From: an uncultured Eubacteriales bacterium
GTDB taxonomy: Bacteria; Bacillota; Clostridia; Oscillospirales; Acutalibacteraceae
NCBI GenBank assembly: GCA_900314355.1
Contig: OMUY01000084.1
Coordinates: 1 to 42,294 of the forward strand
DNA: 42,294 bases
Direction of reading: 5' to 3'
Position numbers and translations under genes: made by a program. The notes under the pieces were generated by a model. That model saw only the letters and a list, made by a program, of their open reading frames with translations. It made no database searches and was not told where the DNA came from. Positions 1-42,294 of this stretch are shown piece by piece. Every line of letters starts with the position of its first letter. Positions within the stretch are counted from its first letter, which is position 1.

Positions 1-55
1 CGTTTGAGGGGCGTGTGGTTTTCCCGTACGGGTTCAAGTCCCGTCTCTCGCACCA
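1..55 (+). tRNA. tRNA-Leu, 3' part only (anticodon probably GAG)
   Basis: The window opens inside a tRNA. The T arm is positions 28-44 (stem ACGGG/CCCGT, loop TTCAAGT), the 3' acceptor strand is CTCTCGC at 45-51, the discriminator is A52 and an encoded CCA follows at 53-55. An anticodon loop TTGAGGG (4-10) with 3' stem GCGTG (11-15) fits anticodon GAG. The 12-nt variable arm and discriminator A favour Leu over Ser. The 5' half lies outside the window, so the identity is a reading of partial structure. tRNA 3' ends are common integration sites. Confidence 0.8.
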
Positions 56-57
56 TG

Positions 58-98
58 AAAAAAGCCTCTTTTGTCTACCAAGGCAAGAGAGGCTTTTT
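58..98 (+). terminator. Intrinsic terminator of the tRNA
   Basis: The arm AAAAAGCCTCTT (about 59-70) pairs with AAGAGAGGCTTTTT (about 85-97), and the T-run ends the hairpin. It sits directly after the tRNA CCA end and should terminate the tRNA transcript. Confidence 0.8.
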
Positions 99-327
99 CC
101 TCACTTTCAGGGCAGAAACAAGCAAATATAAGCGTTTTCGGGCTTCGGAGTTGTCGATTGGCTTCCCCGGAGCCCGATTTTTTGCGTTCGGCTGCAAAAG
201 TTGAGGCAAAATGCTGGTATCCTTTTTGCGGTTCTTTGCAGATGCAAAGAACGCCTAAAAAGGACAGAGGGGACGGACTTGAACCAAAGAACCAGAATCA
301 AACCGAGCAAAATTTTGCATTCATATA
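99..327. other. Non-coding stretch with one long dyad
   Basis: I see no supported gene between the tRNA terminator and the arsR promoter. The one structure is a near-perfect inverted repeat at about 220-264. TCCTTTTT and TTCTTTGCA on the left match TGCAAAGAA and AAAAAGGA on the right around a 2-nt centre. It lacks a T-run, so it is not an obvious terminator. It could be a remnant of a small mobile or regulatory element. Confidence 0.4.
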
Positions 328-356
328 TTGACAAGCGTAAATGTGTATGCTATGAT
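328..356 (+). promoter_or_regulatory. Sigma-A promoter of the ars operon
   Basis: A perfect -35 TTGACA lies at 328-333, then a 17-nt spacer, then -10 TATGAT at 351-356. It is 30 nt upstream of the arsR start, so the transcript would begin close to the ribosome-binding site. ArsR proteins usually bind such core promoters to repress their own operon. Confidence 0.8.
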
Positions 357-385
357 AAGATCGTTCTCGGATGGAGGTAGTAAAA

Positions 386-700
386 ATGGGCTACAGAGAA
401 GATGTCAAGAAGATCAAAGCACTGGCAGATGAGAACCGTCTTGCTATCATGCGTGCGCTGCAGCACGGAGAAAAATGCGGCTGCGACTTGCTGGATGAGT
501 TGAATATCACGCAGCCCACATTATCCCACCACATGAAAATACTTGCAGACAGCGGACTTGTGGATTACAGCAAGGACGGAAAATGGATGCGTTACCGTAT
601 CTCGGCAGATGGCGTTCAGGCATTCCGAGAAATGATCCGCTCCTACGCAAGATGCGACTGCGAAGACACCAACGAGTATTCCTGCAGTTGCAATAGGTAA
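386..700 (+). CDS. arsR: ArsR/SmtB-family metalloregulator
   Basis: This is a 104-residue winged-helix repressor. ArsR proteins leave DNA when arsenite, antimonite or organoarsenicals bind cysteines. The DNA-reading helix is visible around TQPTLSHHMKIL (about residues 47-58). A Cys-x-Cys pair (CGCDLL) precedes it at the usual arsenic-sensing position, and the C terminus is cysteine-rich (CDC and CSC). I chose ATG 386 because GGAGGT at 373-378 is well spaced from it; ATG 371 would lie within that site. It is first in an operon with a permease and a thioredoxin-like gene, which fits arsenic sensing. The exact inducer is inferred. Confidence 0.88.
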   Translation: MGYREDVKKIKALADENRLAIMRALQHGEKCGCDLLDELNITQPTLSHHMKILADSGLVDYSKDGKWMRYRISADGVQAFREMIRSYARCDCEDTNEYSCSCNR

Positions 701-708
701 AGCTATAC

Positions 709-730
709 GGGCATTCCTTCGGGATTGCCC
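709..730 (+). promoter_or_regulatory. Intergenic TTCG-tetraloop hairpin
   Basis: Between arsR and the permease gene, GGGCATTCC (709-717) and GGATTGCCC (722-730) form a 9-bp stem with one mismatch around a TTCG tetraloop. No T-run follows, so it is more likely an mRNA-stabilising or processing hairpin than a terminator. Confidence 0.5.
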
Positions 731-790
731 ATATAAAACCGCATAAGCATAGACGCATTTGAATATGTCGAAGTAATTACGGAGGTCTAA

Positions 791-1804
791 ATGGAATTTC
801 TGAAGTCAATCGGGGTGTTCATGCAGGAGCAAATCCTTGGCATGAAATGGCTGAACACACTAATCGGGAAGTTGCTCTCGCTCCTCGGCCTTGATATAAC
901 AGGCAGGGTTGGCGGCAGCATTCAGTTCTTTCTCTACGATGTGATTAAAATTACGGTACTTCTGTGCATTTTGATCTTTTTCATCAGTTATATTCAGAGC
1001 TTTTTCCCGCCGGAACGAAGCAGGAAGATCATGGGACGGTTTCACGGGATAGGCGCGAATATTATAGGCGCACTGCTCGGAACGGTCACGCCGTTCTGCT
1101 CCTGCTCCTCTATCCCGCTATTCATTGGTTTTACGAGCGCGGGGCTTCCGCTTGGCGTCACGTTTTCGTTTCTCATTTCGTCACCAATGGTGGATCTCGG
1201 CAGTCTTGTTCTGCTGATGAGCATTTTCGGGTGGAAGATCGCCGTTGCATATGTGGTGCTCGGTCTTATCATCGCTGTGATCGGAGGCACTGTCATTGAA
1301 AAGCTTCATCTGGAAAAACAGGTTGAGGATTATATCAGAAACGCAAAAGCGATTGAGACGGCGGAAGAAAAACTCACTGTAAAGGATAGACTGATCTACG
1401 CAAAGGATCAGGTCGCCGCAACGTTCAAGAAAGTGTTCCCGTACATTTTGATCGGTGTAGGGGTCGGTGCGGTGATCCACAACTGGATCCCTGAAAGCTG
1501 GATCGAAACTGTACTGGGCAGCAACAATCCGTTCGGCGTCGTTCTTGCAACGATCCTCGGCGTGCCGATGTACGCAGATATTTTCGGCACTATCCCGGTT
1601 GCGGAGGCGTTGCTTGGCAAAGGGGCGCAGCTCGGAACAGTGCTGTCATTCATGATGGCGGTGACGACGCTATCTCTTCCGTCCCTCATTATGCTGCGCA
1701 AAGCGGTCAAGTCAAAACTGCTCGGCATATTTATTGGCATCTGCGTTGTGGGAATCATAATTGTCGGCTATCTCTTTAACGCCGTACAATTCTTATTCAT
1801 ATAA
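791..1804 (+). CDS. arsP: ArsP-like membrane permease (COG0701/DUF318)
   Basis: This is a 337-residue polytopic membrane protein with about eight hydrophobic segments. The signature is the cysteine cluster PFCSCSSIPLFIG near residue 100, followed by SAGLPLG and the SSPMVD segment, as in the ArsP/DUF318 permease family. Characterised ArsP proteins export trivalent organoarsenicals such as methylarsenite. A strong GGAGGT lies just before ATG 791. The gene sits between arsR and a CxxC thioredoxin-like gene, a frequent arrangement that supports arsenical efflux. Family members have also been annotated only as generic permeases, so the substrate is inferred from family and context. Confidence 0.82.
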   Translation: MEFLKSIGVFMQEQILGMKWLNTLIGKLLSLLGLDITGRVGGSIQFFLYDVIKITVLLCILIFFISYIQSFFPPERSRKIMGRFHGIGANIIGALLGTVTPFCSCSSIPLFIGFTSAGLPLGVTFSFLISSPMVDLGSLVLLMSIFGWKIAVAYVVLGLIIAVIGGTVIEKLHLEKQVEDYIRNAKAIETAEEKLTVKDRLIYAKDQVAATFKKVFPYILIGVGVGAVIHNWIPESWIETVLGSNNPFGVVLATILGVPMYADIFGTIPVAEALLGKGAQLGTVLSFMMAVTTLSLPSLIMLRKAVKSKLLGIFIGICVVGIIIVGYLFNAVQFLFI

Positions 1805-1823
1805 AAATTAGGAGGAAACGAAC

Positions 1824-2069
1824 ATGGCAAAATTGAATCTGAAAGTGATGGGCGGAGGATGCAGAAACTGCGAAGCTCTGCTCAAAAGCACGAACGAGGC
1901 CGTAAAGGAGCTCGGACTCGATGCGGACGTCGAGTACGTTACGGACATGGAACGTATCATGACATACGGCGTAATGAGAATGCCGGTGCTTGCGATCAAC
2001 GATAAGGTCGTCTCACAGGGCAAGGTTCTGAAGACTAAAGAGGTCGTAAAAGTTTTGCAGTCTGTATAA
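1824..2069 (+). CDS. Small thioredoxin-like redox protein (CxxC)
   Basis: This is an 81-residue thioredoxin-fold protein of the 'redox-active disulfide protein 2' type. The active site GGGCRNCEALL, a Cys-Arg-Asn-Cys pair, lies at about residues 11-21. The cis-proline loop (RMPVLAIND) is around residues 53-61. It has no signal peptide, so it should be cytoplasmic. GGAGG stands 8 nt before the ATG, and only 19 nt separate it from the permease gene, so the genes are co-transcribed. Proteins of this type often accompany ArsP-like permeases. A role in reducing or handing over the metalloid is plausible but not shown by the sequence. Confidence 0.8.
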   Translation: MAKLNLKVMGGGCRNCEALLKSTNEAVKELGLDADVEYVTDMERIMTYGVMRMPVLAINDKVVSQGKVLKTKEVVKVLQSV

Positions 2070-2079
2070 AAAGTGAATT

Positions 2080-2126
2080 AGACACCGAGCAACTGAACAG
2101 TCAGTTGCCCGGTGTCTATTTATTTA
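2080..2126 (+). terminator. Terminator after the ars operon
   Basis: AGACACCG...CAACTGA (2080-2097) pairs with TCAGTTG...CGGTGTCT (2101-2117). The stem is long and nearly perfect, the loop is short, and an AT-rich tract follows. It closes the three-gene ars operon. Confidence 0.8.
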
Positions 2127-2211
2127 TGCACAGCGGCACTGTGTTAAACGATCTCAACCACATATTCACGAAAAATATCCATTCAAGTAAGGATTTAATT
2201 ACGCTAAATTG

Positions 2212-2240
2212 TTGAAATCCGGGGAGTTTTGTGGTAAAAT
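2212..2240 (+). promoter_or_regulatory. Promoter of the WYL regulator and defence operon
   Basis: A -35 TTGAAA lies at 2212-2217, then a 17-nt spacer, then -10 TAAAAT at 2235-2240. It lies 41 nt before the regulator start. No other clear promoter was seen before the 840-residue gene, so this may drive the whole defence operon. Confidence 0.65.
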
Positions 2241-2281
2241 AGATAAGTATCTTTGTACCCTTTTCACGAAGGAGGCGCGGC

Positions 2282-3298
2282 ATGGCTGCAAATATGCAAA
2301 AAATCAAGCTGCTGAAGCTGTATGAGCTGTTACGCAAAGAGACGGATGAAAGCCATCCCATCTCCCGTGTCGAGCTTTGCAGACGGCTTAATGAAATGGG
2401 CATTTCCAGCAACGTCCGGACGCTGAGTTTGGACATCGAAGTAATGCAGGACAATGGCTTCGAAATCATGAGCTACCTGAAGGACAAAGAAAAATTTTAC
2501 TACGTTCCGGAGCATGAGCTCACGGTGCCGGAGATCAAAATCCTGATCGACGCGGTGCAGGCGGCCAGCTTCGTCACGGAAAAGAAAACGGCAGAGCTCG
2601 TTGAAAAGGTCGCCGCTCTCGGTGGATCCCATCAAGCGGAGCTGCTGAAAGAAAACATGGTCTGCTTTAACACCCGGAAGCACACGAATGAGTCTATTCT
2701 CTACACCGTCGATGGTATCGAGGATGCGATCATCCGGAGAAAGAAGATCGCGTTCAATTACTTCCATCTCAACGAGAAGGCCGAGCGGGTTTTCGTCACA
2801 ACGAGCACCGGCGAAAAGAAGCGTTATTACGTGGAACCGGTCGCGCTTATATTTAATGAAGACAACTATTACCTGATGGCCTACAGCAACAGGCACCCAG
2901 AGCGGACAGCGAGCTACCGCGTTGATCGTATGGATCACTTGGAAGTTGTTGAAGAGTCCGTCCTCTCCGACGAAGCCATAGCAAAGATTGACGGCGTAGC
3001 TGAATTCACGGAGCAGGCCTTCAAGATGTTCAGCGGCGACCTTGAAGATGTGGTGCTGCAGTTTGACAAATCCCTCATAGGGCCTGTGTTTGACAAGTTC
3101 GGTGAGGATACTGCTATGATGCCGATCAATGATACCACGTGTGCTGCAACCGTGCATGTGTAGGTTAGCCCCACGTTCTATGGTTGGCTTGCTCAGTTTG
3201 CGGATAAAATGAGAATTCTATCTCCCGACCATCTGATATATGAATTCCGCAATCACATAGAAATGATACTCGCAGAAAAAGCGATCGAGGTCAAATAA
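2282..3298 (+). pseudogene. WYL-domain regulator (BrxR/CapW-like) with in-frame amber codon
   Basis: The reading frame starts at ATG 2282 behind AAGGAGG (2269-2275). It encodes an N-terminal winged-helix domain (about residues 1-80) and a WYL domain with the typical stretch YYVEPVALIFNEDNYYLMAY (about residues 180-199). It hits TAG at 3161-3163 after 293 codons. The same frame then continues without interruption to TAA at 3296-3298. That tail (VSPTFYGWLAQFADKMRI...) is the typical WCX C-terminal end of this family. One base change therefore separates it from a 338-residue protein. BrxR-type WYL proteins repress BREX and other defence operons, matching its place here. Loss of the tail could alter ligand response, or the gene may be inactive. 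Confidence 0.85.
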
Positions 3299-3337
3299 TT
3301 CAAGGTGCCATCTTAGCATTATGGAAGGAGGATGACT

Positions 3338-5860
3338 ATGGAGCTGAAAAACAGACAGCCGCAATGGGATATATATGAAGCCGTCATCCTTCTCGATGGT
3401 TACCTTGAATCACTAAAGAAGACACAACCTCGCTCACACATAATAAAACGGGTTTCACAAGATTTACGGCAAATGGCGCAAAACCGTGGAATCGCCATTG
3501 ACGAAGTCTATAGAAATGAAAACGGCATTTCTTATCAGATGCAGAGCATGGAATCTGCGTACAAAGGGCAGAAGGTTTACGTTCCTGCTACGAGACTCTT
3601 CCGCGAAGCCGTTGATTTATACAGAGACAATTACGAGCAATACCTCTCTACGTTAACGGAGGCAAGAAGAATGATCGATGCTAGACCAGATACCAAAAAA
3701 GCCTTTTTGGAATGGGCTGCATCCGCTGTTTCGCAGAAGAAGTATAAGTGGATAGAAGCTAACCTGAAAAAAGCAGAACAATTCGGGATAAAGGCAAGAC
3801 TTATCTCCGGATCTCTTTTCGATGTTGTCGATGAAAGTGTGCTTGCGTCGCTACTCAATGCACTTCAAAAGAATAAGGTTTTCAAAGTTACGAACAGAGT
3901 TCATTATGGAAAGATAATCGGCGACTTCATGCTTTATATGAGGTACTGCGCCGAGCGCCCGGTCATCGAAAGCATAGGAACAGAAGAAGATACCGATTCC
4001 AAAGACGAGATTGCAGCTTCTGCCACCGAACAGAGCGAATCCGGTATTCCTGTTTCTGTTTCCAGACGTATGGTTAACTTTTCCAACATTGGAAGCATGG
4101 CATATACAAGGCCACTCTCTTTTGAATACAAGGGAGAAATCCATGACGCGAAAAAATGGGGCAGTCTATATGTCAAGCTGATTTCAATGCTGCGCGTGGA
4201 GTTCGCTGATTTATTTGCTGCCTCAGTAGATAAAAAGACTTTTCATACAGATGCGTTAATGATTGCGTCGGAGGAAAAGAAGCACCTACTGAGAATGCCC
4301 AGAGCAATCGGTGGTGGCCAGTATATTGAGGGTAACTGCTCTGCCACAAGAATCGTAAAAGGCATCAAGGGATTTCTTGACCTATGCGGAGTGCAGTACG
4401 ATCGGCTACATATTTGGTATCAAAAGCTTGATGATACAACCAACGCAGACGATACTTTGACCGGAACAATGCCCGCAGTTGAAGTGAATCCCGAAATCGC
4501 AAGTGTTTTGCGGCAACACTATCAGTTTGGCTTTAAATTCGAATCGATTCGAGAAATGATGCGATTCAGGCAATTTGCCGCAGCGATGGACATCACGTTG
4601 CCTTCGGATGACGAAGAACTGAAGAGGGAAATACTCGCATCCGGTACTGTGATCGAGGACAGGGTGTATTGCAAAAGCGACGATCTGCCTTCCCAATTAC
4701 AGAGTATTATCGAGGACGTCTTCTCCACCGGAGCGGAAGTCATTTATTACGAATGCCTGTTCGACGGTCAATCGGAATGGATGTCAAGTCATCTGATTAC
4801 TTCAGATAATATGCTCAAGGAATACTTACAGAAGCATCTTCGTGGCTGCTCCTTCTCCAAGAAATTCATGAACAGAGGCGCAAAGCTTACGGAAAAAGCA
4901 GCAGTTACTTCTGAAATAAAGCGGGTATGGGGTGATAAGCAGACAGAGAGTGTCGATGTTTTGAGCGAGAAACTGCCCTATATCCCAAAGGGAAATATTT
5001 GGCGAGTTATTTCTGGCAATGACGATTTCGTTCTTTCCTCCGAAGGAGTTTATCTTCTTGTTGATCGGCTGCGTATTACCGATGATGAAATCGAAGATAT
5101 TCTCGACTTTGTCAGCTCGACGTGCGAAGAGAAAGGATTCGCGTCATTGAGTGACGTCCCGCTTGGTGACATCGAAGAGGAAAACTACGAACTCACTGCG
5201 CTTGCAATATATAACGCGATTTACAAAAAAGTGCTGAGGGATAAATACCATCTTAACGGAAAGATCCTGACAGTAGATAATCCCGATCTGGATGTGGTCA
5301 CTCTTTTGAAGCAATTCATCGCCGGAAGAGAATCGTGTTCTTTCGATGAGGTGTCAGAGAAAGTTGTTGATCTTACTGGTGGGACAAACCGTCAATATGC
5401 TTTTCAGGCGCTTTACGATGAGATGGTGAGGACAGAAGCAAATCGATTCGTCGCAAACAGATTTGTGGATTTTAGGGTCGACGAAATAGACCGGATTCTG
5501 GCTGGCTTCGTTACGGATCACTTCGTAGCAATTCGAGATATTACGACCTTTGCGATGTTCCCGCTCTGTGGCCAGAACTGGAACCATTATCTCCTGGAAA
5601 GCTATTGTTACAAATATAGCAAGAAATATAGCCTGCATGTTCTCCACTTCAATGATAAAAATGCTGGAATCATTGCAGAGCGAACATTTGATAGGCAGTA
5701 CGTTGAAATGCTCGCCTTGGCCTTGGCCAGAACAGATACTGAATTGACACCTGAAGCTGCAGGTCAGTATTTGTTTAATACGGGGTACATGGCTAAGAGC
5801 AAGTATGCGCGACTTGAAGAAATAATACAGCAGGCAAGAGAACTGCGAGAAAGGAAGTGA
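3338..5860 (+). CDS. Large unrecognised protein, first gene of the BREX-like operon
   Basis: This 840-residue cytoplasmic protein has no signal peptide or membrane segment. I do not recognise a catalytic motif. Residues about 8-75 (QWDIYEAVILLDGYL onward, ending near ENGISYQM) resemble an N-terminal module I associate with Clostridia proteins of unknown role. The middle is acidic and variable around 215-245. The C-terminal third has a helical segment around IPKGNIWRVI and LRITDDEIEDI that could be a winged-helix or HARE-HTH-like fold. The last 150 residues are conserved-looking (FAMFPLCGQNWNHYLLESY). AGGAGG at 3326-3331 favours ATG 3338 over ATG 3332. It ends 5 nt before the BrxP start, implying a shared role. 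It is not among the four core type 4 BREX genes I know. Confidence 0.7.
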   Translation: MELKNRQPQWDIYEAVILLDGYLESLKKTQPRSHIIKRVSQDLRQMAQNRGIAIDEVYRNENGISYQMQSMESAYKGQKVYVPATRLFREAVDLYRDNYEQYLSTLTEARRMIDARPDTKKAFLEWAASAVSQKKYKWIEANLKKAEQFGIKARLISGSLFDVVDESVLASLLNALQKNKVFKVTNRVHYGKIIGDFMLYMRYCAERPVIESIGTEEDTDSKDEIAASATEQSESGIPVSVSRRMVNFSNIGSMAYTRPLSFEYKGEIHDAKKWGSLYVKLISMLRVEFADLFAASVDKKTFHTDALMIASEEKKHLLRMPRAIGGGQYIEGNCSATRIVKGIKGFLDLCGVQYDRLHIWYQKLDDTTNADDTLTGTMPAVEVNPEIASVLRQHYQFGFKFESIREMMRFRQFAAAMDITLPSDDEELKREILASGTVIEDRVYCKSDDLPSQLQSIIEDVFSTGAEVIYYECLFDGQSEWMSSHLITSDNMLKEYLQKHLRGCSFSKKFMNRGAKLTEKAAVTSEIKRVWGDKQTESVDVLSEKLPYIPKGNIWRVISGNDDFVLSSEGVYLLVDRLRITDDEIEDILDFVSSTCEEKGFASLSDVPLGDIEEENYELTALAIYNAIYKKVLRDKYHLNGKILTVDNPDLDVVTLLKQFIAGRESCSFDEVSEKVVDLTGGTNRQYAFQALYDEMVRTEANRFVANRFVDFRVDEIDRILAGFVTDHFVAIRDITTFAMFPLCGQNWNHYLLESYCYKYSKKYSLHVLHFNDKNAGIIAERTFDRQYVEMLALALARTDTELTPEAAGQYLFNTGYMAKSKYARLEEIIQQARELRERK

Positions 5861-5865
5861 TTAGT

Positions 5866-8202
5866 ATGTATTCCTATACCTTTGACGCGGAAACCGGTGG
5901 AATAATACTGAATTCAACTCCTACAAATTTCTCGAAGGAGCCACGTCCTGTATATGCACAGGAAATGGATATCCTTGGATTTGATAAATACTGGAACTAT
6001 GAAAAGCAGAATGATGTTCCATATATGTGGGCGGAGGCAAACGCGTATTGGTACAGAGGCACACAAGTTGCAAAGACAAAAGGCGGTGACCTTTATTCTG
6101 CGCCAGAACTGCAACCGATCAGAGATGAGAACGGATCGATACTGTTTTGCGCAGAAAGCGGATATCATTTAACACCTATTGATTTGGAGCAGATGTGCTT
6201 GAAAAACGAAGATCTCCTTACTGTTATCGAAGATGCAACTGTCAAACGAATAGTCAAGGAGTATGAAAAATTCAAAAGCAAACTTGATATATTCCATGTA
6301 GCTTTCTCCGGTGGCAAGGATAGTGCGGTCTTGCTGGACTTGGTTAGAAAAGCTCTTCCGAAAGACAGTTTCGTTGTGATTTTCGGTGACACGGGAATGG
6401 AATTCCCAGACACATATAAAACCGTCGAACACACGAAACAACAATGCGAGATTGACGGCACTCCATTCTACATTGCACGCTCCCATTTTGACCCGAAGGA
6501 TTCATGGAAGCTGTTTGGCCCTCCGGCAAGAGTATTACGCTGGTGCTGTAGTGTTCACAAGAGCACCCCGCAAACACTCAAAATGCGGGAAATCACCGGG
6601 AAGAACAATTATGTTGGAATGGACTTCGTCGGAGTAAGAGCGCATGAAAGTGTAGCACGAAGCAAGTACGATTATGAAAACTTTGGAAAGAAACAGCGAG
6701 GGCAGTACAGCTACAACCCAATTTTAGAATGGACGTCGGCAGAAGTTTGGTTATACATTTTTAATAACCATCTGTACATCAACGACGCTTACAAGAAAGG
6801 AAATGCGCGGGCAGGATGTCTTTTTTGTCCCATGGGAGGCGGATCTAGCGATTTCTTTAGGCGTCACGCATATACCCAAGAACTGGATCAGTACGTTGAG
6901 TATATCAAAGCGTCCTATTCGTCAACAGATCCGCAAAAAGCAGAATCCTATATTAAAAATGGCGGTTGGAGCGCAAGAAACAACGGCAGAGATTTGAAGG
7001 ACAACAAATTCCGCTGCGTGGAAAACACAACAAAGGGTAATATCATTATTACCGTAACAAAGCCCACGACAGATTGGAAAGAATGGATAAAAACACTTGG
7101 CACATTGATTGAAACAGAGGACGGATATTCGATTCTATTTGAGAATAGTGAGATTTCGTTCCGTGTCGAGTCAAAAATTGATGGCTATGTTGTGTATTTA
7201 CCAGAAAAAGTTGCGACTGAGAATCCTAAGTTTTCCAGATTGTTTAAGCAGGTTTTTCGCAAAGCGTCATATTGCTCAGCTTGTAGAGTATGCGAAACGA
7301 ATTGTCGGAACGGCTGCATTAGATTCACGAACGGAAAGCTCAGTATTACGAACTGTGTGCACTGCTATCAGTGCCATAATATAGAGAGTGGATGCTTGCT
7401 ATTCCATTCCCTTAGACACCCGCAAGGAGGAGGCGTTGGTATGAAAAGTTTAAACTCATTTGCTGATCACGCACCGAAGCGTGACTGGTTGGTTTCGTTC
7501 TTCGATCTCAAGGAAGACTTCTTCACTGAGCATACTCTTGGCCCCATGATGTATGATATGTTCAGGCGTTTTCTCAGAGATGCCGGTTTGAATGAAAAGA
7601 ACCATTTCACCGCATTTGCTGAGTTGATCGATAATATGGGTTGGGAAACTGATACAGCCCTCGGACTTATCCTCGTCAATTTGGCAATGGAGAATCCGCA
7701 GATTGCATGGTACATAAACAACATGGATATCGGATATTTCTACGAGAGATCAAAAATCGAAGAGATGCTCATGTCCGTCGAAGTTAAACCAAAAGACGCC
7801 AAGTCAATTGCAAAGGCATATAAAAGAATTGTTGAGACACCTTTCGGGACAGTACTGAATTTCGGATACGTTACAGACGATGATGATATGGTACGCACCA
7901 AATGCTCGATCAGCGATAATAGAGTGTTACTGTACGCTCTCTACAAATTCGCTGAGAAATGTAATTTGGCCAAAGAATTTAGCGTCGCATATTTGCTTGA
8001 CGAATCCGTTGAAAGAGATGGCGTAAGTCCAATCCGAATCTTCGGGTTATATGATGAGGAAGAACTGAAATCCAGACTTCTGGGATTGTCCTCCGCATAT
8101 CCTGAGTTTATTAATGCAACATTTACAAATGACTTGCAAACCATCACGCTGAGAGAGAAGTCCAGCAAAGATGTGCTTGATATGTTCAAGGAGGAACTGT
8201 AA
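5866..8202 (+). CDS. brxP: BrxP-like PAPS-reductase-family protein with ferredoxin and DUF4007-like domains
   Basis: This is a 778-residue multidomain protein. An ATP-pyrophosphatase (PP-loop) core carries SGGKDS at residues 148-153, followed by FGDTGMEFP, WCCSVHK, and the cysteine-rich GCLFCPMGGG. This is the DndC-like arrangement used to adenylate or sulfurate a substrate. Cysteines 470, 473, 476 and 480 (CxxCxxCxxxC) and 497, 500, 503 and 510 look like a two-cluster [4Fe-4S] ferredoxin domain. From about residue 526 the sequence (MKSLNSFADHAPKRDW) resembles DUF4007, a partner of DndC-like proteins. ATG 5866 is preferred over GTG 5857 because AGGA lies at 5852. BrxP is the hallmark of type 4 BREX. 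Use of sulfur on DNA is an inference. Confidence 0.85.
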   Translation: MYSYTFDAETGGIILNSTPTNFSKEPRPVYAQEMDILGFDKYWNYEKQNDVPYMWAEANAYWYRGTQVAKTKGGDLYSAPELQPIRDENGSILFCAESGYHLTPIDLEQMCLKNEDLLTVIEDATVKRIVKEYEKFKSKLDIFHVAFSGGKDSAVLLDLVRKALPKDSFVVIFGDTGMEFPDTYKTVEHTKQQCEIDGTPFYIARSHFDPKDSWKLFGPPARVLRWCCSVHKSTPQTLKMREITGKNNYVGMDFVGVRAHESVARSKYDYENFGKKQRGQYSYNPILEWTSAEVWLYIFNNHLYINDAYKKGNARAGCLFCPMGGGSSDFFRRHAYTQELDQYVEYIKASYSSTDPQKAESYIKNGGWSARNNGRDLKDNKFRCVENTTKGNIIITVTKPTTDWKEWIKTLGTLIETEDGYSILFENSEISFRVESKIDGYVVYLPEKVATENPKFSRLFKQVFRKASYCSACRVCETNCRNGCIRFTNGKLSITNCVHCYQCHNIESGCLLFHSLRHPQGGGVGMKSLNSFADHAPKRDWLVSFFDLKEDFFTEHTLGPMMYDMFRRFLRDAGLNEKNHFTAFAELIDNMGWETDTALGLILVNLAMENPQIAWYINNMDIGYFYERSKIEEMLMSVEVKPKDAKSIAKAYKRIVETPFGTVLNFGYVTDDDDMVRTKCSISDNRVLLYALYKFAEKCNLAKEFSVAYLLDESVERDGVSPIRIFGLYDEEELKSRLLGLSSAYPEFINATFTNDLQTITLREKSSKDVLDMFKEEL

Positions 8203-8203
8203 T

Positions 8204-11200
8204 ATGCCGGTACAGAATCTGAAGTATTGCGAATACTTTGATGTCAACGAAAAGTACTTCCCCTGCATTGATGAATCAGCGATAAACAGCGGAGCTGCAT
8301 GGGACAATACTTATCCCCATGAAACATTCATCGAGCTTTTGAATCTTACAGAAAAAATGCTGGGCGGGAACACCAACCGGTCTCTGTGGATTCATGGTGC
8401 GTATGGTACCGGTAAGTCTCAGTGTGCGTATGCATTAAAAAAGATACTCGAGGTACCGGAGGCAGAGGTTAGAGCTTATTGGGATAAGTTTGAACCTCTC
8501 AAAAAGAATCCAGCTTTGCTCGAGAAGATCATCGGCCACAAAGCACAAGGAATTGTGACTGCTTATCGTTATGCCTCGGGCAGCATTACCACCCCCCAGC
8601 AGTTGTTCTTTGCCGTACAGGAAAGTGTTAAGAAGGCGTTGGATGCTCATGGCGTAGAGTATAGAGGGGAAAATTCCCTCAAGGAGAGCGTGATTGCCTG
8701 GCTGGAGGATCCCATCCACAACCAGTTCATGGATGCTCTGCTTCAGAAACCCAAGTGGATGTCCACGTTTTCTCAATCCACAGCAGATGAGATTATAAAT
8801 ACATTAAAGAAGAGCTCAGACGTCTCTTCACTAATGGATGATATTTTCAGCCTTGCGGCGCAAGAAGGGATTACCGCCCTTGACCTTACTGCTGATTCCT
8901 TGCGTGATTGGCTCGCAGATATTATTGACAAGAATAACATCAAAATCGTCCTGATATGGGATGAGTTTAGTGACTATTTCCGCCAGAACAGCACCTCACT
9001 AGGCGAATTCCAGAAAATTGTATCGATCTGCCAAGAGAAACCGTTCTATTTTGTGATCGTAACTCATCCGCTGTCGTCGCTAGCGAAGAAGTTCGATAGC
9101 GGAGATAAAACGAACCCATGGTCTGTTGTCCAGCAGAGATTTGATAAAGTCGAAATCACATTGCCGGATAACATTGCTTTTGACTTGATTGGACATGCTT
9201 TTAATGTTAAACCTGCGGCTAAGGCCAATTGGGTACAGATGACCGGAGACTTGAACTCTTCTGTAAATGGAGCACGGGCAGCAGTTGTAAAGGCAGCAAA
9301 CATTAAGGGTGAGACCGTGATGAGGGATATTCTACCCATCCATCCGATCGCTGCTCTCGTCCTTAAAAACATAGCATCTGCGTTTCAGTCTAACCAGCGC
9401 AGCATGTTTGATTTCATCAAGACGCCTAAAGATATGGAAGTTAAGGCGTTCCAGTGGTTTATTCAGAACACGAGCCCCCTTTCCGATCGCCCGTTCCTTA
9501 CGGTCGATATGCTTTGGGACTTCTTCTATGAGAAAGGAAAAGACTATCTTTCTTCTGACATAAAGCTGATTTTGGATACGTTCCCCCAGCAGAAGCAGCT
9601 TACTGACAAGGAAAAAATTGTACTAAAAACAATACTGATCATGCAGGCAATCGATCAAAGACTGGGTGGTGCTCTACCGATTCTGAAGCCAACAGATCAG
9701 AACCTTAGTTATGCTTTTGAAGGAGACACTCCCGAGCTAGAATCCTCCTGTAAGAGTATCGCAAAGGCGCTGGTCAAAAAAGGCATTTTGATCGAGAATC
9801 CAATTGCAGATAATAAGAAGGTATACTCTGCGGCAGTTCTCGCCGGTGATGGCGCAAAGATAGATGCGTTCAAAAAAGATATCCGCGAGAAACAAGGCAC
9901 CACTGCAAAACTGGTATCAGAAGGTGGTGCAGTTGCTGCTGCGCTCAGCTTGCCCCCGGCGCTCAAGCTTAGATATGCTCTTGACATTGACAGTGGCAAG
10001 CTGCCTGTTGTGACTATCTCCGATTTCAAAAAAGCAATGGACGCGTTGAAGAGCAAGGATGTGGATTGGCATTTCTATGCTGTTCTTGCTTTGGCCAAGA
10101 CGGAGGAAGAGGCACAAAACTTCAGAACCATTATCAGAAATACCATTGCAGATCCGGCATATAAGAATATTGCAGTAATTGACGCATTGTCAACTCCGCT
10201 TGGACTGGAGGCTTTTGAACAGTACGTGGATTATTCTGCAATGTCAATGTACTATAGCGGCAACAATGGACAGCAATCCAAAGAGAACGCGAAAAAAGCC
10301 AAAGATGTCTTGGAACGTGATTGGAAGGATCGTATTCATGACGGGCAGTTCATTGTGTTCTCTTATGCCAATCCTGATGGAGAGAAGGCAACCGGTGCTG
10401 CTGCTGTACACACTATACTGCAAACGATCGTGCTTTCCAGATTCAAACACGTGCAGGATTTCACCAAGGGGCTTACTGAAACACAGTTGAAACTCACCAC
10501 TCCGAAACCCGTTGCGAAATACGGCATGGGAGTAATGGAAATAAAGGGACTTATTTCGGGGTGCGAAAAATCCGTACTGGGAAAGGTATGGTCAAAGAAG
10601 GAGTATTGGAAAGACGAGAGCCTCGCAGGTGAGCATATTGTCATCATCAAAAAAGCCGTAGATAAGATGATCGAGGATGCGTTTAGGTCAAGCGGCAGGA
10701 TTTCCATTGGCGAAATCTATGATCTCCTTGAAACAACATTCGGGTTCTCGGTCTGCAACCTGTCTGCGTTTATAACAGGTTTCCTGCTTAAAGAGTACAG
10801 CTCAGAACCTTACCGTTCTATGGATGCAGAGGGGCATCGGGATTCGATGACTCCGGATAAGCTTTCTGAGATGATCGGAAACTATATCGGTAAAGCTCCC
10901 AAAGCTACGTACATCGTCAGTCTGACCGAAGAAGAAAAAGCATTCTACGAATTAACGGAAAGCGGATGGAACATTACCGCGAACACCTGCTCCTCTCCCA
11001 GTCAAGCAGGTTCGCTCGTGCTGTCTAAAATGAGAGATCTCGCATATCCCGTTTGGTGCCTAGAGGATGTGGATTCTACAGGGGTATTCGACATTGTAAA
11101 ACTCTACATCAGACTCGTCCAGAGCAAAGGTGACGAAGCGCATGATATCGCAAACGATATCGGGAAGATAGCTATTCAGCGCCCGTCTGTCGCAGAAAAC

Positions 11201-12376
11201 ATGCGGACTCTTCTTACGGCAGAAAACTGCCGCAAGGGAATGCTGTTGTTCTTAGAGCGCTTTGAAAATGGCAAGCTGTTGAATTTGGCAAAGGAAATCG
11301 GTGCTGAAGACGCAGTCTTATCCGATATAAAAAAGCTGTTCAGCGTGCAGTATTCTGCGCTCTGGATCGGGCAAACCGGTGAAGATGAAATTCGCAAATT
11401 GATCACAGAGTATGAAGTAGTAAAATCCACGAATCTTCTTCTCAACGTCTCTGCGCATTCCAAAGAAGGTGCATTTAAGGCTTGGCGTGATTGCCTGAAA
11501 TTTATTGGGTTCTCCTGCGAGTCTGTAAGAGCAAAGCGCCCCTCATTGGATAAATTCTTCTATAACCTTCTCCGCATTGCTGGTTATGAAGATATGCTTC
11601 CCGACAACATGAAATCATTCCGTGACGAAATGGCTAATCACAACACGGAGATTAGGGATGTTCTTGGCGATACTCTGGCTATCTTCATGGAAATTTATGC
11701 GCCCTATTTGAGCGGCTTCACAGATGCTGAATGTGAGGAAATCAAGAACTCTATTACTTCTGAGATGTTCACCTCATCTTCGACTGCAAGCAACGCAACG
11801 GTAAAGAAAGCAGCAGAAGAGTATAGAAAGAATCAGGTTAAGTCACAGCTGTATAAGCTCTGGAGCGATAAAACTGGCGGCACAAAGAACCCGCGTGCTT
11901 GGTCTGAAAAGTATCGCACACCCATTTTGTGCTGTGTCCCGGCTAAAGACTATGCTAATGCAAAGAAGGCCTTTGCGACGTTGAACAGCAGCACGCAAAG
12001 TGAAGCAGATATAAAAGAAGCTCTCTCCTTCCTGCAAAGTGCTGAGTTCTTCGGCGATATCGCTTCTGAGGCATTCCGCGATCAGGCTTTCAGAAAGAGG
12101 ATCATAGGCGATTATATCAGTCTGCTTTCCAATATTGAGGAAGTGCGCGATGCATTAGAAAGCACTGGCATTAGCGCATATGAATGGAATGATAATCCGA
12201 GTATTAGAAGCAAAATTTCAAGCATGGCATCTGCCGAATATAATGCCGGAGGCAGTGACAGAGCCATTGGAATCATTGATTCGATGGAAGGGCCAGAGCT
12301 GAAAAAATGGCTGACAGAGATCGTCCGTAAAGACATGGGGTTAGGAGTTAAGATCATCGTCAACAAGGAGGGATAA
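8204..12376 (+). CDS. brxC: BrxC/PglY-like large P-loop ATPase
   Basis: This is a 1390-residue ATPase. The Walker A motif GAYGTGKS is at residues 65-72, and the Walker B segment ends IVLIWDEF with D253-E254. BrxC/PglY proteins are 1200-1400 residues long with an N-terminal P-loop domain of this kind, and they are required for BREX modification and phage exclusion. The rest is mostly helical, without motifs I can name. AAGGAGG at 8188-8194 is well placed for ATG 8204, which lies 1 nt beyond the BrxP stop. The pglZ start follows 4 nt after its end, so the genes are tightly coupled. Confidence 0.88.
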   Translation: MPVQNLKYCEYFDVNEKYFPCIDESAINSGAAWDNTYPHETFIELLNLTEKMLGGNTNRSLWIHGAYGTGKSQCAYALKKILEVPEAEVRAYWDKFEPLKKNPALLEKIIGHKAQGIVTAYRYASGSITTPQQLFFAVQESVKKALDAHGVEYRGENSLKESVIAWLEDPIHNQFMDALLQKPKWMSTFSQSTADEIINTLKKSSDVSSLMDDIFSLAAQEGITALDLTADSLRDWLADIIDKNNIKIVLIWDEFSDYFRQNSTSLGEFQKIVSICQEKPFYFVIVTHPLSSLAKKFDSGDKTNPWSVVQQRFDKVEITLPDNIAFDLIGHAFNVKPAAKANWVQMTGDLNSSVNGARAAVVKAANIKGETVMRDILPIHPIAALVLKNIASAFQSNQRSMFDFIKTPKDMEVKAFQWFIQNTSPLSDRPFLTVDMLWDFFYEKGKDYLSSDIKLILDTFPQQKQLTDKEKIVLKTILIMQAIDQRLGGALPILKPTDQNLSYAFEGDTPELESSCKSIAKALVKKGILIENPIADNKKVYSAAVLAGDGAKIDAFKKDIREKQGTTAKLVSEGGAVAAALSLPPALKLRYALDIDSGKLPVVTISDFKKAMDALKSKDVDWHFYAVLALAKTEEEAQNFRTIIRNTIADPAYKNIAVIDALSTPLGLEAFEQYVDYSAMSMYYSGNNGQQSKENAKKAKDVLERDWKDRIHDGQFIVFSYANPDGEKATGAAAVHTILQTIVLSRFKHVQDFTKGLTETQLKLTTPKPVAKYGMGVMEIKGLISGCEKSVLGKVWSKKEYWKDESLAGEHIVIIKKAVDKMIEDAFRSSGRISIGEIYDLLETTFGFSVCNLSAFITGFLLKEYSSEPYRSMDAEGHRDSMTPDKLSEMIGNYIGKAPKATYIVSLTEEEKAFYELTESGWNITANTCSSPSQAGSLVLSKMRDLAYPVWCLEDVDSTGVFDIVKLYIRLVQSKGDEAHDIANDIGKIAIQRPSVAENMRTLLTAENCRKGMLLFLERFENGKLLNLAKEIGAEDAVLSDIKKLFSVQYSALWIGQTGEDEIRKLITEYEVVKSTNLLLNVSAHSKEGAFKAWRDCLKFIGFSCESVRAKRPSLDKFFYNLLRIAGYEDMLPDNMKSFRDEMANHNTEIRDVLGDTLAIFMEIYAPYLSGFTDAECEEIKNSITSEMFTSSSTASNATVKKAAEEYRKNQVKSQLYKLWSDKTGGTKNPRAWSEKYRTPILCCVPAKDYANAKKAFATLNSSTQSEADIKEALSFLQSAEFFGDIASEAFRDQAFRKRIIGDYISLLSNIEEVRDALESTGISAYEWNDNPSIRSKISSMASAEYNAGGSDRAIGIIDSMEGPELKKWLTEIVRKDMGLGVKIIVNKEG

Positions 12377-12379
12377 CGC

Positions 12380-14656
12380 ATGCTTTGCAAAGAAGTGCAA
12401 GATTATATTTCTACTGTTAAAGGATTGCCCTTCTTCTATATAGTCGGAGATGAGCAATACTCATCTGCGGTAGATGATTTTATGCAGGCAGGCTTAACCG
12501 TTGTGCGTATGAGCGATTTCTGCCCCAAAGAGGATAAGTTTCCCAGCATCGATGACTTGGTGGATTATTTCCGCACGTCCGATGTTGACTACAGGGACAA
12601 TAAATTCGTTGTCTTAGGACTGGGAGAGTACCTCGCACTTCGTGGGGCAGCCATTGCAGATAAAGAGCTTCACAGATTGAAAAACACCACTATAGGAAAC
12701 GCAAGAGCGATACTTCTCTTACGCGGTGTTTCTGCTCAAATGAAAAAGATCGTCAGCGATGACAATCGCATCACAGAGCAGCGAAGAGCATTCTTCGATG
12801 GAGATTTGTTCACTTCAGTAGCTATCACGAATGTTACTGAGGACGTTGGTGTCGTTACAAGAAAAGGAATCAAGCACATAATCAGGGCAATGGAAGATGG
12901 CGCGTTCGGCACTGTCTTGGGGAGCTCTGCGCTTGTTCTTGATAATGCGCTTTTCCCCGTTTCGACGATCCAGGGTAGCTATCCAGCAATCAAATACTTG
13001 CTGCATGATTTTGCTATAGAGCAAAGCCTCGGGACGGAGGATCAGTGGAATCGTCTTTTGAAAGACCTGAATAAATGCAACAGGTCGATTTCCGCAGTGT
13101 TCGCCAAGTATGGAATTGATGACCAGATCTTAGACGACTTGAATCTTGCAGTTTCTGGACTGGAATATAAGAATTGGCTCGTATTCCTTTACCTCAAAAC
13201 GCACGCCAAAGAGATCCAGAGCGCCTATCTCAATGCGGTAGTTGAGAACACCGAACATTTCGAGGATCTCAAGAGAAACCTGCTTACATTCATCACCACG
13301 GTTCCCCACGCAGACAGCCGATTCAGGAAGTTCTACGACGATAGAAAGAGACTGCTGAAAGATTTTCCCGAAGCCGATATTGCGATATTTGTTAAGGCAA
13401 ATGAGATTGATCCCGAAGAAAGCATTTATCGACTTACCGATAATACTCTTCTGGAGAAGAAAACGATCGTTAAGTGGATAGCGCATTACGGGTATTCTGA
13501 TGCAATTTCCTATGTGTATCCCGCGCTCAATGACTACTTAAGAAAATATGTGTTTGATAGTCCCGTGCTTGCAGATGAGATGACCAAGTATTTTGATCTT
13601 TACAAGCAGCAAAAGGTTTCAAACCACATTTCAACTGAGTTCATTTCCCTCGTTGAAGCGAATGCGAGAGGGCTATCATATGCACAGCTTCCTACACGGG
13701 ACAATGCTATCAAGGCAGTGTCTGACAAGGACAGTGCTTATCTATACTGGATTGATGCGCTGGGGGTTGAATATCTTTCCTTTATTTCTGCGTTAGCGAA
13801 GAAAAAAGGACTATCCATTCGCACCCAAGTAACACGGTCTGATCTTCCGACCATCACCTCGATCAACAAGCAGTTTTTTGATCAGTGGAACGGTGGAAAG
13901 AAATACAAAGAAGAGCAGCTCGATAATATTAAGCACAAAGATAAGGGAGGATACTTTTTCACTGATGATGAAGATCCCATTCACATCCCGGCGGAGCTTG
14001 AGGTAATCGAGCGAGCGATTAACACGGCTGCAATGGAGTTGGGTATGCACCATTGCAAATCCTTCGTGATTGCCAGCGACCACGGTGCTTCTCGTCTTGC
14101 TGTAATTAAACGGCAGGAGGTGCCCTATGACACTGATACAAAAGGCGAGCATTCCGGAAGATGCTGTAAGGCGTTTGAGTCTTGTGATGCACCATTCTTT
14201 GTAGAAGAAAACGGTTTTATTGTGCTCTCCGACTATGGAAGATTCCGTGGAAGTAGACCGGCAAATGTTGAGGTGCATGGCGGAGCAAGCTGGGAGGAAA
14301 TCATTGTACCGGTGATAACACTTACGCTTAAGAAACAAGCAGGTGTCCAAATTACAGTGATGCATCCGAACGATATCTTTGTTGATCGGCATTCCGGAGT
14401 TTCCATTTCCTTGTATATCTCGGATGTCGAATCGGTAGATAAGGTCAGTATAATTGTCGAAGACAAGACCTACACCGGAAAAACTGATGACGGTACGCAC
14501 TTTGAATTTGCTTTGACAGATATTAAACGCGCAAGATCAAAGCCATACGTAGCGGAGGTTTATGATGGCTCGGATCTAATTGGATCCGTATCCTTCAAGG
14601 TTAAAGGCAAAGCAGCAACTGTCAAAGATGATTTTGATTTCGGCGACGATTTCTAA
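12380..14656 (+). CDS. pglZ: PglZ-domain protein (alkaline phosphatase superfamily)
   Basis: This is a 758-residue BREX core protein. The C-terminal half carries the PglZ fold of the alkaline phosphatase superfamily. Candidate metal ligands are D459 in YWIDALG, D567-H568 in IASDHG and H633 in VHGGASWEE. The N-terminal half is helical and unassigned. PglZ is present in every BREX type and is needed for both modification and restriction; its substrate is unsettled. AAGGAGG at 12366-12372 precedes ATG 12380. It is co-transcribed with brxC upstream and brxL 11 nt downstream. Confidence 0.92.
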   Translation: MLCKEVQDYISTVKGLPFFYIVGDEQYSSAVDDFMQAGLTVVRMSDFCPKEDKFPSIDDLVDYFRTSDVDYRDNKFVVLGLGEYLALRGAAIADKELHRLKNTTIGNARAILLLRGVSAQMKKIVSDDNRITEQRRAFFDGDLFTSVAITNVTEDVGVVTRKGIKHIIRAMEDGAFGTVLGSSALVLDNALFPVSTIQGSYPAIKYLLHDFAIEQSLGTEDQWNRLLKDLNKCNRSISAVFAKYGIDDQILDDLNLAVSGLEYKNWLVFLYLKTHAKEIQSAYLNAVVENTEHFEDLKRNLLTFITTVPHADSRFRKFYDDRKRLLKDFPEADIAIFVKANEIDPEESIYRLTDNTLLEKKTIVKWIAHYGYSDAISYVYPALNDYLRKYVFDSPVLADEMTKYFDLYKQQKVSNHISTEFISLVEANARGLSYAQLPTRDNAIKAVSDKDSAYLYWIDALGVEYLSFISALAKKKGLSIRTQVTRSDLPTITSINKQFFDQWNGGKKYKEEQLDNIKHKDKGGYFFTDDEDPIHIPAELEVIERAINTAAMELGMHHCKSFVIASDHGASRLAVIKRQEVPYDTDTKGEHSGRCCKAFESCDAPFFVEENGFIVLSDYGRFRGSRPANVEVHGGASWEEIIVPVITLTLKKQAGVQITVMHPNDIFVDRHSGVSISLYISDVESVDKVSIIVEDKTYTGKTDDGTHFEFALTDIKRARSKPYVAEVYDGSDLIGSVSFKVKGKAATVKDDFDFGDDF

Positions 14657-14667
14657 GGAGGATAAAC

Positions 14668-16164
14668 ATGGAGCTTTCTGAGAAGCTAAGAGACAATTTT
14701 GATGAGATGGTCGTATTCAAAGACCTGAAAAAGACCAACTTTTTCTCCACGTTGAGTCTTCCTGCGTTCATGAGAGACTGGCTTCTGAAAAAGTTTGAGG
14801 ACGATGAAGGCTACTTCGACAAGGATGATCTTGCCAGATTTGTCAAGAAATTCATTCCTCGCAAGGATGACTGGAACGCGATCAAGAATGCTATCGTAAT
14901 TGAAGGCAGAACGGTTAAATTCCTTGCGAAGGTATCCGTCAACATCGATATCAAAACTGGCGAAGTGTCTTTCTCACTGCCGGACTTTGGCCTCGGATTC
15001 AAGGAAACAATTATTGAACCTGACGTTTGGGATTCGTGCAAGGAGGACTTGGTTAAAGGACGAGATATCTGGGGTATGGTCGAGCTCGGCTATCGTTCCC
15101 CTGATGATTTTGACTTTACATTTGAGTATGAGAAAAAATCATCGAAGGCGAAGAACTCAAAAGACGGAAAAATCAAGCTCGTCTCTTTTAAGAACTTCTG
15201 CCCGTATGAAATTGACCTCGACAACTATAAAGATGCTCGACAAGAATTCACAACAGAAGAATGGATAGATGTTATTCTTGGCGCAGTCGACTATAATGCA
15301 GCTGGATATACTACCGAAGAAGAAAAGCTGACAATGATCACCAGACTGCTTCCATTCGTTGAAAAGCGACTAAACTTGATCGAGCTTGCACCGAAAGGAA
15401 CAGGAAAATCCTATTTGTTCGGAAACGTAAGTCGCTTCGGATGGCTTTCAAGCGGCGGTGTAATGAGCCGGGCAAAGATGTTCTATGATCAGACCAAGCG
15501 CAGAGAAGGCCTGATTGCCGGAAGTGATTTCGTAACGCTGGACGAAGTTCAAACGATTTCCTTCACAGACACTGACGAAATGCGTGCTGCACTGAAAGGA
15601 TATCTTGAACAGGGCAATTTTACTGTCGGAGATTATAAAGGTACGGCAGATGCTGGCGTTATCCTTTGCGGCAATATTAGAAAAGAGATTATGGACGCAG
15701 ATGGATACAGCAATATGTTCACGGAGCTGCCGGTCGTATTCCATGAATCTGCTTTGATCGAGCGCTTCCATGGCTTTATCAAAGGATGGAATATCCCACG
15801 TATGAAAGATGACTTAAAAGTCAATGGATGGGCTCTTAACTCGGAGTACTTCTGCTCCATCCTTCATGAGCTACGTGGAGATATGACTTACCGCAGCGTA
15901 GTAGATGAACTCATCATTGTTCCAGAAGGCGCAGATACTCGAGATACCGAAGCAGTTAAGAGAATTGCGACAGCATATTTAAAGCTGATATTCCCCCATG
16001 TTCAGCACGCAGAGGATATTACTCCGAGGGAGTTCAAACGGTATTGCTTTGATAGAGCCAGAAGAATGCGTGATACAATTAAGTACCAGTTGGGTCTTCT
16101 TGATGTTGAATATGCGGGAAAGGATTTGCCCCCGTTTAGGATCAGAGGTATAGACAGCGAATAA
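14668..16164 (+). CDS. brxL: BrxL, short form (AAA+ ATPase)
   Basis: This is a 498-residue BrxL-family protein. The Walker A motif APKGTGKSY includes K247, the Walker B motif is VTLDEVQ with D292-E293, and the N-terminal half matches the BrxL regulatory region. Type 1 BrxL proteins are near 680 residues and end in a Lon-protease-like domain. This one stops after the AAA+ module (LGLLDVEYAGKDLPPF near the end) and has no room for that domain. A shorter BrxL subfamily exists, so I read this as a natural short form and not a truncation. GGAGG lies before ATG 14668. BrxL is thought to act on DNA during phage exclusion, not to degrade protein. Confidence 0.85.
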   Translation: MELSEKLRDNFDEMVVFKDLKKTNFFSTLSLPAFMRDWLLKKFEDDEGYFDKDDLARFVKKFIPRKDDWNAIKNAIVIEGRTVKFLAKVSVNIDIKTGEVSFSLPDFGLGFKETIIEPDVWDSCKEDLVKGRDIWGMVELGYRSPDDFDFTFEYEKKSSKAKNSKDGKIKLVSFKNFCPYEIDLDNYKDARQEFTTEEWIDVILGAVDYNAAGYTTEEEKLTMITRLLPFVEKRLNLIELAPKGTGKSYLFGNVSRFGWLSSGGVMSRAKMFYDQTKRREGLIAGSDFVTLDEVQTISFTDTDEMRAALKGYLEQGNFTVGDYKGTADAGVILCGNIRKEIMDADGYSNMFTELPVVFHESALIERFHGFIKGWNIPRMKDDLKVNGWALNSEYFCSILHELRGDMTYRSVVDELIIVPEGADTRDTEAVKRIATAYLKLIFPHVQHAEDITPREFKRYCFDRARRMRDTIKYQLGLLDVEYAGKDLPPFRIRGIDSE

Positions 16165-16165
16165 T

Positions 16166-16366
16166 ATGGAGAAGAAGAAGTGTTATGTTTGCGGGAAGTC
16201 CCCACTATCAAAGGATGAGATAGGACTCACCAAAAAGTTGATAGATCGGAAGACAACCACGTTTTACTGCTTGTCTTGTTTGGCTGAGTATTTTGAAGTA
16301 ACAGAAGAAGAGCTAACGGCAAAGATTGAAGAATTCAAAAACGAAGGATGCACTTTGTTTCAATGA
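16166..16366 (+). CDS. 66-residue zinc-ribbon microprotein
   Basis: This small protein has two CxxC knuckles, CYVCGKSPLS at residues 6-15 and CLSCLAEYF near residues 35-43, spaced like a zinc ribbon. An acidic helix with EELTAKIEEF follows. It starts 1 nt after the BrxL stop with no good ribosome-binding site, so it is probably translated by coupling. The cysteine desulfurase starts 10 nt after its stop, from an SD overlapping its end. Similar small proteins occur in other Clostridia, but I know no function. The position suggests an accessory or sulfur/metal-handling role, which is inference. Confidence 0.7.
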   Translation: MEKKKCYVCGKSPLSKDEIGLTKKLIDRKTTTFYCLSCLAEYFEVTEEELTAKIEEFKNEGCTLFQ

Positions 16367-16376
16367 GGTGATTCCG

Positions 16377-17504
16377 ATGAAGTATCAAGTCTACGCTGAT
16401 AACGCAGCTACCACCAGACTGGATGAAGTGGCGTTTGAAGCAATGTTGCCATGGCTAAAAGACAACTATGGTAACGCTTCTCAACCCTACTCGTTTGCAC
16501 GCGAACCGAAGAAAGCTCTTGCCGCAGCGAGGGAAACAATAGCTGCATGTATTGGCGCAAACCCGGAAGAGATATTTTTTACTTCGGGCGGGACAGAAAG
16601 TGATAACTGGGTAATAAAGAGCTCCGCTTTTGCAGATGTTGATCGTCGTGCAACGATCACATCCGCTTTCGAACATCACGCCATATTACGGTCTTGTGCC
16701 ACAATTGAACGGTTAGGGTATCCAGTTGCATATCTGCGACCTACGGCTGATGGACTGATTCTTGCAGAAACGTTAAGGCGCATCATTACTAAGCAAACGA
16801 GATTGGTTTCTGTTATGTTCGCTAATAACGAACTCGGATCAATACAACCAGTAAAAGACTTGTGTGCGGTCGCACACGAATATGGCGCACTTTTCCATAC
16901 AGATGCTGTTCAAGCAGTTGGCCACATTCCTATCAATGTGCACGATCTAAGTGTTGATTATTTATCAGCTTCGGCGCACAAATTCAACGGCCCCAAGGGG
17001 GTTGGCTTTTTGTACGTTCGAAAAGGATTGGATCTACTTCCGTATGCTGATGGAGGATCACAAGAGAAAGGTCACAGAGCAGGTACCGAAAATATAGCTT
17101 CAATAGTTGGAATGGCAGCTGCACTTCGAGAGAATTGTAACGCAATAGAAAAGAACGTTCAGTTCCTCTCGAATCTTGAAAAGCGGTTATTAGAAGGGCT
17201 GCGTGAAGCGGGTGTAAAGTTTATTCGCAACGGTGGAGCAAACACACTTCCGGGTCTTCTCAGCTTGTCATTCCCGGGGAGAGATGGCGAGGCAATTTTG
17301 CATCGAATGGATTTGATGGGGATAAGTATTTCGACCGGATCAGCATGCGACAGCATCAATACACAGAAGTCGCATGTGTTGGATGCCATTAATCTCGAGG
17401 ATGATTTGGCTTTTGGCACTATACGTATCTCACTAGGTCGATATAACACTGAGAGCGATGTCGACATGATCGTTTCCGGCCTCTCTCGAATCCTTAACAC
17501 ATGA
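16377..17504 (+). CDS. Cysteine desulfurase (NifS/IscS/DndA-like)
   Basis: This is a 375-residue class V aminotransferase-fold enzyme. It uses PLP to take sulfur from cysteine and hold it as a persulfide. The N terminus YADNAATTRLDE is typical. The PLP lysine is K202 in SASAHKFNGPKG, and the persulfide cysteine is C324 in STGSACDS. ATG 16377 is chosen for GAGGTG at 16364-16369; the frame extends 17 codons upstream but overlaps the previous gene. DndA, the sulfur donor of DNA phosphorothioation, belongs to this family. Its place after brxL, with a DndC-like BrxP in the same operon, suggests it feeds sulfur or Fe-S clusters to BrxP. Confidence 0.92.
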   Translation: MKYQVYADNAATTRLDEVAFEAMLPWLKDNYGNASQPYSFAREPKKALAAARETIAACIGANPEEIFFTSGGTESDNWVIKSSAFADVDRRATITSAFEHHAILRSCATIERLGYPVAYLRPTADGLILAETLRRIITKQTRLVSVMFANNELGSIQPVKDLCAVAHEYGALFHTDAVQAVGHIPINVHDLSVDYLSASAHKFNGPKGVGFLYVRKGLDLLPYADGGSQEKGHRAGTENIASIVGMAAALRENCNAIEKNVQFLSNLEKRLLEGLREAGVKFIRNGGANTLPGLLSLSFPGRDGEAILHRMDLMGISISTGSACDSINTQKSHVLDAINLEDDLAFGTIRISLGRYNTESDVDMIVSGLSRILNT

Positions 17505-17802
17505 GCATTGTCACTTTCTGCGGTCACAAGGAAATAGCGGACACGTCCACGGTGCGAGCCGCTGTGGATGAGATCCTTTGCGGCCTTGTGGCAGAAGGTG
17601 CCGACTATTTCCTGCTCGGCGGCTACGGCGGTTTCGATTCCCGCTGGAGGGAGTTCCGCTGAAATTCGCAATCTCTAAGAGGAACGAATGGATGGTGGAT
17701 CAGGCCGACGTTGTCGTTGCCTACGTACAGCACAGCTGGGGCGGCGCAGCGGCCACGCTCCGATACGCAGAAAGCAAACATAAACGGATTATTAGGATAT
17801 AG
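17501..17802 (+). pseudogene. SLOG-like protein remnant with internal deletion
   Basis: An ATG overlapping the desulfurase stop opens a frame reading MSIVTFCGHKEIADTS and later LLGGYGGFDS, the N terminus of a nucleotide-binding SLOG/DUF1273-like family. It stops at TGA 17660-17662 after 53 residues. The typical C-terminal half (PLEGVPLKFAISKRNEWMVD, then WGGAAATLRYAE) continues in another frame to TAG 17800-17802. The middle of the protein, roughly 40 residues, is missing at about 17638-17643. This is an out-of-frame internal deletion, so the gene is dead. Confidence 0.78.
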
Positions 17803-17816
17803 ACAGCGAAGGACAG

Positions 17817-17850
17817 CCCCACAGCGATTTTGCTGTGGGGTTTTCTTTTT
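17817..17850 (+). terminator. Terminator closing the defence island
   Basis: CCCCACAGC and GCTGTGGGG form a 9-bp stem around GATTTT, followed by TTTTCTTTTT. It separates the defence island from the LexA-led phage module. Confidence 0.9.
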
Positions 17851-17913
17851 GCTTTCTCGTGTAACTAAATCGTTACCTCACGAGCGCATACCGGTTTTTC
17901 TGTCTCAAACCCC

Positions 17914-17942
17914 TTGACGGGCACCCTGCCCATGAGTATAAT
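17914..17942 (+). promoter_or_regulatory. Sigma-A promoter of the LexA-like gene
   Basis: A -35 TTGACG lies at 17914-17919, then a 17-nt spacer, then a perfect -10 TATAAT at 17937-17942. It starts the rightward phage SOS operon. Confidence 0.88.
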
Positions 17943-17950
17943 TAAATCGT

Positions 17951-17972
17951 AAATGAGACACGGGTCTTATTT
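17951..17972 (+). promoter_or_regulatory. Candidate operator for the LexA-like repressor
   Basis: AAATGAGAC (17951-17959) and GTCTTATTT (17964-17972) are inverted half-sites matching at 8 of 9 positions, with a 4-nt centre. They lie over the expected transcription start, between the -10 and the ribosome-binding site. That is where an autorepressor would bind. The sequence differs from the Bacillus-type SOS box. Confidence 0.6.
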
Positions 17973-17986
17973 AGGAGGAATTTCGC

Positions 17987-18583
17987 ATGAGAAGCAAAGA
18001 CAAGACACTGCTCGCGGATATCGAGAAGTTTGTGAGCAACTACACAGACCGATTCGGTATCTCCCCCACGATGCAGGAGGTCGCAGACGGCGTTGGATCA
18101 TCGAAGGCAACCGTGCAGCGGTACATCACCCAGCTGTGCGAGGATGGCGTCCTGAACTTTTCCGGATACCGGACAATGACTTCGGCGAAGACCAAATCGC
18201 ATGTCGTCCGAGTTCCCGTTCTCGGAAGGATCGCCTGCGGCATTCCAAAATTCGCGGAGGAAAACATCGAGGAATTTGTTAGGCTTCCTGTCGCACTGTT
18301 CGGTCAAGGCGATTTCTTCATTCTTCGTGCTTACGGCGATTCGATGATCGAAGCAGGCATCGACGATGGTGATCTCGTCCTGATCAGGCAGCAGAACTAC
18401 GCCGACGATGGTCAGATCGTAGTCGCGCTCATGGAAGACGAAGCGACCCTCAAGAGATTCTATCCGGAGCCGGAAAAGCATCGCGTCAGGCTGCACCCGG
18501 AGAATTCCGCTATGGAAGACATTATCGTCGACAACTGCGTGATTCAAGGTGTCGCCGTTAAGGTGCTCAAGGATCTGGAGTAA
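17987..18583 (+). CDS. LexA-like self-cleaving repressor
   Basis: This is a 198-residue repressor with an N-terminal winged helix (about 1-65; SPTMQEVADGVGSSKATVQRYI) and a C-terminal S24 peptidase domain. The catalytic residues are S119 in YGDSMIEAG and K156 in ATLKRF. The scissile bond appears to be C84-G85 (RIACGIP), a Cys-Gly site as in UmuD, where LexA usually has Ala-Gly. DNA damage and RecA filament would trigger self-cleavage. GGAGG precedes ATG 17987. It heads an operon with a Y-family polymerase and YolD, so it probably controls SOS mutagenesis and possibly prophage induction. It could be a mobile-element LexA and not the host repressor. Confidence 0.88.
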   Translation: MRSKDKTLLADIEKFVSNYTDRFGISPTMQEVADGVGSSKATVQRYITQLCEDGVLNFSGYRTMTSAKTKSHVVRVPVLGRIACGIPKFAEENIEEFVRLPVALFGQGDFFILRAYGDSMIEAGIDDGDLVLIRQQNYADDGQIVVALMEDEATLKRFYPEPEKHRVRLHPENSAMEDIIVDNCVIQGVAVKVLKDLE

Positions 18584-18602
18584 CACGAACGGAGGAATGG
18601 AG

Positions 18603-18875
18603 ATGGAACGCGCAAGAACCCGCATCGATGACGATGAATGGTATCTGGACGTAGATCCAGAGGAAGTCAAAGGCGAAGGTGCTATAGTTGAAACGGAGCA
18701 CTTTTTCGTCGGTCAGGCCTTCAACGCACACATTCAGGTCTTCGATAAAAGCACCGGCAGCATGTGCATGCATATCAGCTGCACACAGATGCTTCCGAAA
18801 GAGCGACTGCAGGCGTTCGCCGACAGGCTCGAGAAAGACGGCGGCCCCAGCATCGAGGCGGTGCAGGCGCTATGA
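18603..18875 (+). CDS. Hypothetical protein in the SOS operon
   Basis: This is a 90-residue acidic protein I do not recognise. It has no membrane segment or metal motif. ATG 18603 is chosen because GGAGG (18591-18595) is 7 nt away; ATG 18597 would be too close. It lies 19 nt after the LexA-like gene and 42 nt before the polymerase gene, so it is probably co-transcribed with both. Confidence 0.65.
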   Translation: MERARTRIDDDEWYLDVDPEEVKGEGAIVETEHFFVGQAFNAHIQVFDKSTGSMCMHISCTQMLPKERLQAFADRLEKDGGPSIEAVQAL

Positions 18876-18917
18876 CTCCACCGCCTCACGACTAAGTAGA
18901 ATTGGAGAGTACCCACG

Positions 18918-20204
18918 ATGGCAAAGCAACGCACATACTTTTGCATAGACATGAAGACGTTTTATGCGTCGGTAGAGTGCGCGGAGCGTGGGTACAATCC
19001 ATTCGAAACGAACCTCGTTGTCGCCGATCTCACACGTGGAAAAAATGCCTTGTGCCTTGCCATTACACCGAAGATGAAGGCGCAAGGCATAAAAAACCGC
19101 TGCAGGCTGTCGGAGATCCCGAACAGCGTCAAATACGAGGTCGCACCGCCCCGAATGGCTTTGTACATTGATTACGCAGCAGACATCTACTCGCTGTATC
19201 TGGATTACTTCGATCCGCAGGACATCCACGTGTACTCGATCGACGAAGCATTTATCGACGCAACCGATTATCTCGCGCCGAACAAAATGGATGCAGTAAC
19301 GTTCGCCAAGTTCCTGATGAATGAGATCGCCAACAGGTATCACATCCCCTCCACTGCGGGAATTGGGACGAACCTTTACCTCGCCAAGATCGCGCTGGAT
19401 ATCACAGCCAAACACGCCAGAGACCATATCGGATTTCTGGACGAAGAGACATACAGGAAGACACTGTGGGATCACCGCCCGATCACAGATTTCTGGATGG
19501 TGGCCGGAGGCACGGCACGCAGGCTTGAACGGTACGGTGTGTACGACATGCGCGGCGTGACGCAGCTGGACACAGGTCTCATGTATAAGGTCTTCGGAAA
19601 GAACGCGGAACTGCTCATAGACCATGCGTGGGGACGCGAACCGTGCCTAATCTCTGACATCAAGAATTATAAGAGCAAATCTAAATCCGTATCGTTTTCT
19701 CAAATACTTCCCCGCGACTACACCTTCGACGAAGCACGGACAGTCATCCATGAGATGGCGCTCAACGGTGCAGCAGAACTGATGAAGCGCAAGGTCATCA
19801 CCAGCAAGGTCGGCATCTTTGTCGGATACACGCATGATGAGATTGCGCCAACAAAAGGATCAGTGAAGCTCGACGTCACAACCGCGCTTGCCTCTTTCAT
19901 CGTCGAAGCCACGCTGAATGCGTATGACAAGACCACGAACCGCTACACCAAGATCAGACGGCTCGGCATTGCATTTGAGGATGTTTGCGATGAGGGCTGC
20001 GAGGGCTACAACCTGTTCACGAACTTCGATGCCGTCGAGCGGGAACGTACCGTGCAGCAAACGGTCTTGGATATCCGGCAGCGATACGGCAAGAACGCCG
20101 TGCTCAACGGTGTGAACTATATGCCAGAGGGTACGCAGAGAGAACGAAACGGTTTCATAGGAGGGCATCGAGCCGGATATGATGACAAGAGCCGAACGCG
20201 CTAA
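18918..20204 (+). CDS. Y-family DNA polymerase (DinB/UmuC-like)
   Basis: This is a 428-residue translesion polymerase. Palm motifs are visible: the first carboxylate D11 in CIDMKTFYASVEC and the second pair D109-E110 in YSIDEAFID. The helix-hairpin-helix and little-finger regions follow. The C terminus carries a glycine/arginine tail after the last conserved block and no obvious beta-clamp motif. The order LexA-like, hypothetical, Y-polymerase, YolD is an SOS mutagenesis cassette common on Firmicutes phages and plasmids. The yolD start overlaps its 3' end. Confidence 0.93.
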   Translation: MAKQRTYFCIDMKTFYASVECAERGYNPFETNLVVADLTRGKNALCLAITPKMKAQGIKNRCRLSEIPNSVKYEVAPPRMALYIDYAADIYSLYLDYFDPQDIHVYSIDEAFIDATDYLAPNKMDAVTFAKFLMNEIANRYHIPSTAGIGTNLYLAKIALDITAKHARDHIGFLDEETYRKTLWDHRPITDFWMVAGGTARRLERYGVYDMRGVTQLDTGLMYKVFGKNAELLIDHAWGREPCLISDIKNYKSKSKSVSFSQILPRDYTFDEARTVIHEMALNGAAELMKRKVITSKVGIFVGYTHDEIAPTKGSVKLDVTTALASFIVEATLNAYDKTTNRYTKIRRLGIAFEDVCDEGCEGYNLFTNFDAVERERTVQQTVLDIRQRYGKNAVLNGVNYMPEGTQRERNGFIGGHRAGYDDKSRTR

Positions 20205-20505
20205 GATTTTCGCCCCCTTTGATGCGATGAAAGGCTTGCAGGAAGCGCTGCGGGATCGTGAAGAACGGCACCTGCGCGTGGAACGACATGAGATTTCTGA
20301 AGAAGAGATCGAACGCAACTCGCGGGTACTTGCGAAGCTCGCTCGAGGCATGAAGGTCGAGATTTCCTGCTACTGCGCCTTTCACGATGTCGTCAAGCTC
20401 GGCAGAGTCACAGACATTGATGTGACCTTTCATAAACTCAAATTGGACGGAGAGCAAATATTCTTCGACGATATTTACTCGATCAGAATCACAGACCTGT
20501 ATTGA
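20179..20505 (+). CDS. YolD-like protein
   Basis: This 108-residue protein matches the YolD family: an N-terminal TRAERAKIFAPFDAMKGLQEALR and a small C-terminal beta domain ending FFDDIYSIRI. YolD proteins are found beside UqrD/UmuC-like polymerases and are thought to act as their partner, in the role UmuD' has elsewhere. It overlaps the polymerase gene by 26 nt, consistent with translational coupling. ATG 20179 and ATG 20182 are both possible starts. Confidence 0.85.
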   Translation: MMTRAERAKIFAPFDAMKGLQEALRDREERHLRVERHEISEEEIERNSRVLAKLARGMKVEISCYCAFHDVVKLGRVTDIDVTFHKLKLDGEQIFFDDIYSIRITDLY

Positions 20506-20518
20506 CGGAGGAATGCAG

Positions 20519-20722
20519 ATGAAACAGTATGATATCAAGTGCCCCTGCTGTGGCACTGTGAATAAAGGCTTGTATTTAGATGAAACCGGCGGGTGGATGA
20601 TCTGCGAACACTGCCACGCCGAGACGATGGACGGTGAGTACGCACGGCAGCATTCGGTGCGGCTTCCGCTTCTCACAATGAGTCAGCTCGCGCACCTTGA
20701 AACGATGCGGGAGGCTGGCTGA
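20519..20722 (+). CDS. Small zinc-ribbon protein
   Basis: This 67-residue protein has two CxxC pairs, CPCCGTVN near residue 8 and CEHCHAET near residue 30, typical of a zinc ribbon. GGAGG at 20508-20512 supports ATG 20519 over ATG 20513. The function is unknown. It lies directly after yolD in the same operon. Confidence 0.65.
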   Translation: MKQYDIKCPCCGTVNKGLYLDETGGWMICEHCHAETMDGEYARQHSVRLPLLTMSQLAHLETMREAG

Positions 20723-20781
20723 TGGCAAACCGCAGCGTGAAGGCGGTACCCGAACCAAGGAGGATGACGACGGATGGGTGA
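20722..20781 (+). CDS. Possible 19-residue microprotein
   Basis: An ATG overlapping the previous stop (TGATG), with GGGAGG 9 nt upstream, encodes MANRSVKAVPEPRRMTTDG. The start context is good, but the length alone gives little support. It could be a translational bridge to the next gene. Confidence 0.3.
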   Translation: MANRSVKAVPEPRRMTTDG

Positions 20782-21004
20782 ACAAAACTTCTTGTATGCC
20801 TGCTGTCCGAAGTGTAGCAAACCGATTGTAAGATCGAAGCGATGTGACGGTATGGAACTCAATTGTCCGAAATGCGGCAGCGCCCTGCGGGTGATCGTCG
20901 ATCAGGACGCGAAGGTATCAGTCGAGCTGGTGCAGGCGGCACCGGAGAAACTGAAAAAACCGAATATGACCTCTGCTGCGCCAAGAAGCGCTGGACTCGG
21001 CTGA
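20774..21004 (+). CDS. Small zinc-ribbon protein
   Basis: This 76-residue protein has CPKCSKPI and CPKCGSAL knuckles at about residues 11-18 and 34-41, a classic zinc ribbon. AAGGAGG at 20758-20764 precedes ATG 20774. The C-terminal tail is proline- and alanine-rich. No specific function can be read. It is last in the SOS operon, before tandem terminators. Confidence 0.65.
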   Translation: MGEQNFLYACCPKCSKPIVRSKRCDGMELNCPKCGSALRVIVDQDAKVSVELVQAAPEKLKKPNMTSAAPRSAGLG

Positions 21005-21077
21005 GAATCGTTAGGAGCGCCGCGTGTAGCAGTTAAAGTCTGTTATGGGATTGGAATTGACCAGAATCAATAGGCTT

Positions 21078-21122
21078 CCGGCAGATAGAAATCCAGAAGG
21101 ATAATTCTATCTGCCGGTTTTT
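21078..21122 (+). terminator. First of two tandem terminators
   Basis: CCGGCAGATAGAA (21078-21090) pairs with TTCTATCTGCCGG (21105-21117), a perfect 13-bp stem followed by TTTTTT. It ends the SOS operon. Confidence 0.92.
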
Positions 21123-21125
21123 TGC

Positions 21126-21168
21126 GCCCGCTACGGTAGGAAATGTCCTGCTGTAGCGGGCTTTTTCT
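21126..21168 (+). terminator. Second tandem terminator
   Basis: GCCCGCTAC (21126-21134) pairs with GTAGCGGGC (21153-21161), with a further inner GGA/TCC stem, followed by TTTTTC. The double terminator insulates the SOS operon from the replication operon. Confidence 0.9.
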
Positions 21169-21209
21169 ATTTTCAAGGAAAAAATCAACTTTTTCAAAAA
21201 AGCTCGAAA

Positions 21210-21234
21210 AAGTGGCTCATTAGGTGAACCACTT
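21210..21234 (+). promoter_or_regulatory. Candidate operator before the replication operon
   Basis: AAGTGGCTCA (21210-21219) and TGAACCACTT (21225-21234) form an inverted repeat matching at 9 of 10 positions around a 5-nt centre. No T-run follows. It sits 44 nt before the next gene and after the terminators, so it may be a repressor site. I saw no convincing -35/-10 pair nearby. Confidence 0.5.
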
Positions 21235-21277
21235 CATTCCTACAATGAACCCAACGAAGGCGGAAGGAGGTGAGAAC

Positions 21278-21616
21278 ATGCAGAGTGCAACGGAACGCAG
21301 GCAGCTGGTTCTGGAGTATATCAGCGACCAGCGCAAGGTGTCCATGGAAGACATCATGCACGAATTTGATATCAGCAGATCAACAGCAAAGCGGGATGTG
21401 CAGCTTCTGTCATGTTCTTACCCCATCGTCACAGAGAACTGGCGTGGTGGCGGCATCCGAGCCATGGACGGATGGTACCTGTCGCGCCGGTATCTGCACG
21501 ACGATCAGGAAGCCCTGCTTCGTTCTCTTCTCCCCGGACTGCAGCCGGAGCAGCAGGAAACGATGAAGAGTATCCTCACCGCCTTCGCAAAACCAAGCAA
21601 GGAGACGAAAAATTGA
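21278..21616 (+). CDS. Helix-turn-helix protein (DeoR-like domain)
   Basis: This is a 112-residue protein with an N-terminal HTH of DeoR type (QLVLEYISDQRKVSMEDIM, then FDISRSTAKRDV), about residues 8-55. The C-terminal half contains LLRSLLPGLQPEQQETMK, possibly an oligomerisation helix. AAGGAGGTGA at 21264-21273 supports ATG 21278; the frame extends 18 codons upstream but lacks a site there. It opens the replication operon, overlaps the helicase start by 4 nt, and may act on the dyad just upstream. Confidence 0.75.
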   Translation: MQSATERRQLVLEYISDQRKVSMEDIMHEFDISRSTAKRDVQLLSCSYPIVTENWRGGGIRAMDGWYLSRRYLHDDQEALLRSLLPGLQPEQQETMKSILTAFAKPSKETKN

Positions 21617-21930
21617 AAGCGACAAGAGACGGAAATCACGTTCGTGTCTATGACGCCTATCTGGCCAAAGAGAGCATTAAAGAGATCGATGGAAGATTCT
21701 ACGATCCGGACGATAAAGCGTGGGTAGTGCCTTACACCAAAGAAAACGTGGCGCTGCTGGGGCTCCTCGGAGCCGCGCTGGATGACTCCCTCGCTCCTAT
21801 GGTCGAAACGAAGGATGCAGGCGACGAAGAACCCATCTTCCCGATGCCGATCAAGGCAACACCCTATCAGCATCAGGTTAGAGCTTATAACTTCGCCCTG
21901 CGCACCTTCGGATTGGGAGGCGCAACATGA
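21613..21930 (+). CDS. SNF2-type helicase, N-terminal fragment (split gene)
   Basis: This 105-residue piece starts at TTG 21613, behind AAGGAG (21599-21604). It holds the N-terminal domain of a phage SNF2-like helicase (DDKAWVVPYTKENV), then the pre-Walker segment KATPYQHQVRAYNFALRTFG. It ends at TGA 21928-21930, exactly where the helicase should continue into Walker A. The remainder lies at 22324-23646 in the same frame, beyond an HNH gene. The ATG of that HNH gene overlaps this stop (ATGA). The fragment lacks every ATPase motif, so it must pair with the C-terminal piece to be useful. Confidence 0.8.
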   Translation: MKATRDGNHVRVYDAYLAKESIKEIDGRFYDPDDKAWVVPYTKENVALLGLLGAALDDSLAPMVETKDAGDEEPIFPMPIKATPYQHQVRAYNFALRTFGLGGAT

Positions 21931-22334
21931 TCGTGCACTGCGTGGTATGCGGGAAGCCACTCGAAAGAAAGAACCCGCGCCGCAAAAACTTCTGCTCCGC
22001 AGAGCACCGAAATCTGTGGATGAGCGAAAACGTGGATTTTGCCAAGCTCGCACGCGGCCATAAGGCGGAGCACCTGACCAAGCTGAACCAGCAGCGCAAC
22101 CCGCTCTGCCATATCTCCGATCGTGGCAAGGCAAACTCAAAGAAAGCTCGCGCTGCAGCAGAGGCGTATATCGGAAGACCACTCGAAAAAGGCGAAGTCG
22201 TCCACCACATGAACGGCAACGCTTCCGACAACAGCCCGGAGAACCTACTCGTGATGCCGGACAGGCAGCACAGACAGCTGCACATGGCGCTTGCCATGGA
22301 GCAGATGGAAGGAAGTGATCCCGGTGGCAAGTAA
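21927..22334 (+). CDS. HNH endonuclease inserted into the helicase gene
   Basis: This is a 135-residue HNH nuclease. A zinc knuckle (CVVCGKPLERK) and a second cysteine (FCSAEH) lie in the first 35 residues. The HNH core is VVHHMNGNASDNSPENLLVM followed by RQHRQLH, about residues 91-117. Its ribosome-binding site GGGAGG (21916-21921) is made of helicase codons for Gly-Gly. Its last codons supply the ribosome-binding site and GTG start of the helicase C-terminal part. Little intron-like sequence surrounds it, so it looks like a free-standing homing-type insertion. Confidence 0.85.
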   Translation: MIVHCVVCGKPLERKNPRRKNFCSAEHRNLWMSENVDFAKLARGHKAEHLTKLNQQRNPLCHISDRGKANSKKARAAAEAYIGRPLEKGEVVHHMNGNASDNSPENLLVMPDRQHRQLHMALAMEQMEGSDPGGK

Positions 22335-23646
22335 GGGATGCGCCTTCCTCATGGATATGGGAACCGGCAAAACGATCACTACAATCGCACTGGCAGGAAC
22401 GCTCTATCACAAGCACAAGGTACTGAAGCTTCTGGTCGTTTGCCCGAAATCCATCGTGGACGTGTGGGATCAGGAATTTGGCAAGTTTGCAGCGTTCAAC
22501 TACTCGCTTGCCGTCCTCGACGGCAGCAGCGCCAAGAAGGCGGATACGATCCGATACATGATCGGCAACGGCCTGCAGGTCATCGTGGTGAACTATGAAA
22601 GCTGCTGGCGTCTGGAAGCAGAGCTGACCAGATGGCACCCGGACATGATCGTCTGTGATGAATCGAGCAAGATCAAGAACCCGCAGGCGAAGTGCTCAAA
22701 AGCCTTGCATCGGCTCGGCAAGATCAGCAGCTACAACCTGATCCTAACCGGAACGCCGATCACAAACAGCCCGCTGGACTTCTTCAGCCAGTACAAGTTT
22801 CTGGATGAAAGCATCTTCGGAGGCAGCTTCTACAGCTTCCGCGCCTACTACGCTATTCTCGGCGGATTCCAGAATCACCAGATCGTCGGGTACAAGCACT
22901 TGGCGGAATTGGTCGAAAAGGCGCACTCCATCGCATTCAGGATCCGCATCGATGAAGCGGTCGATCTGCCGGAGTTCGTGGAAGAGGTGCATCCGATCAA
23001 GTTGGAGCCGAATGCCCAGAAAATCTACGACAGCATCGAAAAGGACAGCTTCGCCGAGCTCATGAACGGCGAAATCACCACCCGGAACGTGCTGACGCAG
23101 CTGCTCCGACTCTCCCAGATCACAGGCGGTTTCGTCCGCAATGACGATGGCGATGATGCGCAACAGATCTCCAAGGCGAAGCTCGATGCGCTGGAAGACG
23201 TGATCGACAGCTGCATGGAGGAAGGCAAAAAGGTCATTGTCTTTGCCCGCTTCGTTCCGGAGATCGACGCAATCGCCCGGATGCTCTACAAAAAGAACAT
23301 CGGCTACGCGCTGATCAAAGGCGATGTGAAAGACCGTGCGGAGCAGGTCGAAGCCTTCCAGAAGAATCCGGACACCAAGGTTTTTGTCGGTCAGCTTCAG
23401 ACCACGGGCATGGGACTTACCCTCACGGCAGGCAGCGTCTGCGTGTACTACTCGCTGGATTTCAGCTATGCCAACTACCAGCAATCTATGGCGCGTGTGC
23501 GCCGCATTGGCCAGACGAAGCGTGGCGTCTACATCCACCTCGTCTGCAAGGACACGATTGACGAAAAGGTTATGGGGGCGTTGCGCCAGAAGGCAGATGT
23601 CTCAAAGCTGCTCGTCGACGACTACAAGAAAATCATCGGAGGATAA
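22324..23646 (+). CDS. SNF2-type helicase, C-terminal fragment (split gene)
   Basis: This fragment of about 440 residues carries all the ATPase motifs: Walker A DMGTGKT at about residues 11-17, the CPKSIVDVW segment, motif II CDESS, LTGTPITN, and the C-terminal motifs TTGMGLTLTAGS and QSMARVRRIGQ. It belongs to superfamily 2 (SNF2-like), common in phage replication modules. GTG 22324 is preferred, with GGAAGGA (22307-22313) 10 nt upstream; GTG 22315 is an alternative. It begins inside the HNH stop region and directly precedes Walker A. Without the insert, the N- and C-terminal parts would read through in frame. Confidence 0.85.
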   Translation: MASKGCAFLMDMGTGKTITTIALAGTLYHKHKVLKLLVVCPKSIVDVWDQEFGKFAAFNYSLAVLDGSSAKKADTIRYMIGNGLQVIVVNYESCWRLEAELTRWHPDMIVCDESSKIKNPQAKCSKALHRLGKISSYNLILTGTPITNSPLDFFSQYKFLDESIFGGSFYSFRAYYAILGGFQNHQIVGYKHLAELVEKAHSIAFRIRIDEAVDLPEFVEEVHPIKLEPNAQKIYDSIEKDSFAELMNGEITTRNVLTQLLRLSQITGGFVRNDDGDDAQQISKAKLDALEDVIDSCMEEGKKVIVFARFVPEIDAIARMLYKKNIGYALIKGDVKDRAEQVEAFQKNPDTKVFVGQLQTTGMGLTLTAGSVCVYYSLDFSYANYQQSMARVRRIGQTKRGVYIHLVCKDTIDEKVMGALRQKADVSKLLVDDYKKIIGG

Positions 23647-23650
23647 CGAT

Positions 23651-24061
23651 ATGAGTGAAAAAAGCATGCTCGCCGCAGCGGACACCCTGAAGGCGCTGCG
23701 AGATGAGAAAACGGAACTTCAGGCAAAGCTCAAGGAAGTGCAGGAAAGCATCGATACTGTGGAGGCAGAACTCATCCAGTACATGACGGATGAGGAATGC
23801 ACCGGCTTCGACCGCAACGGATCCCGCTTCAGCCTTGTGATTAAGGAATTCCCCGGTGCCGTGCCGGAGGAAAAGGAAGAACTGTATCGCAGGATGCGTG
23901 AACACGGGTTTGATCACCTCTTCACGATCAATACGATGACGCTCGGCGCGACCGTCAAAGAGCTCAAGGCCAATAACGACGATGTCCTGCCTGACTGGCT
24001 GGAGGGCGTCATTCAGATCTACGAACAGCCCAACATCCGCGTTGCCAAATCAAGAAAATAA
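23651..24061 (+). CDS. Phage protein with N-terminal coiled coil
   Basis: This is a 136-residue protein of unknown function. Residues about 5-45 (LKALRDEKTELQAKLKEV) form a coiled coil, followed by a small alpha/beta domain with FPGAVPEEKEELYRRMREHG. Proteins of this build are common in siphovirus replication operons. It starts 4 nt after the helicase stop, behind GGAGG that overlaps the helicase end. Confidence 0.65.
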   Translation: MSEKSMLAAADTLKALRDEKTELQAKLKEVQESIDTVEAELIQYMTDEECTGFDRNGSRFSLVIKEFPGAVPEEKEELYRRMREHGFDHLFTINTMTLGATVKELKANNDDVLPDWLEGVIQIYEQPNIRVAKSRK

Positions 24062-24081
24062 GAAAAAGGAGAATAAAGACT

Positions 24082-24807
24082 ATGGCTACCAAGAAGAATA
24101 CCCAGCTCGCAACTATCGAAAACAACACCGGCTATCTCGCCGAGACCGTCAATCTGGCGGAGCTGTTCAGTGAGGAACTGGACGGCCTGCGCCCCAGCTT
24201 CGAGAAGATCAAGATCCCTGCAGGCGGCGGACTTGCGTATGAGGTGCCCGGAGATGATCCGGCCAGCCCCGACAGCGCCAAGGAATTCAGCGCCGTCATC
24301 CTGTACCATCACCCGATCAACAGCTACTACAAGGAGAAGTTCACCGGTGGCAACAATCCGCCCGACTGTTCCAGCCTCGACGGAAAGCTCGGCGTTGTCT
24401 CCGAGACCGGCGAATGCCGCGACTGTAAGACCTGCCCGTATGCCAAGTTCGGCAGCGGCGAAAACGGCGGCATGGCTTGCAAGCAGAAGCGCCGTATGTA
24501 TCTGCTGCGCGAAGGCGAAATGCTCCCGATCATCATGACGCTGCCCACCGGCTCGCTCGCAGAGTTCACCAAATACGTCACGCGCCTCGTGACCAAAGGC
24601 ATGAAGGCGAACCACGTGGTAACGAAGTTCACTCTGAAGCGTGCCCAGAATAGCACCGGCATTGCCTACAGTCAGGTGATCTGCGCTGTTGATCGTCCTC
24701 TCTCCCCGGAGGAAAAGCGAAACATCGCAGCGATGACCGAGCAGGTCAAGCTGATCGCCGGTAAGGTTTCCGTTGTCGAGACGGAAACGGAGACCGTGGT
24801 CGAATAA
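24082..24807 (+). CDS. Phage replication-module protein with Cys cluster
   Basis: This 241-residue protein lies just upstream of the DNA polymerase. A cysteine cluster ECRDCKTCPYAKF plus a cysteine 12 residues later (CxxCxxC-x12-C, about residues 112-131) could bind zinc or an Fe-S cluster. The C-terminal tail VVETETETVVE is acidic, as in single-stranded DNA-binding proteins. I do not recognise the family. A DNA-binding partner of the polymerase or helicase is a reasonable guess from position only. Confidence 0.65.
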   Translation: MATKKNTQLATIENNTGYLAETVNLAELFSEELDGLRPSFEKIKIPAGGGLAYEVPGDDPASPDSAKEFSAVILYHHPINSYYKEKFTGGNNPPDCSSLDGKLGVVSETGECRDCKTCPYAKFGSGENGGMACKQKRRMYLLREGEMLPIIMTLPTGSLAEFTKYVTRLVTKGMKANHVVTKFTLKRAQNSTGIAYSQVICAVDRPLSPEEKRNIAAMTEQVKLIAGKVSVVETETETVVE

Positions 24808-24815
24808 GGACAGAC

Positions 24816-24851
24816 GCAGCCGTGGGTGCCTTCCCCGGTGCCCACGGCTGC
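24816..24851 (+). promoter_or_regulatory. Strong intergenic hairpin before the polymerase gene
   Basis: GCAGCCGTGGG (24816-24826) pairs perfectly with CCCACGGCTGC (24841-24851) around a 14-nt loop. No T-run follows, so it may be a partial terminator, a processing site or an mRNA stabiliser between two co-directional genes. Confidence 0.6.
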
Positions 24852-24870
24852 ATGATAAGAGGTACAGATT

Positions 24871-26799
24871 ATGAATGACTACAAGACGATCCGCGAGATT
24901 GCGGACATTGAAGAATACATCGGAAACGCCGACGTGATTGCTTTTGACTTCGAGACTTCGCCCATGGACGAATACCGTTCGGATGATAAAGCTGCGCTGG
25001 ACGCGCATAAATCGGACATTACCGGCGTGTCGATTTCTGTCGAAAAAGGCACCGGCAGATATATCCCGCTCCGCCATCGCGTTGGTGTGAACGCGGACAT
25101 TCCGACCGTCATGGAATATTTGCGGCAGCGCTTGTTCCAGCATCCGGTCACGGTCAAGATCGCGCATAACATGGCGTTCGAGGCGATGTTCCTTTACAAA
25201 GACGGCATCGTGCTGCAGGAACCGGTTTATGACACAATCGTAGCTTCGCAGCTCACCCTGAAGAACGATTACGAGTTCCGCGATCTCGGCGATAGCGGCC
25301 TGAAGACGCTGGTGCCGTATCTCTACGGCGTCGAGCTTCCGAAGTTTGAGGAAGTCGTTGGAGAACGATCCTTCGATGAGCTGGATCCGGACGCATGGGA
25401 CACCTGCAGGTATGCCTGCGCAGATAGCGACTGGGTGCTGCAGCTGTATGACACTTTCAATCAGTGGTTTGAGAACAACATTCCGAAGCACCGCTTCATC
25501 TGCGAAAGCATCGAAAGCCCGACAGCAGTCTTCACAGGCATGATGAAGTACAACGGCGTCCTCGTGGATACGAAGCTCATGCAGCAAAAGAAGGAAGAAG
25601 CCGAGGCACACCTCGTGGAGCTTCGTGCAAAGCTGCAAGCTGTCATCGGCGATGTGGACATCGGTGAGAACTGCGGAACGCAGGCGTTCAAGGACTACCT
25701 GTATAAGACGGAAGGCTTGCCGGTGCTCAAAACTACGGCAAAATACGCCGAGGCAGCCGATGATGAAGCGATCCAGCTTCTGCGTGCTTACTGCAAAAAG
25801 CACAGGCCGGATATGGTGGAGTTCTTTGATACGGTGCAGGAATTCCGCAAGTGGGCGAAAATCAAGAGCACCTACATCGACGGTTATGCCAAGTGGATCA
25901 ATGAAGCGACCGGCAGAATCCATCCTGATCTCATGCCGATGGGAACGGACACAGGCAGGTTTGCAGCTCGCAAGCCGAACCTGCAGAACATGCCCCGAAA
26001 AGGTAGCGATCCGATCGGTGTCAGGCAGTTTGTGGTCGCGCCGGAAGGCACATCCTTCCTCGACTTCGACTTTTCGCAGATTGAGCTGCGTGTCGGCGCG
26101 TTCTATTGCAGGGATCCTTTCATGATGGACACGTACCGAACCGGTGGCGATATCCATGCAAGCACGACTTCGGTCATTTTCGGGATCAGCGTCGATGAAG
26201 CGCAGGACAAAGAGAACCCGGACTATAAGGAACGCCGAACGATCGCCAAGAACGTGAACTTCGGTACTTTCTACGGTCTGTTCCCTCGCGGCCTCCAACG
26301 CACGCTCAAGTTCAAGGCAGGACTCGAAAAAAGCGAAGATCAGTGCGCCCAGATCATTGCGAACCTGAAGGCCGGTTACCCGAGATTGTCGGAATGGCAG
26401 GCGGAAACGGTCAGAGCAGCTCGGCTCAATGGCTACAGCGAGACGTCTTTCGGTCGCAGACGGTACCTGCCGAACATCAATAATCGCGCCGATTGGGGCA
26501 AGCGCAGCTTTGCCGAGCGCTGCAGTATGAACACGCCGATTCAGGGCACGGCAGCGGAGATTCTGAAGCTGGCCATGCGCGAACTGATTCGTGAGCTCAA
26601 GGACAAGCCGTATATCCGCCCGATTTTGCAGATTCATGATGAACTGCTCTTCGAGGTGGATGACGGGCACGAAGACGAAGCAATCAGGATCATCCGCACA
26701 GCGATGGAAAGACAGCCGTTCCCGGCATTCGATATTCCAATCGTGGCGGAAGGCGAACACGGCACCTGCTTCGGCAAGCTCCATGAGCTGGAGGTGTGA
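24871..26799 (+). CDS. Phage family A DNA polymerase with 3'-5' exonuclease
   Basis: This is a 642-residue replicative polymerase. The N-terminal DEDD exonuclease shows FDFETSP (about residues 25-31), KIAHNMAFE and YACADSD. The polymerase core has motif A DFDFSQIELR (D400), motif B RRTIAKNVNFGTFYG and motif C IHDE (H589-D590). There is no 5' nuclease domain, as is normal for phage enzymes shorter than Pol I. It is followed within 2 nt by a small deoxyribosyltransferase-like gene and then the primase. Confidence 0.95.
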   Translation: MNDYKTIREIADIEEYIGNADVIAFDFETSPMDEYRSDDKAALDAHKSDITGVSISVEKGTGRYIPLRHRVGVNADIPTVMEYLRQRLFQHPVTVKIAHNMAFEAMFLYKDGIVLQEPVYDTIVASQLTLKNDYEFRDLGDSGLKTLVPYLYGVELPKFEEVVGERSFDELDPDAWDTCRYACADSDWVLQLYDTFNQWFENNIPKHRFICESIESPTAVFTGMMKYNGVLVDTKLMQQKKEEAEAHLVELRAKLQAVIGDVDIGENCGTQAFKDYLYKTEGLPVLKTTAKYAEAADDEAIQLLRAYCKKHRPDMVEFFDTVQEFRKWAKIKSTYIDGYAKWINEATGRIHPDLMPMGTDTGRFAARKPNLQNMPRKGSDPIGVRQFVVAPEGTSFLDFDFSQIELRVGAFYCRDPFMMDTYRTGGDIHASTTSVIFGISVDEAQDKENPDYKERRTIAKNVNFGTFYGLFPRGLQRTLKFKAGLEKSEDQCAQIIANLKAGYPRLSEWQAETVRAARLNGYSETSFGRRRYLPNINNRADWGKRSFAERCSMNTPIQGTAAEILKLAMRELIRELKDKPYIRPILQIHDELLFEVDDGHEDEAIRIIRTAMERQPFPAFDIPIVAEGEHGTCFGKLHELEV

Positions 26800-26800
26800 T

Positions 26801-27256
26801 ATGTACCGTAACAGCGAAGGTTATTCGGATCCCGTCGCAGGCGAGGTTATGTCCAAGCTCATGCGAGAGTACAAGCAGAAGCAGCGCCAGTTGTATCGCA
26901 AGAACAGCGAGATCAAGTCGAGACCGATGGTGTACATCGTATCAAAGTATGCTGGTGACATTGAGAAAAACACGGCGGCAGCAATCGCTTTTGCTCGATT
27001 TGCGATCCAGCAGAACCGTATTCCAGTAGCAAGTCACTTACTGTATCCGCAGATTCTCGATGACAATGACGCAGAGCAGCGGGATTTGGGTTTGCTCTTC
27101 GGACAAGCCCTGCTTGCCCTCTGCAAAGAGGTCTGGGTTTTCGGAACGGAGCACTCGCCCGGTATGCAGGCGGAAATCCACGAAGCCCGCAGGTTAAATA
27201 AGCGCATTCGTTTCTACAGCGAAGAACTGGAGGAAATCCATGAAGATGATAGATGA
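26801..27256 (+). CDS. Nucleoside 2-deoxyribosyltransferase-like protein (DUF4406/DUF7768 type)
   Basis: This is a 151-residue protein with a Rossmann-like fold of the nucleoside deoxyribosyltransferase/SLOG kind: VYIVSKYAGDIEKN at about residues 44-57, ASHLLYPQILDD, and ALCKEVWVFG near 108-117. Phage DUF4406-type proteins may act in nucleotide metabolism, but the substrate is not known. ATG 26801 lies 1 nt after the polymerase stop, behind GGAGGTG. It overlaps the primase start by 17 nt. Confidence 0.75.
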   Translation: MYRNSEGYSDPVAGEVMSKLMREYKQKQRQLYRKNSEIKSRPMVYIVSKYAGDIEKNTAAAIAFARFAIQQNRIPVASHLLYPQILDDNDAEQRDLGLLFGQALLALCKEVWVFGTEHSPGMQAEIHEARRLNKRIRFYSEELEEIHEDDR

Positions 27257-29408
27257 AGCCCTCAGATACGCAAAAGCTGGCATCCCCGTTTTTCCGCTCC
27301 ATTGGCTGAAGCAGGATGGCACCTGCTCCTGCAGGCTGGGCGATATGTGTCAGGCAAAGGGTAAGCACCCGCGCATCAAAAACTGGGGCGAAGAAGCAAC
27401 GACTGATATTGCCAAGATCACAGGCTGGTGGAATAAGACGCCTCTTGCGAACATCGGTATTCCGATGGGTGAAAAGAGCGGCCTTGTGGCACTGGACGTA
27501 GATACCCGGCATAACGGCAACAAGAGCCTTGCTTCCCTCGAAGAGGAATACGGCAAGCTCCCGACTACGATCACGGCCACAACAGGCAGCGGCGGCAAGC
27601 ACTATGTGTTCAAGTATACGGAAGAGCTGGCGATCAAGAACGCTGTTGGTTTCCGTGATGGTCTCGACGTCCGCACGCAAGGCGGCCTCATCGTGGCAGC
27701 GCCCAGCATGCACCAGAGCGGGAATCGGTACGCTTGGGATGAAGGCCTCTCTCCCTTCGAGTGTGAGGCGGCGGATATGCCGAGCTGGCTGGTTGAAGAA
27801 ATCCGCAAAGTCGGCACCAAGCTCACACAGAAAAAGAAGGCATCGGAAAAGACGCCTCGCAAGAAGATCAAGGAAGGCGGCAGGAACAATTACCTCGCTT
27901 CGCTGGCCGGTAGTCTCAGACGCAAAGGCATCGGCGAAGACGGTATTATCGCTACGCTTCGAGCTGAAAACGCTGCACGGCTGGATCCGCCCCTTGACGA
28001 TGAAAATGTTGTCGCTATCGCAAAAAGCATCACCCGCTATGAGCCGGACAATCAGGATCCGGAGTTCAAACTGACGGACGTCGGAAATGCGGAGCGCTTT
28101 GTGGCAATGTTCAAGGACGATGTCAAATACTGCTCCGTGTACAAGAAGTGGTTTGTCTGGAACGGCAAGTACTGGGAGCAGGACGATGGCACGATTATCG
28201 AGTACGCGATCCAGTGCGTCCGCAGCATCTATACCTACGCGGATATGCTGCCCGAAGGCGATCAGCGCAAGGCTCTGATCCAGCACGCAGTTCGCAGCGA
28301 GAACGGAAACAAGATCAAGATTCTTGTGGCTCTGGCCTCTGGCAAGAAAGAGCTCGCGATTTCCCCGGATGATTGGGACGCAAATCCGTGGCTGCTGAAC
28401 TGCCAGAACGGTACGATCAACCTGAAGACTGGCAAGCTGCAGCCGTTCTGCAAGCAGGACTATATTACCCGCATTTGCAGTGCAGCTTATGACGATGCCT
28501 GTGCAACGCCGCTTTGGGACACGCTTCTTGAAACGATCACGAAGGGCGATTCGGACACGATTCGCTACATGCAGAAGGCGCTCGGCTACGCGCTGACCGG
28601 CGATATTTCGGAGCAGGCGATGTTTATGCTCTATGGCACCGGCAGCAACGGCAAATCCACGTTCCTCAATATCTTTTCGGCGGTCATGAACACCTATGCC
28701 CAGAGTGCATCGAGCGAGGCGTTCATGCAGAAAAAGAACGAGAGCGTAAACAACGATATTGCTCGGCTCAAGGGTGCAAGGTTTGTTACAGCCATTGAGA
28801 TGGAGGAAAACAAGCGCCTCGCCGAGTCGCTGATCAAATCCATGACGGGCGGCGACAAGCTGGTAACCCGCTTCCTGTACGGTGAATACTTTGAGTACGT
28901 CCCGCAGTTCAAGGTGTTTCTGGCAGCAAATCACAAGCCGATCATCCGCGATACGACCCACTCCATTTGGCGTCGCATCAAGCTCATGCCCTTCGAGAAC
29001 ACCTTCACAGAGGCAAATCGGGACAAGCACTTTGCGGAAAAGATCATGGCAAAAGAGATGCCCGGTATCCTTGCGTGGGCGGTCAAAGGATGCCTGCTCT
29101 GGCAGCAGGAAGGTATTCAGGATCCTCCGACAGTCAAGAAGGCAACGGCAGAGTATCGGACGGAGATGGACTCGTTCGCTACGTTCTTTGAGGAATGCTG
29201 CTTGGTGCGTGAAGACGGCAGGACATCGAACAAGATGCTTCGTTCCGCCTACGATGAGTGGTGCAAGGACAACGGCGAATATGCCCTGTCCCAGCGTCCG
29301 TTCAGCCAGAAACTGCTGGAGATGGGCTTTGAAAAGAAGCGCATTGCAGGCAGCGGCCTCTTGGAGTGGCGCGGCTTTGTCCTTCGAGGGCAGGCGTCTC
29401 GATTGTGA
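27240..29408 (+). CDS. Primase-helicase (prim-pol plus D5/P4-type ATPase)
   Basis: This is a 722-residue bifunctional replication protein. The N-terminal bifunctional primase-polymerase domain (about 1-190) shows GIPVFPLHW, VALDVDTRH and TGSGGKHY. Next comes a primase C-terminal-like helical linker (about 200-265). The superfamily 3 helicase has Walker A GTGSNGKST (K472), then MEENKRLAESLIKSMTGGD and FKVFLAANHKP. The D5-type winged-helix tail ends the protein. GGAGGAAA precedes ATG 27240. Together with the family A polymerase and SNF2 helicase it makes a self-contained replication module. Confidence 0.93.
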   Translation: MKMIDEALRYAKAGIPVFPLHWLKQDGTCSCRLGDMCQAKGKHPRIKNWGEEATTDIAKITGWWNKTPLANIGIPMGEKSGLVALDVDTRHNGNKSLASLEEEYGKLPTTITATTGSGGKHYVFKYTEELAIKNAVGFRDGLDVRTQGGLIVAAPSMHQSGNRYAWDEGLSPFECEAADMPSWLVEEIRKVGTKLTQKKKASEKTPRKKIKEGGRNNYLASLAGSLRRKGIGEDGIIATLRAENAARLDPPLDDENVVAIAKSITRYEPDNQDPEFKLTDVGNAERFVAMFKDDVKYCSVYKKWFVWNGKYWEQDDGTIIEYAIQCVRSIYTYADMLPEGDQRKALIQHAVRSENGNKIKILVALASGKKELAISPDDWDANPWLLNCQNGTINLKTGKLQPFCKQDYITRICSAAYDDACATPLWDTLLETITKGDSDTIRYMQKALGYALTGDISEQAMFMLYGTGSNGKSTFLNIFSAVMNTYAQSASSEAFMQKKNESVNNDIARLKGARFVTAIEMEENKRLAESLIKSMTGGDKLVTRFLYGEYFEYVPQFKVFLAANHKPIIRDTTHSIWRRIKLMPFENTFTEANRDKHFAEKIMAKEMPGILAWAVKGCLLWQQEGIQDPPTVKKATAEYRTEMDSFATFFEECCLVREDGRTSNKMLRSAYDEWCKDNGEYALSQRPFSQKLLEMGFEKKRIAGSGLLEWRGFVLRGQASRL

Positions 29409-29420
29409 GGTGTGATGTTC

Positions 29421-29489
29421 TGTGAAGCATTTTTCTATAAAGCCGCATGTGAAAAGAAATATAGAAAAGAATACGAAAATCGCTTCACA
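29421..29489 (+). promoter_or_regulatory. Nested inverted repeat between primase and nuclease genes
   Basis: TGTGAAGC (29421-29428) and GCTTCACA (29482-29489) are perfect inverted repeats. Inside them TTTTCTATA (29431-29439) and TATAGAAAA (29460-29468) also pair. The RNA would fold into a long two-part stem. It may regulate the downstream gene or mark a lost insertion. Confidence 0.45.
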
Positions 29490-29522
29490 ATGGCTAACAG
29501 CTCACGGACGGAGGAAACAGAG

Positions 29523-29807
29523 ATGAACGAAGCAGCATTGATTCAGAAAATACGCAAATACCTTGCCACGGTGCCGGAGTGCTTCTTCTGGAAGGAACAC
29601 GGCGGACAGTACGGCACCGCTGGCATTCCCGATATCATCGTTTGCCACAAAGGTCGGTTTATCGCCCTCGAAGCAAAGGTCGGCAGGAACACGCCGACAA
29701 AGCTGCAGGCGGCAACAATCGACAAAATTCGACAGGCTGGTGGGACAGCGGCGGTTGTCTACAGCGTCGAGGATGTGAGATCGGTGATATCAGAAACGGA
29801 GGCCTGA
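29523..29807 (+). CDS. VRR-NUC domain nuclease
   Basis: This is a 94-residue PD-(D/E)xK nuclease of the VRR-NUC family. The motif residues are in GTAGIPDIIV (the Asp) and FIALEAKVG (Glu-x-Lys), and the basic stretch TKLQAATIDKIRQAGG follows. VRR-NUC stand-alone proteins in phages probably cut branched or flap DNA during replication. GGAGG (29510-29514) supports ATG 29523; the frame extends 37 codons upstream through the inverted repeat but lacks conservation there. Confidence 0.88.
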   Translation: MNEAALIQKIRKYLATVPECFFWKEHGGQYGTAGIPDIIVCHKGRFIALEAKVGRNTPTKLQAATIDKIRQAGGTAAVVYSVEDVRSVISETEA

Positions 29808-29808
29808 T

Positions 29809-30030
29809 ATGATCGACGATCCCTACAAGAATCTGGCCAACGCCATTATCGTGCAGGCCGCGAAGGACTATCAGAAAGCGCTGCGGCAGCTCCGGCGCAA
29901 TCCGAAATACGAACCGGCGCAGTACACAAAGAATGATATCGAGCGGTTCTTTCACTCCGAATGGTTCCACTTCCTGACGGACGCAGACCCGGACTACCTG
30001 CTGGATCACATAGCGAGGTTGAACGTATGA
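29809..30030 (+). CDS. Small phage protein of unknown function
   Basis: This is a 73-residue soluble protein with a pattern of basic helices (KDYQKALRQLRRNP) and an aromatic C-terminal part (FFHSEWFHFL). It starts 1 nt after the VRR-NUC stop, behind GGAGG. Similar small proteins precede DUF1492 regulators in siphoviruses, but no role is known. Confidence 0.65.
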   Translation: MIDDPYKNLANAIIVQAAKDYQKALRQLRRNPKYEPAQYTKNDIERFFHSEWFHFLTDADPDYLLDHIARLNV

Positions 30031-30443
30031 CAGCAAAAGCTCTCTTGGAAAGAATTATAAAAATACGAAAAGCGATCGATTACCGGAACACGAAGATCGA
30101 GGCGCTGGTCGAGCAGGCGGAAAACACCTCCGCCCGCTTGACCGGAATGCCGCACAACCAGAGTGCAGACCCATCGCCGATGGCAACGGCCATCTGCAGG
30201 AAGCTCGATCTGGAGCGGGAGATCGCAGAACTGGACGAAGAGCGCAAGTCACTGATCGCTATGCTTGACCTGCTGGAAGACGATGATCTGTCCCGACTCC
30301 TCGTGCTGCGCTACGTACAGGAAGCCCAGTGGGATGACATCATGGCTGAGATGGGATACGGTCACACCCACATCTTTCGATTGCACCGGACGGCGATTGG
30401 AAAACTCGACGCAATCCTGAAAGATGGTACTAAAAGGAACTAA
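30027..30443 (+). CDS. DUF1492/ArpU-type phage late regulator
   Basis: This is a 138-residue protein with an N-terminal coiled coil and a C-terminal sigma-factor region 4-like HTH: DLSRLLVLRYVQEAQWDDIMAEMGYGHTHIFRLHRTAI (about residues 90-127, quoted only as landmarks DLSRLL, WDDIMAEM and HIFRLHRTAI). Such proteins (DUF1492, ArpU, RinA-like) stand before the packaging genes and activate late transcription. ATG 30027 overlaps the previous stop by 4 nt. Three 10-bp repeats overlap its own stop codon and lead into a -10 box, which suggests its target. Confidence 0.78.
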   Translation: MTAKALLERIIKIRKAIDYRNTKIEALVEQAENTSARLTGMPHNQSADPSPMATAICRKLDLEREIAELDEERKSLIAMLDLLEDDDLSRLLVLRYVQEAQWDDIMAEMGYGHTHIFRLHRTAIGKLDAILKDGTKRN

Positions 30444-30456
30444 ATGGGACTAAAAG
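30427..30456 (+). repeat. Three tandem 10-bp repeats (GGNACTAAAW)
   Basis: GGTACTAAAA, GGAACTAAAT and GGGACTAAAA follow each other without gaps, exactly one helical turn apart. They overlap the 3' end of the DUF1492 gene and stand 24 nt before a TATAAT box. This is a likely activator-binding array. Confidence 0.6.
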
Positions 30457-30479
30457 AGACCCTCGCCACATGGTATCAT

Positions 30480-30485
30480 TATAAT
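30480..30485 (+). promoter_or_regulatory. Candidate activator-dependent late promoter (-10 box)
   Basis: A perfect TATAAT lies at 30480-30485. The expected -35 position (about 30457-30462) reads GAGACC, unlike TTGACA. A promoter with a good -10 and no -35, just after a repeat array, is what an activator-dependent late promoter would look like. Confidence 0.5.
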
Positions 30486-30503
30486 AGGCGAAGACCATAA
30501 AGA

Positions 30504-30534
30504 GCTCACACGGAGAAATCCGCGTGGGCTTTTC
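30504..30534 (+). terminator. Hairpin with T-run ahead of the packaging genes
   Basis: GCTCACACGGA pairs with TCCGCGTGGGC around a GAAA loop, with two mismatches, followed by TTTTC. It lies just downstream of the candidate late promoter, so it may act as a leader terminator that is overcome when late genes are switched on. Confidence 0.6.
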
Positions 30535-30563
30535 TATTACCCAAAAAAGGAAGGAGCAGACAT

Positions 30564-30650
30564 ATGGCATACAGGAAGGTCGGATACCTCGAACAGTGCT
30601 GGTACATCATCCGATACTGGCTGCGGGATCTGTTCCGCAGAAAGAAGTGA
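30564..30650 (+). CDS. 28-residue microprotein
   Basis: An ATG behind AAGGAG (30550-30555) opens a 28-codon frame, MAYRKVGYLEQCWYIIRYWL then DLFRRKK. It has an aromatic, amphipathic middle and a basic end, so it could sit on a membrane surface. It ends 4 nt before the HNH start. Short frames like this often precede HNH genes in siphoviruses. Confidence 0.5.
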   Translation: MAYRKVGYLEQCWYIIRYWLRDLFRRKK

Positions 30651-30654
30651 TCGC

Positions 30655-31002
30655 GTGCCGAAGAAACCGAAGAGACCGTGCTCCTATCCCGGCTGTCCAA
30701 ACCTGACTGACGGAACCTACTGCGATCAGCACAGGAAGCACGCGCGGCAGCAGTATGATCGGTATGAGCGAGCGCCCCACACGGCCAGCAAGTATGGTCG
30801 TGCGTGGCACAGGATCCGCGCCAGATATGTGGCGGCGCACCCGCTGTGCGAACAGTGCCTCAAAGAAGGTCGGATCACACCGGTGGAGGAAGTTCACCAT
30901 ATTATCCCGATATCACAAGGCGGCACCCATGCCGAGGACAACCTCATGAGTCTGTGCCAGAGCTGCCACACGAAAATCCACCATGACATCGGTGACCGAT
31001 GA
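30655..31002 (+). CDS. HNH endonuclease next to terminase
   Basis: This is a 115-residue HNH nuclease from a GTG start. A zinc knuckle CSYPGCPNL and YCDQH is N-terminal, and a second CEQCLKEGR precedes the HNH core EVHHIIPISQGGTHAEDNLMSLCQSCHTKIHH (landmarks VHHI, EDNL and CQSCH). HNH proteins adjacent to terminase genes take part in cos-end cutting and packaging in HK97-like phages. That fits its place just before the small terminase gene. Confidence 0.92.
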   Translation: MPKKPKRPCSYPGCPNLTDGTYCDQHRKHARQQYDRYERAPHTASKYGRAWHRIRARYVAAHPLCEQCLKEGRITPVEEVHHIIPISQGGTHAEDNLMSLCQSCHTKIHHDIGDR

Positions 31003-31146
31003 CGGGTAGGGGCATCTAAATCTTGAAAAACTTGAAAACCGGACAACGGCGTGGGGTCACGTGTGAAAAAACGGGAAATCAAGAACGGGAATACCCCCGC
31101 GATTTCAAGTTTTCAACCAAATCAAGCAGGAATGGAGGTGGCGCAG
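31003..31146 (+). other. Intergenic region, candidate cos site
   Basis: This 144-nt gap lies between HNH and small terminase, where many HNH-encoding cos phages carry their cohesive-end site. It holds an inverted repeat, CTTGAAAAACTTGAAAACC (31022-31040) against GATTTCAAGTTTTCAACC (31101-31118), around a GC-rich core with GTGGGGTCACGTGTG. The cut position cannot be read from sequence alone. Confidence 0.4.
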
Positions 31147-31677
31147 ATGGCAAACGGACACGGCGGTGCTCGTCCCGGCGCAGGGAGAAAGAAAAAGGCA
31201 CTGTCTGAGAAAATCATTGATGGCAACCCCGGAAAAGCGCCGCTGACAAAGCTGCAGTTCGGGCTGAAGGAAACGGATATGCACGGCGAAGACATGCCGC
31301 CCGTTTCCGAATACCTGAAACAGGTGACGAAAAACTCGCAGCAAAACCTTGCGCCACAGATTTATGAAGACACGTGGCGCTGGCTCAATGAGCGCGGGTG
31401 TGCCATCTATGTGAAGAAAGAACTGATCGAGCAGTACGCGCTGTACATGCAGCGCTGGATCCAGTGCGAGGAAGGCATCAATCAATACGGTCTCCTCGCC
31501 AAGCATCCTACAACTCAGCTGCCGATCGCCAGCCCGTATGTAAATATGGGCATTTCTTTTTTGAAGCAGGCAAACGTGCTGTGGCTGCAGATTTACCAGA
31601 TTGTGAAGGACAACTGTGAAACGCCGATCGGCAACAGCAATCCGAACGATGATCTGATGGAACGACTACTCGGATAA
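31147..31677 (+). CDS. terS: Terminase small subunit (P27-type)
   Basis: This is a 176-residue DNA-recognition subunit. The N terminus NGHGGARPGAGRKKK is a typical basic AT-hook-like lead-in of P27-family small terminases. The body is helical, with ALYMQRWIQCEEGINQYG and the conserved SPYVNMGISFLKQANVLW. GGAGGTG (31134-31140) supports ATG 31147; the frame extends 32 codons upstream into the cos candidate. The large subunit is unusually far away, beyond about 6.5 kb of modification and small genes. Confidence 0.82.
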   Translation: MANGHGGARPGAGRKKKALSEKIIDGNPGKAPLTKLQFGLKETDMHGEDMPPVSEYLKQVTKNSQQNLAPQIYEDTWRWLNERGCAIYVKKELIEQYALYMQRWIQCEEGINQYGLLAKHPTTQLPIASPYVNMGISFLKQANVLWLQIYQIVKDNCETPIGNSNPNDDLMERLLG

Positions 31678-31688
31678 GGAGATTCAAG

Positions 31689-32999
31689 ATGCAAATAGAG
31701 AAAATCCCCGTAGAAAAGCTGCGGGCAGCGGAATACAACCCGCGTCGAGCACTCAAGCCCGGTGACGCGGAATACGAAAAGCTCAAGCGCAGCATTACGG
31801 AATTCGGATATGTGGAGCCGGTCATCTGGAACAAGCAGACCGGCAACGTGGTCGGTGGGCACCAGCGATTGACGGTCATGCGTGATCTGGGGATTACTGA
31901 GATTGACTGCGTCGTGGTGGATCTCGACCCGATGCGCGAAAAGGCTCTGAACGTAGCGCTCAATAAGATTCAGGGCGAATGGGACAAGGATAAGCTGGCC
32001 GCTTTGCTCACAGAGTTTGACGGCAGCGAATTCGATGTCACCCTGACCGGTTTCGACGCAGCGGAAGTCGATGAGCTCTTAAACGCCTTCTACTCGAAAG
32101 AAGCGATTCAGGATGACTTCAATGTCGATGAAGAGCACGAAGCGATCAAGGCCAAAGGTGCGATCACGAAGACCGGCGATATCTGGAAGCTGGGCGTCCA
32201 CAGGCTCATGTGCGGCGACTCCACCTCGGAGGTGGACTTCGCAAAGCTCATGAACGGGAACAAAGCACAGATGGCGGTCACGTCTCCTCCGTATGGTGTC
32301 GGCAAGGATTACGAAACCAAAGGCATCGAGCCTTGGTTTGATACGATGCGACCGGTCGTGAAGAACCTGACCCGGTACGCAGGGATCATATGCTGGAACC
32401 TCGGAGATCTGTATTCCACCGGAACGCAGTTCATTGAACCAACAAACTTCTACTCCTCCCAGCTGTTCAGCGAGCAGGGCTTTCGTCCGATCTGGATCAG
32501 GATTTGGAAGAAGCAAGGCATGAACTACGGCGTCGGCCCCTACCACCTCGTTACAAACAAGCCGGTGCAGCAGTACGAATACATCTCCGCTTTCAGCAAG
32601 AACGGCGATGTGGAGTACAACGATCAGGAATATGTGTGGCTGTCGGCCTACGCCGGTCATGCATACCGGTTTGTAAAACGCCTCACAAAGGAAGAGCGAA
32701 AGAACTGGGGCTACGCTGGTATCTGGGAAATGACTACGGTGCGTGCGAACAAAGAGCACCCGGCCATGTATCCGGTGGAACTCCCGTGGCGCTGCATCAA
32801 GATGCATTCGGATCGCGGCGATCTCGTGTTGGAGCCATTCTCCGGCAGCGGCACTACGATCATTGCGTGTGAGCAGCTGGAGAGGGTTTGTTATGCGATG
32901 GAGAAAAGCCCGGAATACTGCGACCTCGCCGTCAAACGTTGGGAACAGTTCACTGGGCAAAAGGCGGAAAGGGTGACGAAGCATGGCACCGAAGCATGA
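31689..32999 (+). CDS. ParB-like/DNA methyltransferase fusion 1 (TSPPY)
   Basis: This is a 436-residue fusion. Residues 1-90 are a ParB/sulfiredoxin-like domain (NPRRALKPGD, GGHQRLTVM). Residues about 165-420 are a beta-class DNA methyltransferase with catalytic TSPPYG (198-203) and the SAM-binding FSGSGTT (384-390). SPPY suggests N4-cytosine methylation, though some N6-adenine enzymes share it. Fusions of this kind are common next to phage terminases and may protect phage DNA. It is the first of two paralogues in this cassette; the second has DPPY. Confidence 0.9.
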   Translation: MQIEKIPVEKLRAAEYNPRRALKPGDAEYEKLKRSITEFGYVEPVIWNKQTGNVVGGHQRLTVMRDLGITEIDCVVVDLDPMREKALNVALNKIQGEWDKDKLAALLTEFDGSEFDVTLTGFDAAEVDELLNAFYSKEAIQDDFNVDEEHEAIKAKGAITKTGDIWKLGVHRLMCGDSTSEVDFAKLMNGNKAQMAVTSPPYGVGKDYETKGIEPWFDTMRPVVKNLTRYAGIICWNLGDLYSTGTQFIEPTNFYSSQLFSEQGFRPIWIRIWKKQGMNYGVGPYHLVTNKPVQQYEYISAFSKNGDVEYNDQEYVWLSAYAGHAYRFVKRLTKEERKNWGYAGIWEMTTVRANKEHPAMYPVELPWRCIKMHSDRGDLVLEPFSGSGTTIIACEQLERVCYAMEKSPEYCDLAVKRWEQFTGQKAERVTKHGTEA

Positions 33000-33942
33000 C
33001 CGTCACACGATCTCCGATCTATACCAGATGCAATCACTCCCACTCGAACTCAAGGTGCGTATGACGGAACGCCGCATTCGTGACTGGGTTGAATACTGGG
33101 GCGAAGATGGCGTCTACATCTCCTTCAGCGGCGGAAAGGATAGCACGGTGCTGTTGGATATTTGCCGCAGGCTCTACCCGAACCTCGTAGCCGTGTACAG
33201 CGATACCGGTTTGGAGTTCCCGGAGATCCGCGAATTTGTGAAGACGAAGGAAAACGTGGTGTGGGTGAAGCCGGAGCTCACGTTCCGCAAGGTTATTGAG
33301 AAATGCGGGTATCCCTGCATCTCGAAGGAGCAGGCGGAATGGATTCACAGGATCCGCCTCGGCCAGAAGAACACGCATGATATCCAGAAATACTTCTACG
33401 GGATTCGCACGAACGGCCAGCCCTCCCGCTTCAAGATATCGGAGAGATGGAAGTTCATGCTCAACGCCCCATTCGAGATCGGCGCAGGCTGTTGCAATGA
33501 GATGAAAAAGAAGCCGATTGCCAAGTACGCGAAGCAGACTGGCAGAGTGCCGATCATAGGCACCATGGCCAGTGAGTCATCGCTGAGAACAAGCAACTGG
33601 CTTCGATACGGCTGCAATGCCTTTGATAATAAGAAAGCAGTTTCCGCTCCGCTCAGTTTCTGGACAGACGCGGACATTTGGGAGTACATCCACACCTACA
33701 ACATTCCGTACTGCAAAGTCTACGATATGGGCTACGTGCGAACCGGATGCATCTTCTGCATGTTCGGCGTTCATCTCGACAGTGAGCCGAACCGCTTCCA
33801 GCGTCTGCAAAAGACGCACCCGCAGCTATGGCGCTACTGCATGAAGCCGTGGGACAAAGGCGGTCTCGGCATGCGTGAGGTGCTGGAATACATGGGTGTA
33901 CCTTACGAGAATTATATGCTGGAGGATGAAGAAAATGTATGA
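32983..33942 (+). CDS. Phage PAPS-reductase/DndC-like PP-loop protein
   Basis: This is a 319-residue PP-loop ATP-pyrophosphatase. SGGKDS lies at residues 49-54, followed by VYSDTGLEFPE. A cysteine-rich pattern (GAGCCNEMKKKP, TGCIFCMFG) resembles Fe-S cysteines of PAPS reductases and DndC. Phages often carry such proteins next to methyltransferases. Their role is unsettled; nucleotide or base modification using sulfur is one idea. It overlaps the methyltransferase gene by 17 nt and the SAM synthetase gene by 8 nt, so the cassette is translated together. It is distinct from the longer BrxP in the defence island. Confidence 0.88.
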   Translation: MAPKHDRHTISDLYQMQSLPLELKVRMTERRIRDWVEYWGEDGVYISFSGGKDSTVLLDICRRLYPNLVAVYSDTGLEFPEIREFVKTKENVVWVKPELTFRKVIEKCGYPCISKEQAEWIHRIRLGQKNTHDIQKYFYGIRTNGQPSRFKISERWKFMLNAPFEIGAGCCNEMKKKPIAKYAKQTGRVPIIGTMASESSLRTSNWLRYGCNAFDNKKAVSAPLSFWTDADIWEYIHTYNIPYCKVYDMGYVRTGCIFCMFGVHLDSEPNRFQRLQKTHPQLWRYCMKPWDKGGLGMREVLEYMGVPYENYMLEDEENV

Positions 33943-34717
33943 AAAAGTGAATCCGGCGCACCCGGATAAAATCGCAGACAGGATCGCAGGCGCGATCGTT
34001 GATCTGGCATATACCGAAAGCGCGAATCCAAAGATCGCCGTGGAAGTGCTCATCGGGCACGGCATCTGCAATATCGTTGCAGAGAGCTCTGTGCATATCC
34101 CGGTAACGGACATCATCGCAGCGGTCGAGAGGATCGCGGGAAATGTTGTTGTCAACTACCATGAGGTCGCGCAGGATCCCATCCTTGCCCGAAATCAGGA
34201 AAAGGTCGTTCGCTGCGGCGACAACGGAATCTTTCGTGGTGTTCCGGTCACGGATGAGCAGCAGGCGCTCTCGATGATCGCAAGAGAGATATTCAACGCA
34301 TACCCTACGGATGGCAAATACATCCTCGACGGAGATAGGTTGATCATCTGCCAGAGCCACGCGGATTCGCAGATGCTCCACAAGGCATACCCCGGTGCAG
34401 AGGTCAATCCCTTGGGTGACTGGACGGGCGGCACCGATGTGGACACCGGCGCAACGAACAGAAAGCTCGGCAGCGACATGGCAGACAGCATCACCGGAGG
34501 CGGCTTGCACGGAAAGGATCTGTCAAAGGCCGACGTCAGCGTCAACATCTACGCTTGGCTCAAAGCGCAGCGGGATGAAGTGCCGGTCGAGCTCTGCTGC
34601 GCGATCGGCGATGACACGGTGGATGGCAGACCGTATGCCGAGATCGTGAAGATCGCCCGTGATTACATCCGGCAGGTCGGTGGCTTCGAGCGGTTTGCAG
34701 AATGGGGCTTGGTATGA
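33935..34717 (+). CDS. Phage S-adenosylmethionine synthetase-like protein
   Basis: This 260-residue protein resembles MetK. The N terminus has NPAHPDKIADRIAGAIVD, matching the HPDK methionine/ATP-binding motif (H9-K12). A later GGTDVDTGATNRKLGSD, and GGGLHGKDLSKADVS, match the conserved TDTG..RK and GGGAFSGKD loops. It is about 130 residues shorter than cellular MetK. The enzyme would make SAM from ATP and methionine, supplying the two flanking methyltransferases. Its start overlaps the PAPS-reductase gene and its stop overlaps methyltransferase 2. Whether the short form is active is not certain. Confidence 0.87.
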   Translation: MYEKVNPAHPDKIADRIAGAIVDLAYTESANPKIAVEVLIGHGICNIVAESSVHIPVTDIIAAVERIAGNVVVNYHEVAQDPILARNQEKVVRCGDNGIFRGVPVTDEQQALSMIAREIFNAYPTDGKYILDGDRLIICQSHADSQMLHKAYPGAEVNPLGDWTGGTDVDTGATNRKLGSDMADSITGGGLHGKDLSKADVSVNIYAWLKAQRDEVPVELCCAIGDDTVDGRPYAEIVKIARDYIRQVGGFERFAEWGLV

Positions 34718-36030
34718 ATATTGAAAAGATCAGCGTCGATCAACTCAAGCCAGCGAAGTACAATCCGCGCAAGGACTTGAAGCCCGGTGATCCCGAGTTT
34801 GAAAAGCTGCGCCGCAGCGTTGAAGAATTCGGATATGTGGAACCGATCATCTGGAATAAGCGAACCGGCGTCGTCATCGGCGGCCACCAGAGGCTCAAGG
34901 TGCTGCAGTACCTCGGCTATACCGAAGTGGATTGCGTCGTGCTGGACATCGACGAACAGAAAGAAAAAGCGCTGAACGTGGCACTGAACAAAATCAGCGG
35001 CGCATGGGACGTTCCGCTTCTGACGGCGCTATTGCGTGATTTGGATGAGAGCGGGTTTGACACAACGCTCACCGGTTTCGATGTGAGCGAAATGAGTGAC
35101 CTGTTCGATGACCAGAGTGAGATCGTCGAGGATGATCCCCCGGAAGCAGCGCCGGAAGGCAAAGAACCGTTCAGCAAGGTTGGCGACCGATGGATGCTTG
35201 GCAATCATGTTCTCTACTGCGGCGACAGCACGGAGAAAAAGGACGTCGCTGCGCTCATGGGCGGAAAGACAGCAGATCTCGTGGTAACGGATCCTCCATA
35301 CAACGTTGCATACGAAGGCAGCAACGGACTGACCATCCAGAACGATGATATGCCGGAGGAACAGTTCCTCGCTTTCCTAATCGCCGCATTCAGTAGGATG
35401 CATGAGGTCGTGAAGCCCGGAACGCCGTTCTACATCTGGCATGCAGAAACGGTCGGCGGCGCATTCAGGCGTGCCACCAATGAAGCGCTCGGCAAGGTGC
35501 GCCAGATGCTCATCTGGAACAAGAACGCATTCACAATGGGACACCAAGACTACCAGTGGAAGCACGAAGCGTGCATCTACGGCTGGACAGACGGCGGCAA
35601 CCACTATTTTGTGGACGACCGGACGCAGGCAACAGTAATCGAAGACAAGCACATCGACATCAACAAGCTGAAGAAGGATGAGATGCGCGATCTGCTGCGG
35701 GAAATCTTCTCGGACAAGGTCTCCACCACTGTGATCGACGAAAACAAGCCTGCGCACAATGCGGATCACCCGACGATGAAACCGCTAAAGCTTCTCGCGC
35801 GGCTGATCAAGAACAGCTCGCGGCAGGGCGATATTGTGCTGGACACCTTCGGCGGCAGCGGGAGCACGCTCATCACTTGCGAGCAGCTCGGCAGATCCTG
35901 CTATACGATGGAGCTCGACCCGAAGTATGCAGACGTGATCGTGAAACGGTGGCTGAAATTCACCGGCGCAGATCATGCAACCTTGCAGCGTGGAGGCAAG
36001 AAAATGGTCGTCGAGGCAAGTGTGTTTTAA
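34714..36030 (+). CDS. ParB-like/DNA methyltransferase fusion 2 (DPPY)
   Basis: This is a 438-residue paralogue of the 31689 gene. The ParB-like domain (1-90) is closely similar (NPRKDLKPGD, EFGYVEPIIWNK, GGHQRLKVL). The methyltransferase half has diverged: DPPYNV begins at D193, and FGGSGST is at 379-385. DPPY indicates N6-adenine methylation, a different target from the TSPPY enzyme. ATG 34714 overlaps the SAM synthetase stop. The pair looks like a duplication followed by swapping or divergence of the catalytic part. Confidence 0.92.
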   Translation: MNIEKISVDQLKPAKYNPRKDLKPGDPEFEKLRRSVEEFGYVEPIIWNKRTGVVIGGHQRLKVLQYLGYTEVDCVVLDIDEQKEKALNVALNKISGAWDVPLLTALLRDLDESGFDTTLTGFDVSEMSDLFDDQSEIVEDDPPEAAPEGKEPFSKVGDRWMLGNHVLYCGDSTEKKDVAALMGGKTADLVVTDPPYNVAYEGSNGLTIQNDDMPEEQFLAFLIAAFSRMHEVVKPGTPFYIWHAETVGGAFRRATNEALGKVRQMLIWNKNAFTMGHQDYQWKHEACIYGWTDGGNHYFVDDRTQATVIEDKHIDINKLKKDEMRDLLREIFSDKVSTTVIDENKPAHNADHPTMKPLKLLARLIKNSSRQGDIVLDTFGGSGSTLITCEQLGRSCYTMELDPKYADVIVKRWLKFTGADHATLQRGGKKMVVEASVF

Positions 36031-36113
36031 TTGCTAATTCTTTTCTTTCTTCGGTTTTGGGCTGGACTTTCTCCTCTTTTTCTGGCTTTATTGTCCTACC
36101 AAAAACAAGGGAG
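36025..36113 (+). repeat. Leader repeat, copy 1
   Basis: This leader before the first small-gene cluster shares ordered blocks with 36794-36884: TTTTAATTG, GCTAATTC, CTGGACTTT, and a run starting TTTCTGGCTTTATTG that extends through GTCCTACCAAAA to the ribosome-binding site. GGAC and GTCC in both copies could pair. It may be a shared promoter or translation-control element. Confidence 0.6.
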
Positions 36114-36122
36114 GACACACCA

Positions 36123-36431
36123 ATGACACTCGAAAAAGCAACCAAAGACATGCAGGAACTGGTCGAAAAGCACGGCTTCCAGTACGAAGGCGAACTCACC
36201 TACGACGGACGGCAGATCTTCACACGCCGCTGGACAAAGAAGATCGAGGTCGTCTGGTACGGCGAAAGCGAAAGCACCCTCGAGATCAAGATCAGCATGA
36301 GCTACGGGATCCCGCTGGTGCGGATCATCCGGGACGGCAGACGCGAAGACCGGCCCCGCGACTACTCAAGCCCGAAGAGAGCCTTCAACGCGATCGGCGA
36401 AATCGTAAGATGCGCCGGATTCGAGATGTAA
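36123..36431 (+). CDS. Small phage protein of unknown function
   Basis: This is a 102-residue soluble protein with an alpha/beta pattern and many charged residues (RRWTKKIEVVWYGESE). GGGAGG at 36109-36114 precedes ATG 36123. It follows leader copy 1 and begins a run of short, G+C-rich genes each with its own strong ribosome-binding site. I do not recognise the family. Confidence 0.65.
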   Translation: MTLEKATKDMQELVEKHGFQYEGELTYDGRQIFTRRWTKKIEVVWYGESESTLEIKISMSYGIPLVRIIRDGRREDRPRDYSSPKRAFNAIGEIVRCAGFEM

Positions 36432-36441
36432 GGAGGCGGCC

Positions 36442-36762
36442 ATGGTGTACGAGACTAGAAAAGCGGCGGCAGCGGCCTGCATCTACGAAGCGAATGCTGC
36501 GAAGCACTACAGCAAGGTTGCAATCGAGTACGCGCAGCGCGGCGAATGCCGCAAGGCGTGGGACATGGCGGACACCGCCCGGACAGCAGCACGGTGTGCG
36601 CTGCAGGCGCACGAAGACCTGTGGACACTGGCCGGAGAGACGCTGACGGATGAAGAGTTCGACGCCTTCGAGAAAGCTGAGATCGCACAGGCGGACGCGA
36701 CCAAAGCGGAACGCGCTGCAGCGGCAGCGGTGGATCAAATCATGCGCGAAGCCAGAAACTGA
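36442..36762 (+). CDS. Alanine-rich helical small phage protein
   Basis: This 106-residue protein is dominated by Ala, Glu and Lys/Arg helices (AAAAACIYEANAAKHYSKVA). It has no metal or membrane motif. GGAGG overlaps the previous stop, 6 nt before ATG 36442. The function is unknown. A helical-bundle DNA- or protein-binding role is possible but unsupported. Confidence 0.6.
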   Translation: MVYETRKAAAAACIYEANAAKHYSKVAIEYAQRGECRKAWDMADTARTAARCALQAHEDLWTLAGETLTDEEFDAFEKAEIAQADATKAERAAAAAVDQIMREARN

Positions 36763-36793
36763 GAGGTACGCGAGCACGCCGCTCGCATGCCTT

Positions 36794-36884
36794 TTTTAAT
36801 TGTGTTCTTTATGCTAATTCTCGCGTTTAGGTCTGGACTTTTCGGTTTCTTTCTGGCTTTATTGTCCTACCAAAAGCAAGGAGG
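36794..36884 (+). repeat. Leader repeat, copy 2
   Basis: This second copy of the leader precedes the 36893 gene. Its blocks are in the same order as copy 1, with the longest match in the 30 nt before the ribosome-binding site (TTTCTGGCTTTATTG to CTACCAAAA). The centre differs in sequence and length, pointing to selection on the conserved blocks. Confidence 0.6.
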
Positions 36885-36892
36885 CAACACCC

Positions 36893-37072
36893 ATGAAAGA
36901 GTACGAAATCCACGTCAGCGCGAGCTACACCACCAGCGGCGGCAGCAAAGAATGGAACTGCTTCAAAGAATACGTCAGCGCGAACAGCGCGGCGGAAGCG
37001 AAGCGGATCCTGAAGGCCGAGCTCAAGGCGGACGGATACCGCAACATCACGATGGATGCCATCGAAGCATAA
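36893..37072 (+). CDS. 59-residue small phage protein
   Basis: ATG 36893 with AGGAGG 8 nt upstream encodes MKEYEIHVSASYTTSGGSKE and ends ITMDAIEA. A beta-hairpin followed by a helix (NSAAEAKRILKAEL) is predicted by eye. It follows leader copy 2 and is in tight spacing with the next gene. The function is unknown. Confidence 0.6.
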   Translation: MKEYEIHVSASYTTSGGSKEWNCFKEYVSANSAAEAKRILKAELKADGYRNITMDAIEA

Positions 37073-37085
37073 GGAGGACAGAACC

Positions 37086-37265
37086 ATGACAGAGAAACAC
37101 GTAAAGCAGATCGAAGCCCAGCTCGCCGAAGGCGAAAAGATCGAGCGGATGTACAGAGCATTCGAGGGCGACATCAGAGTGATCACGAAGGATCACGGCA
37201 AGGAAACCCGGTACACGGTAATCCACAACCCCGAAGACGACAGCGTCACGCTGCGGAAGATGTAA
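37086..37265 (+). CDS. 59-residue small phage protein
   Basis: This short charged protein has an N-terminal helix (EKHVKQIEAQLAEGEKIERM) and a C-terminal beta stretch (RYTVIHNPEDDSVTL). GGAGG precedes ATG 37086. The function is unknown. It belongs to the small-gene cluster between leader copy 2 and the large terminase. Confidence 0.6.
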   Translation: MTEKHVKQIEAQLAEGEKIERMYRAFEGDIRVITKDHGKETRYTVIHNPEDDSVTLRKM

Positions 37266-37278
37266 GGAGGAAACGACG

Positions 37279-37716
37279 ATGATCACACTCGAAAGCTTCT
37301 ACGACCTGATCAGCAGGAACGCGCAGGTCACACTGGTCAACACCCGGTACCACAAGAACGTGTACACCGGCAGCGTCAGAGACATTCCGGTCGAATACAG
37401 CGACTGCCCGGTCGAGGACTTCAGCATGAACGACAACGGCCACCTGACCTTCAAACTCAAGATCAAGGAAAAGCGGCCTGCAGGCGACGGGTGGAAGGAA
37501 GGCTCGATCGGCATCCACGGAAAAGCGTACCACTACTGGATCAAGCAATACGCGCAAGGATCTGAGTACGGCATCGAAGGCGGCAGGATCAGCAAGCTGA
37601 TGATCAAGCGTCAGGGCGAGATCGTGTGCAACTACGATCGCGGCTGGGACGTCGAGGCGGTCGATGAGGATACGCAGCTCGCGCTGGAAATCATCCTACA
37701 CACCGAGAACCACTGA
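37279..37716 (+). CDS. Phage protein, probably DUF7678-like
   Basis: This is a 145-residue soluble beta-rich protein. The central part (GSIGIHGKAYHYWIKQY, then GSEYGIEGGRISKLMIK) resembles the DUF7678 family of phage and mobile-element proteins of unknown role, as I remember it. GGAGG lies 8 nt before ATG 37279. The family assignment is tentative. Confidence 0.65.
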   Translation: MITLESFYDLISRNAQVTLVNTRYHKNVYTGSVRDIPVEYSDCPVEDFSMNDNGHLTFKLKIKEKRPAGDGWKEGSIGIHGKAYHYWIKQYAQGSEYGIEGGRISKLMIKRQGEIVCNYDRGWDVEAVDEDTQLALEIILHTENH

Positions 37717-37731
37717 AGGAGGCGAAGAGAC

Positions 37732-37956
37732 ATGTTCGGAATCAGAAGAGAAACGGTCGAGCGCCTGCGTCGGGAATACCCGGTCGGGTGCAGAGTGGAA
37801 CTGCTCCAGATGGAGGATGTGCAAGCGCCACCGATCGGAACCAAGGGCACGGTCAGGGGCGTCGATGACATCGGCAGCATCATGGTGAGCTGGGATACCG
37901 GCAGCAGCCTGTCGGTGGTCTACGGAGAGGACTCCTGCAGGAGGATCGACGAATGA
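37732..37956 (+). CDS. DUF4314-family small protein
   Basis: This 74-residue protein carries the DUF4314 pattern: a basic helix (ETVERLRREYPVGCRVELL), then PIGTKGTVRGVDDIGSIMV, then a WDTGSSLSVVYGED end. It looks like a small SH3-like beta barrel. The function is unknown. It overlaps the next gene by 4 nt. Confidence 0.8.
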   Translation: MFGIRRETVERLRREYPVGCRVELLQMEDVQAPPIGTKGTVRGVDDIGSIMVSWDTGSSLSVVYGEDSCRRIDE

Positions 37957-38159
37957 ACAAACCGGAACTCATCTACGACAGCCGAGGCGAAAGCGGCAAC
38001 ATCTTCTGGATCCTCGGTCAGGTCAGACGGATCATGCAGAGAGAGCATCGGCTCTCGGACTTCAGCAGGCTGATGGAGCGTGTGCAGAGCGCGGGCAGCT
38101 ACGAAGAAGCGCTCGAAATTATAAGCGAAGAGGTCACGCTCATAGACACAGCAAACTGA
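37953..38159 (+). CDS. 68-residue small phage protein
   Basis: This is a short helical protein (GNIFWILGQVRRIMQRE, then YEEALEIISEEV) often found after DUF4314 genes in such clusters. It starts within the DUF4314 stop. It is the last gene before a strong terminator. The function is unknown. Confidence 0.6.
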   Translation: MNKPELIYDSRGESGNIFWILGQVRRIMQREHRLSDFSRLMERVQSAGSYEEALEIISEEVTLIDTAN

Positions 38160-38168
38160 ATCGGACGG

Positions 38169-38195
38169 CGGCAGCGTTGAACGCTGTCGTTTTTT
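38169..38195 (+). terminator. Terminator before the large terminase gene
   Basis: CGGCAGCGTT pairs with AACGCTGTCG (38169-38189) and TTTTTT follows at once. It lies in the middle of the late region, 29 nt before the terminase start, which implies anti-termination, read-through or a separate start of transcription. Confidence 0.88.
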
Positions 38196-38223
38196 GTCGA
38201 AAAATATAGGAGGGACAGAGCGA

Positions 38224-39810
38224 TTGGCGGACAAGAAGATCATCGTCCCGGAGAAGAAAATCATTACCAACGCCAGTCTCGCCGATCGCGCCGTAGCATT
38301 CATTTCTTCCCTGAAACATACGAAGGGCGAATGGCATGGCAAACGCTTCGACCTGTTGCCGTGGCAGGAAAAAGTGGTGCGAGATGTATTCGGGACAGTC
38401 AAAGAAAACGGTTATAGGCAATACAACACGGCATACATCGAGATACCGAAGAAACAAGGCAAGAGCGAGCTCGCTGCGGCGATCGCTCTTTATTTGTTGG
38501 CCGGTGACGGCGAATGGGGCGCTGAAGTGTACGGCTGCGCAGCAGACCGGCAGCAGGCGTCCATTGTCTTCGACGTCGCCTGTCAGATGGTGGAACAGTG
38601 CCCTGCGCTGAAGAAGCGGATCAAGCCGGTGCTCTCCCAGAAGCGTTTGGTGTACACCCCGCTCAACAGCTTCTATCAGGTGCTGTCGGCAGAGAGCTAT
38701 ACGAAGCACGGCCTCAACGTGCATGGCGTCGTGTTCGATGAGCTGCACGCGCAGCCAAACCGACTGCTGTATGACGTTATGACCCACGGCTCCGGTGACG
38801 CGCGAAAGCAGCCGTTGTTCTTTTTAATCACGACCGCAGGCACCGATCGGAACAGCATCTGCTGGGAGGTGCACCAGAAGGCGGAAGACATTCTCGCCGG
38901 ACGCAAGATCGATCCCACATTCTATCCGGTGATCTACGGCATCGATGACGATGCGGATTGGACGGATGAACGCAACTGGTACAAGGCGAACCCGTCGCTG
39001 GATGTGACGGTGGATGTGGAAAAGCTACGCGCTGCGTACCAGAGCGCGAAGGACAACCCAGCAGAAGAAAACCTGTTTCGGCAGCTGCGCCTAAATCAGT
39101 GGGTGAAGCAGAGCGTGCGCTGGATGCCGATGGACGCATGGGACAAGTGCAACGCGACGGTGGATCCGGAAGCGCTGGCAGGTCGGGAATGCTACGCTGG
39201 CCTCGACTTGTCCAGTAGCACAGATATCACGGCGTTCGTGCTGGTATTCCCTCCACGCGATGAGAGCGAACCGTATTATATCCTCCCATTCTTTTGGGTG
39301 CCGGAGGAAACGCTCGACCAGCGCGTCAGACGCGACCATGTTCCGTATGACGTGTGGAAAGCACAGGGCTCGGCAATGACCACCGAAGGCAACGTAATTC
39401 ACTATGGCTTTATCGAGCAGTTCATTGTCGAGCTCGGCGAGAAATACAACATCAAGGAAATCGCGTATGACCGTTGGGGCGCGGTGCAGATGAGCCAAGA
39501 TCTTGCAGACGCAGGCTTCACGATCGTGCCGTTCGGACAAGGCTTCAAAGACATGTCGCCCCCGACAAAGGAACTCATGAAGCTGGTGCTCGAGGGCAGG
39601 ATCGCCCACGGCGGAAATGCTCCGCTGCGCTGGATGATGGATAACATCTATGTGCGCACGGATCCCGCAGGCAACATCAAGCCGGACAAGGAAAAGAGCA
39701 CCGAACGAATCGACGGTGCGGTCGCCACGATCATGGCGCTGGACAGAGCGATTCGTCACCAAGGCCCCGATGAGTCGGTCTACGACTCACGTGGGCTTTT
39801 GTTTATATAA
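38224..39810 (+). CDS. terL: Terminase large subunit
   Basis: This is a 528-residue packaging motor. The ATPase Walker A motif is PKKQGKSE (K80) and Walker B is VVFDELHA (D172-E173). The C-terminal RNase H-like nuclease shows its first acidic motif in GLDLSSSTDITA and a later D in RIDGAVATIMALD. The TTG start at 38224 lies 9 nt after GGAGGG, and no ATG fits as well. The family is common in HK97-type siphoviruses. It is followed by the antisense abi gene and then the portal, where terminase and portal are normally adjacent. Confidence 0.93.
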   Translation: MADKKIIVPEKKIITNASLADRAVAFISSLKHTKGEWHGKRFDLLPWQEKVVRDVFGTVKENGYRQYNTAYIEIPKKQGKSELAAAIALYLLAGDGEWGAEVYGCAADRQQASIVFDVACQMVEQCPALKKRIKPVLSQKRLVYTPLNSFYQVLSAESYTKHGLNVHGVVFDELHAQPNRLLYDVMTHGSGDARKQPLFFLITTAGTDRNSICWEVHQKAEDILAGRKIDPTFYPVIYGIDDDADWTDERNWYKANPSLDVTVDVEKLRAAYQSAKDNPAEENLFRQLRLNQWVKQSVRWMPMDAWDKCNATVDPEALAGRECYAGLDLSSSTDITAFVLVFPPRDESEPYYILPFFWVPEETLDQRVRRDHVPYDVWKAQGSAMTTEGNVIHYGFIEQFIVELGEKYNIKEIAYDRWGAVQMSQDLADAGFTIVPFGQGFKDMSPPTKELMKLVLEGRIAHGGNAPLRWMMDNIYVRTDPAGNIKPDKEKSTERIDGAVATIMALDRAIRHQGPDESVYDSRGLLFI

Positions 39811-39813
39811 AAA

Positions 39814-39843
39814 ACAGGAGCAAAGACCGTGCTTTGCTCCTGT
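39814..39843 (-). terminator. Terminator of the antisense abi gene
   Basis: A 12-bp perfect stem, ACAGGAGCAAAG with CTTTGCTCCTGT, encloses ACCGTG. The T-run is on the minus strand (complement of the A-run 39809-39814). It therefore terminates leftward transcription from the abi gene. Confidence 0.85.
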
Positions 39844-39922
39844 GACAGAACGCCCACAGTATTGCGCTTAAAAAGCTCGTGGGAGATGTCAATATTAGTA
39901 TATGCGATGAAAGAGTAGATTA

Positions 39923-40801
39923 TTACAGCTTCTTTTTCCAATCGTTGCGGAACCCATAGTACCGCATTTTTACAAAAGGATAGCGGCTTGAGAGCGCGGA
40001 GATTTCGGCTTTCATGGATGCGAACTCGTCCGGCAGCAGGAGGCGGCGCATGATCAATACAAAACCGTATAGGTGGGCGTTGTCAATGGTGCCGTCATTT
40101 TCTTTGATTAGAAGAGCCTGTTCTTTTTTGCTCAGCCATGGTTTTTGCTCGAACAAACGATTATACAGTCGACTACCATGGGCACACAGATTGCGGATGA
40201 TCGTCATGCTGTGCATAAATCGTTTTATCAGTTCTGCTCCTTTGACTTTAAGACCGAGGGCATCTGCTACTGCTGTCTGAATGTCCGGCTCAGAGATTGC
40301 AAACATAAAGGAAATATCCGAAATGGTCAGAAGGTCGACATAAGCCCACAGAGGAATATCCTGCTTCAAATCATCTACGAAATGCTTGATATAAGCTTCG
40401 TGGTCATGACGGGAATCCTTCTGCTTGTTTGCTTTATCGATTATTTCCTTATGCTTGTCCGGATTGGAAAAATGGGACGAGTCCAAGTAACCGGTTGCAC
40501 CATATTTTCTTGTGAACTCGTAGGCATAGATCGACTTAACGGTAACCTCAATCTGCTCAATGTACTTTAGCAGAATGTGGCGAAGCTCATGATCAAAACT
40601 ATAAATATCAACGATGTTCTGGAACGACGCGGCTTTATGAAACACATCATGCGACCGCAGCGTCAATGAGTATCCACTGACTCGATAGTAGTTGTTACGC
40701 AGAAGAAACTGTTTTGCCATCTCTTCATCAGAGATTTCCAGCCCTCGACTGCGAAGCAAAGCGATCTGCTCATCTATGGTTTTGAATTCTTTGTCAGGCA
40801 T
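39923..40801 (-). CDS. Abi_2-family (AbiD/AbiF-like) HEPN toxin
   Basis: This 292-residue abortive-infection protein is read on the minus strand, from ATG at 40801. The N-terminal TIDEQIALLRSRGL and RNNYYRVSGYSL blocks are typical of Abi_2. The HEPN RNase motif R-x4-H is R203 to H208 in IIRNLCAHGSRLYNR. AGGGG 9 nt upstream is its ribosome-binding site. It has its own perfect promoter, a structured leader and a terminator, so it is an independent unit (a moron) between terminase and portal. On phage attack, Abi proteins of this type are thought to cut RNA. Protection of the lysogen against other phages is the likely role. Confidence 0.88.
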   Translation of the reverse strand: MPDKEFKTIDEQIALLRSRGLEISDEEMAKQFLLRNNYYRVSGYSLTLRSHDVFHKAASFQNIVDIYSFDHELRHILLKYIEQIEVTVKSIYAYEFTRKYGATGYLDSSHFSNPDKHKEIIDKANKQKDSRHDHEAYIKHFVDDLKQDIPLWAYVDLLTISDISFMFAISEPDIQTAVADALGLKVKGAELIKRFMHSMTIIRNLCAHGSRLYNRLFEQKPWLSKKEQALLIKENDGTIDNAHLYGFVLIMRRLLLPDEFASMKAEISALSSRYPFVKMRYYGFRNDWKKKL

Positions 40802-40814
40802 AGAATTAATCCCC

Positions 40815-40884
40815 TAAAAACAGAACGCCCCCAAGTGTGCATATCATCTCCAAAAGGAGATAACAGAGGCCTGGGGGAGATGTT
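40815..40884 (-). ncRNA. Candidate structured leader RNA (abiF-type) upstream of the abi gene
   Basis: The minus-strand transcript from the promoter at 40891-40919 first makes this roughly 70-nt segment. CCCCCA (complement of 40872-40877) pairs with TGGGGG (40828-40833), enclosing a second perfect hairpin, ATCTCC-TTTT-GGAGAT (40846-40861). TTTTT follows at 40816-40820. The C-run could instead pair with the ribosome-binding GGGG at 40811-40814. A structured RNA called the abiF motif, upstream of Abi_2 genes, has been described. Assignment to it is inference. Confidence 0.55.
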
Positions 40885-40890
40885 AATTAA

Positions 40891-40919
40891 ATTATACTCA
40901 CGGATACCCCGTTTGTCAA
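40891..40919 (-). promoter_or_regulatory. Consensus promoter of the abi unit
   Basis: On the minus strand, TTGACA (complement of 40914-40919), a 17-nt spacer and TATAAT (complement of 40891-40896) form a perfect sigma-A promoter. It drives the leader RNA and the abi gene leftward. Confidence 0.92.
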
Positions 40920-40966
40920 TAGGATCCGCGAAAAAAGTCGGGGAATTCAATGGATACCCGCTGCTT

Positions 40967-40986
40967 TGGTATATGACATTATACCA
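40967..40986. promoter_or_regulatory. Palindrome between abi promoter and portal
   Basis: TGGTATA and TATACCA are perfect 7-bp inverted repeats around TGACAT. They lie upstream of the portal and just beyond the abi promoter. A repressor site is possible. No clear plus-strand promoter was seen with it. Confidence 0.4.
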
Positions 40987-41034
40987 CAGTGAGAAGATTC
41001 TGCAACAACTATTTTGGAAAGAAGGAGAACACCA

Positions 41035-42294
41035 ATGTCTATTTTTTCAGGACTGTTCAAATCAAGAGATAAGCCCCAGAACCGGACGGCAGGCAGCAGC
41101 TACGCCTTCTTCATGGGCGGCACCACTGCTGGCAAATCCGTAACGGAGCGATCGGCAATGCAGATGACGGCGGTCTATTCCTGCGTGCGTATTCTCGCAG
41201 AGGCAATTGCCGGTCTGCCAATTCATCTATACAGGTACACGGATGCAGGCGGCAAAGAAAAGGCAATCGATCATCCGCTATATAGGCTTCTCCATGATGA
41301 GCCGAACCCGGAAATGAGCAGTTTTGTCTTCCGCGAAACCCTCATGACACATCTGCTGCTGTGGGGCAATGCTTATGCGCAGGTCATTCGCAACGGCAAA
41401 GGTGAAGTGGTCGCCTTGTACCCGCTCATGCCAAACAAGATGACGGTAGATCGGGATTCCAATGGCCAACTGTATTTCCAGTACCAGCGATCCATCGAGG
41501 AAGTTGGTGGCAAGAGCGAAACGGTCATACTCAAGCCGTCCGACGTCCTCCACATACCCGGTTTGGGCTTCGACGGTCTTGTGGGATACAGCCCGATTGC
41601 CATGGCCAAGAACGCGATCGGACTTGCCATCGCAACCGAAGAGTTTGGATCAAAATTCTTCGCAAACGGCGCAGCACCCTCCGGTGTGCTTGAACACCCG
41701 GGTACGATCAAAGACCCGCAGCGGGTACGCGAAGCATGGCAAAGTCAGTTCGGTGGATCCCAGAACAGCGGCAAGATCGCTGTGCTGGAAGAAGGCATGA
41801 AGTACACGCCGATTTCCATATCGCCGGAGCAGGCGCAGTTCCTCGAAACGCGCAAGTTCCAGATCAATGAGATCGCCCGAATCTTCCGTGTGCCTCCGCA
41901 CATGCTTGCAGACCTTGAGAAGTCGAGCTTTTCCAATATCGAACAGCAGAGCCTCGAGTTCGTGAAGTACACATTGGATCCGTGGGTGATCCGCTGGGAG
42001 CAGTCGATACAGCGCACGCTCCTGACGCCCGAGGAAAAGAAAGTGTACTTCGTGAAGTTCAACGTGGAAGGCCTGCTGCGAGGCGATTATCAGAGCCGCA
42101 TGAACGGCTACGCTACAGCGAGGCAGAACGGCTGGATGAGTGCGAATGACATTCGAGAGCTCGAAAACCTCGACCGGATCCCCGCAGAGGATGGCGGCGA
42201 TCTGTACCTCATCAACGGCAATATGCTCCCGCTCGGCAATGCGGGTGCTTTTGCAAATATCAACACTACGGAAAAGGAGGAAACAGACCCTGAT
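41035..42294 (+). CDS. HK97-type phage portal protein (3' end outside window)
   Basis: This open frame from ATG 41035, behind AAGGAG (41022-41027), runs to the window edge with 420 codons and no stop. It shows the HK97 portal pattern: an early TAVYSCVRILAEAIAGLPIHLY, then HPLYRLLHDEPNPEMSSF, then GFDGLVGYSPIAMAKNAIG. Later segments include EIARIFRVPPHMLAD and PWVIRWEQSIQRTLL. It forms the ring through which DNA enters the capsid. In this phage group, protease and major capsid genes would be expected next, beyond the window. Confidence 0.93.
   Translation, partial: MSIFSGLFKSRDKPQNRTAGSSYAFFMGGTTAGKSVTERSAMQMTAVYSCVRILAEAIAGLPIHLYRYTDAGGKEKAIDHPLYRLLHDEPNPEMSSFVFRETLMTHLLLWGNAYAQVIRNGKGEVVALYPLMPNKMTVDRDSNGQLYFQYQRSIEEVGGKSETVILKPSDVLHIPGLGFDGLVGYSPIAMAKNAIGLAIATEEFGSKFFANGAAPSGVLEHPGTIKDPQRVREAWQSQFGGSQNSGKIAVLEEGMKYTPISISPEQAQFLETRKFQINEIARIFRVPPHMLADLEKSSFSNIEQQSLEFVKYTLDPWVIRWEQSIQRTLLTPEEKKVYFVKFNVEGLLRGDYQSRMNGYATARQNGWMSANDIRELENLDRIPAEDGGDLYLINGNMLPLGNAGAFANINTTEKEETDPD

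Follow-up and report, generated by a model that had tools for sequence, protein, structure and literature searches.

The window (the whole 42,294-nucleotide stretch of DNA analysed here) contains an intact type 4 BREX operon at positions 3338–17504, with all named genes on one strand, and so carries an anti-phage system of a known type, which probably marks host DNA with sulfur. The gene order is gene 1, brxP, brxC, pglZ, brxL, a small Zn-finger gene and a cysteine desulfurase gene, and the spacing of only 1–11 nt across all seven genes excludes a chance reading. The combination of brxP, brxC, a type 4 pglZ and brxL in one operon identifies the system; an earlier note on this DNA had recognized this order and the BrxC-, PglZ- and BrxL-like proteins, and intact genes with strong PADLOC and NCBIfam scores bear it out (Table 1). 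The note's statement that PglX is absent also stands for the genes scanned, and searches of the operon genes with Pfam, PADLOC and NCBIfam revealed no methyltransferase families. Two ParB-methylase genes are located downstream, inside a prophage. Rfam and tRNA scans gave no matches. The most likely start codons of brxP and brxC are ATG 5866 and ATG 8204, respectively.

The operon is flanked by a WYL-domain gene, the neighbour by which BrxR is recognized beside BREX operons; a WYL gene is also found just 5′ of gene 1 in another locus (L101). The hairpin that follows the operon has the longest stem on the + strand among the terminator-like matches listed, and the number of such sites (19) is not far above that of shuffled sequence (mean 14.9, s.d. 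3.2).

Table 1 Coordinates and supporting matches of the operon genes, gene 1 modules and flanking elements.
Feature	Position	Strand	Characteristics
WYL-domain regulator (predicted), BrxR-like position	2282..3163	+	PF13280 40.8 bits; PADLOC WYL 55.8 bits; upstream of operon
Gene 1 (P842)	3338..5860	+	Modular protein, 840 aa; 842 from ATG 3332
Module N1, residues 12–115	3365..3676	+	Helical
Module N2, residues 122–208	3695..3955	+	Tandem in relatives; some copies like phage-integrase SAM-like domains
Module N3, residues 241–369	4052..4438	+	SeqA-like fold (predicted)
Conserved C-terminal core, about residues 387–842	4490..5857	+	Tandem winged helices (predicted)
brxP	5866..8202	+	PP-loop/PAPS-reductase domain; two Cys clusters, ferredoxin-type; DUF4007-like end (predicted); PDLC02510 834 bits, PF01507
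brxC	8204..12376	+	AAA+ ATPase, Walker A GAYGTGKS; PDLC02485 1663 bits
pglZ, type 4	12380..14656	+	PADLOC 657 bits; NCBIfam BREX_PglZ_4 NF033445 534 bits (cut-off 140)
brxL	14668..16164	+	Walker A APKGTGKS; 744 bits; TIGR02688 397 bits (cut-off 329); PF13337, PF20442
Small Zn-finger-type protein, 66 aa	16166..16366	+	CxxC...CxxC
Cysteine desulfurase, BREX-4 clade	16377..17504	+	K202, C324; PADLOC SspA 415.5, DndA 411.9 bits; clade from tree
Terminator-like hairpin after operon	17815..17842	+	12 pairs, then T-rich

BrxP and the cysteine desulfurase

The PP-loop and the double cysteine cluster that the earlier note had seen in BrxP are both confirmed by conservation. In a set of 54 near-full-length BrxP proteins, reduced to 50 by collapsing identical sequences and limited to those matching more than 700 of 772 profile positions, SGGKDS (residue 151, counted from GTG 5857), the eight ferredoxin-type cysteines (473, 476, 479, 483, 500, 503, 506 and 513) and C230, C231, C321 and C324 are invariant. 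The proposed DUF4007-like end holds only indirectly: PF13182 was not detected in the window BrxP itself, whereas the C terminus of another BrxP (L046), which aligns with the window protein over residues 4–753 (28%), reaches 30.9 bits with this profile (cut-off 27). Searching plasmids with brxP retrieved two versions of one Methanosphaera record (28%).

The desulfurase is complete, with K202 and C324 correctly numbered from ATG 16377, and belongs to the class V aminotransferase fold (PF00266, 253.8 bits; PLP lysine and catalytic cysteine present). Orthology to DndA or NifS was rejected on the basis of scores below both NCBIfam cut-offs (310 versus 480 bits for DndA TIGR03235; 432 versus 530 bits for NifS). 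A tree of 43 desulfurases gathered every one of the 24 BREX-adjacent copies, including that of the window, in one 26-row clade (support 98/99). The remaining two rows of the clade turned out to follow brxL as well, in second BREX-4 operons, which brings the members behind brxL to 26/26. The 19 other copies were hand-picked (17 from a longer listing and two from this genome); the two from this genome are 45% and 35% identical to the window enzyme and fall outside the clade. L116 sits on a long branch in this tree.

The earlier note had proposed checking whether the desulfurase co-occurs with brxP, which it does in part: the gene directly follows brxL in 24 of 35 decidable loci and is missing beside the other 11, where either housekeeping enzymes must serve or the desulfurase is not essential. 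Between brxL and the desulfurase lies the Zn-finger ORF, absent from the earlier note, and a comparable ORF precedes the desulfurase in 18 of 23 BREX-4 stretches. The desulfurase looks, from its sequence and placement, like a dedicated part of the BREX-4 system. That it is an unrelated or housekeeping gene lying downstream by chance, as its absence from 11/35 decidable operons might suggest, is highly improbable and largely refuted by the separate clade with all 26 members adjacent to brxL, by the two other desulfurases in the genome and by the 10-nt gap to the Zn-finger gene, itself 1 nt past brxL. The link is not new: passages of PMC12839542 (2026, NAR) propose the desulfurase as a sixth core component (56% of taxa) and describe the small Zn-finger gene in type 4 BREX. 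What the present analysis adds is a separate desulfurase lineage that appears to be dedicated to BREX-4.

A proposed sulfur-based path

For this operon, we infer a path in which the desulfurase would take sulfur from cysteine (K202 binding PLP and C324 carrying the persulfide) and hand it to BrxP, whose PP-loop domain would place it in host DNA using electrons delivered through two [4Fe-4S] clusters. Choice of the DNA site would fall to the BrxC ATPase, to BrxP through its putative DUF4007-like end, and to the modular gene 1 protein, the last of which would read DNA and set specificity. BrxC, PglZ and BrxL would stop unmarked, replicating phage DNA, and the WYL protein would regulate the operon. 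That the operon works in this way, as a type 4 BREX system of the phosphorothioate kind, we consider likely (probability roughly 0.8).

The desulfurase–BrxP–DNA route, which the earlier note had suggested, agrees with the clade of 26/26 enzymes in BREX-4 operons and with a passage of PMC11931770, which states, citing Yuan et al. 2024, that brxPCZL (BREX type 4) makes phosphorothioates. Nevertheless, the sulfur interpretation as first put forward is only partly supported, because the sulfur could serve the Fe–S clusters of BrxP alone, because the link was not new and because gene 1 was given no role. If the desulfurase only builds the two ferredoxin-type clusters, the DNA mark would draw its sulfur elsewhere or would not be sulfur at all; the invariance of the eight cluster cysteines is compatible with this, as is the reported assembly of the DndC Fe–S cluster by DndA (You et al. 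2007, listed in the references of PMC12839542). We consider this explanation improbable given the intact PP-loop of BrxP and the phosphorothioation stated for brxPCZL in PMC11931770. The relation between enzyme classes counts against it as well, and it is a general one: PP-loop sulfurtransferases commonly require a desulfurase.

Comparison with other systems places the operon closest in content to type 4 BREX, with which it shares the four core genes, their order and the lack of PglX among the genes scanned, together with the desulfurase and small Zn-finger gene of the PMC12839542 passages; it differs in having gene 1 directly 5′ of brxP, which those passages do not name. The Dnd system (DndABCDE) likewise has a DndA-like desulfurase (411.9 bits in PADLOC) and a DndC to which BrxP is weakly similar (33.4 bits), but the window desulfurase stays under the TIGR03235 cut-off, and DndD and DndE have no match among the operon genes scanned. 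The PADLOC models for SspA, SspC and SspD of the Ssp system (SspABCD) match the desulfurase, BrxC and BrxP, respectively. Ssp systems have SspE or SspFGH where the window operon has PglZ and BrxL. A stand-alone DUF4007 gene, another Ssp-like trait, lies beside a shorter BrxP-like match in at least 13 of 18 genomes, among the matches listed, whereas in the window operon a putative DUF4007-like end is fused to BrxP.

Gene 1, a modular protein coupled to brxP

Gene 1 is the least understood part of the operon. Membership of a known family was rejected, as Pfam, PADLOC and NCBIfam returned no matches, and no description of the protein was found in the literature searched, including passages of PMC12839542, PMC11931770, PMC6459918 and PMC12707154 and the abstract of PMC9122589; the PMC12839542 passages do not name it as a type 4 component. 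It belongs to a little-known family whose members look like DNA-binding proteins and can differ by exchange of their front halves (residues are numbered here from ATG 3332).

The co-occurrence of this gene with brxP, another check that the earlier note had proposed, holds in one direction: the gene 1 core was found in 55 loci and brxP lies directly 3′ in 51 of them, but of the 16 places with a full-length-type BrxP in 398 genomes, only 7 have the core upstream, and gene 1 is therefore not a constant part of type 4. A sequence search of 398 genomes gave seven matches, six with brxP behind; the remaining one (G224) consists of an N1 fragment on a stretch that has neither the core nor brxP. Viral contigs and plasmids contained no gene 1 relative.

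The AlphaFold2 model of residues 365–842 (pLDDT 92.4) matched the winged-helix arrays of UFL1 and SelB in Foldseek. The model of residues 1–392 had a pLDDT of 81, and Foldseek found no match for the N-terminal model at E 0.001. Module and core profiles gave nothing convincing against PDB sequences. In L041 and L158, N1 also occurs in separate ORFs, ahead of an end that resembles HNH; Pfam PF13102 was detected in 4 of 30 N2 copies, the window copy not among them; and the N3–SeqA match came from VIA-align only, at the borderline level of that tool. The N3 profile yielded six matches in 249 genomes of the phylum, two strong (the window and L052, both BREX-4 loci) and four weak. When the core was compared with the upstream proteins of L052 and L049, the hhalign probabilities were unconvincing (0.5 and 17%); these two proteins share modules N3 and N2 but apparently lack the core. 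N-terminal modules are exchanged between operons, and this half of gene 1 can be unrelated in operons whose BrxP proteins are 81–88% identical.

Exchangeable specificity subunits such as HsdS likewise combine a conserved core with modules that are swapped, with little change elsewhere in the operon. Gene 1 resembles them in this pattern and differs in having integrase-SAM-like, putatively SeqA-like and winged-helix modules. We tentatively propose that gene 1 founds an undescribed family, the interchangeable specificity subunit of phosphorothioate BREX, in which the winged-helix array might dock on BrxP/BrxC and swappable N-terminal modules (head, integrase-SAM-like, SeqA-like and sigma-4-like) might read DNA and set the marked site; the SeqA-like module might tell half-marked new host DNA from unmarked phage DNA, with recognition changing by module exchange as in HsdS.

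Two other roles are conceivable, and we regard each as rather doubtful. Gene 1 might be a phage sensor that licenses PglZ/BrxL, its modules binding phage DNA or proteins with no part in host marking. Module exchange is also expected of sensors in an arms race, and the abstract of PMC9122589 describes a type 1 BREX gene that is dispensable for methylation and involved in restriction; against this, gene 1 is coupled to the modification gene brxP and not to pglZ or brxL. It might instead be the transcription regulator of the operon (sigma-like or a winged-helix repressor), standing outside the modification and sensing machine, as the predicted tandem winged helices of the core would allow. A Sigma70 region 4 motif occurs in some relatives, and in two other BREX-4 loci the position of gene 1 is taken by a sigma-like gene; in the window protein itself, Pfam detected neither sigma-70 region 2 nor region 4 (E up to 1). 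A regulator is harder to reconcile with the WYL regulator already present, with the size of gene 1 and its tight coupling to brxP, and with unrelated N-terminal halves beside such similar BrxP proteins, which would be odd for an autoregulator.

The separate desulfurase clade lends weight to a sulfur-based mode of action and provides a marker for finding phosphorothioate-type BREX loci. Gene 1 is a concrete candidate for choosing the marked site in this type of BREX, which is without PglX.

Operon organization

We analysed the operon at positions 3338–17504 of the forward strand (seven genes; intergenic gaps of 1–11 nt). The host genome is a draft of 2.23 Mb with 86% completeness. Family scores placed the operon beyond doubt in type 4 BREX, as the earlier note had proposed. 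Genes for an ArsR-type regulator, an ArsP_1 permease and a small thioredoxin precede the defence genes (371–2069), and the stretch from the desulfurase to the terminator (17505–17815) contains broken ORF fragments in two frames, which we take to resemble a SLOG/YpsA-type pseudogene. The adjoining prophage-like region encodes an S24 peptidase/LexA-like protein, Y-family polymerase, HNH protein, SNF2 helicase, PolA, primase and the small and large terminase subunits; across 31689–36030, genes for DNA modification and for sulfur lie on the phage side, next to a phosphorothioate (PT)-type BREX.

Coordinates of the BREX operon and its neighbours
Feature	Position	Strand	Remarks
WYL regulator	2282–3163		Ahead of the seven genes
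Gene 1	From ATG 3338 or ATG 3332	+	840 aa or 842 aa (numbering used), respectively
brxP	Start ATG 5866	+	
brxC	Start ATG 8204	+	
pglZ, then brxL		+	Between brxC and the 66-aa gene
66-aa CxxC/CxxC protein	16166–16366	+	Between brxL and desulfurase
Cysteine desulfurase	Start ATG 16377	+	Last of the seven genes
Terminator-like hairpin	17815–17842		Strong; behind operon
Prophage-like region	17953–40801		Directly after operon
ParB-methylase genes (two)	31689–32999; 34702–36030		In prophage
PAPS-reductase-like gene	32983–33942		Between the ParB-methylase genes
Abi_2 family gene	39923–40801		PF07751, E = 2e-44; far side of prophage

BrxP and the desulfurase lineage

The PAPS-reductase domain of the window BrxP matched PF01507, and SGGKDS, C230, C231, C321, C324 and eight ferredoxin-type cysteines were invariant in an alignment of 50 distinct near-full-length BrxP sequences (50/50). 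A PF13182 search gave no match on the DUF4007 end of the window BrxP; the family scored above the cut-off on the homologous end of BrxP from locus L046 (L-handles denote loci from other genomes unless stated), which aligns with the window BrxP across residues 4–753. Among the matches listed, a stand-alone DUF4007 gene accompanied a shorter BrxP-like match in at least 13 of 18 genomes (a count that omits the broken G285; the five others are absent from the DUF4007 matches listed), the pattern expected for Ssp-like systems.

In a survey of 38 genomes (L069 and L081 left out; three loci cut by contig ends and undecidable; L060 and L061 operons identical), the desulfurase directly followed brxL in 24 of 35 decidable loci and was absent from 11, four of which have <2.3 kb of contig remaining. 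Two near-placed desulfurase candidates of L080 sit on other contigs. A tree of 43 desulfurases (the 24 BREX-adjacent ones, including that of the window, and 19 hand-picked others, two from this genome) united all 24 in one 26-row clade (support 98/99). The remaining two rows, L145 and L149, likewise follow brxL, each in a second BREX-4 operon of its genome (L157 and L158, from Flexilinea flocculi and an uncultured Ruminococcus), so that 26/26 clade members are BREX-4-linked. This genome's two other desulfurases fall outside the clade, one (L116) on a long branch. The desulfurase, the putative sulfur donor, forms a separate BREX-4 lineage. Stretches from 23 of the 24 desulfurase-positive loci, whose contigs agree in length with the BREX contigs, were compared; ahead of the desulfurase, 18 of the 23 carry a small Zn-finger ORF. 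These counts agree with passages of PMC12839542, which give a desulfurase in 255/457 taxa and also a small Zn-finger protein; relative to those passages, the separate lineage is an addition.

Gene 1 and its tie to brxP

No Pfam, PADLOC or NCBIfam family matched gene 1. The GTDB species genomes were searched with its C-terminal core as a profile and with one conserved peptide pattern; 58 matches to the pattern and 55 confirmed loci resulted, spread over Bacillota, Synergistota, sulfate-reducing deltaproteobacterial groups, Bacteroidota, Spirochaetota, Chloroflexota, Thermotogota, Planctomycetota and others, with one archaeal host, Methanoregula. At 51 of 55 loci (all except L097, L111, L112 and L113), brxP lies directly 3′ of gene 1 on the same strand. 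Approached from the brxP side, 398 genomes of the phylum contain 16 places with a full-length-type BrxP, and 7 of these carry the core upstream. Because the query was gene 1 alone, the tie is not built in by the method. Spacing, reckoned from profile ends, was ≤16 nt in 47 of the 51 and 33 to 193 nt in L083, L105, L095 and L090. Between gene 1 and brxP, ORFs in L041 (6162–6878) and L158 (4307–5026) combine module N1 with an HNH-looking end.

Two more of the 16 BrxP places, L049 and L052, have module N2 or N3 upstream of brxP, carried on a C-terminus without detected relation to the core. The gene 1 position is held by a sigma-70-like gene in one other of the 16, L045 (13030–14511; Pfam sigma regions 1.1, 2, 3 and 4 matched) and in the broken locus L053 (5528–6973; 75% identical to that of L045). 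In a 50-row BrxP tree, enriched for gene 1 through the way of collection, the label gene-1-core needs two changes.

Pairwise comparison showed that the N-terminal half of gene 1 is often dissimilar between operons otherwise nearly alike. L071 (deltaproteobacterium) and L091 (Methanoregula) share 88% identity in BrxP, 84% in BrxC, 86% in PglZ and 77% in the core, versus 26% over 63% of the length in the N-terminal extension; between a deltaproteobacterium and a methanogen, such likeness in BrxP and PglZ suggests inter-domain transfer, provided that neither bin is contaminated (both genomes are MAGs). BrxP and extension are 87% and 22% identical between L071 and L073, and 81% and 23% (over 54%; core, 58%) between the window and L059; L086 and L093 (BrxP, 77%) have extensions of 459 versus 12 residues. 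There are counter-cases: L066/L067 (BrxP, 95%) keep the extension at 82%, and part of it is kept, over 55–59% of the length, in L071/L082 (58%; BrxP, 84%), L092/L103 (48%; BrxP, 86%) and L073/L091 (41%; BrxP, 82%). L060/L061 and L102/L104, both identical pairs, retain it in full. The core also evolves faster than BrxP. Such a pattern fits a specificity or sensor part, although fast change alone could explain some of it.

Proposed function

In passages of PMC11931770 and PMC12839542, type 4 BREX is described as producing phosphorothioates and as countering phage with no restriction endonuclease activity; the sulfur path that the earlier note proposed, from desulfurase through BrxP to DNA, is already in print. 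None of the papers and passages searched names the gene 1 family as a component, which does not prove the family unknown. We adopt the published PT view and add that the putative sulfur donor has a BREX-4 lineage to itself. For gene 1, the main rival explanation is that it encodes a regulator. We infer that gene 1 is a putative exchangeable DNA reader, which may supply type 4 BREX with DNA reading for marking or for sensing.
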